Assembly: GCA_017979445.1 (NCBI GenBank)
Contig: CM030719.1
Span: 1,240,001 to 1,304,000, forward strand
Origin: Akebia trifoliata
Taxonomy: Eukaryota > Streptophyta > Magnoliopsida > Ranunculales > Lardizabalaceae
Reading direction: 5' to 3'
DNA: 64,000 nt
Under the pieces are notes generated by a model that saw only the letters and a list, made by a program, of their open reading frames with translations, was not told the DNA's origin and made no database searches. Position 1 is the first letter of the stretch. Each line of letters begins with the position of its first letter. The position numbers and the translations under genes were made by a program. Below, in pieces: positions 1-64,000 of this stretch.

Positions 1-1190
1 TCCGATCAAGGGTTTCTCTAAAGGGGGTTTGCTTTCACGGCTCCCCTTCCAACAATATTTGCTAGCTAGGTCACTGGTAATGCACCTCACCATAAACCCC
101 TCCCTTTACTGTCTAATTCCTAGGAGCATCACCCAAATTATTGGGGAAGGAAACATGAATGATGAATCCTCAATCTTGAGCCACTAGCCTACAATGTACA
201 ATTTTTATAAATCCCTCGTAGCTAGCTTGTAAAACTGCCTAGAGAAACATTAGCAAACAAATAAAAGCACTCATTATCAACATTAATAGCAGCTCATCAA
301 AATCAAGGAAAAAAATTGATGGATAAAAAAACAAAAACAACTAATTCACTCTTTTTTATTAAATTCAACCCTGTATAAGCCCTTTACAGCTATCCAACAA
401 AAGATAAACCTTTCGACCATTAAACACAGATTATAAGCAATGTATCAAATTGAAACTCCAATTCTAGAGACTATTATATAAACCATACAAGCAAATCAAA
501 ATTATTAAATATGCTGCAAAACAACTCTATTAATAACCAAAGCATGAATCAAGGTTCCACCTCAATAACAGAGGATAATTCAAATAAGATGTCTTAGCAA
601 CCATCTTATGCTTTTTCATTTTGTAAATTTAGATTTGTATTTGTAAGTGTTTGTATCAGCAGCAGCATACTTATTTGCATCGAAGCCTTATCACAAATAC
701 TTATATGTGTTTGCATATGGTGGAGAATGATGGGTTACAATAATATGATGGCCATTGTTAAGGCTTGAGTTATTTTTATATGTTCTGTTTGTAGTAACTG
801 GGTTCCCTTTCTGCTAGGGGTGTGGACCAAAAGATAAAAAATCTATTAGATGAAGTTCTCATTTATGACAAACATCGGATCCTCTCTAAGTATCCTAACT
901 GATGGCGTGTCCACGTTGAAGGTCTTTTCTAATATTTTTGTAAATCAGAAATACCTCCCTTGACTTATGACTTCTCTTTGAGACTACCATAAATGACCTA
1001 AATGCCATCATTTTCAACATCTAGCTGATTTTCTCCCCAAAACCAGTCATCTTCAACCTCAACATAAAGTTTTTCATTCTCTTCTTCTACTTTAGGCTGA
1101 AACTTAAGATCCCATCTTTTTCAATATTCAAACCACGAGAACAAGACTGCCTTTTGGAGAAGCGGAAGTTTAATGGACTTTTGGGTAAAA
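1..1190. other. Intergenic DNA, no gene recognised
   Basis: AT-rich sequence with no credible open frame, RNA gene or transposon terminus that I could recognise. It is not visibly part of the duplicated unit, whose shared sequence begins near 1190 (compare 39240). Confidence 0.5.
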
Positions 1191-1781
1191 AAATCAAGGG
1201 TTTCTACAAGATATTGAGGACAAGATAATTGAAGATTCTATCTCCTCCAAACATCAAGAACAAGTTAAATAAACAATAAACAATATTTTACAATGCGTTA
1301 AAATATAATAGATTGAAGAAGAGATTGAATACGTTAAAAACGATGCACCTTCTTGGTGTTAAGCTTGAAAGTGGCATATTTTCTAGGTAAAAAATAAGAA
1401 GATTTTGACTTAAGGTTGAAGACAAGGTCATTTACGTCATCTTTTTGTCCGTGATACAAGATCAAGGTCAAGGGGCATGGCATCAGTTTGAAAACATGAG
1501 GATGAATGTCTAATATTGACAAAAACGTAGTGGCATGTCTGAAACTAACCTCCCCCCTCATTAACGCGTCCTATGAACCTTCCTGCCCACTGTTTAATTT
1601 TTTTTTTTCTTCAAAATCAAATATAAAATGTAATGTTAGGTTGGACGCCTTAATGACATTTGTTTAATAGAAATTTATATAATATATACAATTCATATGG
1701 ACCAAAATACATCCAAAACATAAAGGCAACCAAAAGAAGAAGACGACTTGTTTCTTGCTTGTTCAACCAAAAGCAAGGCAA
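1190..1781 (+). promoter_or_regulatory. Upstream region of copy 1
   Basis: This block is shared, with indels, by the regions upstream of copies 4, 5 and 7 (24560-24966, 39240-39788, 62280-62669). That is what a co-duplicated promoter and 5' UTR would look like. A TATA-like stretch (ttatataata) lies near 1676, about 105 bp before the ATG at 1782. The promoter function is inferred from position and conservation only. Confidence 0.5.
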
Positions 1782-3838
1782 ATGGAGAATCATTCAGGTT
1801 TGAATGTAACATCTGATGATCACAATTATTCTTCTCCAATCCCTTTGATTGGCTTATATACAGCTGCTGCCACCTCTGTATGTTTTCTATTTATGATTTT
1901 TGATCTGTTGTATGGACTGCGTTCTAGGAAGCCATGGATACCATGTCGATTCTTCTCACTCAATTCCCTTACCCTCACACTTCTTGCAATAGCTACAAAA
2001 CTCCCTGTAGATCTCACCACATCCATGCCTTCTGCTCACGATCAACTATCTAAACTTACTGGCACTATCTTCATATGCATCTCCATGGGGTTTTTCTTCC
2101 CTTCAGTTGGATCCCAGAGTCACTATGAACGTCTTTCCAACATGGCCTCCCTGACCATCTATGTAATAGCCGTTGTTGTCAATGTTGCTATACAAATGGC
2201 TACTAGTGTCATCTTTGCGTTCATTGTAGAACATGTCATAATCCTGTCTTGTATGGTGCTTTTGCTACTTGCATTATGGGATTCTACTGTTAGACATCAT
2301 CTTGGTACTGATATTTATCTCGATGATGTTAAAGAACAACTTGAAAAGGGTGACCCACGAATTTCGGAGAACGAATGTATGATTAATCGAATGAAATTGT
2401 TTTATGTGTCTAGTTATGGACACAACCCTCAATTGTTTATCAGTGATACTGCACCTGCTATGACTATGGGCGTGATTCCCATACTTTGCACGGTGGTTCT
2501 GTCACAAGCTGCAATTAGATCCCTCATTCTTAACAATACGATGGAGTTTGGTTATGGAGTTTCGGATTATAAATGGTCAATATGGATGGTGGTTGTCACT
2601 CAGGGTCTTACCATAACGATAGGTTGTATAGCAATTGGCTTTAGATGGCTTACTGTGGCGAGCAACACTACTGACCTTGTAGCAGAACATTACGTAAGAG
2701 GGCCGAATGGAAAATATATCGCTATTATAGTAAGGTTAAAACCCTTAAGGCTGTTTGTGAATATGAATTTTGTCTTTTTTGTTTTGTTATTAGAGAGTAT
2801 ATTTGTAATTCTATTGCCTTTTTGCGTGACTGTGTTGGCAACATATGTGATGAGAGGCAGTAAAAAATGCTTTAGTAAACAAAGAAATGGTGAAGCCACA
2901 GATTTAGTGAGACAAGAAGAACCCTATTTGTCTGGGAGTCAATTGATCTGGTGGATACAGAAGAAAAGTGAGGAGGATGTGAAGAGGTTGATCGAGAAAT
3001 ATAAAATTGATTCTCCAATTCATATGTTACAACTCTTTTGCAAAACTACTCCATCTGAAGAGTCACTTACTAACAAGCTTCAAGTTTCATCAGAGAACCG
3101 AATATCTTGTCTTTCAGTTGTGCTCCTTGTTAGAATGGCCATTGTTTCACTTCCGGATTCCCTCAGTACTTCTCTAGTTCACACCCTAGATGAAGCCTTC
3201 GAAATCATTTAGTTCATCGACGAGACAATGAGTGCTGGAAATCTCCGTAACAAAGCTAAATGGATGATGGCAAAATACATATGGAAGAAAAACAAATGCA
3301 TTAAATCTTCAGTGAAGAAACATTGTTCTGAAGTTGTTATGAGATCTATGGATGGAGGGTTTCAATCTCAATCTCAATTGAAAGTATTAAATGATACCCT
3401 TGGGACTATTGAAGAAATACCATTGGAACCAGATATGATAAATTTTGTTGTACGTGATGAAGTACATGCCATCAATGAATTTATCATCAAGTGCCAACCG
3501 TGCGCATCAATTGATGAGTTTCACGGTCACATCGAACAACTATTTGTGGACATGTTACAGTTTTTCTTCTCTCAACTCTCACATGCCATACTCATATTGT
3601 TGAGAGCCCCAATGAACAAAGCGAAGAAAGAGCAAGTTTTGCCTTGAAATTACTAAGCAAGGTTGCACCATTTGAGGACAAAGTTCATTGGTCATTTCCT
3701 ATCGGAACTGGTATCACTAGCTTGATAACCCCTCATGGTCAATCCAGAGATGCTCCCCGTATTGAACAATTGGAAAATGCAGCCACGCATATTGCTCTTC
3801 AGATAGCTGAAGATTGGGAAATTCAAGAGCATGCTTGA
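1782..3838 (+). pseudogene. Copy 1 of uncharacterised multi-pass membrane protein, broken
   Basis: It aligns end to end with the intact copies at 24967 and 39789. It opens at the same ATG (MENHSGLNV) and reads through the predicted membrane segments until an in-frame TAG at 3210-3212. The intact genes have TAT (Tyr of the IIYFID motif) there. The same frame then continues from 3228. A 4-bp deletion near 3592 (ctcatattg against ctcaagcatattg) shifts the remaining reading frame, which resumes at 3644 and ends at the normal TGA (3836-3838). Everything else is very close to copy 5, so inactivation looks recent. A truncated protein of 476 aa keeping all membrane segments could still be made from the ATG. 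No function is known for the family and I assign none. The pseudogene call is strong because two independent lesions are visible. Confidence 0.85.
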
Positions 3839-4200
3839 ACTTCATGGGATTCTAAAGGCAATAAAGGTATATCTTTTTTCTATTTGATTTAGTATCAGTC
3901 AGAATAATTTCTTCTTGTATAATGTGTCGAATGTATCATATGTACTGGAATGTATAGGTAATATAACGAAATAGTTATATTATAACTTGTAATTTGGAAT
4001 TGTGGATTATCTCTTTTTTAGGATTCACTAGTTACTGACATTTTACGTCAACAGATGAGGAAGAGGTGGAAGCCATGGATTTGGAGTGGAAGATGCAATG
4101 ATGTAATAGAGGATCTGTTGTTGTTGAAAGATCTTGTAATTCTCTATTATAATGAATGAAAGGCTTGCTATTTAATGCTCAAGAATTGTGTATCACGCCT
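3839..4200 (+). other. 3' UTR of copy 1 with a predicted intron (3867-4054)
   Basis: Just after the stop, ataaag|gtatat is a good donor (3867), and gtcaacag (ending 4054) is a good acceptor before a block starting atgaggaagaggtgg. The same donor and acceptor are kept in the other copies. In copies 2 and 4 the intron is longer (about 590 bp) than in copies 1, 5 and 6 (about 190 bp). The block ends in an AT-rich aatgaatgaaa stretch that could serve for polyadenylation. The splice call is inferred. Confidence 0.55.
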
Positions 4201-4399
4201 AATAAACCATGTATCTAGAATCATTCAAGTTATAAGGAATCAAGGTACAAAATTTGGTGGTTTGACGATTAAATTTGGTAAATGTGATTCCATGCCCTCA
4301 AAAAAATGAGAACGAGATATTTATAATCCATAGCAAGATATACGTTGTTATTATTTCAATTCAAAGCTATGAGTTTTGATTTTGTAACTCAAATACTCA

Positions 4400-4850
4400 C
4401 TGAGGTGGCATGGCGCCAGCAGTTATTAAGGAAATCAGAAGCTTGCTTAGAATCAGATTCATCCAGGAAGGTATCTACCAGTGGATAGCAAACATTATTG
4501 TGGTACCAAAGAAGGATGGGAAGGTAAGGGGTTTGCATCGACTATACCATCCCAAATAAAGTATTTATGAAAGACAATTTTCCCCTACCAACAATCGACC
4601 GACAAGTAAAGGTTGTTGTTAATGAATGAGCAGTTGATATATAACTAGATCTCATTGGTATTATAAAATCAAGAGAAGTCAGCATTTACCAAAGAGTAAG
4701 GAATGTTCTACTTCGAGTAATGTCATTCAAATTGAAGAATGCATTAACCACTTAGCATAGGATGATGACCAATTTTTTTAAAGATATGCTTCAGACACTA
4801 TGGAGGTCTATGTCGACTATTTTCGCATTTGAAAAAGGTGTATTATTTGC
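4400..4850 (+). mobile_element. Ty3/gypsy reverse-transcriptase remnant
   Basis: Conceptual translation, with frameshifts, gives recognisable Ty3/gypsy RT blocks. There is an EI..LL..GFI-like helix, then ANIIVVPKKDGKVR (RT motif 1). KDNFPLPTID follows, then MSFKLKNALTT (degenerate MPFGLKNAGAT) and FKDM....MEVYVD (the catalytic YVDD region). Stops and frame changes are frequent, so it is a dead fossil. The same fragment recurs at 9885-10221, 27915-28190, 42485-42905 and 56630-57015, mostly at the same distance 3' of a gene copy. It therefore inserted before the gene family amplified. Confidence 0.75.
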
Positions 4851-5850
4851 CCAAAACAGTGTCATTCACTGGTAAGAAACTAAATTTATTTTGTTTGATT
4901 TACCATTTTTCTAATTTAAAATGGAGGGGTAAAAATGTAATTTTCACACATTTTTTAGGGTCAGAGTGGTGACTACCCCATGTGGCACACTCAATCGATT
5001 TTATAAGTTCAAGAACTGTAGATGCTTTGGATTTATAAAAGATCTATATTTTATTGATTTTAAAATAGGAGAGACAGGACGTGCTTCTCAAAGAGTCTGC
5101 ATCTTTTTTGTCGAAATTTGAATATCCAAATCCGTATCCCATAAGCATTCAAATATATAAAATTATCTAAATTCGAATATGATATTCAAAATTTTTGGAT
5201 AATATCTGATTTTTCAAATTTAAATAGATTGGAATTTTCGACCATCCATTATCGCTCCTAATTCCCAGTTCTCTTTATATTATTTGTATAACATTTATAA
5301 ACCGTATCTGCGGTGTGCAAAGACTTATAGGAACTCAAAATGTACGGAAGGCTTTTTTTTTCTCCGTACATTTTCTTATCAGTCTCATATTAATTTTACA
5401 TTTTCCTGACAATCTTTCCTATTATAATGAGAGAAGACGGAGTAGAAAGTAGTTTGACGCCAAAATTCAGATTCCAAAAATAGTGCAATCTTAACATTTA
5501 AACTTAAAATTATTTGGGGTATTTAGGTCAAAAACCTAGAAATTTATAATCGCATGTTCCTAGATTATGTTGGTTAGTTTTTGAAGTACAAAAATATCCA
5601 TGTAATCTTTAATATCATATCTTTATAAATTTTTAAATTACAAATAAGCCCTTTAGATAAACGTTTGTTTGTACATGCAAGTTTCTAGTTATAAATAATG
5701 AGAGAAGGTGGATTCGATGTGGTTTGACATCAAATTTTGTATCCCACAAATGCCCCCACTTTTACATTTAAATTTAATATACTCAGGGTCATTTTAATAA
5801 AAACCAAGACAATTGCAGCCCACCACCTTCAAATCACGGTGGCTAATTCC
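4851..5850. other. Non-coding part of unit 1
   Basis: It contains the 'acagtgtcactcactgg' block also seen at 22730, 28206, 42920 and 57028, and the 'gactaccccatgtggcacactcaatcga' block also seen at 18120 and 28480. The latter part (from about 5390) matches 43320-43780. No gene is visible. Confidence 0.5.
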
Positions 5851-6106
5851 CAAAACATATTTTCCAGTGAGTTTGTCACTTTTTTAATTAGCGATCTTGC
5901 TGATAAATTACCAGTGATATCGCAAGTAATTTTAAAGGAACTTTTTTAATTATATATCTCGCTGATAAATTATCAATAAGAATGCAAATAATATTAAAGT
6001 CAAACACCTTTGATATTTTTAATGGGTAGTTTGTTGATATTTTATCGGCAAGATCTCTGATTATAACAGTAACGAGCTCATTGGAAAACATGTTTTGAGA
6101 ATTAAA
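5847..6106. repeat. Foldback / MITE-like inverted repeat
   Basis: The left arm from 5847 (aattcccaaaacatattttc) pairs with the right arm ending near 6106 (gaaaacatgttttgagaatt reverse complemented). The pairing extends imperfectly inward for about 70 bp, including a cttgctgataaa / tttatcggcaag pair. A diverged copy lies at 43786-44040 in unit 5. Small open frames inside it are by-products of the palindrome. No target duplication was resolved. Confidence 0.55.
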
Positions 6107-6519
6107 ATCAATAGTGTATCGAAATCGGATTTTTTTTCATATTCAGTGCACCAAATAGTAATTTACCTATTTTACAATTATCAACATATACATTGGTGGG
6201 TGTATTAATAGAAACTCTCCAATTCAAAGTTGTTTTTGTACTAAAATTTAGTTATTGAATATGAAGCATAGTCACAAAATTCTCAAAATATTCCTAAAAT
6301 TCTCTGAATTAAGTGTTAGAGGAAGAAATTATATTAGAACTTACTCAATTAATTCATTTAATTCAATTCTCGATTTTGAAAGAAATTTCAACCTAGATTC
6401 AGCATTGAACTCACTGCTATGTGTTTGATCCAACATCGAGCATCGGGTTCAATTCTTTTTTTTCATAGTAAGCTTTAAGCTCGAGGCTTGGGATTATTAG
6501 ACTATAAGATTTAAGGTTT

Positions 6520-6737
6520 CACAATGGTGTCGAAATTTTCGTTGTCAAATTTTTTTTTTCGATGGGCTGAAACTATCAAATTAATGAAGGATGAGAGAAA
6601 TTTGACAGCTCTAAGCCGTTAAATCTGGGGAACATCAAGAATTTCGATGGTCCTAGACCATCAAAATTCAGTTTCTAAAATTCGTGAGCCTTGGCCCGTC
6701 AATTTTTTATGTCGAATTTTCCAATTTTCACGTAGTA
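6520..6737. mobile_element. CACTA-type MITE (unit 1 copy)
   Basis: 218 bp starting CACAATGG and ending CACGTAGTA, with flanking TTT on both sides (3-bp target duplication). It is homologous to 44468-44729 and to the insert at 11671-11910. The inner part holds a palindrome around cgatggtcctagaccatc. The better preserved relative at 44468 has CACAATGTGAAAA against CACTAAGTGAAAA termini, typical of CACTA elements. Confidence 0.65.
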
Positions 6738-7250
6738 TTTATAAATAGTGACTGAATTTTCTACCACTATAAGGTCCAAAACTGACTCGACAGATGTATG
6801 GTTAGTTATGGATGCCATTGGCACAATGATATATTCCATTGCTAGAGATTTAATGGACTGTAATATTTACGGTTGCTAGAGATTTGAAGGCATATTTTTG
6901 CATCCACCACTATAGATTGGGCCACAATGACTGAAAAAAGCAATTGCTATAGAAGTTAAGTCTTTTTTAAAAATATATCACTTTTATTTATAGCTGAGAC
7001 CCAATGGCATGTGCTTTGAGGAAGAAAATCAATTGATTGTCTAAGCAATGTCAAAAGATAGATGTTTTTGGCATCCTAAAAAAATAACAAATATGAAACT
7101 ATCTGCCAAATAAAAGTAGTTTGACAGTATATGTGATTAAATCAAATTCATATATGTAGTACATATGAATTTACAAACATTAGGTAAAAGAATTTCTATA
7201 AAATTATGAACTCATGATCTTCCAAATGATAGTTTGAAAGTGTTTGGACG
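6738..7250. other. Non-coding, shared with unit 5
   Basis: It aligns with 44730-45720. At 6828-6836 (ttggcacaa) it preserves the empty target site of the palindromic element that occupies 44818-45028 in the other unit. No gene is seen. Confidence 0.55.
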
Positions 7251-8300
7251 ACAATCTTAAGAGCCTCCAACATTTGAATTAGTAAAGTTGCCAAATCAAG
7301 ACTTTGGATTCAGTTCAACACGATCCAAACCCGATTAACCAAGTACCAAGGGTCTGACCTATACCCCAATTGGTTTGGTCAAAAGGGATCTGACCCTTTA
7401 ACCATGCCCAAAGGAGGTTTGGCCTCTATATTGTCCGACCCTTACAACCTATAAAATCTAAAGGAGGTTCACCTCCCTTGGAGCCAACTACCTTCACCAA
7501 TCCGAATTACAAGGAAGTTCAGTATCTCTAAGGAGCCGACCCCTCCACTCGCTATCATTAAATGGTTCGGCCTCCTTAAGGGAGCCAATACATATAAATT
7601 CTCTATAAGACAATTCGGTCTCTCTAAGGAGTCATCCTCTTAATATAATACAAATTCCTTAGGGAGAGCCAAGCTCTTTATTAAAATACCATAACTTGCA
7701 GCTACTTGGGTAGCATCATAGGAAGAACCATAATACTAGAAGAGCAAATCTCAGATACATAACATGATTAAGTCGAAGAAAGGAACAACCGCCGAGTCAA
7801 ATCGGCTATCGACTAAAAGCTACTTCTCTTGTCAATTACAAAACCCAAAAGAGTAGAGCTTCAAGGCCATTATGAGTCTAGATGATGATGTTTTAAAGCC
7901 ATTATAAGATGAGAAAGTAGCTCATAATGACATCATGAGTTATCGATGACAAACATCATGGGAAGAGGTAACATGATCTAACTAAATGAGTTAATTATAT
8001 AAATAGGGAGACTTCTCCCAAGCCAAGGTAAGTCAAAATAGATACTACAACTCTTTTTGCCTCAAGACTTTTTCTCCTTGCTCTACATTTTTCTCAAGTT
8101 CTAACTTGATCTTCGGAGGCTCCTTGGTCGACACGTCATCGGTGTTTTTTAAGGTTAAGGCGACATCATAAGACGATTGGAGACTTAGAAGCTTCACTAG
8201 AGAAGACAATCGAAATTTAGACACTTCATCGAACAAGACGACCAGAGTTATTCGTTTATTATAATACACATCTTGAGAAAGAATTAATCATACTTTGTCT
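7250..8300 (+). mobile_element. Probable Ty3/gypsy LTR fragment
   Basis: It contains short repeated phrases of the type 'ggttcggcctccttaagggagcc', then a TATA box (tataaataggga near 7998). An R/U5-like tail follows, with ttgatcttcggaggctccttgg and a cggtgtt motif, a signature seen in plant Ty3/gypsy LTRs. The first half recurs at 45720-46190, where it is cut off by fusion to gene copy 6. No intact LTR pair was found, so boundaries are approximate. Confidence 0.5.
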
Positions 8301-9490
8301 TGATGGAGTTTTGATCATTTTATAATACATAACTCGAGGAGTAGGTGGTCCAAAAATATGTTCAAATGGTGAACCAGAGTTCAATCGAGGTTTAATACGG
8401 TTGGATCGATTTGAAATAATAACTAGTTATTAATATATAAAAATTAGAAATAGAATATATATATATATATAGAATTTCTGGACTCTTTCATGAGTCAATG
8501 AAAAAATGCAGAAACATTAAAGAGTTTGGTGACATTTTTATTTTCTTTCAATCGACAAAGTCTTAAATTTCATTTCATGAAGAAATCCGAATAAAAATAA
8601 TTTTTTGTAATTTAATAACTATTTTATGAGGACCGGTGGTTCGTACAGTTGAACCATTGGTTTGTTCCAGTGTGTCCAGTTTTTTACATTGCTGTAAACT
8701 CTTTAGAACCAACTCACCCAAGCAAACTTTGAAGCAGCCAACCTACTTCAAATTTGGGTAAAATCCTTGTTTTTGATTGGGGCGTGCCACGAAATTAACC
8801 CCATGCCTCTAAATACTTTTGTTAGTAAATATTAAGACTAATGATAAATTGACTCGTTAAGATGCTCTTAACGTGGCATATGGGCACATAACCATAAAAA
8901 ATTGAAGATTTTATCTCCTTCAATCTACAAACATCAAGAACAAAATCTGATTTTTTGTGGAGAAGAAAAGATTTCCGTAGAAAAATAATCGATGGTTTAC
9001 AACGCGTTAAAAGATAATTGATTGAAGAAGTGGTTGAATATATAAGTAAAAAATGAGGTAACTTCTTGGTGTTAAGTTTGAAAAGGACAAGGCCATTTAC
9101 ATCATTTTTTTTGTCCGTGACAAGACCTAGGACAAGGGGAATGACATTGATTTTAAAAAATAAGGATTAATCTTTAATATTGATAAAATCATGGGGGCAT
9201 GTCTGAAACTAACCTCCTCCCCTCTTTATTTTTATTTTTCTTCTAACTCAAATATAAATGAAACATTAGGTTTCGTTGAGGGAGCAGGAAGGTTCAGAGG
9301 ATGTGTTATTGACTTTTATTAAATAGAAATTTAAATAAAATGAATAGTCATTGTTATACGTGTAACAAGAACAAGATGACTTGCTTTTTTTTCTTTTTCT
9401 ATTTTGTGGCTTAGTGGCACTATCTTGGTATTCTCTAAATTAAGTCTAAAGAATAGATATCAATTAGAAGGGGATCAAAGAAAGAGATGA
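8300..9490 (+). repeat. Intergenic repeat block ending in an orphan promoter-like copy
   Basis: It is homologous to 19200-20260 and 57540-58700. The first part has the 'gactctttcatgagtcaatgaaaaaatgcag' sequence. From about 8880 it follows the sequence normally found upstream of the gene copies: the fattened 'acttcttggtgttaagtttg' block, the 'gagcaggaaggttcagagg' stretch and a 'gaatagtcattgttatacgtg' tract ending in gacttgctt. No gene follows. It therefore looks like a promoter and 5' leader that lost its gene. Confidence 0.55.
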
Positions 9491-9660
9491 ATGATGTGAC
9501 AAAGACCCTAGTTATATTTCAATATTTTGTGTTTGTAATAGAGGATCTGTTGTTTAAAGATCTTGTAATTCTCTACTGCAATGAATGAAAGGCTTGGTAT
9601 TTAATGCTCAAGAATTGTGTATCACGCCTAATAAACATGTATCTAGAATCATTCAAGTAA
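9490..9660 (+). other. Orphan 3' UTR fragment of the gene family
   Basis: From 'gatgtgacaaagaccctagttatatttc' this matches the last 3' UTR exon of the intact genes (27680 and 42105 regions). Here it is joined directly to promoter-side sequence at about 9490. No coding sequence lies in between, so the join removed a whole gene body. Confidence 0.65.
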
Positions 9661-9884
9661 GGAATCAAGGTACAAAAATTTGGGGTTTAGATAAGGATCT
9701 TCTCTGATTTTCTCCATTTCTAATTTTCTCTGTTACATAATATTTATTGACGATTAAATTTGGTAAATGTGATTCCATCCCCTAAAAAAAATGAGAACTA
9801 GATATTGATAATGCATAGCAAGATATAAGTTGTTATTATTTCAATTCAAACCTATGAGTGCTGATTTTGTAACTCAAATACTCA

Positions 9885-10221
9885 CCGAGGTGGCATAGCT
9901 CCAGCAGTTACTAAGGAAATTAGACGCTTAGAATCAGATTCATTCGGGAAGGTATCAACCGGGGGATAGCAAACATTATTGTGGTACCAAAGAAGGATGG
10001 GAAAGTAAGGGGTTTGCATTGACTATACCATCCCAAATAAAGTATTTTTGAAAGACAATTTTCCCCTACCCAGAATCGACCGACAAATAAAGGTTGTTGT
10101 TAATGAATGAGCATTCGATATATAACTAGATCTCCTTGGTATTATAAAATCAAGAGAAGTCAGCTTTTACCAAAGAGCAAGGAATGTTCTACTTCGAGTA
10201 ATGTCATTCAAATTGAAGAAT
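9885..10221 (+). mobile_element. Ty3/gypsy RT remnant, truncated at the junction with copy 2
   Basis: Same RT fossil as at 4400-4850 (ANIIVVPKKDGKV region, then DNFPLPRIDRQ-like). It breaks off within 'aatgtcattcaaattgaagaat' at about 10221, where gene copy 2 begins in mid-exon. Confidence 0.7.
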
Positions 10222-10222
10222 T

Positions 10223-12385
10223 CCACCTCAGTATGTTTTCTATTTATGATTTTTGATCTGTTGCATGGACTACATTCTAGGAAGTCATGGATACCTTGTT
10301 GATTCTTCTCACTCAATTCCCTTACCCATATGCTTCTTGCAATAGCTACAAAACTCCCTGTAGATCTCACCACTTCAATGCCTTCTGCTCATGATCAACT
10401 ATCCAAACTTACTAGCACTGTCTTGACATGCATCTCCACGGGTTTTTTATTTCCTTCACTTGGAGCCCAAAGCCCTTATGAACCCCTTTCCAACATGGAC
10501 TCTATGACCATCTTTTTAATAGCCATTGTTGTCAATGTTAGTATACAAATGGCTACTAGGGTGATCTACACGTTCATTGTAGAACATGTTATTTTCTTGG
10601 CTTTTACCAATTGCATTATGGGATTCTACTTTAAGACTTCATTTTGGTACTGATGTTTACTTTGATGATGTTAAAGACCAACTCGAAAAGGGTGACCCTC
10701 GAAGTTTGGAGAACAAATGTATGATTCATCGAATTAAGTTGTTTTATGTCTAGTTATCGAAACAACCCCCAATTGTTTCTCACTGAGACTGAACCTGGTA
10801 TGACTGTGCGTGATTCCCATAATTTGCACAGGTGTTCTGTCACAAGCCGCACTTAGATCCCTTGTTCTTAACAATAAGAAGGAGTTTGGTAATGGAGTTG
10901 CGGATTATAAATGGTCAATATGAATGTGTGTTGTCACTCAGTTTCTCACCATCACAATAGGTTGTATAGGCTTTAGATGGCTTACTTTGTTGAGCAACAT
11001 TGAATTTGAAGAAAATTATTGTGTAATTGAAGTACCAAATAAACAGTATATCTAGGTTAAAATGCTTAAGACTGATTTTGAGTATCAAACTTGGCTCCAT
11101 TGTTTGGTTTTTTGAGATCACTTTTGTAACTCTATTGCCGTTTTTCTTCACCATGTTGGCAGCATATGTGATGAGAGTCACCAGAAAATGCTTTTGTAAA
11201 CTAAGAAATGGTCAAGCCACAGATTTAGTGAGAGAAGACAAGATTGATCAGGTGGATACGGAAGAAAAGTAAGGAGGATGTGAAGAGGTTGACCAAGAAA
11301 TATAACATCGATTCTCCAACTCATATGTTCCAACTCTTTAGCAAAACTAGTACTCTATATCATCAAGAGTTCTCTCTTGCTAACAAGCTTCAAGTTTCAT
11401 CAGACAATCAAATATCTTGTCTTTCAATTGTGCTTCTTGTAAGAATGGCCATTGTTTCACTGCCGGATTCCCTCAGTGCTTCTCTAGTTCACACCTAATT
11501 AAATGAAGCTTTTGAAATCATTTATTTCATCGACACAAAATGAATGCCGCAAATCTCCGTAACAAAGCTAAATGGATGATGGCAAAATATATATTGAAGT
11601 ATAACAAATGCATTAAATCTTCAGTAAAGAAACATTGTTCTGAAGTCGTTATGAGATCCATGGATGGAGGCACAATGTCGATGGACCAAGAGGTCAAATT
11701 AACGTCGAATTTTTCATTATCAATTTTTTTTTTCACCTTGCCGAAACTGTCAAATTAGTGAAGGATGGGAGAAATTTGACAACTCTAAGTCGTCAAATCT
11801 AGGAACATCAAGAATTTCGATGGTCCTAGACCATCAAAATTCAGTTTCTAAAATTCGTGGGCCTTGTCTTGTCAATTTTTTCTGTCGAAATTTCCAGTTT
11901 TCATGTAGCGAGGGTTTCAATCTCAATCTCATTTTGAGTTAGATGAAGCACTCGGGATTTTTGAAGAAATACCATTGGAACGCAAAATGATAAATTTTGT
12001 TGTATTTCATGATGTACATGCCATCGATGAATTTATCAGCAATCAACGAGTTACATGGCCACATAGAGCAACTATTTGTGAACATGTTACAGTTTTTATT
12101 CTCTCAACTCCGCGTGCCATACTCAAGCATGCTTTTGAGAGCCCCAGTGAACAATGTGAAGAAAGAGCCTGCAGGCTTTCTAGGAAATTCCTTAGCATAC
12201 TTGCACCATTGGAAGAAAATTTTCATTGGTCATTTCCTATTGGAACTGGTATCACTAGCTTGATAACTCCTCGAGGTCTTGCCAGAGATGCTCATGTTCA
12301 CCATATTGAACAATTGGGAGGCAATGCAGCCACACATATTTCTCTTCAAGTAGCTGAAGATTGTGAAATTCAAGAGCATGCTTGA
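10223..12385 (+). pseudogene. Copy 2 of the membrane-protein family, 5'-truncated and degraded
   Basis: Homology starts abruptly at ccacctcagtatgttttc, about codon 30 of the intact gene, and continues to the normal QEHA-TGA end. Several frameshifts are present: after TFIVEHV near 10600, around 10750-10810, near 11010 and near 11240. A 240-bp CACTA-type MITE splits the region coding for MRSMDGG|FQ at 11671. It is the most diverged long copy and groups with copies 4 and 7, sharing the long 3' UTR intron. It cannot encode the full protein. Confidence 0.85.
11671..11910. mobile_element. CACTA-type MITE inside copy 2
   Basis: 240 bp, beginning CACAATGTCG and ending CATGTAGCG, flanked by AGG on both sides (11668-11670 and 11911-11913). 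Intact gene copies read gatggagggtttc uninterrupted at this point, so the insertion and the 3-bp duplication are directly visible. Internal sequence matches the elements at 6520 and 44468. Confidence 0.8.
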
Positions 12386-13260
12386 ACTTCATGGGATTCC
12401 AAAGATAATAAAGGTTTATCTCTTTCTTTTGTTTAAGTAAAAAATAAAATTCTCATTGTTTTATTATGTAATTAAATATATTTTTTAGTCAAGATTCAAA
12501 ATATTGTCTCGCATCAGAATGTATCAACCAATACGTATAGGTTTTTCATAATTTCGATACATTCATTTTTTTATTCCAACTTTCAATTTTGCTAAGAAAT
12601 CTAGAAGAAAGAGAGACCTGGCCGTTGGAGCTTTGCCAGAGTTGAGAATCGAGAGCACTTTCACTTTAGCCCGTATCTCCTCGTCTTCATCTTCTTCCAT
12701 CATTTATTTTATTTTTTAGAACGGAGATACCCATGTTGACATACCCTTTGAGCTTGATCTCTTCTTGAAGTCCAACTATTTGGACAACACCATTTATGTT
12801 TTGGTAAATATTTGAAAAACCCTTAAGTTTCAAATTTATGATATGTCCCTTGACTTCAATCTCCTTCTGTAAGATTTATTATTTACCGTATCGAATGTAT
12901 GGTATATGTAATATAATGAAATCGTTATATTATAACTTGTAATTTGGAATTGTGGATTATCTCTAGTTTAGGGTTCACTACTTAATGACATTTTAGGTCA
13001 ACAGATGAGAAAGAGGTGGAAGCTATGGGTTTGGAGTAGAAGATGCAATGATGTGACAAAGACCCTAATTATATTTCAATATTTTGTATCTGTAATAGAG
13101 GATCTGTTGTTGTTGTTGTAATTCTCTATTTTAATGAATGAAAGGCTTGGTGTTTAATGCTCAAGGAATCAAGGTACAAAAATTTGGGTTTTATGACACG
13201 GATCTTCTCTGATTTTCTCTATTTCTAGTTTTGTTTGTTATATTATATTTATTGACGATT
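12386..13260 (+). other. 3' UTR of copy 2, long-intron type
   Basis: ataaag|gtttat at 12411 and ggtcaacag ending about 13002 bracket an intron of about 590 bp, like that of copy 4 (27054-27639). The block that follows (atgagaaagaggtggaag...) matches the last exon of the other copies. Confidence 0.5.
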
Positions 13261-14573
13261 ACATTTGTTAAACATGGCTCCAACCCCAACCACAAGATAG
13301 AAAATGGGCAACATCTTATATTTTGCTCTCATCCTCACGGAGCTTAATTCAATTTCAACATAATTTTAAAAAACAGATGAAAATATCAGACAAATTATAA
13401 AACTATATATCCAATTGTATAATCTTCGGCCATAAACAAAAGCTGCACGTGTCCCTTATAGCGGTGGATATTGCCGCAGCAATTGACCATATAATGAAAG
13501 AAAATCTCTCTATTAAATACGATTTTTTTTTTTTTGTTGTTGAGAAAATTATTTAAAAAAATAATATATTAATTAATAATTATTAAAAAATAATATTTTT
13601 TGACGAATTTAACAAAAAAGTAATAAACGGGTGGTCTAATCGCCAATTTTCAAAAACCAATGGTTGGAACATCGATTTTCAGTGTTAAAAATTTAAATTG
13701 ACTGAAATATCCCTTTGACCATAAAATCCGACGATTTTATTGCCAGTTTTCATACCAACCTACTCCCAACTCCCAACCTGTTATTGAGTTCGTGGGCCCT
13801 ATGGTCTAAATCTACTAAATTTTATTATTATTAAATGGGGTTTGGATTTGCGTGAATGAATTTTCCTAGGTCAGGGGTAAGATATCGCTGATGAAATCGG
13901 ATTCTTATCATTTTTAGGCCATCCTCGTAAGGGTGCCCCCTTTACTAATGTTCTGTTTGGAAAAACTGTATATAAAGTTACTCATACTGAATTAAGTTAC
14001 TGAAGCAGAGAAAGTTGTTGTTGCTGTTGCTAAAGCAACTTACTGAATTGAATATATTGTTTGGTAACATACTGTCTAATTGTGCTGTTAAGATATTGAA
14101 CTGTTTAGTAACCTGCTGTTTAGAAATTGCTGAATGAAATTAAAAATAATATTTAAAAAAAGATATTATTTATCTAATATAAGTACTAATATGTTAGCAA
14201 TAAATATAAACATAGGATTTAATATTAAAAAAATAAAAAGAAAAATTCAATTTCATTTTTTATGTACTAACATACTTAATGTCTATCAAATAAATAATAA
14301 ATAATTAAATAAAAATTCAATTTCTTATAATGTCCATTGGAATATCTAACTTAGTTGGGTTTGGGAGTTAACTTAAGAAGAGGCTCTGGTATGTAGGTCC
14401 CGGGGAGTTGCCTGGATTTATGATACTAATAAGCTTTGGAAACGGTTTACCATGTGCAGATATCTAACTTGGTTGGATTTGGTAATTTCTCTACTGATCA
14501 GGAGGAAAGATCCCATTGAAGCAACTAATTCTGCAAAACAATTCACATGCATTTACACCAATAATATCATAGG
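13261..14573. other. Single-copy AT-rich intergenic DNA
   Basis: No gene recognised. 13960-14160 contains a run of 'ctgtttagtaac' / 'gttactgaa' type words, typical of a small decayed DNA transposon, but I could not define ends. Confidence 0.4.
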
Positions 14574-16664
14574 TGTAGACACCTGGAAATTGCACAACCA
14601 TAGAACCCGAGAATTGAGAGATTGAGAAAGAGCTAGCTAGAAATGGAAAAAAAAATAGAATAGAGATAGAAAATTGAAAATTCCAATCGCCCACGTTGCC
14701 CTCAAATCGAGTCAACTCAACTTGACTCAGTTCAATTCACTCATTAATTCACCATTCAATCACCTAAATACATCCAATCAAAGCCCAAATCGAATCATCT
14801 CAACTCAACTCGACACAATCCAACCTTTCATAAACACCAACACAATTGGCCCCCACTTTATCGTATCTCATCAAGATATCAAATTCAATGTACATTGACC
14901 CCATTTATCCTAGCCCTACACACGTCCAATCATCAACATCATTACACATGTCACACCATTCATCCTAGCTCTACACATGTCCAGACTTAATCCCTCTTAA
15001 AATCACTTCCACCCACCTTAACAAATCTATCCCAATTTCTTCTCTCAAGTACCATATCTACTTCCATCAATCACACTCCCACCACCTATTCAGAAACTAG
15101 CCCTCTAGTCTCCTTCTACAACCTCAAATTCTCTAAAACGAAAGGCCCCCAAAACCAGTCCTCCACCATGTTTGATCTCCATTACCACCACCACCAACAC
15201 CAACATCGACCAAACCGTCTCTCAGTCCCTCCACGTGTCACTAACCCAACCTCCTCCACCACCACTGCAAGATCATTGTTTTTAGATCTCGAGCTCGATT
15301 CAAATTCAAAGACCAACGTGAACCAATAGAAGAGTTCAAAATATTATTTAGTGGAGAGGGTACTGAGTATAGAGAGCTCAAATTTGTTTTACTAATGGAA
15401 CTCTGCACCTCTCGAGCTATTTCAAATCTTCACCACCACAAATTCTTCATTGCAAACTGTACAAACCCTTACCGTCTCCACTCATAGAATTATCTTCCTC
15501 TCAAGAGAACCTCAAGAGAGAGAGAGAGAGATGTCGTCAAATTTTTCTACTCTGTTTTTGTGGAATCGTGTGATTTTGCGGGGGCTCGGTGAAGTGTTGG
15601 TAGTCGAGAGATTCAACAAATTTTTATGTATAAATCGGCAACTAAAAAGACTTCTAAACGATACTAAACACTAAAATTCCAAAAAAAGGAACGTGTTTGG
15701 ATGAATTTAGCGATCACACGGCTTTTTCAAACGCAGCATAAGTGCAATCATTTGTGTATAATTTATATTATACAAAGGCATAATGAAACCTCACTTGCGA
15801 TAGATTTGTGGGGGGATTGAGTCTTGGCCCCCATTCGAGACGGGAATCTGTCAGATTCCCTCATATATTAAACTTCTCAAAGATCTCATCACATTGAAGA
15901 AAAACACCTTAGTTTCCAAGGAGGCTATGATGATAGGTCAATCATCTTATCTAATCCAACAGACAATTGTGCCTAAATTCAAAGACTTTGGTTGTCTAAT
16001 AATTTTTGTGCACATTGGGGATACAATGAGATCTCTTTGATTCTTGAAAAAGATTAGAAGGATAAAATGGAGAACAACCTCTAATGAGTCTCAACAAATT
16101 AGGGTTAGAGGAGGTAATTCACCTTAAGTGGGGACTAAGAAGGACCTTGGGTCAAGATTAGGGCACAATAAAGATTACCAAAAGACCTTAATAGGAAGAA
16201 ATTATGGAGTGTTAAGGCATGGGTAATGATGAAATTAAATGAGGTTAAATTGAGGGAAAATCCAAATTAATAAGGTTCAAGAGGTCATTTATTATAGAGG
16301 ATCTCATGCACACATGGGGAAAGCTAACTGCCCAACAAACTTGGCCATATGTATGGAATGGTTAGAACAAGTTTACCTTGGTTGTATGTGAGGAAGGGCC
16401 AATGCAAATTACACCTGTGCACTACAAAACAAAGGTTAGATAAAAGAAATGGCCTGGCCATATGTTGCCAAACGGCCAAGCTAAGTTTTGCTTGGCAATT
16501 TGTCCCATATGGCCAGGCAAAACTCAAAACTTCTAATCATCTTTTGATTGGTTTGAGTTATTTAAGTGGGTGCCACCTGATTGATCGATATCCTCTCGAT
16601 TTAGTCCTCACCATTGGATTCTAATGAGCTCTCAAGCTTGTTCGATTAAAATGGGGTGTCTACA
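14574..16664. mobile_element. Possible solo LTR, about 2.1 kb
   Basis: It begins TGTAGACACC at 14574 and ends GGTGTCTACA at 16655-16664, a perfect 10-bp terminal inverted repeat of the TG...CA type used by LTRs. No internal retroviral domains are visible between them, which fits one long LTR. I could not match a 5-bp target duplication (atagg against cacat), so the call is tentative. Open frames inside (14674, 15450, 16349) show no recognisable protein. Confidence 0.4.
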
Positions 16665-17240
16665 CACATCACATGTATCTCTAAGATCATCCAACACAAA
16701 ATTTAGTCCCAAAGAAAAAACAGAAAAAAGTAAAGCAACCAACTTTTTTCAATGAGATGTGCATGTATCATTCCTTTACCACCATTTGTTATCATCATTT
16801 CAAAGTCTTGATGTCTGATGCTGCTCGTACCAATTACTGGTCTAGATCAAAGGACCATGAGTAGGGATAATGGTTAAGAATTTGCTTGGACTTAGTCAAA
16901 TTTGATGGACTTTGGTGTTGAATTTATCCTTTTCTTCGCTTAGCGACCATTTTTTTTTCTCGCACTTGCAATGCGTCATCAAATATTAATTAATTCAAAG
17001 ATGAATCATTCACGATTTGCCTATCTGTGGGTCTAATAACAAGCAAAGCTTTCTTGCCATTAAAAATATAACATAGGCCAACTACCTATGTAATCAAGGT
17101 GGCTTTATCAGGGGCCTTTTGTAATATATAATAAAAAAATGGTTTGTAGATAATTAATTCACTTTAGATCTCAAAAAGTTCCAACAGCACATCTTAACAC
17201 GCCAACGAACCTTCCTTTACCAGTTCATGATCTGTGCTTT
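16665..17240. other. Intergenic, no gene seen
   Basis: No supported coding, RNA or transposon feature. Confidence 0.4.
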
Positions 17241-17903
17241 GGATTTATAAAATAATTATATATATTTTTTTAGTTTTAAAAAAATGAGAGATGGAAGTGG
17301 TTCTCAAGGAGTCTGCATTGTGTTTGATCGCCACATACTTGGCCAAAACTCCTAATTATTTCTTTTGTATGGTCAAGTGGATCGAATTCTTTAAACCAAT
17401 GTTTTTAAAACTCAATGGATAATCAAACCGAAACTTTGTTTCAAATGGTTGAATTGCGGTTCAACCGTAGTTTACTATGATCAGACCAATTTGTATTTAT
17501 TAACTAACTATTAATACATTAAAATTAGAAATAGAAAAGAAAAAGGAAAATTTTGGACTCTTTCATTAATCGATGAAAAAACGCAAAACATAAAAGATTT
17601 TCGTGAAAATTTTCTATTTTCTTCAAATCTACAAAGTTTTCAATTTCCCTACTTGAAGGAATCCTAATAAAAATAATTTTTTAGTAATAATAACTTCTTA
17701 GATTCTAATAACTGGTTCATGATGACCGACAATTTGTATGGTTTAACCATTGGTTCGATCTGGTGTGGTTTTTTACATTCCTTTACTTGGTGAAATCCTG
17801 GTCTTTAATTGGTAAGAGCACCCCTTCTCTTGCATGTTTTGACAAATAAACAAGTAGGAACAATTAATTGGTAAATTAATTGAAAGAACTGTATTTGAAT
17901 GTA
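17241..17903. repeat. Diverged copy of the intergenic block
   Basis: It carries the sequence series 'ggatttataaaataa...', 'cacatacttggccaaaactcc', 'tcaaaccgaaactttg', 'ttaaaattagaaatagaaaa', 'ggactctttcattaatcgatg'. The same series is found 3' of gene copies at 18180, 28500 and 57310. It runs directly into the copy 3 scrap. Confidence 0.5.
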
Positions 17904-18087
17904 GAATCATTCAGGTTTGAATGTAGCATCTGATGATCACAATTATTCTTCTCCAATTCCTTTGATTGGCTTATCACAGGTATGTTTTCTATTTATGATT
18001 TTTGATCTATTGTATGGACAGCATTCTAGGAAGCCATGGATACCATGTCGATTCTTCTCACTCAATTCCCTTATGCTCACACTTCTT
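17904..18087 (+). pseudogene. Copy 3: 5' scrap of the membrane-protein gene
   Basis: It matches codons 2-70 of the intact gene (NHSGLNVASDDHNYSSPIPL, then CFLFMIFDLLYG) with a deletion replacing the YTAAATS segment. Homology stops after cacacttctt. The next bases (ttttttttaataaaacaaaaatg) belong to the block normally about 1.4 kb beyond the 3' end of the gene (28440). It also lacks the ATG-proximal base context. It is a deletion scar, not a gene. Confidence 0.8.
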
Positions 18088-18416
18088 TTTTTTTTAATAA
18101 AACAAAAATGATGATATTTTGACTACCCCATGTGGCACACTCAATCGACTACCCTAACGTGACAAGTTCGAGAACTGTAGATGGTTTGGATTTATAAAAG
18201 AATTGTATCTTTTTTTTTATCTTAAAATATGAGAGATAGGACGTGGTTCTTAATTATTTCCTTTGTGTGGTAAAGTGGACTGAATTCTTTAAAACAATGA
18301 TTTTAAAACCCAATGGATAATCAAACCCAAAATTTGTCAAATGGTCAAACCAGGGTTCAACCGTGGTTTAATACGGTAGGATTGATTTGAAATAATAGCT
18401 AGTTATTAATATATTA

Positions 18417-19184
18417 AGTGTGTGTTTGGTAACACTTCTGAAATTTGAATAGAGGTGGTTCACCTTTAAAATTTAGACTTTAGAAGGTTTATTTCCATTT
18501 GTTTTGGTTCAGATTTTAGAGTTCAAAATCAAAATTCAGAAGTTTTGAACTAGTGACAGAGGGATGCTGGATGAAACTTCTGAAATCTGATTTTTTTTTT
18601 AATTCCTAAAAGACTCTCCTCAAATCCTGATTTCTATCACTTATCCTTTATTTATACGAACCTTAAAATCCTTATTTTTAATTTTTTTATAAATCTCATT
18701 TCTTTTCTGCATCTCCTTCCTCTACAACTATGTTGTCAAAGTCTCTCCCCTTTCTTTCGTTTCATATTCGAAAATCCTATATTTTTATACGAACCCTAAA
18801 ATCCTATATTTTTCAACTAGAAAATGAATGATTATTTATTGTTTGAGTATTACTTTGTTGGATTATAATTTCTCAAGTATGAATTCAAATGGAAAACAAT
18901 ACTTTTGAGGTGTTTAATGTGTTAAAAATCGAAATTAAATGTATGGATGGTTTCATTATACATAACATGTCATGTTTTTTGGTTAACAATTTATTAGAAT
19001 TACAAAAGAGTATTATTGTCAAAATGGCCATTATATTTTAAAATTCGATTTGTAACAAGAAATTTTAAATAATGATAAACAAACAACTTTTCCAAAATAA
19101 GATTTCAGATTTCAAATTTCAAATTTCAGAAAACAGACTTCAGACTTTAGAAAACAGACTTCGGAAGTGTTACCAAATATACCC
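18417..19184. mobile_element. PIF/Harbinger-derived MITE
   Basis: 768 bp with ends gtgtgtttggtaacacttc and gaagtgttaccaaatataccc, flanked by TTA on both sides (18414-18416, 19185-19187), the target duplication typical of PIF/Harbinger. From 18811 to the end it matches 32910-33265, the last transposase codons (QLENE stop) plus the 3' terminus of the larger element. It is therefore an internal-deletion derivative of that family. The paralogous position in the 57.5-kb block lacks it. Confidence 0.8.
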
Positions 19185-19199
19185 TTAAATTAGAGATAG

Positions 19200-20340
19200 A
19201 ATGTATATATATATATATATATAATTTCTGGACTCTTTCATGAATCAATGAAAAAATGCAGAAACATTAAATATTTTGGTGACATTTTCATTTTCTTTAA
19301 ATCTACAGAGTCTTAAATTTCATTTCATGAAGAAATCCGAATAAAATTATGTTTTTGTAATTTAATAACTGGTTCGTGAGAACTGATGGTTTGTATGGTT
19401 GAACCATTGGTTCATTTCGATTTTTTACATTGCTTTAAGCTCTTTAGAGCCAACTCACCCAAGTAAACTTTGAAGTAGCCAACCTACTTCAAATTTTGGT
19501 GAAATCCTTGTCTTTGATCGACGCATGCCACGAAATTAACCATATGCCTCTAAATATTTTTGTTAGTAAATACTTAGACTAATGATAAATTGACTGGCTA
19601 AGACGCACTTAACATGACATACGTGCACATAACCACAGAAAATTGAAGACAAGATTCTATCTCCTTCAACCTTCAAACATTAAGAACAAAATATGATTTT
19701 TTGTGGAGAAGAATAGATTTCCATAGAAAAATAAACAATGGTTTACAATGCGTTAAAAGATAATAGATTGAAGAAAAGGCTGAATATATAAGTGAAAAAC
19801 AAGGTACCTTCTTGATGTTAAGTTTGGAAAGGACATATTTTCTGGGTAAAAAATAAGAAGATTTTGACTTGAGGTTACAAGGTCATTTACGTCATCTTAT
19901 TTTTGTTTGTGACAAGACATAGGTCAAGGGGAATAACATTAGTTTTAAAAAATAGGGATTAATCTTTAATATTGACAAAATTGTGGGGCATGTATGAAAT
20001 TAAGCTCCCCCCAATTTATTTATTTATTTTTTTCTAAATCAAATATATAATGAAACATTAGGTCCGTTGAGTGAGCAGGAAGGTTCATAAGACGCATTAT
20101 TAACTTTTATTGAATGGAAATTTATATAAAATGAATAGTCATTTTTATATGTGTAACAAGAACAAGACAACTTGCTTTCTTTCTTTTTATTTTTTGTGGC
20201 TTATCGGCATTGTCTTGATATTCTCTAAATTAAGTCTAAAGAATAGATATCACGAGAGGGGGATTAAAGGGAGAGATGAATGGAAAACAAGAAAAAATGG
20301 CCTCCAAGAATAACCTCAGGACAAGTTTTCTTCTAGAACA
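19200..20340 (+). repeat. Intergenic block with second orphan promoter-like copy
   Basis: Paralogue of 8460-9490 and 57600-58770. From about 19620 it repeats the sequence found upstream of gene copies, down to gaatagtcatttttatatgtgtaacaag and gacaacttgctt. It then passes into 'ctctaaattaagtctaaagaatagatatca' with no gene. The small open frame at 20110-20313 has a counterpart at 58559-58780 but shows no protein-like conservation beyond that of the DNA. Confidence 0.5.
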
Positions 20341-21042
20341 TCTACAATTTTAAGTAGTTTCAAATTCTAGTAGGATGTGTTTCTATTTTCTAATTTCTAA
20401 TAGGATTTCTAATTCACAATCACTTTAGGAAGTTTCTACTTTTTCTAATTTCTAATTTGTTTTAGGATGGATGAATTATTTGATGGCTATAGGACTCAGA
20501 TAGAGAAAAGGGCATAAATTCAATCCATAGAGATTAAGAGTGAGAGTTGAGAAGATGGAAACCCTTGATTGAGCAAAGAAAAGTGAAGCCATTCTATTTT
20601 ATGTGTTATGTGTGAAGGATTAGAATGGTAAAACTTTGAAAACCTACTTTTCCAACACAAATTAAACTGATTTATTTTTTATCTAATTTTTATTTATACT
20701 ATTGGCACCCCAACTTTTAATTATGAAAGTCCAAATTTTCATTCAAACCGATATCTATAAACCCCAAAAATTTGGTGCATTTCTATCCCGCTAAAAAATT
20801 AGACTTTTATATCTATTTTTATAAAAATAGATGTCTGTTTAAAAAATCAAGGTGTTATCTAAAGCATTTTTTGTAGTAGTGTTAGATTATTATTAGAAAT
20901 GTCTAAATTCAATTATAGTAGGTTCAAAAAGTTTGTACAATATTATATATAGATAATAAAATGATTTTTAAGTTGTTATGATGAAATTATCTATATAAGG
21001 AGGTTCAAAACAAAATTTCTTTCAAATTTATTGATTCACACA
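20341..21042. repeat. Block shared with 58800-59500
   Basis: Non-coding and AT-rich, nearly collinear with the 58.8-kb block. It includes 'ttggcaccccaacttttaattatgaaagtc', a sequence that recurs at 59150 and 60040. No gene is seen. Confidence 0.5.
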
Positions 21043-22189
21043 TAGGGTTGGCTCAAATATAAGGCCACTTAGGTGATTGTCTAAGGCCCCCAAAACATCT
21101 CACCCAATTTTTCTCTTAATAACCTGCATTGTCGAAATTCCTTACATTTAAAAATAAATAAAAATAAATAAACACTCTACATTCTAACTTTGAAGTTGTA
21201 GTCTAGAGGGTGTCCCATTTCTAAAGCAACACATGGTTTTACATGGCTTGTTTTAATTGGAGACAAAATAAATTGGGATGCTTGCTTCTTAGAAAAGGTG
21301 TGTTTTTTCTTTTTTTTACACTCACAGACCAACACCTGATTGACATATAGTGTAGATGACGTAAGTAATAAAGAGAAAATTTCTCTCTCCTACCCACACA
21401 TCCCTGTCGACGATTTTTAATTTTAAGATTTCAAAATTTTTAAAAGGCCGTGGGGCTCACATAGATTATCATATTGGAAATTGAATACCACAGCCTTCTA
21501 GATTTCATTCAAAAAAACTCATGGTTAAAAAATGAATTTAAAAACAAAGTTTTCCAAACTTGATCTAAGGTGTTGAAAATGGACAGCTACTGAGCATCCA
21601 AGTTTAAAATTAATCTTTAACAGTAAAAAATAATCTTTTTCTAATTCATAGTATTTCATCCTCTACAACACTGTGGTATTCAATCGTGTTTTTGAATTCC
21701 TAAATGGTCATCTAATCAAGAAATCTTGTTTTTTTCATTATAGGTAAGAGAGAAATTTTCTCTCTTGTTGCTTATGTCATTTGTGCCATATGTCATACCC
21801 ATGTTGGGGCTGTGAGAAAGTTTACTCACAGCACTGTAAGCAAAAAATCACTCTTAAAAAAGGGCTTGGTTAAGAGTCCCATGTGCTTTAAACTCTAATC
21901 AAAACCAGCACATAGACATAATTCCTATCCTATAAGATGGAAATTTCTTCAAAAAAATAAAGAAATATATGATTAGATCTCTGATGGATTGTCAAAATAC
22001 TAGTTTCTAAAAACCACAAACTCTTTTTTAAGTCCTCATCCACTCCCACCACACGTTGAACATCTAAATTTTTTTTATTTTTTTATTTTGAATGCACCCT
22101 TTTAATTTTTACGTTAATAATTTCTACTAGTTGTACATTATCTTTTTTCTCTCAAAACAATTGAAAGACCTAGTTAGATATTGTATTTT

Positions 22190-22578
22190 GGGAGCGGTTC
22201 AGCAGCCCCTTATGGTGCCATACATGGTGCCATGCATTTTTTGTAAATTACTTTTGATGGGGTTACAAGTTTTGGAATAGGCTGATTTTTTGTGAGGATG
22301 ATCTCTACGGTGAAGAGATCATCCTTACCAAAAATCAGCTCAGTTTGAAACTTCTAACCCAAATTTACAAGTTAAAGAATCGTGGACTATCCAATTTTTG
22401 TAAATCACTTTTGATGGGGTTAGAAGTTTTGGAATAGGCTGATTTTTGGTGAGGATGATCTCCTCATCATAGAGATCATCCTCACAAAAAATCAGCTCAT
22501 TCCGAAGCTTGTAACCCATGTTTTGAAAAATGTGTGGCACCATGTGGGGCACCATAATGGGGCTGCTGAACCGCTCCC
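22190..22578. mobile_element. Mutator-type nested-palindrome MITE
   Basis: 389 bp with terminal inverted repeats GGGAGCGGTTCAGCAGCCCC (perfect over 20 bp at the two ends), flanked by 9-bp direct repeats TTGTATTTT (22181-22189 and 22579-22587). Two internal hairpins of the type ggctgattttt...gatgatctc...gagatcatc...aaaaatcagc are present. The same core recurs in five elements at 28861-30861 and in one at 44818. Confidence 0.85.
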
Positions 22579-22730
22579 TTGTATTTTATGTGCAGTATTG
22601 AGGTAAAAATAAGGCATTTATATAGAAGTAAATTTAATATTAAAATTATTTTTTTATATTTGTTGTTTTCATCATCTTTTTTTTAATCCTTAAGATTCAA
22701 AATGTGTTACAAGACACACTCTTATCTATT

Positions 22731-23875
22731 AACAGTGTCACTCACCGGTAAGAAGCTAAATTTATTTTTGCTTGATTTACCATTTTTCTCAGTGTTTTTC
22801 CACTTAAAAATAGAGGGGTAAAAATGTAATTTTCACACATTTTTGAAGGTCGCAGTGGTGACCCACTTGATCTCCGGTCACAGGTGATAACTCCGGTATT
22901 TTCTACGGTTTTCAGCAGTCGTTATTTCTTTAACAACAATAGATTTTGGTCTCACTTTTGTCTGATATTGTGACGTGTATACAACACTCTCTCACTCTCT
23001 AATTCGTTTCCCCTTAATCACTCTCGTCTACATGTAAAGAAACAACTCAGACCACCAAAACCCTAATTCTTCCTCTATCGATCTCCCATCAAAATCGAAT
23101 TCAGGAAGAAAAGAGAGATCAGAATAGATATGAGCAATCTAAGAGCAATTTTTTGCCCTCACATAGTCTCCTCTTCATTCATCTGTTGTTGCAGAGACCG
23201 ATCTCGATTATGGTTGTCTTTTTGAAACCTTTATTACGGATCATATAAAATTTCTTTGCCCTCTGTGTCATCTTTTTGGTTCAATCACCCTGATTTTCGG
23301 AAGATTAACCCACTCTACAATGTGAATTCAAGAAGAAAATTATTAGGGCATCCAAATGGACCGATGAGAAATCTCCAAACGAAACGCTTGGTAAAAACTC
23401 ACCTTAAAACTTTCAGATTTTTTAATTGAGAACGAGGTTATGGTTCTTCTCCCTTTATTGGTTTATTTTAGCATCTAATTGGATTTTTTGATTGAGAATC
23501 ACTTTTTCCCTCTTACATAACGTATTGGAAAACCCCAAAATCTTATTTAGAGTTTCACTGATTTCGTTCGTCTCTCTCTCTCTCTATATTTGGTGTTTGT
23601 TTTGTGTTCAAGTGATTGAAGATTTAGCAACCTTCAATAAATGTTGCTCCATTTATCTGTTTATTACATCTTTTAAGGGAAATTTCTACTTATTATTTGG
23701 ATTTAAGTTGATTAGTATAATTGGGGAAAAATGGAAGTTATTTAGGTTGATTAGTATTTTTTTGTTTTAATGGAAAAATGAAAGTTGAGTGATAATAATG
23801 AAAGATAAATAGATAATTGGGGACAATGGTTGGGATTGTGAGTGGAGATTAATAGTTGTATTTTGTGGACAATGG
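22731..23875. other. Insertion of unknown kind within the hAT-like element
   Basis: It is absent from the sister element and is bounded by a duplicated stretch (around 22055-22735 and 23876-24120). The first 170 bp match the 'cagtgtcactcac' block 3' of the gene copies; the rest is unique. It includes a UTR-like stretch with a CT-rich tract (23573-23588) and a 92-codon open frame (23492-23770) without recognisable domains. Confidence 0.4.
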
Positions 23876-24559
23876 TTGAACATCTAAGAATTTTTTTTTT
23901 TTTTTTTTTTTTTGAATGCTCTGTTTTAATTTTTATGTTACTAATTTCTACTGGTTATACATTATCTCTTTTCTCTCAAAACAATTGATAAGGCATTCTT
24001 ATAGAAGTAAATTTAATGTTAAAATTGTTTTTTTTATATTTGTTGTTTTCATCATTTGTTTTTTTTTTTTTTTTAATCCTTAAGATTCAAATGTGTGGTC
24101 ATAAACAATTTTTAGCAGAATCTCTTATCTATTAAATAAAATAATAATCTTAATAAAATAGAAACTACCCATTATTTCATTCATAAGAAAATATTGATTT
24201 TTTTTAAAAAAAATTAGCAGACTTTTTATTTAATTAATTACTATCTAAATAGTTAATTATTATTATTTATATTGATATACTAAATATAAAAAGGCCTCGC
24301 TTAGAGGTTTGGCCTTAGGCCTCAACTTCTGTCCAGCCGGCCCTGTTCACACACTGCAAGACCCATGTAGAGTAAAAAGATAAAGACCAGACCCATCAGA
24401 AGGCAATCTCAAAAACTGATCATTCTACTCTACATGTGAGCTGCCTTTGCACATCAATCAGGAACTACGTGAAATTCAGATCTTCTGTTTTCTGCCTATG
24501 CTGCTCAAATGCAATAGGCCTGCTTTAGCCCCTAGTGTTCAATAGAACGAATACAAAGA

Positions 24560-24966
24560 TGCCTTAACGATGCAACTTCTTGGGCTTAAGTTTGAAAATG
24601 GCATATTTTGTGTGTAAAAAATAAGAAGATTTTGACTTGAGGTTGAAGACAAGGTCATTTACGTCATCTTAATTTTGTCCGTGACACAAGACCTTGGTCA
24701 AGCGAAATGACATCAGTTTGAAAACTCAGGGATTAATCTTTAATATTAATATAAAATCAAATGTTGGGTTCGTTGAGTGGGGAGGAAGGTTCAGAGGACG
24801 CGTAATTGACTTTGATTAAATAGAAATTTAGATAATATACAATGCACATGCATGAATCAAAATACACCCCAAAAATAATATAAAGTGGATAGTCCTTGTT
24901 AGATGTGTAAAAACTAAAAAGAAGACGACGACTTGCTTCTTGCTTGTTCGACCAAAAGAAAGGCAA
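24560..24966 (+). promoter_or_regulatory. Upstream region of intact copy 4
   Basis: It carries the family-specific upstream block (aacttcttgggcttaagtttg, ...gattttgacttgaggttgaag..., gaggaaggttcagaggacgcg) and an AT-rich tagaaatttagataatatac stretch about 130 bp before the ATG. It begins directly after the hAT-like element and its flank. The regulatory role is inferred. Confidence 0.45.
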
Positions 24967-27024
24967 ATGGAGAATCATTCAAGTTTGAATGTAACATCTG
25001 ATGATCACAATTATTCTTCTCCAATTCCCTTGATTGGCTTATATACAGCTGCAGCCACCTCGGTATGTTTTCTATTTATGATGTTTGATCTGTTGCATGG
25101 ACTACGTTCTAGGAAGCCATGGATACCTTGTCGATTTTTCTCACTTAATTCCCTTACGCTCACCCTTCTTGCCATAGCTACCAAACTCCCAGTAGATCTC
25201 ACCACATCAATGCCTTCTGCTCATGATCAAATATCTAAACTTACTGGCACTGTCTTAATATGTATCTCCATGGGTTTTTTCTTTCCTTCACTTGGAGCTC
25301 AGAGTCCTTATGAACGCCTTTCCAATATGACCTCCCTGACCATCTTTGTAATAGCCGTTATTGTCAATGTTAGCATACAAATGGCCACTGGGGTGATCTT
25401 CGCGTTCCTTGTAGAACATGTGATTATCTTGTCTTTTATGGCGCTTTTGCTAATTGCATTATGGGATTCTACTTTTAGACTTCATTTTGGTTCTGATATT
25501 TTCCTTGATGATATAAAAGAGCAACTTGAAAAGGGTACTGACCCTCAAAGTTCGGAGAACCAGTGTATGATTCATCGAATTAAGTTGTTTTACATGTCTA
25601 GTTATGGAAACAACCCTCAATTGTTTATCACTGATTCCGCACCTGGTATGACTATGTGCATAATACCCACAATTTGCATAGTGGTTCTGTTACAAGCTGC
25701 AATTAGATCCCTTGTTCTTAACAATAAGATGGAGTTTGGTTATGGAGTTTCTGATTATAAATGGTCAATATGGATGGTGGTTGTCACTCAGTTTCTTACC
25801 AGCACAGTAGGTTGTATGGCAATTGGCTTTAGATGGTACACTGTGATGAGCAACACTGACCTCGACGAAGAAAATGAATTTAGAGGACCAAATAAACATT
25901 ACTTAAATATTTTAGCTAGGTTAAAAGGCCTTAGATTTACTTCGAGTATCAAATTTGGCATTATTGTTTGGTCTTTTGAGACCATATTTGTAACTGCATT
26001 ACCTTTTTACTTGACTAAGTGGGCAGCATATGTGATGAGAGGCACTAAAAAATGCTTTATTAAACGAAAAATTGGTGAGACCACAGATTTAGTGAGGGAA
26101 CAACTATATTTGCATGAGACAACATTGATTAGGTGGATACAGAAGAAAAGTGAAGAAGATATGAAGAGGTTGATGGAGAAATATAAAGTCGATTTTCCAA
26201 CTCATATGTTTCAACTCTTTTGCAAAACAACTCCATCTCAAGAGTCCCTTTCTAACAAGCTTCGAGTTTCATCAGAGAATCGAATATCTTGTCTTTCAGT
26301 TGTGCTCCTTGTAAGAATGGCCATTGTTTCACTTCCGGATTCCCTCAGTTATTCTCTAGTTCACACCTTAGATGAAGCCTTCGAAATCATTTATTTCATC
26401 GACAAGAAAATGAATGCCGCAAATGTCTGTAACAAAGCTAAATGGATGATGGCAAAATATATGTTCAAGTATAACAAACGCATTAAATCGTCAATAAAGA
26501 AACATTGTTTGGAAGTTGTTATGAGATCTATGGATGGAGGGTTTCAATCTCAATCTCAACTGGTCTTGGATGATAAACTTTGGATTATTGAAGAAATGCC
26601 ATTGGAACCATATATGATAAATTTTGTTGTACGTGATGATGTACATGCCATCAATGAATTTATCATCAAGTGCCGACCGTGCGCATCAATCAACGAGTTA
26701 TACAGTCACATCGAACAACTATTTGTGGACATGTTACAGTTTTTCTTCTCTCAATTCTCACATGCCATACTCAAGCATATTGTTGAGAGCCCCAATGAAC
26801 AAAGCGAAGAAAGAGCAAGTTTTGCCTTGAAATTACTAAGCAAGGTTGCACCAATTGAGGACAAAGTTCATTGGTCATTTCCTATCGGAACTGGTATCAC
26901 TAGCTTGATAGCCCCTCATGGTCATTCCAGAGATGCTCACCGTATTGAACAACTGGAAAGCAATGCAGCCACTCATGTTGCTGTTCAGGTAGCTGAAGAT
27001 TGTGAAATTCAAGAGCATGCTTGA
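24967..27024 (+). CDS. Uncharacterised plant multi-pass membrane protein, intact (copy 4)
   Basis: An uninterrupted 685-aa frame in a single exon. The ATG at 24967 (MENHSSLNV) is chosen because the frame upstream has no ATG and the methionine is kept in copies 1, 5 and 7. Hydrophobic segments are near residues 22-44, 58-75, 92-108, 122-140, 142-166, 228-252, 266-288 and 329-355, suggesting about eight membrane passes. There is no obvious signal peptide. The last 330 residues are soluble and include a conserved QKKSEEDMKRLMEKYKVD segment, a VVLLVRMAIVSLPDSL segment and a C-terminal HWSFPIGTGITSLI motif. I recognise no catalytic motif or named domain; I believe the family is plant-specific and of unknown function. 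A 3' UTR intron (27054-27639) follows. It shares the one-residue TDP insertion at about residue 191 with copy 7, so these two form one subgroup. It is one of only two intact members here. Confidence 0.85.
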   Translation: MENHSSLNVTSDDHNYSSPIPLIGLYTAAATSVCFLFMMFDLLHGLRSRKPWIPCRFFSLNSLTLTLLAIATKLPVDLTTSMPSAHDQISKLTGTVLICISMGFFFPSLGAQSPYERLSNMTSLTIFVIAVIVNVSIQMATGVIFAFLVEHVIILSFMALLLIALWDSTFRLHFGSDIFLDDIKEQLEKGTDPQSSENQCMIHRIKLFYMSSYGNNPQLFITDSAPGMTMCIIPTICIVVLLQAAIRSLVLNNKMEFGYGVSDYKWSIWMVVVTQFLTSTVGCMAIGFRWYTVMSNTDLDEENEFRGPNKHYLNILARLKGLRFTSSIKFGIIVWSFETIFVTALPFYLTKWAAYVMRGTKKCFIKRKIGETTDLVREQLYLHETTLIRWIQKKSEEDMKRLMEKYKVDFPTHMFQLFCKTTPSQESLSNKLRVSSENRISCLSVVLLVRMAIVSLPDSLSYSLVHTLDEAFEIIYFIDKKMNAANVCNKAKWMMAKYMFKYNKRIKSSIKKHCLEVVMRSMDGGFQSQSQLVLDDKLWIIEEMPLEPYMINFVVRDDVHAINEFIIKCRPCASINELYSHIEQLFVDMLQFFFSQFSHAILKHIVESPNEQSEERASFALKLLSKVAPIEDKVHWSFPIGTGITSLIAPHGHSRDAHRIEQLESNAATHVAVQVAEDCEIQEHA

Positions 27025-27830
27025 AATTCACAGGGATTCCAAAGGCAATAAAGGTATATCTCTTTCTTATTTTTTTTTTCTATATTTAAGTAAAAATAAT
27101 AATAGATTTTTCTCATTGTTTTATTAGCTTTAGCCATAGTTGAGAATCGAGATCGCTTTTACTTTAGTCAGATCTACTTTTCGTCCATCTTTTTTTTATA
27201 TTTTTTTTTCAGAATTGAGATACCCATAGAACATCATATTTAACCAGAGTTGACATGGGACATGCCCTTGAGCTACAGCTCATAGAACATCATATTTAAC
27301 AAAACAAAACAACTCAGTAATCTTGTAATCATGGTTTATATCAGATTTGAAAAAAAAACAAAAAAAATCCTCTCTACTCAATAAACTTTTAAATTTAAGC
27401 TACAAAAGGATCCGCTCCCATTGACATGCCCTTGAGCTAAATCTCTTCTTGAAGGCCAACTATTTAGACAATCCAATTCATATTTTGGTAAATATTGGAA
27501 AAAGCCCCTAGTTTCAAATTAATGTAATGGAATGTATAGGTAATATAACGGATAGTGGATTATATTATGACTTGTAATTTGCAATTGTGGATTATCTCTT
27601 TTTTATGGTTCACTACTTACTGACATTTTACATAAACAGATGTGGAAGAGGTGGAAGCCATGGATTTGGAGTAGAAGATGCAATGATGTGACAAAGACCC
27701 TAGTTATATGTCCATATTTTGTGTTTGTAATAGAGGATCTGTTGTTGTTTAAAGATCTTGTAATTCTCTATTGTAATTAATGAAAGGCTTCTTTGATTGT
27801 GAATCACTACTAAATGATATATTTATTGAC
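27025..27830 (+). other. 3' UTR of copy 4 with a 586-bp intron
   Basis: Donor aataaag|gtatatc at 27054 and acceptor aaacag ending 27639, followed by the shared terminal exon (atgtggaagaggtggaagcc...). An aatgaaagg-type AT-rich end lies near 27780. Splicing is inferred from conservation of both sites in the other copies. Confidence 0.55.
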
Positions 27831-27914
27831 GATTAAATTTGGTAAACGTGATTCCATCCCCTCAAAAAAATGAGAACGAGATATTGAGTGCTGATTTTGT
27901 AACTCAACCTAACA

Positions 27915-28190
27915 GAATATCTCAAATACTCCCTGACGTGGCATGTGCAAAGAACCGTCTATCTGAAAAACAATTTTCCCCTACTAAGAATCGATCAACA
28001 AGTAAATTGGCATTATAAAACAAAGAGAAGTCGGCATTTACCAAAGCGCAAGGAATGTTCTACTTCGAGTAATGTCGTTCAAATTGAAGAATGCATTAAC
28101 CACTTAACATAGGATGATGACCAAATTTTTTTAGGATATGCTTAGGACATTATGGAGGTTTATGCCGACGATTTTCACATTTGAAAAAGG
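27915..28190 (+). mobile_element. Ty3/gypsy RT remnant, shortened
   Basis: It keeps only parts of the fossil seen at 4400-4850: the acaattttcccctac segment (NFPL), the MSFKLKNALTT-like stretch and the FKDM-like stretch. It sits at the usual place 3' of the gene copy. Confidence 0.6.
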
Positions 28191-28199
28191 TGCAATATT

Positions 28200-28824
28200 T
28201 ACCCAAAACAGTGTCACCCACTTGTAAGAAACTAATTTTCACACATTTTTCTTAGTGTTTTTCTACTTAAAAATAGAGGGGTAAAAATGTAATTTTCACA
28301 CATTTTTAAGGGTGGGAGTGGTGATCCACGTGATCTCCGGTCACCAGTGATAACTCCGGTATCTTTATCTCCGATGAAGGTGGTCGTGGCAACAAGCATG
28401 GATGGCTTGAACAGGGACCTGTACAACATTTTTTAATGAAATTTCTTATTTTAAATAAAACAAAAATGGTGATAATCTGACTACCCCATGAAGCACACTC
28501 AATCGACTACCCTAACCTGTACATGCTTTGGATTTATATAAGAACTATATATATATATTTTTTTTAAATTATGAGAGATAGGACGTGCTTCTCAAAGAGT
28601 ATGCATCTTTTTTGTCGCAACATACTTGGCGAAAACTCTTAAATATTTCTTTTGTGTGGTCAAAGTGGACCGAATTCTTTAAACCAATGTTGTTAAAACC
28701 CAATGGATAATCAAACCTAAAATTTGTTCAAATGGTCAAACCAAGGTTCAACCGAGGTTTAATGAGGTCGAATCGATTTGAAATAATAACTAATTATTAT
28801 TATATTAATATTAAAATTAGAAAA

Positions 28825-28831
<7 letters not shown>
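28200..28831. repeat. Intergenic block of the amplified unit
   Basis: It runs through the 'acagtgtcacccactt' block, 'aataaaacaaaaatggtgata', 'gactaccccatgaagcacactc' and 'caatggataatcaaacc' segments, in the order also found at 57028-57530. No gene is seen. Confidence 0.5.
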
Positions 28832-28860
<29 letters not shown>

Positions 28861-29237
28861 GGGTCAGGTTCAAAGGACAACCATTTCTACACACATATAG
28901 ACAACGTGTTTTGTCTTATATGGGCAAAAATATTTGGAATGGACTGATTTTTTGTGAGGATGATCTCTGTGATGAGGAGATCATCCTTGCCAAAAATCAG
29001 CTCATTATGAAACTTCTAGACCGTCCAATTTTTGTTGAAAAATTATAGACCGTCCAATTTTTGTAAATCAATTTTGATGGGGTTACAAATTTTGGAATGG
29101 GATGATTTTTTGCCAGGATGATCCCCTCATCACAGAGATCATACTCACAAAAAATCAGTCCATTCCAAATATTTTTGCCCATATAAGACAAAACACGTTG
29201 TCTATATGTGTGTAGAAATGATTGTCCTTTGAACCTG

Positions 29238-29241
<4 letters not shown>
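28861..29241. mobile_element. Nested-palindrome element A in a (TA)n tract
   Basis: 381 bp with ends gggtcaggttcaaaggacaa and ttgtcctttgaacctgaccc (terminal inverted repeats over about 120 bp with small mismatches). Two internal ctgatttttt-gatgatctc-gagatcatc hairpins are present. It is flanked by (AT)n at 28832-28860 and (TA)n at 29242-29292. It is an inverted copy of element D (30115-30495). Confidence 0.8.
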
Positions 29242-29292
<51 letters not shown>

Positions 29293-29294
<2 letters not shown>

Positions 29295-29648
29295 ATTAGG
29301 ATCCGTATACACATAAAGCTACAACGTGTTTTGTCTTATATGGGTAAAAATGTTTGGAATAGGCTGATTTTTTGTGAGGATGATCTCTATAGTGAGGAGA
29401 TCATCCTTGCCAAAAATCAGCCCATTATAAAACTTCTAACCCCATGTTTACAAGTTGAAAACTTTTAGACCGTCCAATTTTTGTAAATCACTTTTGATGG
29501 GGTTAGAAGTTTTGGAATGAGATGATTTTTTGCAAGTATGATCCCCTCACCACAGAGATCATCCTCACAAAAAATCAGCCAATTCCGAACCTTTTTAATT
29601 ATATAAGACAAAAACATTGTAGCTTTATGAGTCTATGGAACCCCACCC
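29293..29648. mobile_element. Nested-palindrome element B in a (TA)n tract
   Basis: Outer arms are diverged (ggattaggatccgtata.../...tgagtctatggaaccccaccc), but inner arms match elements A and D (aagctacaacgtgttttgtcttatatggg). Two hairpins with the gatgatctc/gagatcatc core are present. TA repeats lie on both sides. Confidence 0.7.
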
Positions 29649-29673
29649 TATATATATATATATATATATATAT

Positions 29674-30079
29674 GGGTCAGGTTCAAGGGCCATGTGAGAA
29701 AACATGTAAGAAAACTTTCATTTTTCAAAATAAGGGTTAGAGATTTTGGATTGAGCTGATTTTTTGCAAGGATGGTCACTATGATGAGAAGATCATCCTC
29801 ACAAAAAATCAGCTCAATCAGAAACCTCTAAATCCATCAAAAGTGATTTACAAATTAGTGATAAAAATTGAAAAAAAATCGACGGTCCACATTCTAAATC
29901 ACTTTTAATGGGGTTAGAAGTTTCAGATTGGACTGATTTTTTTTTTGGATGATCTTCCCATCATAGAGATCATCCTCACAAAAAATCAGCTCAATCTAAA
30001 ATTTCTAACCCATATTTTAAAATTTTATTTACCGTCGAAAGTTTTCTTACATGTTTTCTCACATGGCCCTTGAACCGCT

Positions 30080-30082
<3 letters not shown>
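29674..30082. mobile_element. Nested-palindrome element C in a (TA)n tract
   Basis: 409 bp with ends gggtcaggttcaagggccat and atggcccttgaaccgctccc. The arms extend through catgtgagaaaacatgtaag on the left and its complement on the right. The two internal hairpins are of the same family. The last ten bases (gaaccgctccc) resemble the terminus of the element at 22190. Confidence 0.75.
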
Positions 30083-30114
<32 letters not shown>

Positions 30115-30118
<4 letters not shown>

Positions 30119-30493
30119 CAGGTTCAAAGGACAACCATTTCTACACACATATAGACAACGTGTTTTGTCTTATATGGGCAAAAATGTTTGGAATGGACTG
30201 ATTTTTTGTGAGGATGATCTCTGTGATGAGGGGATCATCCTGGCAAAAAATCATCCCATTCCAAAACTTGTAATCCCATCAAAATTGATTTACAAAAATT
30301 GGACGGTCTATAATTTTTCAACAAAAATTGGACGGTCTAGAAGTTTCATAATGAGCTGATTTTTGGCAAGGATGATCTCCTCATCACAGAGATCATCCTC
30401 ACAAAAAATCAGTCCATTCCAAACATTTTTGCCCATATAAGACAAAACACGTTGTCTATATGTGTGTTGAAATGGTTGTCCTTTGAACCTGAC

Positions 30494-30495
<2 letters not shown>
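30115..30495. mobile_element. Nested-palindrome element D, inverted twin of A
   Basis: 381 bp, nearly identical to the reverse complement of 28861-29241, including the asymmetric centre with two gaccgtccaattttt-type repeats. This gives the whole 28832-30530 stretch a large-scale inverted-repeat arrangement. It is flanked by (TA)n tracts 30083-30114 and 30496-30530. Confidence 0.8.
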
Positions 30496-30530
<35 letters not shown>

Positions 30531-30534
<4 letters not shown>

Positions 30535-30861
30535 CCCATTCAGCCCCAACCATTTTTGTACTACATGGGTTAGAAGTTTTGGAATGAGCTGATTTTTTGT
30601 GAGGATGATCTCTACGGTGAGGAGATCATCATCACCAAAAATCAGCCCATTCCAAAACTTCTAGCCCCATGTTTACAAGTTGAAAAATCATGGACCGTTC
30701 ATTTTTTATGAATAATTTTTTATGGGGTTAGAAGTTTTGGAATGGGCTGATTTTTGGTTATGATGATCTCCTCATCGTAGATATTCTCCTCACCAAAAAT
30801 CAGCCCATTCCAAAACTTCTAATCCATGTTTTGCCAAAATGTTTGGTGCTGAACATTTCCC
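30531..30861. mobile_element. Nested-palindrome element E in a (TA)n tract
   Basis: 331 bp beginning gggtcccattcagccccaac and ending tttggtgctgaacatttccc. Its ends match the element at 44818-45028 (gggaaatgttcagcacccaa / gggtgccgaacgggaccc) read in opposite orientation. Internal hairpins: ggtgaggagatcatc and its partners. TA repeats follow at 30862-30880. Confidence 0.75.
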
Positions 30862-30921
30862 ATATATATATATATATAATTTGTGGAATCTTTCATGAAT
30901 CAATGAAAAAATGCAGAAACA

Positions 30922-31416
30922 ATATGGAGCCCCTTCTCATCGATCCCGCGCCCTACTGTTGATAGCGATGTGAATGGTCCTGAACCTATGGAGTACACAA
31001 ATTTGGACGCTGAAGACACTTATGATGACTCATTTTTAGGGGAAGGGGATACATACTTCCAAGGTGTAAGTGTGGAAGGCACCCCTAATACCCCACTTGA
31101 AGAGAATACATCACAAGGTCCGATGAAGAAGAAACGTAGGAATTCGAATAGTGGTGACACTATTGAAAAAAACTTGGAAAGGCTTATTAATGTCATCGAA
31201 GAACAGATTAATAAAGAAGAGGCTAACAAGGGACCTTGTTTTAAAGATGTGAATGAAGTTATGAAGGATTTGAAGAACTTAGGAGTGATAAGTATTCATA
31301 CTTATCATGTTGCTATATTGAAATTTGCACAACTACCGAAATTGGAATACGCATTTATGGACTTGGATAATGAAGCAGAGAGGGTTCAATTTTTGGAGTT
31401 TATTGTAAATAATTAG
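30922..31416 (+). pseudogene. PIF/Harbinger ORF1 (Myb/SANT-like protein), C-terminal part
   Basis: The open frame enters from the truncation without an ATG (WSPFSSIPRPTVDSD...) and ends at 31416. The first half is acidic, then comes a basic KKKRRNS cluster and a helical tail (EKNLERLINVIEEQI...). This fits the C-terminal half of the Myb/SANT-like DNA-binding ORF1 protein that accompanies plant PIF/Harbinger transposases and helps them bind the ends and enter the nucleus. The N-terminal Myb-like domain is missing because the element is truncated. The identification rests on position, orientation and general composition more than on a strong motif. Confidence 0.6.
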
Positions 31417-31670
31417 TTGAAGTCAAACATTTTTTTAATAAAAACCAATGATGTATTGGTTATTTTGATATTTTGATATTTTTGGATAGTTACTATGGAT
31501 GGTTATTTTTAAATTTTGATATTTTTTTATAGTTAATTGGAATTATTATCTTGTTACCTAATCGAATATGCATGTTTTAACTTACTAAATAGATTGCATG
31601 TTTGAAAAATCTTTTTTTACAGCTTCAATTAATACCAACTTTTTTTAATTTTTCATTGTGTTTAGTGATA

Positions 31671-32925
31671 ATGACGCCAAAACAATGGTTGTTGATGAGA
31701 TTGGTAACATTACTTTTTATGCTTAAACTTAAAAATCATATGAATGTTGGACAAAGGTTGTGCACATCATCACTTTCTGGCAAGGCATATGTGCGAGAAC
31801 TTTTGGAAGGATCTTCAACACAAATGTACGAGATATTTAGGATGGAGAAGAATGCTTTTGTACAATTATGTCAATATTTTCGAGATAAAAATTGGTTAAA
31901 TGATAGTAGATATATAGACGTAGAAGAGAAAATGGCAATATTTTTTATGACAATATGTCATAATTGTCGGAATCGATTAGTAAAATATCGATTCCAACAT
32001 TTTGGAGAAACCGTAAGTAGGTATTTTCATGAAGTGTTGGATGCAATGATACAGTTTGCACGAGAGATAATAGTCCCCCCAGCATTTGACAAGCCAATAG
32101 GAGAAATTCGATCTCATGTACATTTGAGAGAAGGGTCATTTAAGGGTGCTGTCGGTGCTTTAGATGGCACACTAATTGATGCGCACATTCCGCTTGATCA
32201 ACAAGTCCCATTTAGAGGAAGGGGACAGGGAAAATGTTTTCAAAATGTAATGGCGGTGTGTGATTTTGATATGAAGTTCATATATGTGATGGCTGGATAG
32301 GAAGGAATTGCACATGACTCGAGGGTATTAAATGAGACACTACGTAACCCGATTAACAATTTTCCAATGCCTCCTCCAGGTATGTATTTTCAAATTATAT
32401 TTTTGAAATTAATCTTATAATCAATAATAAAAATTTTACATATGTTTTATATTTGTTGCAGATATGTATTATTTATGCGACGCTGCATACACACACACTA
32501 GAGGTTTTATGACTCCATATCGTAACACACGCTATTGGCTAAGAACATATCGAGGAACGCGTGCAATGGGTAGAAAGGAGAAATTTAATCATGCACACGC
32601 TCGATTAAGGAATGTCATTGAGAGGACCTTTGGTGTATGGAAAAAAAGATTCCCAATTTTGAACAGAATGCCTTCATATGATTATCACACTCAACGGGAC
32701 ATTGTTATTGCATGCATGGCAATACACAATTTCTTGCGTCGTGTTTCTCTCCATGATGAGTTGTTTCGACAATATGAAGTTGATGTCGACGAAGAGAGTA
32801 ATTCTTTAGTAGAATCCGAACCATCACATGATCCACCATGTTATAATGACATATTCTCATCGCAAGCACAAGCTGATATGATCACTTTACGTGATCAAAT
32901 TGCAATTCAACTAGAAAATGAATGA
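31671..32925 (+). pseudogene. PIF/Harbinger transposase (DDE_Tnp_4 type), one nonsense codon
   Basis: Exon 1 (ATG 31671 to 32379) and exon 2 (32462-32925) are joined by an 82-bp intron with a gtatgt donor and ttgcag acceptor. The N-terminal part has the helical region typical of plant PIF-like transposases (YVRELLEGSSTQMYEIFRM, then VEEKMAIF). The catalytic triad is visible: D in VGALDGTLIDAHIP, D in YYLCDAAYTHTRGF, and E in NVIERTFGVWKKRFPIL. The conserved GWEG motif is interrupted by TAG at 32298-32300 (W codon to stop). Apart from this lesion the frame is open, so decay is recent. In the intact state it would cut and paste elements with TTA/TAA targets. The start codon is uncertain, since an upstream 5' exon may exist. 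Confidence 0.85.
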
Positions 32926-33265
32926 TTGTTTATTGTTTGAGTATTACTTTGTTAGAATGTAATTTTTCAAGTATGAATTCAATTTAAAAACAATACTTTT
33001 GGATTATTTAATTTGAAATATGTTGATGGTTTCATTATGCGTAACATGTTATGGTTTTTGGTAAAAACAATTTATTAGAATTATAAAAGGGTAATGTTGT
33101 CAAAATGACCATTATGTTTTAAAATTCTATTTGTAACCAGAAGCTCTTAAAAGTTATAAACAAACAACTTTTCCAGAATAAGATTCCAGATTTCAGATTT
33201 CAGACTTCAGATTTCAGACTTCAGACTTCAGACTTCAGACTTCAGAAGTGTTACCAAACATACCC

Positions 33266-34900
33266 TTACTTCTCTCTCCCTCACGAAAGCAATGTTCTCA
33301 AAAACTTCGAATCAAAAGCATCAAGAGTCGAAAATCAGAGGTAGAAGGAAGATGAAGAAGAATCAAAACCATTTGCTAGATCTATAATTCTAGGTAAAAA
33401 TCTAAACATGATTTTACTTTTCTTCATCCAAAAGTTTCGGATTTTAGCTTCAATGGCATTTTTTTGATTCTCTCATTCTCTCCCGATCTTCTTGGTTGTT
33501 CGGATCGTAGTGGGACGAACTCTTTAATTTTTGTTTTTCCTCTTATGATTTCTAATTTATTCATGAAGTTTGTGTTTTCTTCTGAGATTTCAAGCACTGG
33601 TTTATGGCTTTGTAATTAAATTTAAGAAATTCTATATTAAATCCCTCCACTAGATCAGTAAATAGTTGGAATGTTTGTAACAAAGTTTGAGAGCTTTTGT
33701 GAATCCCATTTTGTTGGTCAAGTCCTACAAGGAAATGGTGATTCTAGGGTTTGGTAATGGTCGTCTTGGGTGTTTTAGGTATTTTGTTTGTGATTGATTA
33801 TCTTATGGTGTTCTGTGTCTGTGATTTCTCCTTAGGTTTGAAGCATTGTAGGTTCGTCTCTTCGTTTTGGATATTTTGAAGGATTTATTTTGTTGATTTG
33901 AGGTAGTTTTAGATTTTTTTCAAGTAACAAAGATTCTTTTTCGAAAATTTTAAGTAATTTTAATTTGATTTATGTTTTTCTATCTTTTTCAGGGGGGGAT
34001 GCTAAAATTTCTTGGTTTGTTCAACTATATAGTGGTTTTTGGTTCTATCTTTTCCAAGTCTGTATTCTATTTCATTATTTAAAATTCAAAACTCATTTCA
34101 TGTCTAGATCTTTAAAATTAAATTTCAGATTTTTTTTAGGTTAAAGTTGTGTGATACAGCTCCAAACCTCCTTAGAGATCCATAAAACAACCCACTTCAA
34201 AGCATTTTTTGATTTCTGAGTTATAGCAAAAGTGAACTCATATGTTCACACACATTCTTGAACGTGTATATCTGAATTCCAATGTTTTGTGCATTTCCTA
34301 TTTTTATTCAATGTTAGTGTGGCAACATTGATGTGTTACAATTTCAATATCCGACTACTATATTAGAAACATTACAGACAGACCCTAAAGCACCCATAGG
34401 GCTTGGAGAGACTTGCACTGCTTAACTGCTTTTCAGAAATTTGAGATATAAAATTCCTACATTGCTTCACAACTTCGATACCCATTCCCATGAAATTTCA
34501 ATACATTCTAACAAATTCAACAAACTTGGATTTGAAAGTTTTAGACCTATTAATTTAAGTCATCTTTTTGAATTATAATTAGGAATGTTGGAATTTTTTA
34601 CACCATCTGTTGTGTTGAAAATACTTAATGTGCTAATCATCTAAAATATCATTCATATGGATTCTACAAAGCTAGTATAAAAAAATAAGAACAGAGAGTA
34701 TCTCTAAAATAACTTAAACCCAAAGATCAGATTGAATTAGCTTCTGAAAGCAGTCACCATCATCTCTATTGTCGTCATCATCTATGCCTTCTCCCAAAAA
34801 TTAGGTTTGGCAACCATGAATCCTATTTTTTTTATTAACTCTTATCTTGAGTTATATCTTTTGTCAAGGCATGTCTTAGGCCATATTTCTTCATTTTTCC
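33266..34900. other. Single-copy region, no gene proven
   Basis: AT-rich. 33290-33390 looks like a plant 5' leader (CT- and GA-rich, then an ATG-containing stretch with a ggtaaaaatc donor-like site at 33392). I cannot connect it to a protein. Confidence 0.35.
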
Positions 34901-34913
34901 CCCTTATAGATAT

Positions 34914-35132
34914 GTCACTTACTTGAAAGAGGAGAAAAGAATTTGGTATATTCACTTGCAATATGGTTATTTGTTGGATGGTAGACCCTTGAGGTAAGCA
35001 CATGTTTCACTCTCTTTTGGGTTAAATGAGAATGCAACAACTTAATTTTCATATTGATTCTTTTTTGGAGATTTTGTTTGCAGAGCATACTTTGAGTCAG
35101 AAAGTATTGTTAGACATGGTTGAACAATATGG
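34914..35132 (+). other. Two possible exons of an unidentified gene remnant
   Basis: A stretch reading YLKEEKRIWYIHLQYGYLLDG ends at a good donor (cttgag|gtaagc, 34993). A second stretch begins after ttgtttgcag (35084) and ends at aatatg|gtaaga (35131). Depending on phase, the join gives either a stop or an open frame. No family was recognised and it may be chance. Confidence 0.25.
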
Positions 35133-35757
35133 TAAGAGAAATTACATTTTTTTGGATTTGGTACTATTGATTTGGGGATTCTCTCTTTGATTTTATTGTT
35201 GAACCCACAATAAAATATTTGTCTTATTTAAGCCAATTTCTTGGTTGGATTATCTTTGATTTTTGATAACAATTAAAATTTTGTCATGTTAATTTCAATT
35301 TCTTAGTTGGATTGTCTTTGATTTTGGATAACAATGAAACTTTAGTCATGTTGGTTTTAGTTTCTTAGTTAGATTATCTTTGATTTTGAATATAATTGTG
35401 TGGAGGATTTTTGTTTTAGGTCAATTTCATGGTTTGTGAAATTTGATATGAAGTTATTTTTTCCCAGTTTGATGATTCTGATGTATAATTTTGTACAAGT
35501 GTATACTAATCGTGGATGGTGTGTCGATGAAGCACTAGCCAAAATTTATTTGACTCCTATTGATTAAACCATATCAATCAGCTTTTTATTTTTACTTTTG
35601 AACCCCTATTCCTAAATTCCCCAAACATGCTACTTTGATTTCATCTTGTCAATTTGGGGTTAAAAAATTCCAAGATTAGACCCATTGAACAATGGTTCTG
35701 TAGGATACCCTGCTTTTGCACCTTCCACTAAGTGATCATAAACATGTGGAAGTGCAT

Positions 35758-36286
35758 CTCACTGTTTTAATGAATTTTGTATTTAGTCGTTAATTTCGAT
35801 AGCTTTGGGGTGGTTTGGTTTGGTTTGGAACAAGTTGCGGTTCGGTTCTGAGTTACAAAAATGGAGAACCGATCATTGTCTTGCTTCTTTGTATTAAGTA
35901 TTTCTTGTTAATTTGGTTGTAATTCTTGAATGCTTGTTTCCTCACTTTCTCAGTGGGGTTTACTACTCACTTTCTTGTGCATTCAGGTTGGATTTGTTTA
36001 CTATTGTGTTACACACATATTGCACCATTTTAGTGTAGTGTGGGAGTATCATGTTGTTTCTTTCATTCATTATATGAACTACGTATTGTATAAATTGTGG
36101 AATCCTTCACAAGGATTTAGTGGACTTGTTTTATTCCAATGGTGGTGAAAGACAGTTCAATGGTTTGATTGATGATGATGCATGAATAGGGTATCTACAC
36201 ATTGTTTTATTTATTTTACAAATGGTCTTGTGATGTGCATATAATACAAATTAACGACTAAATACAAAATTCATTAAAACAGTGAG
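35758..36286. repeat. Perfect 39-bp inverted repeat, 450 bp apart
   Basis: 35758-35796 (ctcactgttttaatgaattt, continuing to cgttaattt) is the exact reverse complement of 36248-36286. Sequence outside the arms does not match and there is no obvious target duplication. The enclosed 451 bp hold a short open frame (35930-36148) without recognisable domains. Confidence 0.75.
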
Positions 36287-37968
36287 TCCCCTGACCAACA
36301 CGGCAATTGGAGCAGAGTTGACCCATAGCTTCTCAACCAATGAGAACACTCTGAACTTTGGGACATAGCATGCATTGGACCCCCAAGAGTAAGAGGCTTA
36401 CTCTTAGATATGAAAGGTGCTGGTGGTGGGAATGGGTTGGGTGTGGATGAGTAAGAGGCTTCCATCTTAGTACGGCAGAAAGCAATAAAAGGTAGGTAGA
36501 AGGACAAAGCTATTAGTTTTTATGTATGAATGATGACATTCATCTTAGTTTTTATTTATGCACCATCTTGGTTAAATTTTAAATAAAGGACTGATCCAAT
36601 GATGGGCATAAGCATCTCTTTGTCGAGTCCAGATTATTATTTATGGCAGATTTTTTTTTTTATTTTTATTAATTTTTATTTCTGGTTGTCATAGGCTGTC
36701 CAATCCTAAAGGTTGTGTGTGATAAGAATAATTCATAATTCCACTTGCATTTTGCAGCATAAATGCATCTGTCAATTATCAGTTTCACATTTTTCTTGCT
36801 TTTCTTGTTAGCCCACTCTTTCATGTGTATTCTCATTTGTTATGGTTCTCTATTTTTTCAATTTTTCCCCCCTTTTGTTGGTATCTCTGGGAGAATCCCC
36901 ACCTTAGGTGAGACTATAACTCCCCCTGGGAGTTGTGCTATCCTCCCTCACTACTCATTCCTATTGGTGTATTTTGTTGTTGACATGGATTTTGTTAGAT
37001 ACTCATGCTTGTCATGCTCCATGTAGTATTTAATTTAATTTTCTTGATAGTGTCTGACTTTTTGTTGTCTTCCTATTTTACTTTACTATAGAATGAGAGA
37101 CTTCAATACCAAATGGAATATTAGGAATCGATAAAGAAGCTCGGGGAACAATGGGTGATAAATCAGCAAAAATGTGACAATGATAGAACTAGAGTTGGAC
37201 CCAAAGATGAACGCTTGGATATGGTATGTATCAGAGTGGTTTGGACACTTTCATGTCCACCTTTTTTTTTGTCTCTAGTTGCTTGAAATATAACTCACCT
37301 AGTCATGTGGCTTGTTGGGATCCATAGACAATACTACTGATCTAATCATGTGGCTTGGTTGGGATCCATAGACGTCTTGGAAGTTGATACCACACATGGT
37401 CATTGGGCCTGTAAGAAGATGGGTCGAGTGGCTGGTTTTTAGTGAGGATGATCACACCACCATCTCATGCTCCAATTGCTTTCCCCCCAAAGGCAATGGC
37501 ACCCACATCACCATCTCCCATGGCGTCCACACCATGGAACTGAAACAGGCAAAACTCGATATTCCAACTCTTCAAAGACAGGCCAGCTCCAATGCCTTGT
37601 AGAAGATCTAGCCGAGGTATTGCCATCTTCTTTGGCCTCCTTCTTGAGTTGCTCGTTTATTTGATATATCACTACTAGTTACAATCTTTCATAGAAATGG
37701 AATCATCTATATAAATATTGCTATAAATTGAAGGATAGTCTGACTCTTTCTTCTTGTGATTATGGAAGGTTAATTTGGTTAACAATGGTCCTGTCACAGT
37801 GCAGCTTGATTCATCACAACCATCCAAGTGAGTATATGCCAATCACTAGAAAATCATGGAGCTGCATTTCTTTATTAATTATGGATCTAATACGAATAGC
37901 TTTTGAGGTTCAATAGTTTCCCATTTCAGGTTATATTGGAGAGTCTGAGGATGTTGGACAATAGATTC
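36287..37968. other. Single-copy region, no gene proven
   Basis: It holds a short tandem duplication around 37300-37380 (catgtggcttg.ttgggatccatagac twice). Another possible exon at about 37093-37224 ends at gatatg|gtatgt. Open frames at 36763, 37384 and 37728 show no known domain. Confidence 0.3.
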
Positions 37969-38757
37969 TCGTGCGGTATCAATTGATGGACATGAAAATG
38001 TACCTCTGCCAACAACGTGAATGCCTTGACGAAAGCTGTTGCTAATCAGCCCGTGTCTGTTGCCATTGAAGCTGATGGTTCTCACTTCAAATTTTACTCC
38101 GAGGTATTTCGCTTAAGATTTGAGTAGAAAGATTCTATTACAACACCAACTTTTGCTAACGCCACCCCAATTCATGTGTAAATCACCAAAGACTAAACAC
38201 ATATTTAGGGTGGTGTTAGAAAAAGTTGTGTGGCAATAGAAGCTCTCTTTAACTATCTACAAAATTATCACAGTGGTAATTTCTACACCATTATAGCATA
38301 AATGTCTTGGTATATTGGTTTGGTTTGTATCATTCTAGCCTATCTAAGGGTGTTAATGGGCCAAGTTTGGACTAGATGTAAGGCCATTCTAGCCCATCCA
38401 ATAAGGGTCAGAGTCTTACCTTTTTGTTGTTAATTCTAAAGACCAATCTTGGCCCATTTATCTAAACAGCCTAAAAATTTAGCTCAAAGAGGGTATGGCC
38501 TCAATCTTTTGAATTTAATTTATATGCATGGATCGACTTGACTATGATCACAGGGCGTATTCACGGGAGATTGTGGTAAAGAACTAGATCATGGGGTGGC
38601 GATCAAGTATTGGATAGTGAAGAACTCATGGGGACCAGAATGGGGTGAGAAAGGTTACATAAGAATGCAGCGCGGCATAGCCGATGAAGAGGGAATATGT
38701 CGTATAGCCACGGATGCTTCATATCCTATCAAGACCTCAGCAAAGGCAACTAATTAG
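37969..38757 (+). pseudogene. Papain-family cysteine protease, C-terminal remnant
   Basis: Exon part 1 (about 37969-38103) reads [13 protein letters not shown], then after a frame change [20 protein letters not shown], ending FKFYSE at a GT donor. Exon 2 (38554-38757) follows an acag acceptor and reads [20 protein letters not shown], then [20 protein letters not shown] and a short tail to TAG. These are the C-terminal half of plant papain-like (C1A) endopeptidases. The catalytic His (LDHGVA) and Asn (KNSWG) are present. The segment between HGVAI and [10 protein letters not shown] is shorter than in normal enzymes, which carry a VGYG-containing stretch there. The exon with the catalytic Cys, the propeptide and the signal peptide were not found. 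The frameshift near 38008 and the missing N-terminus make it a dead fragment. Confidence 0.8.
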
Positions 38758-38984
38758 TTATAATTACTCCATGTCCATTAATTTTTGTAATTACTCCATG
38801 TCCATTACATATTTGTAATTTTTGCAATGAACTCTAGTAGAATGGGCATTTGGGTCTTTTCATATTGGTAAATGGTAATTGGGGTCATGGTCATCAATTT
38901 CAAAACGTAGGGGTATCTCCAATATTCTGCAATACATGAGGGGGCTGGTGTAAAATTAATTGTTTTTTTCTTCAAAAACCTTTA

Positions 38985-39236
38985 CAGCGACGGCCAAAAG
39001 CGTAGCTAAAGAGTAAATTTTTTTAAAAAAAATGATACCCTATAACGACGGTCAATAGCGGCTGTCGCTATAAATCATGTATATAACGACGTTTCTGTGA
39101 ATAGTTGGCCGTCGGTATAGCATATAGCGATGGGACTACCGACGGCCTCCATGGCCGTCGCTACATGCTTTTTGTGACGGTATTTTCCCTATAGCGACGG
39201 TCACGACCGTCGCTATAGCCCTATTTTACTGTAGTG
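38985..39236. mobile_element. CACTA-like non-autonomous element or end fragment
   Basis: The right end reads ctattttactgtagtg, whose complement CACTACAGTAAAATAG is a classic CACTA terminus. It is preceded by a near-perfect 30-bp palindrome (39190-39219, ctatagcgacgg...ccgtcgctatag) and several gcgacggc repeats. The left end (about 38985, tttacagcgacgg) has lost the CACTA hexamer. No coding capacity. Confidence 0.55.
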
Positions 39237-39239
39237 AAT

Positions 39240-39788
39240 CAAGGATTACTACAAGATATTGAGGACAAGAAAATTGAAGATTCTATCTCCTTCTAACATC
39301 AAGAACCAGATTACGATTTTTGGTGGGAGAAGAATAGATTTCCGTAGAAAAATAAATGATATTTTCCAACGCGTTAAAAGATAATAGATTGAAGAAGAGG
39401 TTGAATAAGTTAAAAATGATGCATCTTCTTGGTGTTGGCATATTTTCTAGGTAAAAAATAAGAAGATTTTGACTTAAGGTTGAAGACAAGATCATTTACG
39501 TCATCTTCTTTTTGTCTGTGATACAAGACCAAGGTCAAGGGGAATGACATCAATTTGAAAACATGAGGATTAATATCTAATATTGACAAAAACGCAGTGG
39601 CAGGAAGGTTGGTTGAGTGAGCAGGAAGGTTCTTAGGACGCGTTAATGACATTGATTAAATAGAAATTTATATAATATACAATTCATATGGACCAAAATA
39701 CATCCAAAAAATAATATAAAATGCATAGTCCTTGTTATATATGTAACAAGAAGAAGACGACTTGCTTGTTCAACCAAAAGAAAGGCAA
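39240..39788 (+). promoter_or_regulatory. Upstream region of intact copy 5
   Basis: Collinear with 1190-1781. It has the ttatataata TATA-like sequence at 39668-39677, about 115 bp before the ATG, then a leader ending agacgacttgcttgttcaacc. It is the best candidate promoter here, because the gene behind it is intact. Confidence 0.5.
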
Positions 39789-41846
39789 ATGGAGAATCAT
39801 TCAAGCTTGAATGTGACATCCAATGATCACAATTATTCTTCTCCAATTCCTTTGATTGGCTTATATACAGCTGCGGCCACCTCGGTATGTTTTCTATTTA
39901 TGATTTTTGATCTGTTGTATGGACTGCGTTCTAGGAAGTCATGGATACCATGTCGATTCTTCTCACTCAATTCCCTTACCCTCACACTTCTTGCAATAGC
40001 TACAAAACTCCCTGTAGATCTCACCACTTCCATGCCTTCTGCTCAAGATCAACTATCTAAACTTACTGGCACTGTCTTTATATGCATCTCCATGGGGTTT
40101 TTCTTCCCTTCAGTTGGAACCCAGAGTCACTATGAACGTCTTTCCAACATGGCCTCCCTGACCATCTATGTAATAGCCGTTGTTGTCAATGTTGCTATAC
40201 AAATGGCTACTAGGGTCATCTTTGTGTTCATTGTAGAACATGTCATAATCCTGTCTTGTATGGTGCTTTTGCTACTTGCATTATGGGATTCTACTTTTAG
40301 ATTTCATTTTGGTTCTGATATTTACCTTAATGCTGTTAAAGAACAACTGGAAAAGGGTGACCCACGAAGTTCGGAGAACGAATGTATGATTAATCGAATG
40401 AAACTGTTTTATGTGTCTAGTTATGGAAACAACCCTCAATTGTTTATCTGTGATTCTGCACCTGCTACGACTATGAGCGTGATTCCCATACTTTGCACGG
40501 TGGTTCTGTCACAAGCTGCAATAAGATCCCTCATTCTTAAAAATATGATGGAGTTCGGTTATGGAGTTTCGGATTATAAATGGTCAATATGGATGGTGGT
40601 TGTCACTCAGGGTCTTACCATAACGATAGGTTGTATAGCAATTGCCTTTAGATCGCTTACTGTGATAGGCAACATTGACCCTGAAGCAAAACATTACGTA
40701 AGAGGGCCGAATGGATATTATGTCCCTATTATAGCAAAGTTAAAAGCCTTAAGGCTAATTGTGAATATGAATTTTGGCCTTATTGTTTGGTTATCAGAGC
40801 ATATATTTGTAAACCTATTGCCTTTTTGCGTGGCTACGTTGGCAATAAATGTGATGAGAGTCAGTAAAAAATGCTTTAGTAAACAAAGAAATGGTGAAGC
40901 CACAGATTTAGTGAGACAAGGATTCTATTTGTCTGGAAACAGATTGATCAGGTGGATACAGAAGAAAAGTGAGGAGGATGTGAAGAGGTTGATCGAGAAA
41001 TATAAAATTGATTCTCCAACTCATTTGTTACAACTCTTTTGCAAAATTACTCCATCTGAAGAGTCACTTACTAACAAGCTTCAAGTTTCATCAGAGGACC
41101 GAATATCTTGTCTTTCAGCTGTGCTCCTTGTAAGAATGGCCATTGTTTCACTTCCGGATTCCCTCAGTACTTCTCTAGTTCACACCCTAGATGAAGCCTT
41201 CGAAATCATTTATTTCATCGACAAGACAATGAGTGCTGGAAATCTCTGTAACAAAGCTAAATGGATGATGGCAAAATATATGTGGAAGAAAAATAAATGC
41301 ATTAAATCTTCAGTAAAGAAACATTGTTCTGAAGTTGTTATGAGATCTATGGATGGAGGGTTTCAATCTCAATATCAATTGAAAGTATTAAATGATACAC
41401 TTGGGAGTATTGAAGAAATACCGTTGAAACCAGATATGATAAATTTTGTTGTACGTGATGATGTACATGCCATCAATGAATTTATCATCAAGTGCCGACC
41501 GTGCACATCAATCGACGAGTTATACGGTCACATCAAACAACTATTTGTGGACATGTTACAGTTTTTCTTCTCTCAACTCTCACATGCCATACTCAAGCAT
41601 ATTCTTGAGAGCCCCAATGAACAAAGCGAAGAAAGAGCAAGTTTTGCCTTGAAATTACTGAGCAAGGTTGCACCATTTGAGGACAAAGTTCATTGGTCAT
41701 TTCCTATCGGAACTGGTATCACTAGCTTGATAACCCCTCATGGTCAATCCAGAGATGCTCACCGTATTGAACAATTGGAAAGCAATGCAGCCACGCATAT
41801 TGCTCTTCAGATAGCTGAAGATTGTGAAATTCAAGAGCATGCTTGA
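39789..41846 (+). CDS. Uncharacterised plant multi-pass membrane protein, intact (copy 5)
   Basis: Uninterrupted 685-aa single-exon frame with the same architecture as the gene at 24967: eight predicted membrane segments in the first 355 residues, then a soluble C-terminal half ending AEDCEIQEHA. The start ATG is at the position shared with the other copies. It lacks one residue of the TDP segment but is one residue longer in the FQSQYQLKVLND region, so the total length is the same. It is closest to copies 1 and 6, sharing DPRSSENECMINRMKLFYVSS, the short 3' UTR intron and the 3' flank. Function unknown; the membrane location is predicted from hydrophobicity only. It lies in a 7-kb segment duplicated at 1.2-7.8 kb, where the homologous gene is dead, so this may be the working member of its subgroup. 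Confidence 0.85.
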   Translation: MENHSSLNVTSNDHNYSSPIPLIGLYTAAATSVCFLFMIFDLLYGLRSRKSWIPCRFFSLNSLTLTLLAIATKLPVDLTTSMPSAQDQLSKLTGTVFICISMGFFFPSVGTQSHYERLSNMASLTIYVIAVVVNVAIQMATRVIFVFIVEHVIILSCMVLLLLALWDSTFRFHFGSDIYLNAVKEQLEKGDPRSSENECMINRMKLFYVSSYGNNPQLFICDSAPATTMSVIPILCTVVLSQAAIRSLILKNMMEFGYGVSDYKWSIWMVVVTQGLTITIGCIAIAFRSLTVIGNIDPEAKHYVRGPNGYYVPIIAKLKALRLIVNMNFGLIVWLSEHIFVNLLPFCVATLAINVMRVSKKCFSKQRNGEATDLVRQGFYLSGNRLIRWIQKKSEEDVKRLIEKYKIDSPTHLLQLFCKITPSEESLTNKLQVSSEDRISCLSAVLLVRMAIVSLPDSLSTSLVHTLDEAFEIIYFIDKTMSAGNLCNKAKWMMAKYMWKKNKCIKSSVKKHCSEVVMRSMDGGFQSQYQLKVLNDTLGSIEEIPLKPDMINFVVRDDVHAINEFIIKCRPCTSIDELYGHIKQLFVDMLQFFFSQLSHAILKHILESPNEQSEERASFALKLLSKVAPFEDKVHWSFPIGTGITSLITPHGQSRDAHRIEQLESNAATHIALQIAEDCEIQEHA

Positions 41847-42215
41847 ACTTCATGGGATTCTTAAGGCAATAAAGGTATATCTTTTTTCTATTTGATTTAG
41901 TATCAGTTAGAATAATTTCTTCTTGTATAATGTGTCGAATGTATCATATGGACTGGAATGTATAGGTAATATAACGAAATAGTTATATTATAACTTGTAA
42001 TTTGGAATTGTGGATTATCTCTTGTTTAGGATTCACTACTTACTGACCTTTTATGTCAACAGATGAGGAAGAGGTGGAAGCCATGGATTTGGAGTAGAAG
42101 ATGCAATGATGTGACGAAGACCCTAGTTATATTTCAATATTTTGTGTTTGTAATAGAGGATCTGTTGTTGTTTAAAGATTTTGTAATTCTCTATTGTAAT
42201 GAATGAAAGGCTTGG
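41847..42215 (+). other. 3' UTR of copy 5 with a 188-bp intron
   Basis: Donor aataaag|gtatat at 41875 and acceptor gtcaacag ending 42062; the last exon runs to the ctattgtaatgaatgaaagg end near 42210. The same sites are kept in copies 1 and 6. Confidence 0.55.
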
Positions 42216-42484
42216 TATTTAATGCTCAAGAATTGCGTATCACGTCTAATAAACTATGTATCTAGAATCATTCAAGGAATCAAGGTACAAAAATTTGGGG
42301 TTTTGACAAGGATCTTCTCAGATTTTCTCGATTTCTAGTTTTCTCTGTTATATAATATTTATTGACAATTAAATTTGGTAAACGTGATTCCATCCCCTCA
42401 AAAAAATGAGAACGAGATATTGATAATGCATAGCAAGATATAAGTTGTTATTATTTCAATTCAAAGCTGAGTTCTGTTATATAA

Positions 42485-42905
42485 TATTTAAGGAAATCAG
42501 AAGCTTGCTTAGAATCAGATTCATTCGGTAAGGTATCTACTAGGGGATCGTGAACATTATTGTGGTGCCAAAGAATGATGGGAAAGTAAGGGGATTGCAT
42601 TGAGTATACCATCCCAAATAAAATATATCTGAAAGACAATTTTCCCCTACCAACAATTGACCGACAAGTAAAGGTTGTTGTTAATGAATGAGCATTCAAT
42701 ATATAACTAGATCTCGTTGGCATTATAAAATCAAGAGAAGTCAGCATTTACCAAAGAGCAAGGAATGTTCTACTTCGAGTAATGTCATTCAAATTGAAGA
42801 ATGCATTAACCACTTTACATAGGATGATGATGACCAAATTTTTTTAAGATATGCTTCGGACACTATGGAGGGCTATGTCGACTATTTTCGCATTTGAAAA
42901 AGGTG
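42485..42905 (+). mobile_element. Ty3/gypsy RT remnant in unit 5
   Basis: Same fossil and position as 4400-4850 (attattgtggtgccaaagaa, then gacaattttcccctacc, then atgtcattcaaattgaagaatgc). Multiple stops. Confidence 0.7.
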
Positions 42906-44467
42906 TATTATTTGCCCAAAACAGTGTCACTCACTGGTAAGAAACTAAATATATTTTGCTTGATTTACCATTTTTCTACTTAAAAATAGAAGGATAAAAA
43001 TGTAATTTTCAACATCTTGTTTTTGGACTTCAATATCCCAAATAAATATAATATTGGGGGTGTATAAGTCTATTAAAAAGTGCCTCGCCTCATCATCTTT
43101 ACTAGTATAATGAGAGAAGTGGAGTTAAAGTGGTTCGACATCAAATTTTGGATCCCACCAATTGCCCCATCTTTACATTTTTGTTGTGATAATCTGAAGC
43201 TCTTTAGATGCTTCCATCACAATCGGAGATTTTTTTTCTTTGGGACTCACAAGAAAAAGATTTATGATTATTTAACAATCAGATTATGGAGCGTCTGAAA
43301 AAAGAGTGTCAGATTATCATTAGTCTTACATTTTCTTTACAATCTTTCCTATTATAATGAGAGACGGTGGGATAGAAAGTAGTTTGATGCCAAAATTCAA
43401 ATTCCAAAAATAGTGCAATCTTAACATTTAAACTTAAAATAATTTGGGGTATTTGGATCAAAAACCTAGAAATTTATAATCGCATGCTCCTAGATTACGT
43501 TGATTAGTTTTTGAAAGTACAAAAATATCCATGTAATCTTTAATATCACATTTTTATTAATTTTTAAATTACAAATAAGTCCTTTAGATAAATGTTTGTT
43601 TGTACATGCAACTTTCTAGTTATAAATAATGAGAGAAGGCATAATCGATTTGGTTTGACACCAAATTTTGGATCCCACAAATGCCCCCACTTTTACATTT
43701 AAATTTCATATACTCAGGATCATTTTAATAAAAACCAAGACAATTGCAGCCCACACCACCTTCAAATGACGGTGGTTAATTCCCAAAACATATTTTCCAG
43801 TAAGTTTGTGACTTTTATAATTAGCGATCTTGCTGATAAATTACCAATTATATTGTAAGTAATTTTAAAGGAACTTTTATAATTAGCTATCTCGCTGATA
43901 AATTATCAATAAGATCACAAATAACATTAAAGTCAAACACTTTTGCTATTTTTAATGGGTAGTTCATTGATATTTTATAGGAGATCATTGATTATAAAAG
44001 TAACGAGCTCACTGGAAAACATCTTTTGCGAATTAAAATGAATAGTGTATCGAAATCGGATTTTTTTCATATTTAGTGCACAAAATGGTAATTTACCTAT
44101 TTAACAATTATCAACATATACATTGGTGTGTTATAAGTAAAAGTTTGGTGTATTAATAGAAACTCTCGAATACAAAGTTGTTTTTGTACTAAAATTTAGT
44201 TATTGAATATGAAGCATAGTCACAAAATTCTCAAAATATTCATAAAATTCTCCGAATTAAGTGTTAGAGGAAGAAATTATATTAGAACTTACTCAAGTAA
44301 TTCATTTAATTCAATTCTCGATTTTTAAAGAAATTTCAACCTAGATTCAGCATTGAACTCATTGCTCTGTGTTTGATCCAACATCGAGCATCGGGTTCAA
44401 TTCTTTCTTTTCAGAGTAAGCTTTAAGCTCGAGGCTTGGGATAATCAAACTATAAGATTTAAGGTTT
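42906..44467. repeat. Intergenic block, paralogous to 4850-6519
   Basis: It contains the second foldback copy at 43786-44040. A 190-bp stretch at 43130-43310 (gctctttagatgcttccatc...) is not in unit 1. No gene. Confidence 0.5.
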
Positions 44468-44729
44468 CACAATGTGAAAAAATCCCAAATTTGACGGACC
44501 AAGAGGTCAAATTGGTGAAAAAAAATTTCGTTGTCAATTTTTTTTTTTTTTCGACAGGCCAAAACTGTCAAATTAATGAAGGATGAGACAAATTTGACAG
44601 CTCTGAGCCGTCAAATATGGGGAACATCAAGAATTTCGATGGTCCTAGACCGTCAAAATTCAGTTTCTAAAATTCGTGGGCCTTGGCCCGTCAAATTTTT
44701 ATGTCGAATTTTCCAATTTTCACTTAGTG
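44468..44729. mobile_element. CACTA-type MITE (unit 5 copy)
   Basis: 262 bp with ends CACAATGTGAAAA and TTTTCACTTAGTG, the best preserved terminal inverted repeats of this family in the window. The paralogous element is at 6520-6737, so insertion predates the duplication. The 3-bp target duplication has decayed here (ttt / tca). Confidence 0.7.
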
Positions 44730-44817
44730 TCATAAATAATGACTGAATTTTCTACCACTTTAAGGTCCAAAACTGACTCGATAGACATATAGTTAGTTAT
44801 GGATGCCATTTGCACAA

Positions 44818-45028
44818 GGGAAATGTTCAGCACCCAACCATTTGCCCAATCATTTTTTTCTTACGTGGGTTAGAAGTTTTGGAATGGGCTGATTTTCGGT
44901 GAGGATGATCTCTATGGTGAGGAGATCATCCTCACCAAAAATCAGCCCATTCCAAAACTTCTAACCCATGTAAGACAAAAATGGTTAGCCAAATTATTGG
45001 GTAAATGGTTGGGTGCCGAACGGGACCC
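44818..45028. mobile_element. Single-hairpin Mutator-type MITE with filled and empty sites
   Basis: 211 bp with ends gggaaatgttcagcacccaa and ttgggtgccgaacgggaccc, flanked by 9-bp direct repeats TTTGCACAA (44809-44817 and 45029-45037). The paralogous unit has the uninterrupted site TTGGCACAA at 6828-6836. It contains a single ggctgattttcgg...ccaaaaatcagcc hairpin, so it is the simplest member of the nested-palindrome family. Confidence 0.9.
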
Positions 45029-45719
45029 TTTGCACAATGATATATTCCATTGCTAGAGATTTAATGAACTGTAATATTTTCGGTTGCTAGAGATTTGAAG
45101 GCATATTTTTGCATCCACCGCTGTAGATTGGGCTACAATGACCGAAAAAATCTATTGCTATAGAACTTGAGTCTTTTTTAAAAATATATCACTTTTATTT
45201 ATAGCATCAAAAACAGCAAGATCAATATTTGTGATTGAAAATAGCGCATTGACCTCAACACTTGAAAATGTTCACTTCGCCTCTTATGATCTCAAGCGAG
45301 GAGTTCAACATACATTTGGGTTAAAAAAACCTTTGAGTTTCGATACTTTTCATGGAAAAAAGAGTTGGACTTGACAATTGAATATTTTTTATGTCTCTTC
45401 TTGGCATGAATTAGGGATTATCAAAAGAGTCAAGCTCAATGTTTTGATTCAAATAGCAGAGACCAAATGGCATGTGCTTTGAGGAAGAAAATCAATTGAT
45501 TGTCTAAGAAATGTCAAAAGATAGATGTTTTTGGCATCCTAAAAAAATAACAAATATGAAACTATCTGCCAAATAAAAGTAGTTCGACAGTATATGTGAT
45601 TAAATCAAATTCATATATGTAGTGCATATGAATTTACAAACATTAGGTAAAAGAATTCCTATAAAATTATAAACTCATGATCTTCCAAATGATAGTTTGA
45701 GAGTGTTTGGACGACAATC

Positions 45720-46195
45720 TTAAGAGCCTCCAACATTTGAATTAGTAAAGTTGCCAAATCAAGACATTCGGATCTGGTTCAACACGATCCAAACCCGATT
45801 AACCAAGTACCAAGGGTCCGACCCATACCCCAATTGGTTTGGTCAAAAGGGATCTGACCCTTTAACCATGCCTAAAGGAGGTTAGGCCTCTATATTGTCC
45901 GACCCCTACAACCTATAAAATCTAAAGGAGGTTTGGTTTCTCTAAGGAGCCGACCACTCCACTCGCTATCATTAAATGGTTCGGCCTCCTTAAGGGAGCC
46001 AGTACATATAAATTCTCCATGAGACAATTTGATCTCTCTAAGGAGTCATCCTCTTAATATAATACAAATCCCTTAGGGAGAGCCAAACTCTTTATTAAAA
46101 TACCATAACTTGTAGCTTCTTGGGTAGCATTGTAGGAAGAACCATAATACTAGAAGAGCAAATCTCAGATACATAACATGACTAAGTCAACTCGA
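45720..46195 (+). mobile_element. Gypsy-like LTR fragment, truncated
   Basis: Collinear with 7250-7790 and interrupted after 'catgactaagtcaactcgaagaaa', where coding sequence of gene copy 6 begins. Confidence 0.5.
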
Positions 46196-46928
46196 AGAAA
46201 TGATGTTAAAGAACAGCTTGAAAAGGGTGACCCATGAAGTTCGGAGAACGAATGTATGATTAATCAAATGAAATTGTTTTGTGTGTCTAGTTATGGAAAC
46301 AACCCTCAATTGTTTCTCAGTTATGCTGCATCTGCTATGACTATGGGTGTGATTTCCATACTTTGCACGGTGGTTCTGTCACAAGCTATAATTAGATCCC
46401 TCATTCTTAACAATACGATGGAGTTTGGTTATGGAGTTTTGGATTATAAATGGTCAATATGGATGGTGGTTGTCACACTACGTCATAATGCGCTAAAAAC
46501 GACTGTCCATGACAGTCGTTTTTGAAAAAACCGACTGCCCCTGCAGTCGGAATAGGGGTCGTTTTAAAAGGAGTGGTTTTTAAAATGCGACAGACAAAAA
46601 CAGTCGAAAAAAACGACTGTCCAGGACAGTCGGAAAAAAACGACGGTCTTCAACAGTCGGAAAAAACGACTGTCTTTAACAGTCGTAAAAAACGACGGTT
46701 TTAGACAGTCGTAAAACTGTTGTTTTTTCCGATTGCTAAAGACAGTCGTTTTTCTGAATTTATAATAATAAAAAAAAGATTCTGAATTTTCAATTTGAAA
46801 AAATGGATCATCACATTCATCACAAATATTCTTTCAATAATTTGGTATAAGAAAGGTGCTAAAATACAAAATACATCGTTCTTTCAAGTCTCACTTCAAT
46901 ACGATCTAAACATAAAAATACATATAAA

Positions 46929-47455
46929 CTACTGATTAAACTTAGCCACCGAATTATCATTGTCATTATCATCTTTGCTGCCACATGATTGAACTTTGCC
47001 ACCACCACCAGATCCATACTTCTTCCCCGACACGATCAACTGCAGCTTGTCGTAACCAACAAGCACACCAGCACCTGCAACTGCATGCAAGATGTTTGCC
47101 CCAGCACCCATAAAGAGGGACTTGGCCCTTTCATACTTGAGAATCAGAGAGAATGCATCCAATGAACTCTTCTACTTGATAACCTCTCCAAATGTCATCA
47201 TCATCCTTCGATGCACTGTATCAATAGGGTATGAGGCCAGCTCAGCCCCAATTGTGATCCCCATCCCACTAGAAAACTTGCTCGGAAGCTATCGTGCAAT
47301 CACCAAACACAATAGCACACATTGTCCAAACTGTAAACATATACATCCAATAATTACAAAAACCAAAATACTAATATTTCTTCTGTTTCTACTGACCTGC
47401 ATATCACCAACCAACAAAACTGGTTTTAGAGAATCATACATTCCAAAGTAGAGCC
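46929..47455 (-). pseudogene. Captured mitochondrial ADP/ATP carrier fragment
   Basis: Reading on the minus strand, an upstream exon (about 47455-47395) gives [19 protein letters not shown] ending GDMQ at a GT donor. After an intron, the next exon gives [20 protein letters not shown], then a stop in place of the usual Tyr (VIK-stop-KSSLDAF). It continues [20 protein letters not shown] and then [18 protein letters not shown]. This is the last mitochondrial-carrier repeat of the plant ADP/ATP translocase of the inner mitochondrial membrane. It includes the PX(D/E)TVRRRMMM signature, here changed to HRRMMM. The N-terminal two thirds are absent. Intron retention shows capture from genomic DNA, not by retroposition. 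It cannot make a working carrier. Confidence 0.9.
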
Positions 47456-47459
47456 CACG

Positions 47460-48240
47460 GTACACAATAGAAATTATCAGCACTTTCTATACACAGGTCT
47501 GACACGTTTGTTCTCTGCCCAAGCCAGTCTTGCTATATCTTTCACCATGGTTGTTCTATAATAAATAGGCTCTTCACATGCTAATGCCCTTAGCCCACAC
47601 CCATGTGTGGTCCTACATTGCTCTCTTAGGCATTTTGCAGCCCTTTGGATTCAATAAGTATTAACTTAGATTTATTTACATTTTCTTCTATTAGTTTTGA
47701 TATTATTGGCAAAGAAAACAAATGTTTCTAAAAAGTCAGTTTTGACCCCACCAAGGAGAGGTATATATATATTGGATGGTTCCTTGTTGCTTCCCAAACT
47801 TCATAAAGAATTGTGATAAATTGACTTGAAAAAAACTACTCGAATTTCACACATTGATTGTCTACTAAATCAGAGATTTTTTCTAGTGTATCTCAAGAAA
47901 AAAAAAAGATGAATGGTTCTGTGTACATGCCACATCAGCAAGTTAATTTTGAGTGGCTTTTTTTGAGTCAATTTATCACAACTAATTCAAACAAGCAACA
48001 TTACAATCAAGATAACTTGCTAACCTAGCAAATTTACAAGCCTTTCTAAAAATTGATTAAGATCAGATGAATCACAATCAGAAAACAGACAATGAATAGT
48101 TAAAAAAATAAAATAAAATCATTCATGTAAGTGAAATGGTAGCGATCCATTTGTTTCTATATGGTGCCTAAGTAAAAGCTTACAGGAGGGAGGACAAGCT
48201 TTGCTTCCAGATGTAGGATCTGCAGCTAGTACGCTGAGGA
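47460..48240. other. CACTA interior, unassigned
   Basis: On the minus strand a short frame near 47570-47500 reads MVKDIARLAWAENKRV and is not recognised. The rest is AT-rich with no visible homology. It may be intron or spacer between captured pieces. Confidence 0.3.
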
Positions 48241-48275
48241 GTGAAACCACAAAAGATGATTCCAAGAGGCCATAC

Positions 48276-48740
48276 CTGAAGGGCACGCACATACAGACCA
48301 GCTTTTTCACAAAGTTGTGCAACAAATAATTACCTTTGTTTAAGAGATATGTGAACTAAAGAGAATTACAAGAACTCTTTCAACAAATAATTACCTTTGT
48401 TTGAAGAAATGCATGTTCTGGTAAATTTGGTTTCAGGACATCCAACAGAAAGACTGTTGCCTCACGAATCAGGTTTCTCTGGAATAGAAAACAACAAAAA
48501 CAAAACAATCCCAAGTGCTATGTTATTCAAATATTGGAGCAGCTTGAATACATTTTTTAGATGGTTAAACAAATATGGAAGCACTCTGTTGTCCATCTAA
48601 TATTATAAAACCAACATAAGAAACTACATACGAGAGATGTACCTGAAGGAAGAGATCTGTGATTGTGTTGTAATCAACTGGACATCATCAGAGCAAAATT
48701 GACAGCTCCCTGTCATCCAGAAGAAGTTGCAAGTCATCCA
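48276..48740 (-). pseudogene. Captured clathrin heavy chain fragment (three exons)
   Basis: Exon a (about 48735-48643) reads QGAVNFALMMS, then with a deletion VDYNTITDLFLQ, ending at cttcag|gtacat. Exon b (48478-48395) reads [20 protein letters not shown], ending HAFLQTK, between ttccag and ggtaat. Exon c (about 48320-48276) reads AQLCEKAGLYVRALQ before cag|gtatgg. All three match consecutive parts of the clathrin heavy chain leg, the large structural subunit of the clathrin coat in endocytosis and Golgi traffic. A part between b and c appears lost. Exon a has lost the SQMEGGCP segment and its frame. Only a small piece of this protein of roughly 1700 residues is present, so it is non-functional. 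Confidence 0.9.
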
Positions 48741-49376
48741 CAAACCACAGAAAATGAGTTTTGGTAAAACATAAGCCACAAATAATGAAGAATACAGGAA
48801 AAGGCTCATCTTTTTTAGTATATGTCGCTTAGGTGGGATATGATGTGTTTATTCAGGGACTGAGCTGTTTTGCTTCTTGTGTTTGGCACTATTACATTCA
48901 ATGTTTACAAACACTGAGGTGTGAGGCAAGGCGCTCGGCTGATTAGTGCCTCGAGGCATAAGCACCTATTTGTTGGGGTACTACTTCATTCAGTTTGGGG
49001 CCAAATTAAAACTGAGCCAACATAGGTCGATAAATAAGAACCAGAACCAATTACTAATTTAGTAAAAATGAAATTCAATGCACGAAATGATCCATATTCA
49101 ATTCTTTTCATATCTTGGTAAATATCTTACTCTAGTAAAAACTGTACATAAAGAGGTTCAAGAATCCAAATTTAAGAAAGAGCAACATTGAACCTCATCC
49201 ATGATGAGTGATTTTATACTTTAAGCAACATTGAACCTCATCAGTTTCAACTATTGCGTCAAGCTTTACGAATTTGCACATTGTTTTACCATCACTATCT
49301 TTACTAGTGATACCCCATTTAAGAAAGAAAAAAACCCCATTCAATTCGACTGCCATTTGTAGCATGTGAAGGCATT

Positions 49377-49915
49377 TTATTCCTTAATATGAAATTGATG
49401 GTAACACTTCTTGAACATATAATGCCAATTTATCTCTAGAATTGAAACTGATGGTGATATCGTGTTGAAATTCAGCCAATACAAGAAACAAAATAGAAGG
49501 TAACTGGCCATAAAGATTATTGTGGTAGTAAGAAATGGGTCGTTCAAGAACCACTTGAAGATCCTTGTGAGAGGAAAGAGAGAATGGTGAATAGCATTGA
49601 AAAAACAAAGAGACACTCAAAAAAAGCTACAACTTAATCAGTTAGTTTCAAAGAAAACATACCCGGGAAAATAGGTCCTCCCTCATCCAGGGAACCAAAT
49701 ACTTCCATGGCCAGATATCCAACGTACTTACTCCATTACTTTTTGGGCGTATCCTTCCAGTCATTTGTGTTGCTGAAGTTAAGCTTGGATGCACTAGAAA
49801 TCTAGCTGCAACCTCCACTGAAAATTCACAAGTGCTAAAGACACGATCAACTGGGCTTCTAAGTATGGTTACCGCCTGAAGTTCTCTCCTTTGGTAGCCT
49901 GGACATCATGCTATA
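49377..49915 (-). pseudogene. Unidentified captured coding fragment, two probable exons
   Basis: On the minus strand, 49870-49665 reads RSPVDRVFSTCEFSVEVAAR, then FLVHPSLTSATQMTGRIRPK, then STLDIWPWKYLVPWMREDLF and a gggtatg donor. A second stretch (about 49575-49380) follows a cacaag acceptor and reads DLQVVLERPISYYHNNLYGQ, then LPSILFLVLAEFQHDITIS, and ends VLPSISY-stop. Codon flow and splice-like borders suggest real exons of a host gene. I do not recognise the family. They lie between the clathrin and L24 fragments in the same orientation. Confidence 0.5.
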
Positions 49916-50371
49916 GTCGTCATGAGTAACCATCAATCTGCAATTTGGTTTTCTGCATACAAAACCAGAAAAACTATTTACAGCTCTTTATAAAAGCCAA
50001 ATTAATCAAAGATCTATGGTTGAAGCAAAGCTTGACAGTGAAGGTAAAACAATGTGCAAATTCGGAAATATTATTTGCATTGGCACAGTCAATCAGAGAC
50101 CTTACCATACCATGTCCTACTTATTTAGAGCAAAAACACAGTCAGCAAAGCAAATGCAGATCGACGACTAGTTCAATAAAACAACAGAAAAACGATGTTT
50201 GATCAAGTAACTCATAACATCACTGATCCTACTCATTTAGCATGGTCGAAAAAGAAAAATATCATTATAGAACATACCCAAACAATCCTAACAGAAGAAA
50301 CATAGTGAATGACAAATGCAAGAAGTTAATAAAGCACAAAAAATATTTTAAGTACTACATAAGAGAAACAC

Positions 50372-50678
50372 CTTCTTATGTTGCTTCCTGTGCATGGCAG
50401 TCCAGGTAAGTTTTGATGGCTTCAGTCGGTTGTGGAAGTATCTCTTGCATTTTGAATTAGCGAACAAGAAGACCTAAGGTGATAAATCAGGTGAGATTTC
50501 ATCAATTTTAAAGGTAAGGTCAATAAGCTGAAATAGTGAAAAATAGAGATTAACATTGAATTGAAAAAAAAGAAAAAAACAAGAACCATTACCAAAGCTT
50601 ACCTGAGAATCAGCTCGAACGAATCTGATACCCCTACCAGGGAATATCTTGGCACCACTAAAGTGGCAAAGTTCAGTC
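50372..50678 (-). pseudogene. Captured ribosomal protein L24 (eL24) fragment, two exons
   Basis: Exon 50678-50603 begins right after a tttcag acceptor and reads [19 protein letters not shown], then VRADSQ, ending at tctcag|gtaagc. Exon 50473-50372 follows an acag-type acceptor (accttag) and reads [20 protein letters not shown], then [14 protein letters not shown], ending at aag|gtgttt. This is the N-terminal zinc-ribbon-like region of cytosolic 60S protein L24. The first coding exon (MVLK) and the C-terminal exon(s) are missing. Sequence and splice sites are nearly perfect, so the capture is recent or the fragment is little decayed. It matches the N-terminal half of the protein only. Confidence 0.92.
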
Positions 50679-50679
50679 C

Positions 50680-53600
50680 TGAAACACTGACACATCATTA
50701 AAGCTGCTGCTTTGTTTCAGGTGAGATTTGAAAGGAGACTAGCATAATGAAAGAAAAGGCAATTGCTACTAATTCAAGATGTGTGTTAAAACTAGTGAAA
50801 AAATAAATTAGCAGAAACAAAGACTTTCCTACAACTTTTATGGGAATTCTTTTTAACTAATCAATAATTTTTGTAGAACATGTACATACTGTGAACCAAA
50901 GTACATACTGTGAACCAAATTAAGAAAACCAAATGATAAAATTAGTTTGTAGGGACAAAAGGAAATAAAAAGAATAAAGCTTCCATAGATATCGTTATTT
51001 AACAACATAGTTTAGACTTGATCAATAAGAATTGGATAAAAGAGACCAAAGTGATTAGTAATACAAGATCACAATGTAATATTTTATCACATTTCAGCTT
51101 TCAACACAGCAACATTAGCATATTATTGATTATGCACTGGTGGAGCATAGTAAAGAACACTAAGAGGCCTTTGGGGCAGTAGCGAAGATTATAGAGGAAG
51201 TGGTCGCTATTAGTACTAGTGGCAAAACAGAAGGTCATGGCAGCAAGAGTAGTGGTGCCTATCCAGCCAAACCATCTAACCAAACCTAACAAGAATTGGT
51301 TAAATATACCTCCCTTGCCCAATGAATCAGCATCTTCATTGACACCTCTGTAAATGTTCCTTGCAAACCTTCTAAATTTTAGAACACCCTATACTTTTTT
51401 ACTCATTAGAAAACAAACTGGCTATAAAAATGTCAGATTAATAAACATGGCGCAGTTACATAACTCTGCCTTTGTAAGCATTAACCTTGCATTACTTGTT
51501 CTTTCACTTTGGAAACATTGAATGCAAAATCATTCTGATTATAAGAAAAATATATGAAATGTTCATGAACAAGGATCAAAAGCAAAATAAATCGAGAAAA
51601 TCTCCATACTAAAAAGGGGGTAAAGCTCTTAATGCCAAAAGTTTTTTTTTTTTTTTTTAAGATATCAAATCTTTCTTTTTAATAGCCTATGTAATTTTTG
51701 TTTTTAATCTACACATGCTGGTAGCATACATTATAATAAGCTGATGATATGAATTAAGAGAATCAAGCAAACTCTTCAATTGAACCGGATGTGACCCAAA
51801 GCATAGTGTCTAGGCTATGAGAGTTCGTTTGGAATTGGATTAGATCCCTTATACCAACAAGTGGATCTAAATCCAATCTAGTAACACTTGTATTGGATTC
51901 ATCTTACATCAAATCAGATTCAATAAACAATATGTATGAAATATAGATATACATCATATATCTAAATAAAATATATAACATCATTAATCTACATTTTAAT
52001 TCACCCGTTAATGGATTAGAAAATGATTGGTTCATATCAAATCCAAGCAGCTACATGATTGGGTCACAAATTGACACTCATTTGCATTTAAAATAAGGCC
52101 TAAAAATGTACAAAGGAAACGAAAAGCTTTAGCAAAGAAATAAAATTGGTCACTACGAACGAACAACTAAACTCACAATCCTAAGAAATATTGACTCTTT
52201 AATTTGGGTTTCCTTAACTCATCATGCACTAATAGTATGTATGAAAATGCCTAGGAGCAGAGTTCTAGGTTGAGATCATGAGAAAAAGAGATCTATATGG
52301 AGGTGTAAAATATCTAGAATAAGCGTATAAATGACTGAAAAAAATAGAAAAATAGTCATTAGGGAGCATTCATAGAGACAAGTTATAAAGTAAAATATAA
52401 CACAAGTTATAGTTACCTCTCCAAAAGCCTTGCACTATCAATAGTTAACAACAGAAATTCCAGCTCCAACAGTCCTACACATACACAAAAACATACATTT
52501 GCAAATTAATGCAAAATCCAATAATGTCAGTTAATAAAAAGGAAATAATGCAAATGGATATTAGTACCTACAAATGGGTTAAGCTTGGCGAAATTATAGA
52601 AAATGTCCGCAGAAAACCCAAAAAGAACTTGGGAAGCTCTTTCAAAGCTGGTTACTACAAACAGAACACACCTTACATATATAGCTCTCTCAATGTGGAT
52701 GATAAGAGTATATTAAGTATGGAAGTCATGTGGAAAACAAAATAATAATAATCAAAGTTTTTTTACATATGGAATTCATCATAGAACTCACAATATAGAA
52801 TGTGGGCAAAACAAGCAGGAAATAGTTAAGAACATGAAAATAATTAACACCATAAGCAATGATTTATAACTCTAGCTAGGATAGGAATGCACTAAGGGTC
52901 CCCTGTATGGAAACTCCAAAAAATGAAGAAAATAAGTCAAGAGTAATATTGTATGTTACATTTTCATCAATAAAATCAATCTTAGGAACCCAATATCATC
53001 CAAGTAGAGATGGTTCTAATCCATTATATGCATCAATTAAACAGAAAATAAAGTGGTTTGAATCTGAATCATTAGTATCTAGTCCTTCAAAATAATAGAT
53101 GTGACTGCATAGGATCATACATAAGGATACATGAAGAACAATACCAAAATATATAAACCAGAAAAGATCTTTCAATCTTAAGAGGCATTCCCTTCACACA
53201 GTTTTATAATGCCACTTGCTAACTTTTAGTAATCACAATTATTTATAAGGGAAGAAAAAGACCAAACCAAAAGCATTAAGGAAAACTATATGGAACCAAG
53301 ACTAATAAGTTAAGACTCAAATGAGTCCTTATCCCACGTCAAACAATGAGCAGATTTTCCTTCCAGCTAACTAACTCTTGAAGCTTTGGTGCAAAAGGTC
53401 ACCTTGTCCTACTATGACATAATGACGTAGCTCACATAAAATTGTTGAGAAATCCAAAAATGATTCCTCATCTCATAGTAGGTGGTGGTGTCGCACCAAA
53501 TAAACTTTTAAAGAGGCATGGGATGACAAACATAGATCTAATGAACACCATCATCTGGATACACATTATATAAGACCTAATGAACACGATCACATCTACA

Positions 53601-54160
53601 ACAATATATGGAGATATTCTATTCTATATGAATCAAAACACCAAAAAACTTAAAATCCTCAACAGAAAACTTTTTAAAATAAATCAATGGATCACAGATT
53701 TTACACTCAAAGTACTGGAAGAACAATCAAACAAAGAAGAATTATAACAAACAAGTTAGAATTATTATAACAAAGATATACATCAAATTGCAAGTAGAGA
53801 ACACAGATTAACTAAATCACAAGTACTCAAAAAGGTTCAAACACTACTAATTAGAGAGATCCAAAAAAGAAATCAAAATCAAACAATAGAAAAACACTAC
53901 TAATCAGAGAGATCCAAAAAGAAATCGACTCAAACAATACAAGTTATTGCATTAATTTGTTATTGCATTGCATCTATTGATAATACAAGTTTGCTAAAGA
54001 TGTTTTCCTCTGCTGAAATGTATTACTCTCTTTTCAAAACATTTTTCCATTCCACTATCTATACATTTGAGTTGTTCTTCTATTTATGTTTATCTATACA
54101 TTTGAATCCCTAAATTAATTATGGAAAATCTAAGATACAATAAAAAACTTTAACATACCT
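50680..54160. other. CACTA interior, mostly non-coding
   Basis: AT-rich sequence. One possible minus-strand exon at 51380-51310 reads FARNIYRGVNEDADSLGKG and ends at ggag|gtatat; the family was not recognised. A run of 17 T lies near 51643. The other open frames here (52509, 52907) look random. Confidence 0.35.
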
Positions 54161-54600
54161 GAAGATTCGATCACAAACGAAGCAAAGGGAGGCAGATCGA
54201 ACAAAGTCCTAAAACTTTTGATCAAACACCGATTGATTCTGCCCTAAAACTTGTAAATCGAATCTGATTGCGTCTTTAAAATCACAGATTCTTTGAGTGA
54301 GAGATCGAGCGAAGATCTTTCGATCAAACTCCGATCGATTTGTTTCTAAAAAAAATTTTCAATCGATTTGTTTCTAGAAAAAAAAAAAATAGCGAGAGCG
54401 AGAAGAACGAAGGAATCGAGAGAGGGCGAGAAGAGCGACGGTGTAGAAAGATAAGATCAGTCGAGTGAGAGTGAGAGTGATAGTGAGACTGAGAGTGTGT
54501 GAATGAGAGGAGAGAAGAACTTCGACAGTGGCGAAGACGAGTTCTGTAAATGAAGGTTTTGAAATTTTTTTATTTTTTTGGGTGGTTATTGGCACCCCAA
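54160..54600 (-). promoter_or_regulatory. Possible promoter / first exon of a chimeric minus-strand transcript
   Basis: Read on the minus strand this part is CT-rich like a plant 5' leader (ctctcgattccttcgttc...). It ends at a good donor (cgaatcttcag|gtatgttaaag, boundary about 54160). It lies just inside the right terminal repeats and upstream, on the minus strand, of all the captured fragments. That is where CACTA elements normally start transcription. The function is inferred. Confidence 0.4.
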
Positions 54601-55979
54601 CTTTTACATATTTCCATTAGTGCGTTGAAACGACGGTTTAACGACTGCTTCAAACTGTCGTAATTAACGACTGCCTTTAGCAGTCGTTTTTAGCGCAGTT
54701 CTGGTGTCGCCAAAACCGCAATATGGCGTAGTGTCACTCAGGGTCTTACCATAACGATAGGTTGTATAGCAATTGGCTTTAGATGGCTTACTGTGGCGAG
54801 CAACACTGACCTTGCAGAAGGACATTACGTAAGAGGGCCGAATGGAAATTATATCCCTATTATAGCAAGGTTAAAAGCCTTTAGGCTGATTGTGAATATG
54901 AATTTTGGCATTATTGTTTGGTTATTAGGGACTATATTTGTAACTCTATTGCCTTTTTGCGTGACTGTGTTGGCAACATATGTGATGAAAGGCAGTAAAA
55001 AATGCTTTAGTAAACAAAGAAATGGTAAAGCCACAGATTTAGTGAGACAAGAAGAACCCTATTTGTCTGGAAGCGGATTGATCAGGTGGATACAGAAGAA
55101 AAGTGAGGCGGATGTGTACAGGTTGATTGAGAAATATAAAATTGATTCTCCAAGTCATTTGTTGCAACTCTTTTGCAAAATTACTCCATCTGAAGAGTCA
55201 CTTACTAACAAGCTTCAAGTTTCATCAGAGAACCGAATATCTTGTCTTTCAGTTGTGCTCCTTGTAAGAATGGCCATCGTTTCACTTCCGGATTCCCTCA
55301 GTACTTCTCTAGTTCACACACTAGATGAAGCCTTTGAAATCATTTATTTCATCGACAAGACATGAGTGCTGGAAATCTCCGTAACAAAGCTAAATGGATG
55401 ATGGCAAAATATATATGGAAGAAAAACGAAAGCATTAAATCTTCAGTAAAGAAACATTGTTCTGAAGTTGTTATGAGATCTATGGATGGAGGGTTTCAAT
55501 CTCAATCTCAATTGAAAGTATTAAATGATACACTTGGGACTTTTGAAGAAGTACCATTGGAACCAGGTATGATAAATTTTGTTGTACGTGATGATGTACA
55601 TGCCATCAATGAATTTATCATCAAATGCCGACCGTGCACATCCATCAATGAGTTATACGGTCACCTTGAACAACTATTTGTGGAGATGTTACACTTTTTA
55701 TTCTCTCAACTCTCACATGCTATACTCAAGCATATTGTTGAGAGCCGCAATGAACAATGCCAAGAAAGAGCAAGTTTTGCCCTGAAATTACTAAGCAAGG
55801 TTGCACCATTTGAGGACAAAGTTCATTGGTCATTTCCTATTGGAACTGGTATCACTAGCTTGATAACCCCTCATGGTCATTCCAGTGATGCTCACCGTAT
55901 TGAACAATTGGAAAGCAATGCAGCTACACATATTGCTCTTCAGGTAGCTGAAGATTGTGAAATTCAAGAGCATGCTTGA

Positions 55980-56350
55980 ACATGGGATTCTAAAGACAAT
56001 AAAGGTATATCTTTTTTCTATTTGATTTAGTATCAGTTAGAATAATTTCTTCTTGTATAATGTGTCAAATGTATCATATGTACTGGAATGTATAGGTAAT
56101 ATAACGAAATAGTTATATTATAACTTGTAATTTGGAATTGTGGATTATCTCTTGTTTAGGATTCACTACTTACTGACCTTTTATGTCAACAGATGAGGAA
56201 GAGGTGGAAGCCATGGATTTGGAGTAGAAGATGCAATGATGTGACGAAGACCCTAGTTATATTTCAATATTTTGTGTTTGTAATAGAGGATCTGTTGTTG
56301 TTTAAAGATCTTGTAATTTTCTATTGTAATGAATGAAAGGCTTTGTATTT
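55980..56350 (+). other. 3' UTR of copy 6, short-intron type
   Basis: aataaag|gtatat at about 56005 and gtcaacag ending 56192, then the shared terminal exon, as in copies 1 and 5. Confidence 0.5.
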
Positions 56351-56629
56351 AATGCTCAAGAGTTGCGTGTATCACGCTTAATAAACCATGTGTCTAGAAT
56401 CATTCAAGTAAGGAATCAAGGTACAAAAATTTGGGGTTTTGACAAGGATCTTCTCTAATTTTCTCCATTTCTAATTTTCTCTGTTATATAATATTTATTG
56501 ACGATTAAATTTGGTAAACGTGATTCCATCCCCTCAAAAAAATGAGAACGAGATATTGATAATGCATTGCAAGATATAGGTTGTTATTATTTCAATTCAA
56601 AGCTATGAGTGCTGATTTTGTAACTCAAA

Positions 56630-57015
56630 TACTCACCGAGGTGGCATAGCTCCAGCAGTTACTACGGAAATCAGAAGCTTGTTTAGAATCAGATTCATTT
56701 GGGCAGGTATCTACCAGGGGATAGCAAACATTATTGTGGTACCAAAGAAGGATGGGAAAGTAAGGGGTTTGCATTGACTATACCATCCCAAATAAAATAT
56801 ATCTGAAAGGCAATTTTCCCCGACCAAGAATTGATCGACAAGTAAAGGTTGTTGTTAATGAATGAGCATTTGATAGATAACTAGATATCGTTGGCATTAT
56901 AAAATCAAGAGAAGTTGGCATTTACCAAAGAGCATGGAATGTTCTACTTCGAGTAATGCATGGGACACTATGGAGGTCTATGTCGACTATTTTCGCATTT
57001 GAAAAAGGTGTATTA
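56630..57015 (+). mobile_element. Ty3/gypsy RT remnant after copy 6
   Basis: Same fossil as at 4400 (aacattattgtggtaccaaag, then ggcaattttccccgacc), ending in gtgtattatttgccc. It lacks the MSFKLKNALT part. Confidence 0.65.
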
Positions 57016-58800
57016 TTTGCCCACAACAGTGTCACTCACTAGTAAGAAACTAAATTTATTTTGCTTGATTCACCATTTTTCTACTTAAAAATTGAGGGGT
57101 AAAAATGTAATTTTCACACATTTTTGAGGGTCGGAGTGGTGACTCACGTGATCTCCTGTCACCGGTGATAACTCCGGTATCTTTATCTCCAATGAAGGTG
57201 GTCGTGGCAACAAGTACGGATAGCTTGAACAGGGACCTGTGCAACATTTTTTAATCAAGTTTTCTGTTTTTTAAATAAAACAGAAGTGGTGATAATCTGA
57301 CTACCTCATGTAGATGCTTTGGATTTATAAAATAACTATAGTTTTTTTATTTTAGAATTTGAGAGATGGGACGTGGTTCTCAAGGACTCTGTATCCTTTA
57401 AACCAATGTTTTAAAAACCCAATGGATAACCAAACCTAAAATTTGTTCAAATGGTCAAACCAGGTTCAACCGTGGTTTAATACGGTCAGATCTATTTGAA
57501 ATAATAACTAGTTATTAATATATTAAAATTAGAAATAGAAAAAAAATATATATAGAATTTCTAGACTCTTTCATGAATCAATAAAAAAAATAAAAATAAA
57601 TAAATATATATATATATAGAATTTCTGGACTCTTTCATGAATCAATGAAAAAATGTAGAAACATTAAAGATTTTGGTGACATTTTCTATTTTCTTTAAAT
57701 CTACAAAGTCTTAAATTTCATTTCACGAAGAAATACGAATAAATTTATTTTATTTTTTTATTTTTTTATTTTTTGTAATTTAATAACTGGTTCATGAGGA
57801 TCGATGGTTCGTACGGTTGAACCATTGGTTCGTTCCGGTTCATCCAATTTTTTACATTGCTTTAAACTCTTTAGAGCCAACTCACCCAAGTAAACTTTGA
57901 AGTAACCAAACTACTTCAAATTTTGGTGAAATCCTTGTCTTTGATTGACGCGTGCCACAAAATTTATCCTATGCCTCTAAATATTTTTGTTAGTAAATAT
58001 TTAGACTAATGATAAATTGACTCACTAAGATGCTCCTAAGGTGGCATATATGCACATAACCATTGAAAATTGAAGATTCTATCTCCTTCAACCTTTAAAC
58101 ATCAAGAACAAAATATGATTTTTTGTGGAGAAGAATAGATTTGCATAGAAAAATAAATGATGGTTTACAATGCGTTAAAAGATAATTGATTGAAGAAGAT
58201 CAAGATTGAATATATAAGTGAAAAGTGAGGTACCTTCTTGATGTTAAGTTTGAAAATGACATATTTTTTGGGTAAAAAATAAGAAGATTTTGGCTTGAGG
58301 TCGAAGACAAGGCCATTTATGTCATCTTCTTTTTGTCTATGACAAGACCTAGGTTAAAGGGAATGACATCAATTTTAAAAAATAGGAATTAATTTTTAAT
58401 ATTGATAAAATTGTGGGAGCATATCTAAAACTAACCTCCCCCCTCTTTATTTATTTTTTTCTTTTGAATCAAATAAAAACATAAAACCATTAGGTTGAGT
58501 GAGCAAGAAGGTTCAGAAGACGCGTTATTGACTTTTATTAAATAGAAATTTATATAAAATGAATAGTCCTTCTTATATGTGTACTAAGAACAAGATGACT
58601 TACTTATTTTTTTCTTTTTCTTTATTGTGGTTTAGTGGCACTGTCTTTATATTCTCTAAATCAAGTCTAAAGAATAGATATCACTTGAAGGGGATTAAAG
58701 GAAGAGATGAATGGAAAACAAGAAAAAATGGCCTCCAAGAACAGTCCCAAGACAAGTTTTCTTCAAGAACGTGGATTTGATGTAGAACATCTACAATTTT
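57016..58800 (+). repeat. Intergenic block with third orphan promoter-like copy
   Basis: Order and sequence follow 28206-28800 and then 19200-20340, including the (TA)n-linked 'ggactctttcatgaatcaatg' repeat (present twice, 57560 and 57625). From about 58060 it carries the upstream block of the genes, with no gene behind it. Confidence 0.5.
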
Positions 58801-59950
58801 AAGTAGTTTTTAATTCTAGTAGGATGTGTTTCTATTTTCTAACTTCTAATAAGATTTCTATTTCATAGTCACTTTAGGAAGTTTCTACTTTTTCTAGTTT
58901 CTAATTTGTTTTAGGATGGATGATTATTTGATGGCAGTGGGACTCAGATAGAGAAAAGGGCATAAATTCAATCCATAGAGATTAAGAGTGAGAATTGAGA
59001 AGATGAAAACCCTTGATTGAGTAAAGAAAAGTGAAGCTATTCTATTTTATGTGTTATGTCTGAAGGATTAGAAACAGTAAAATTCTAAAAACCTAGTTTT
59101 CTAACACAAATTAAAACCGATTTATTTTTTATCTAATTTTTATTTATACTATTGGCACTCCAACTTTTAATTATGAAAGTCAAAATTTTCATTCAAACCG
59201 ATATCTATAAACCCCAAAATTTTGGTGCATTTCCGTCCCACTAAAAAATTAGACTTTAGATATCTATTTTTCAAAAAACAGATGTTTATTTAAAAAATCA
59301 AGGTGTTGTTTAAAGCGTTTTTTGTAATAGTGTTAAATTATTATTAGAAGTGTTTAAATTGAGTTATAATAGGTTCAAAATGTTGGTATAATATTATATG
59401 TAGATTATAAAATTATTTTAAAGTATTTTAAAAGGTTTTTAAGTTGTTACGATGAAGTCAATCTATGTAAAGAGCTTTAAAATGAAATTTGTTTCGAGTC
59501 TATTGATTCACATACAGGGCCGACTCAAGCATAAGGCCACTTAGACAATTGTTTAAGGCCCTCAAAAGATCTCCCCCCAAATTTTCTTTTACTAACCTGC
59601 ATTGTCGAAATTCCTTATATTTAAAAATAAAATAAAATAAAAATAAACACTCCACGTTCTAGCTTTGAAGTTTTGATTGATTGAGGATTCAAACTAATTC
59701 TTCTTAAACATGTTAACATGGAATACGGAGCTACAAGGTTGATTGTAGAGACAATTCTCATCAGTACTAATTACGAAGTTACAAAAATCCAAATAATAAG
59801 TGAAATAAAAAAAATCCTAACCTGATGTATTCCTCAAAAGATTTGAATCTCTAAAGAAGATGATGGAAAATAGAAAAGATTTGAGTCAAAATCACCAAGA
59901 GATTTGAATCTCTAAAAAGGATGAAAAAAAGAAAAGATGAGAAATCTAAG

Positions 59951-59991
<41 letters not shown>

Positions 59992-60429
59992 ATCGAGGGT
60001 TTTCTTATTTATTTTTTATCTAATTTTTATTTATACTATTGGCACCCCAAATTTTTAATTATAAAAGCCATAATTTTCATTCAAAATGATGTCCATAAGC
60101 CCTAAAAATTTGGTGTATTTCTATCCCTTGAAAAAAAATTAGACTTTAGATATCTATTTTTATAAAAATAGATATCTTTTTAAAAAATTAGGGTGTATTA
60201 GAAGTGTCTAAATTTCTATCCATTTTTTATCCATTTTTTTTTTTTTTGTAGTATTAGATTATTATTATTAGAAGTGTCTAAATTGAGTTATAATAGGTTT
60301 AGAAAGTTGGTATATATATATTATAAAATGATTTTTTAGTATTTTACAAGGTTTGTAAGTTGTTAGGATGAAGTTATCTATATAAGGAGCTTCAAAATGA
60401 AATTTCTTTCGGATCTATTGATTCACACA
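58801..60429. repeat. Block shared with 20341-21042, partly duplicated in tandem
   Basis: 59140-59600 and 60020-60500 are two copies of one stretch (ttatactattggcac..., then agactttagatatctattttt, then ggccgactcaagcataaggccac). They have arisen by a local duplication of about 0.9 kb that is absent at 20.7 kb. A (GA)n microsatellite lies at 59955-59988. Confidence 0.6.
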
Positions 60430-62041
60430 TAGGGCCGGCTTGAGCATAAGGTCACTTAGGCGATTGTTTAAGGCCCCCAAAATATCTCCCCCAATTTTTC
60501 TCTTAATAATCTGTATTGCCAAAATTCCTTACATTTAAAAAATAAAATAAATAAACACTCCACATTCTAGCTTTGAAGTTGCAGTCTAGACTCTAGAGGG
60601 TGTCCCGTTCCTAAAGCAACACATGGTTTTACTTGGCTTGTTTTAATTGGAGATAAAATAAATCGGGATGCTTGTTACTTAGAAAACGAGTGTTTTTTTT
60701 TTCTCAGAGCCCAACACTAGATTGACATATAGCGTATATGACGTAAGTAATAGAGATAAAATTTCTCTCTCCCACCCACACATCCCTGCCGATGAATTTT
60801 AATTTTAAGATTTCAAAATTTTAAAAAGTTGTGGGGCTCACATAAATTATCATAGTGGAAATCGAACAACACAGCCTTCTAGATTTCATTAATGAAACTT
60901 ATAGTTAAAAAATAAATTAAAAAACAAAGTTTTCCAAGCTTGATCTAAGGTATGGAAAATGTATGGCTACTGAGCATCCAAGTTTAAAATTAAAATTTAA
61001 TGGTGAAAATTAACTTCTTTTAATTTTTGTTTTAAAATTCTTAGAATTTCGTCCTCTACAACATTGTGGTATTGAATCGTGTTTTTGAATTCCAAAATGG
61101 TCATCTAATTAAGAAATTTTGTTTTTTTCACTGTGGGCATGAGAGAATTTTCTCTCTTGTTGCTTATGTCATCTGCTCTATATGTCAAACCCATGGTGGG
61201 GCCGTGAGAAAGTTTGCTCACAGCGCTGTTAGCAAAAAAATAACTTTTAGAAAACGGCTTGGTTAAGAGTCCCATGTGCTTTAAACTCTACTCAAAATCA
61301 GTCACATAGACATAACTCCTATTCTATAAGATGGAAATTTCTTAAAAAAAGTAAAGATATATATGATTAGATCTCTAATAGATTCTCAAAATACTAGTTT
61401 CCAAAAACCACAAACTCTTTTAAGTCCTCATCCACTCCCACCACATGTTGAACATCTAAGATTTTTTTTTGAATGCGCCCCTTTTTAATTTTTATGTCAA
61501 TAAATTCTACTGATTCTACATTATCTCTTTTCTCTCAAAACAATTGAAAGATATTCTATAGAAACAAATTTAATATTAAAATTATTTTTTAATATTTCAT
61601 TTTTTCATCATCTTTTTTTTTCTTATTATCCTTAAGATTCAAAATGCGTGGTAATACTATTTATAAGACATACTCTAGTTAGAGTTTTATAAGATAGTAG
61701 GTGATAAGCAATTTTTGGCAGAATTTCTTATCTATGAAAATAAAATAACAATCTTAATAAAATAGAAACTACCCATTATTTCATTCATAAGAAAATATTG
61801 AATTTTTTTTTTTTTTTTTGAATTTTGAACATAGACTTTTTATTTAATTAATTATTATACTTCTGAATATTAATCTTATATATATAAGCTTAATTTGTAA
61901 TTTTATATCAAAAATTAGAAAATAAATTTTCAAATGTTTTACTATTAGTTAGTTATTATTATTTATATTGATATACTAAATATAGCAAGGCCTCGTTTAG
62001 AGATTTGGTCTTAGGCCTCAACTTGCGTCCAGCCGGCCCTG
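60430..62041. mobile_element. hAT-like non-autonomous element, 1.6 kb
   Basis: Ends TAGGGCCGGCTTGAGC and AGCCGGCCCTG, flanked by TTCACACA at 60422-60429 and 62042-62049. It is the sister of 21043-24345 without the two nested insertions. A further left end (cagggccgac) at 59515, preceded by TTCACATA, stems from the local tandem duplication. No transposase. Confidence 0.7.
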
Positions 62042-62279
62042 TTCACACACTACAGGGCCCATGTAGAGTTAAAAAGATAAAGATCAGACCCATCAGAAGG
62101 CAATCTCAAAATCTGATCATTATACTCTACATGTGAGCTGCCTTTGCACATCAATCAGGAACTACATGAAATTCAAATATAACTCTTAACCAATCAAGAA
62201 CGTCAGATCTTCTGTTTCTGCCTATCCTGCTCAAATGCAATAGGCCTGCTTAAGCTCCTATTGTTCAACAGAGATGCCT

Positions 62280-62669
62280 TAACGATGGTGTTAAGCTTGA
62301 AAATGGCATATTTTCAACGTAAAAAATAAGAAGATTTTGGCTTGAGGTTGAAGACAAGGTCAATTATGTCATCTTCATTTTGTCCGTGATACAAGACCTG
62401 GGTCAAGGGAAATGAGATCAATTTGAAAACTTAGTGATTAATCTTTAATATTGATTCTAAATCAAATATAAAATAAAATGTTAGGTTCGTTGAGTGGGTA
62501 GGAAGGTTCATGGGACGCGTTATTAACTTCTATTAAATGGAAATTTAGATAATATACAATGCACATGCATGAACCAAAATACACCCAAAAAATAATATAA
62601 AATGGATAGGCCTTGTTATATGTGTAAAAAGAAGAAGACGACTTGCTTGTTCGACCAAAAGAAAGGCAA
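62280..62669 (+). promoter_or_regulatory. Upstream region of copy 7
   Basis: Homologue of the upstream regions of copies 1, 4 and 5, closest to that of copy 4 (same tagataatatacaatgcacatgcatgaa leader). Confidence 0.45.
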
Positions 62670-64000
62670 ATGGAGAATCATTCATGTTTGAATGCAACAT
62701 CCAATGATCAATACTATTCTTCTCCAATTCCTTTGATTGGCTTATATACAGCTGCTGCCACCTCGGTATGTTTTCTATTTACGATTTTTGATCTGTTGCA
62801 TGGACTGCGTTCTTTGAAGCCATGGATACCTTGTCGATTCTTCTCACTCAATTCCCTTACGCTCACACTTCTTGCAATAGCTACCAAACTCCCGGTAGAT
62901 CTCACCACATCAATGCCTTCTGCTCATGATCAGATATCTAAACTTACTGGCACTGTCTTAATATGTATCTCCATGGGTTTTTTCTTTCCTTCTCTTGGAG
63001 CTCAGAGTCCTTATGAACGCCTTTCCATTATGGCCTCCCTGACCATCTTTGTAATAGCCATTATTGTCAATATTAGTATACAAATGGCCACTAGGGTGAT
63101 CTTCGCATTCATTGTAGAACATGTGATTATCTTGGCTTTTATGGTGCTTTTGCTAATTGCATTATGGGATTCTAATTTAAGACTTCATTTTGGTTATGAT
63201 GTTTTCCTTGATGATATAAAAGAGCAACTTGAAAAGAGTACTGTCCCTCAAAGTTCAGAGAACCAGTGTATGATTCATCGTATTAAGTTGTTTTACATGT
63301 CTAGTTATGGAAACAACCCTCAATTGTTTCTCACCGATTCCCCACCTGGTTTTACTATGTGCATAATTCCACCAATTTGCACAGTGGTTCTGTTACACGC
63401 TGCAATTAGATCCCTTGTTCTTAACAATAAGATGGAGTTTGGTTATGGAGTTTCTGATTATAAATGGTCAATATGGATGATAGTTGTTACTCAGTTTCTT
63501 ACCATCACAGTAGGTTGTATAGCATTAGGCTTTAGATGGCTTACTCTGGTGAGCAACACTGACCTTGAAGAAGAACATGAAATTAGAGGACCAAATAAAC
63601 AGCATATCTATATTATATCTAGGTTATAAGGCTTAAAATTTACTTCGAGTATCAAATTTGGCATTATTGTTTATTATTTAGCGGTCATATTTGTAGGTCT
63701 AATGCCTTATTACTTGACTATGTGGGCAGCATATGTGATGAGAGGCACTTAAAAATGCTTTATTAAACAAAAAATTGATGAGACCACAGATTTAGTGAGA
63801 GAACAACTATATTTGCTTGAGACAACATTAGTAGGTGGATACAGAAGAAAAGTGAAGAGGATATGAAGAGATTGATGGAGAATATAAAGTCGCTTTTCCA
63901 ACTCATATGTTTCAACTCTTTTGCAAAACTACTCCATCTCAAGAGTCACTTTCTAGTAAGCTTCAAATTTCATCAGAGAATCAAATATCTTGTCTTTCAG
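62670..64000 (+). pseudogene. Copy 7 of the membrane-protein family, broken, runs off the window
   Basis: It starts at the shared ATG (MENHSCLNATSND) and reads for 319 codons through seven predicted membrane segments. It stops at TAA 63627-63629, where the intact gene has AAA (ARLKGLR). A second nonsense change (ACT TAA for ACT AAA) lies near 63749. Single-base deletions occur near 63829 (acattagtagg) and 63882 (gagaatataaag). Closest to copy 4. The last third lies beyond the window. Confidence 0.8.

What the first reader, a model, noticed from the sequence alone, without database searches (positions are those of the whole stretch)
46476..54733. Gene-capturing CACTA element with pieces of at least three unrelated host genes
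The ends, the TCA target duplication and the subterminal repeats define the element to the base. Inside, fragments of ADP/ATP carrier, clathrin heavy chain and ribosomal protein L24 lie in one orientation with introns kept, and no transposase is present. CACTA elements that carry host gene pieces are known from plants, but this particular set of genes in one element is, as far as I know, undescribed.
Basis: partly seen in the sequence, partly recalled or inferred. Interest (0 to 1): 0.92.

Follow-up and report, generated by a model that had tools for sequence, protein, structure and literature searches.

The report
Jumping gene carrying six gene scraps
A plant DNA transposon without a transposase of its own carries copied scraps of at least six unrelated host genes, lined up in one direction; such elements are known, but this one keeps a readable scar of how one scrap was copied in.

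Summary
The element is real to the base: 8,258 bp (46476-54733), CACTACG...CGTAGTG ends, TCA duplication; two tandem paralogs of the target show the exact empty site. It is a non-autonomous, gene-carrying CACTA element (Pack-CACTA type). The three named genes are right, and their best donor loci lie on different contigs of the same genome: ADP/ATP carrier (C1, 93%), clathrin heavy chain (C8, 90-98%), eL24 (C10, 93-98%). Three more were missed: an ankyrin-gene 5' region (C12), a kinesin C-terminus (C2, 98%) and protein-tyrosine sulfotransferase (C6, 97%), plus a C16 piece and dispersed repeats. All six gene pieces lie on the minus strand, the direction of Transposase_21 frames near related ends. 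Sisters with their own 3-bp duplications share parts of the mosaic, some with different right halves. Forty close copies of the left end exist, this one included. The sulfotransferase piece fills a small break in the eL24 piece, beside a slipped repeat and an inverted eL24 snippet: a templated-repair scar. Overlaps at joins between donors are not above chance. The carrier piece is decayed. New member of a known kind.

The parts
46473..46475 (.). left target-site duplication TCA
   Evidence: empty sites at 2583 and 40590
46476..46753 (+). CACTA left end: terminal CACTACGTCATAATGCGC plus subterminal CGACTGTC repeats; 40 copies of its first 32 bases in the genome, this one included (up to 1 mismatch, 15 exact)
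46948..47469 (-). ADP/ATP carrier: end of one exon, an intron, the last exon and 3' end; donor C1:25961849-25962369, 93.1%. One in-frame stop, 1-bp exon deletion, splice acceptor CAG to CAC
47470..47652 (.). dispersed repeat (C13 and C3 copies 92-97%)
47659..47990 (-). non-coding 5' region of an ankyrin-repeat gene; donor-like locus C12:28573877-28574208 (90%); includes a palindromic MITE-like stretch
47992..48245 (-). C-terminus and 3' end of a gene with a DUF3490 domain (kinesin-7, name recalled), donor C2:3329934-3330187, 98.4%; the 21-aa piece in the window has no Pfam hit by itself
48243..48963 (-). clathrin heavy chain exons and introns, donor gene C8:4734469-4735332; internal deletions and a 22-bp back-and-forth duplication
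48963..49228 (-). eL24 gene, 3' flank block (donor C10, 93%)
49224..49299 (.). repair scar: exact repeat of 49181-49199 at 49224-49242, then inverted copy of an eL24 snippet at 49265-49299
49298..50020 (-). protein-tyrosine sulfotransferase exon and intron, donor C6:4960757-4961475, 96.7%
50019..50691 (-). eL24 gene: 3' flank, two coding exons and the intron between them, with a 538-bp internal deletion at 50333-50336; donor C10:28826874-28827187 and neighbourhood, 95-98%
50690..50724 (.). remnant of a 114-bp piece of C16:22258733-22258846; 583 bp present at this point in the C7 sister are missing here
50725..52373 (.). interior shared with sisters; donor not determined
   Evidence: the genome search for 50690-52240 did not complete
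52374..53315 (.). dispersed repeat, 89-99% identical to many places
53548..54733 (-). CACTA right end with subterminal repeats; last 636 bp shared with many copies
54734..54736 (.). right target-site duplication TCA

Best explanation
A non-autonomous CACTA (En/Spm) transposon of Pack-CACTA type, moved in trans by a transposase from related autonomous elements. SHOWN: ends, duplication, empty site, no recognisable transposase inside, pieces of six genes whose donor-like loci lie on six contigs, sister copies with separate 3-bp duplications. INFERRED: it grew by serial capture. At least one capture, the sulfotransferase piece, came from repair of a break inside the element by copying from an unrelated locus, with a slipped and a fold-back copy beside it. 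Larger modules were exchanged between family members, so that one left half is joined to different right halves. Accumulation in one direction, that of the transposase in related elements, may reflect tolerance or use of sense exons in a transcript from the right end. The carrier piece no longer encodes a working part.
For: Structure. No transposase hit: 28 of 28 open frames. Donors. Sisters: both ends were read in 5 of the 16 regions fetched, and all five have 3-bp duplications: gta, gta (one segmental duplicate), cat, tat, act. Scar: the eL24 copy breaks at donor position 3948 and resumes at 3972, filled by an exact 19-bp repeat of nearby sequence, an inverted eL24 snippet and 723 bp of the sulfotransferase gene; a 22-bp back-and-forth copy inside the clathrin piece. 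Overlaps of 2 bp or more at 6 of 10 joins against 18% in random joins, binomial 0.004, but see against. Transposase_21 frames without stops about 8 kb from family left ends, in the minus direction, at C7:20080565/20088488 and C15:9789705/9780966.
Against: The overlap excess comes from rearrangements within one donor: 4 of 4 within-donor joins have 2 bp or more, but only 2 of 6 joins between donors (chance 0.30), or 3 of 8 with the sulfotransferase joins (0.17); the test is post hoc, from BLAST borders, and its null joins different donors. An exact-match version gave fewer overlaps because of later mutations. One left half with different right halves fits fusion of neighbouring elements. Six of six in one direction has a two-sided chance of 1 in 32, and the ankyrin piece is non-coding. 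No expression data. The two transposase-bearing loci have left ends only 83-84% alike over about 236 bases, are not among the 40 close left ends, and their right ends were not read. About 1.6 kb of the interior has no donor.
Confidence: 0.8

Rival explanations
1. Capture by fusion of neighbouring insertions (the published Pack-CACTA model): two family members land close together, their inner ends are lost, and the pair moves as one element with the chromosomal DNA between them.
For: Common left half with three different right halves (the C14 copy parts at C7-sister position 4393, the C6 copies at element position 5755). Carrier-bearing and ankyrin-bearing family members exist separately. At C148 one family member lies directly beside the clathrin piece of what is probably another. 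Published for plant Pack-TYPE elements (PMC8903248 section 9; PMC13317346 section 7). Overlaps at joins between donors are not above chance.
Against: No CACTACG or CGTAGTG lies between 46948 and 50724, though inner ends could have been deleted; the sulfotransferase piece sits inside the eL24 piece with an inverted snippet and a slipped repeat, which simple fusion does not produce.
Confidence: 0.35
2. Assembly of captured exons into a functional chimeric gene: a transcript from the right end splices the gene pieces and makes a selected product.
For: All six gene pieces in one direction, that of transposase frames near related ends; eL24 splice sites and frame kept; chimeric transcripts are documented for soybean Tgm-Express1 (abstract and passages of PMC1947982).
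Against: Carrier last exon: 14 amino-acid changing and 3 silent codon changes, one stop, one 1-base deletion; it differs from the donor by 7.0% and the intron by 7.9%, though the 73 bases of the exon before by only one base. The 1-base deletion and the stop are in the four of five tested copies that keep that part. The splice acceptor is lost in this copy.
Confidence: 0.05
3. Several nested transposons that only look like captured genes.
For: Part of the interior is dispersed repeats (47470-47652, 52374-53315) and a palindromic MITE-like stretch.
Against: Six pieces match host gene loci at 90-98% with introns or flanks.
Confidence: 0.03

Closest known systems
Tgm-Express1 of soybean (CACTA; Zabala and Vodkin 2007, PMC1947982; abstract and passages seen)
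   Same: CACTA-type ends, pieces of five unrelated host genes with exons and introns, inserted in a gene
   Different: Other genes; inserted in an intron, ours in the coding part of an apparently truncated gene copy; chimeric transcripts not tested here
Tpn1 family of morning glory (passages of PMC5105172; Kawasaki and Nitasaka 2004 seen only as a reference)
   Same: Family of CACTA elements whose interiors are replaced by captured host genes, conserved ends, few transposase-bearing copies
   Different: Terminal sequences not compared; the host species here is unnamed
Pack-CACTA / Pack-TYPE elements (PMC8903248, passages and section 9; Catoni 2019 not held)
   Same: TIR element, host coding DNA from several loci, no transposase
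   Different: Proposed capture by fusion of neighbours; here one internal templated-repair scar points to copying for at least one piece
Pack-TIRs of animals and the gap-filling model (PMC8277862, passages)
   Same: Captured filler from elsewhere inside a TIR element
   Different: Animal elements with microhomology at breakpoints; here joins between donors show no excess

Membership tests
CACTA (En/Spm) superfamily | CACTA terminal inverted repeats | tested here: met
   CACTACG...CGTAGTG at 46476 and 54733
CACTA (En/Spm) superfamily | 3-bp target-site duplication | tested here: met
   TCA with exact empty sites; 3-bp duplications in the five sisters whose two ends were read
CACTA (En/Spm) superfamily | subterminal repeats | tested here: met
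CACTA (En/Spm) superfamily | related elements with TnpD-like transposase (Transposase_21) | tested here: inconclusive
   left ends (83-84% alike) about 8 kb from open Transposase_21 frames at two loci; right ends of those not read; not among the 40 close left ends
Pack-CACTA (Pack-TYPE) | no transposase gene inside | tested here: met
   0 of 28 open frames of 60 aa or more match one
Pack-CACTA (Pack-TYPE) | contains coding DNA of host genes | tested here: met
   coding pieces of five genes and the 5' region of a sixth
Pack-CACTA (Pack-TYPE) | mobilised and multiplied as a unit | tested here: met
   sisters at separate sites with own duplications; movement itself not observed
Functional exon-shuffled gene | open reading frame under selection | tested here: not met
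   carrier piece decayed; the other pieces not tested for selection
Functional exon-shuffled gene | transcribed and spliced | not testable with these tools
   no RNA data

The most novel reading that the evidence does not exclude
This CACTA family grows mainly by templated DNA repair: breaks inside the element are filled by copying stretches of host genes with template switching and fold-back, and only fillers in the direction of the element's own promoter persist. The family would be a natural, datable record of template-switching repair in a plant and a test of whether orientation is filtered by transcription. (Lowered from 0.25 to 0.2 after one search showed no overlap excess at joins between donors.)
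Probability: 0.2. Interest if true: 0.6.

Novelty: new member of a known kind. Interest (0 to 1): 0.42.

Why it matters
How DNA transposons pick up host genes is still argued: fusion of neighbouring insertions, or copying during break repair. This family offers donors and sisters in one genome, so that joins can be read. The scar inside the eL24 piece speaks for copying in that case; the swapped halves and the plain joins between other donors fit fusion or exchange. Both can be tested on the same copies.

Tried and rejected
Fragments as neighbours elsewhere: rejected, donor genes are on different contigs. Clathrin search with one frame, stops as X, found nothing; joined exons did. C148 as the clathrin donor gene: doubtful, since a family left end lies 2.6-3.3 kb away in matching orientation, so it is probably another captured copy. 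A carrier tree sets 12 carrier-bearing elements apart from the donor, the paralogs and one further element (L014) with support 0.905; other splits are weak, so a single capture is likely but not proved. Microhomology as proof of template switching between donors: rejected. Weak Pfam hits (NDUF_B6, Cutinase, YjeJ and others, E 0.01 to 0.07, below cut-off) rejected. A guess that the host might be apple was used for one paper search and dropped; no species is claimed. The donor of 50690-52240 was not found: that search did not complete each time.

Full report
WHAT IS THERE. The element spans 46476-54733 (8,258 bp, 34.5% GC). Its ends read CACTACGTCATAATGCGC... and ...TGGCGTAGTG, flanked by TCA on both sides. 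Subterminal repeats of the CGACTGTC/GACAGTCG type crowd the left end and recur at the right. The target is a copy in a tandem gene array that appears truncated at its 5' end; the same 33 bases without the element occur unbroken at 2583 and 40590 (array). The insertion and its duplication are thus shown by empty sites.

NO TRANSPOSASE. The 28 open frames of 60 aa or more in the element were scanned with Pfam; none gave a transposase. Only the eL24 frame passed a curated cut-off.

CAPTURED GENES. (1) ADP/ATP carrier, 46948-47469, 93.1% to a gene at C1. (2) 5' region of an ankyrin gene, 47659-47990, 90% to C12; the ankyrin repeats are in the neighbouring donor frame. (3) The C-terminus of a gene with a DUF3490 domain in the donor (E 5.4e-39), 47992-48245, 98.4% to C2; that this domain marks kinesin-7 proteins is recalled. 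(4) Clathrin heavy chain, 48243-48963, to the gene at C8, 90-98% in three blocks plus an exact 22-base one. (5) eL24, 48963-49228 and 50019-50691, to the gene at C10, 93-98%; four other eL24-like places of the genome are only 72-73% alike. (6) Protein-tyrosine sulfotransferase, 49298-50020, 96.7% to C6; the donor frame finds 138 proteins, most without a name, several named so in Humulus, Forsythia and others; Pfam alone gave nothing for this piece. A remnant of a C16 locus follows at 50690-50724. Dispersed repeats fill 47470-47652 and 52374-53315. The donor of 50725-52373 is unknown. All six gene pieces lie on the minus strand.

THE FAMILY. The first 32 bases occur 40 times in the genome with at most one mismatch, 15 of them exact, this copy included; the reversed control gave none. 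Of 16 regions fetched, five could be read from end to end; two of these are one segmental duplicate (99.9%). All five end in CACTACG/CGTAGTG with duplications gta, gta, cat, tat, act. The C7 sister is 95-98% alike over nearly the whole length, lacks 671-809 and has 583 bp more; the C2 sister lacks 2404-4901 of the element; the C6 sisters lack 3295-4247 and have another right half; the C14 sister shares 1-4249 and has yet another right half. Further elements share the left end and the carrier piece with other cargo. C59:51168-57390 looks like another sister from its two ends.

HOW THE PIECES CAME IN. Inside the eL24 piece the copy stops at donor position 3948 and resumes at 3972. Between them lie an exact 19-base repeat of nearby sequence (49181-49199 again at 49224-49242), an inverted copy of an eL24 snippet (49265-49299), and 723 bp of the sulfotransferase gene, which rejoins with a 2-base overlap. 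This is the pattern expected when a break is filled by copying with slippage, fold-back and a template switch. The same stretch is in the C7 and C14 sisters, so it predates their spread. The clathrin piece has a 22-base back-and-forth copy. As a wider test, 6 of 10 joins have overlaps of 2 or more bases; random joins of the donors do so in 18% (binomial 0.004). Split up, this comes from rearrangements within one donor (4 of 4); joins between donors show 2 of 6, or 3 of 8 with the sulfotransferase joins, which chance explains (0.30 and 0.17). The swapped right halves show that exchange or fusion between family members also took part. After this check I lowered the main confidence from 0.85 to 0.8 and raised fusion from 0.3 to 0.35.

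STATE OF THE CARGO. In the last carrier exon this element has 14 changing and 3 silent codon changes, one stop and a 1-base deletion; that exon and the intron differ from the donor by 7.0% and 7.9%, the 73 captured bases of the exon before by one base. The splice acceptor reads CAC in this copy; among the five end-to-end sisters three read CAG and in two the site was not found; of five further carrier-bearing elements three read CAG and two CAA. eL24 exons keep frame and splice sites in this copy. I see no sign of a selected product in the carrier piece; the other pieces were not tested for selection.

MOBILITY. Transposase_21 frames were scored at 150 of 590 candidate places; the 14 control genomes gave none. 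Two frames without stops lie about 8 kb from a family left end and point in the element's minus direction: C7:20088488-20089120 and C15:9780966-9781598 (left ends; a 366-aa open stretch at C7 was read). These left ends are 83-84% alike to this one and are not among the 40 close copies. A third frame, at C4 with one stop, lies near a family right end in the same direction. These are candidates for the source of transposase, not proved ones.

COMPARISON. Soybean Tgm-Express1 with five gene pieces, Tpn1 of morning glory and Pack-CACTA elements are the same kind. Published work favours fusion of neighbours for plants and gap filling for single-copy animal Pack-TIRs; the Chenopodium CACTA paper points to Rubin and Levy's abortive gap repair. 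The titles listed (25 of 120; 15 of 631; 4 of 5; 5 of 5) show no CACTA element with this cargo or such a scar; I saw listings there, not full texts, and the library holds open-licence papers only.

Noticed in passing
window 1755-3647, 10330-12385, 24940-27024, 39762-41846, 54793-55979, 62643-63629: Tandem array of a gene family of about 694 aa with no Pfam match (one intact copy scanned); copies about 80-94% alike in DNA.
   Followed up: partly
window 32464-32925: Part of a PIF/Harbinger-like transposase (DDE_Tnp_4, E 1.6e-12; superfamily name recalled); the open frame just before it (31602-32300) has no Pfam match.
   Followed up: no
C148:32396-35727 (L043): A family right end lies directly beside a clathrin piece that is itself probably inside another family element: nested insertion in the same family.
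   Followed up: partly
L046, L047, L048, L049: Other family members carry the ankyrin piece (with ankyrin-like coding sequence beside it in L046) joined to blocks of the sulfotransferase-derived stretch.
   Followed up: partly
L009 and L010 (C6:25.72-25.75 Mb): Two 8.6-kb elements 99.9% identical with the same 15-base flanks, 19 kb apart: probably a segmental duplication carrying an element.
   Followed up: no
window 50333-50691 against 48963-49228: The coding part of the eL24 piece is 97.5% like the donor, its 3' flank blocks only 93-95%: two dates, later conversion or different constraint on the donor.
   Followed up: no
window 52151-52157: A CACTACG motif inside the element's right half, on the plus strand; may be chance or the relic of an inner end.
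   Followed up: no
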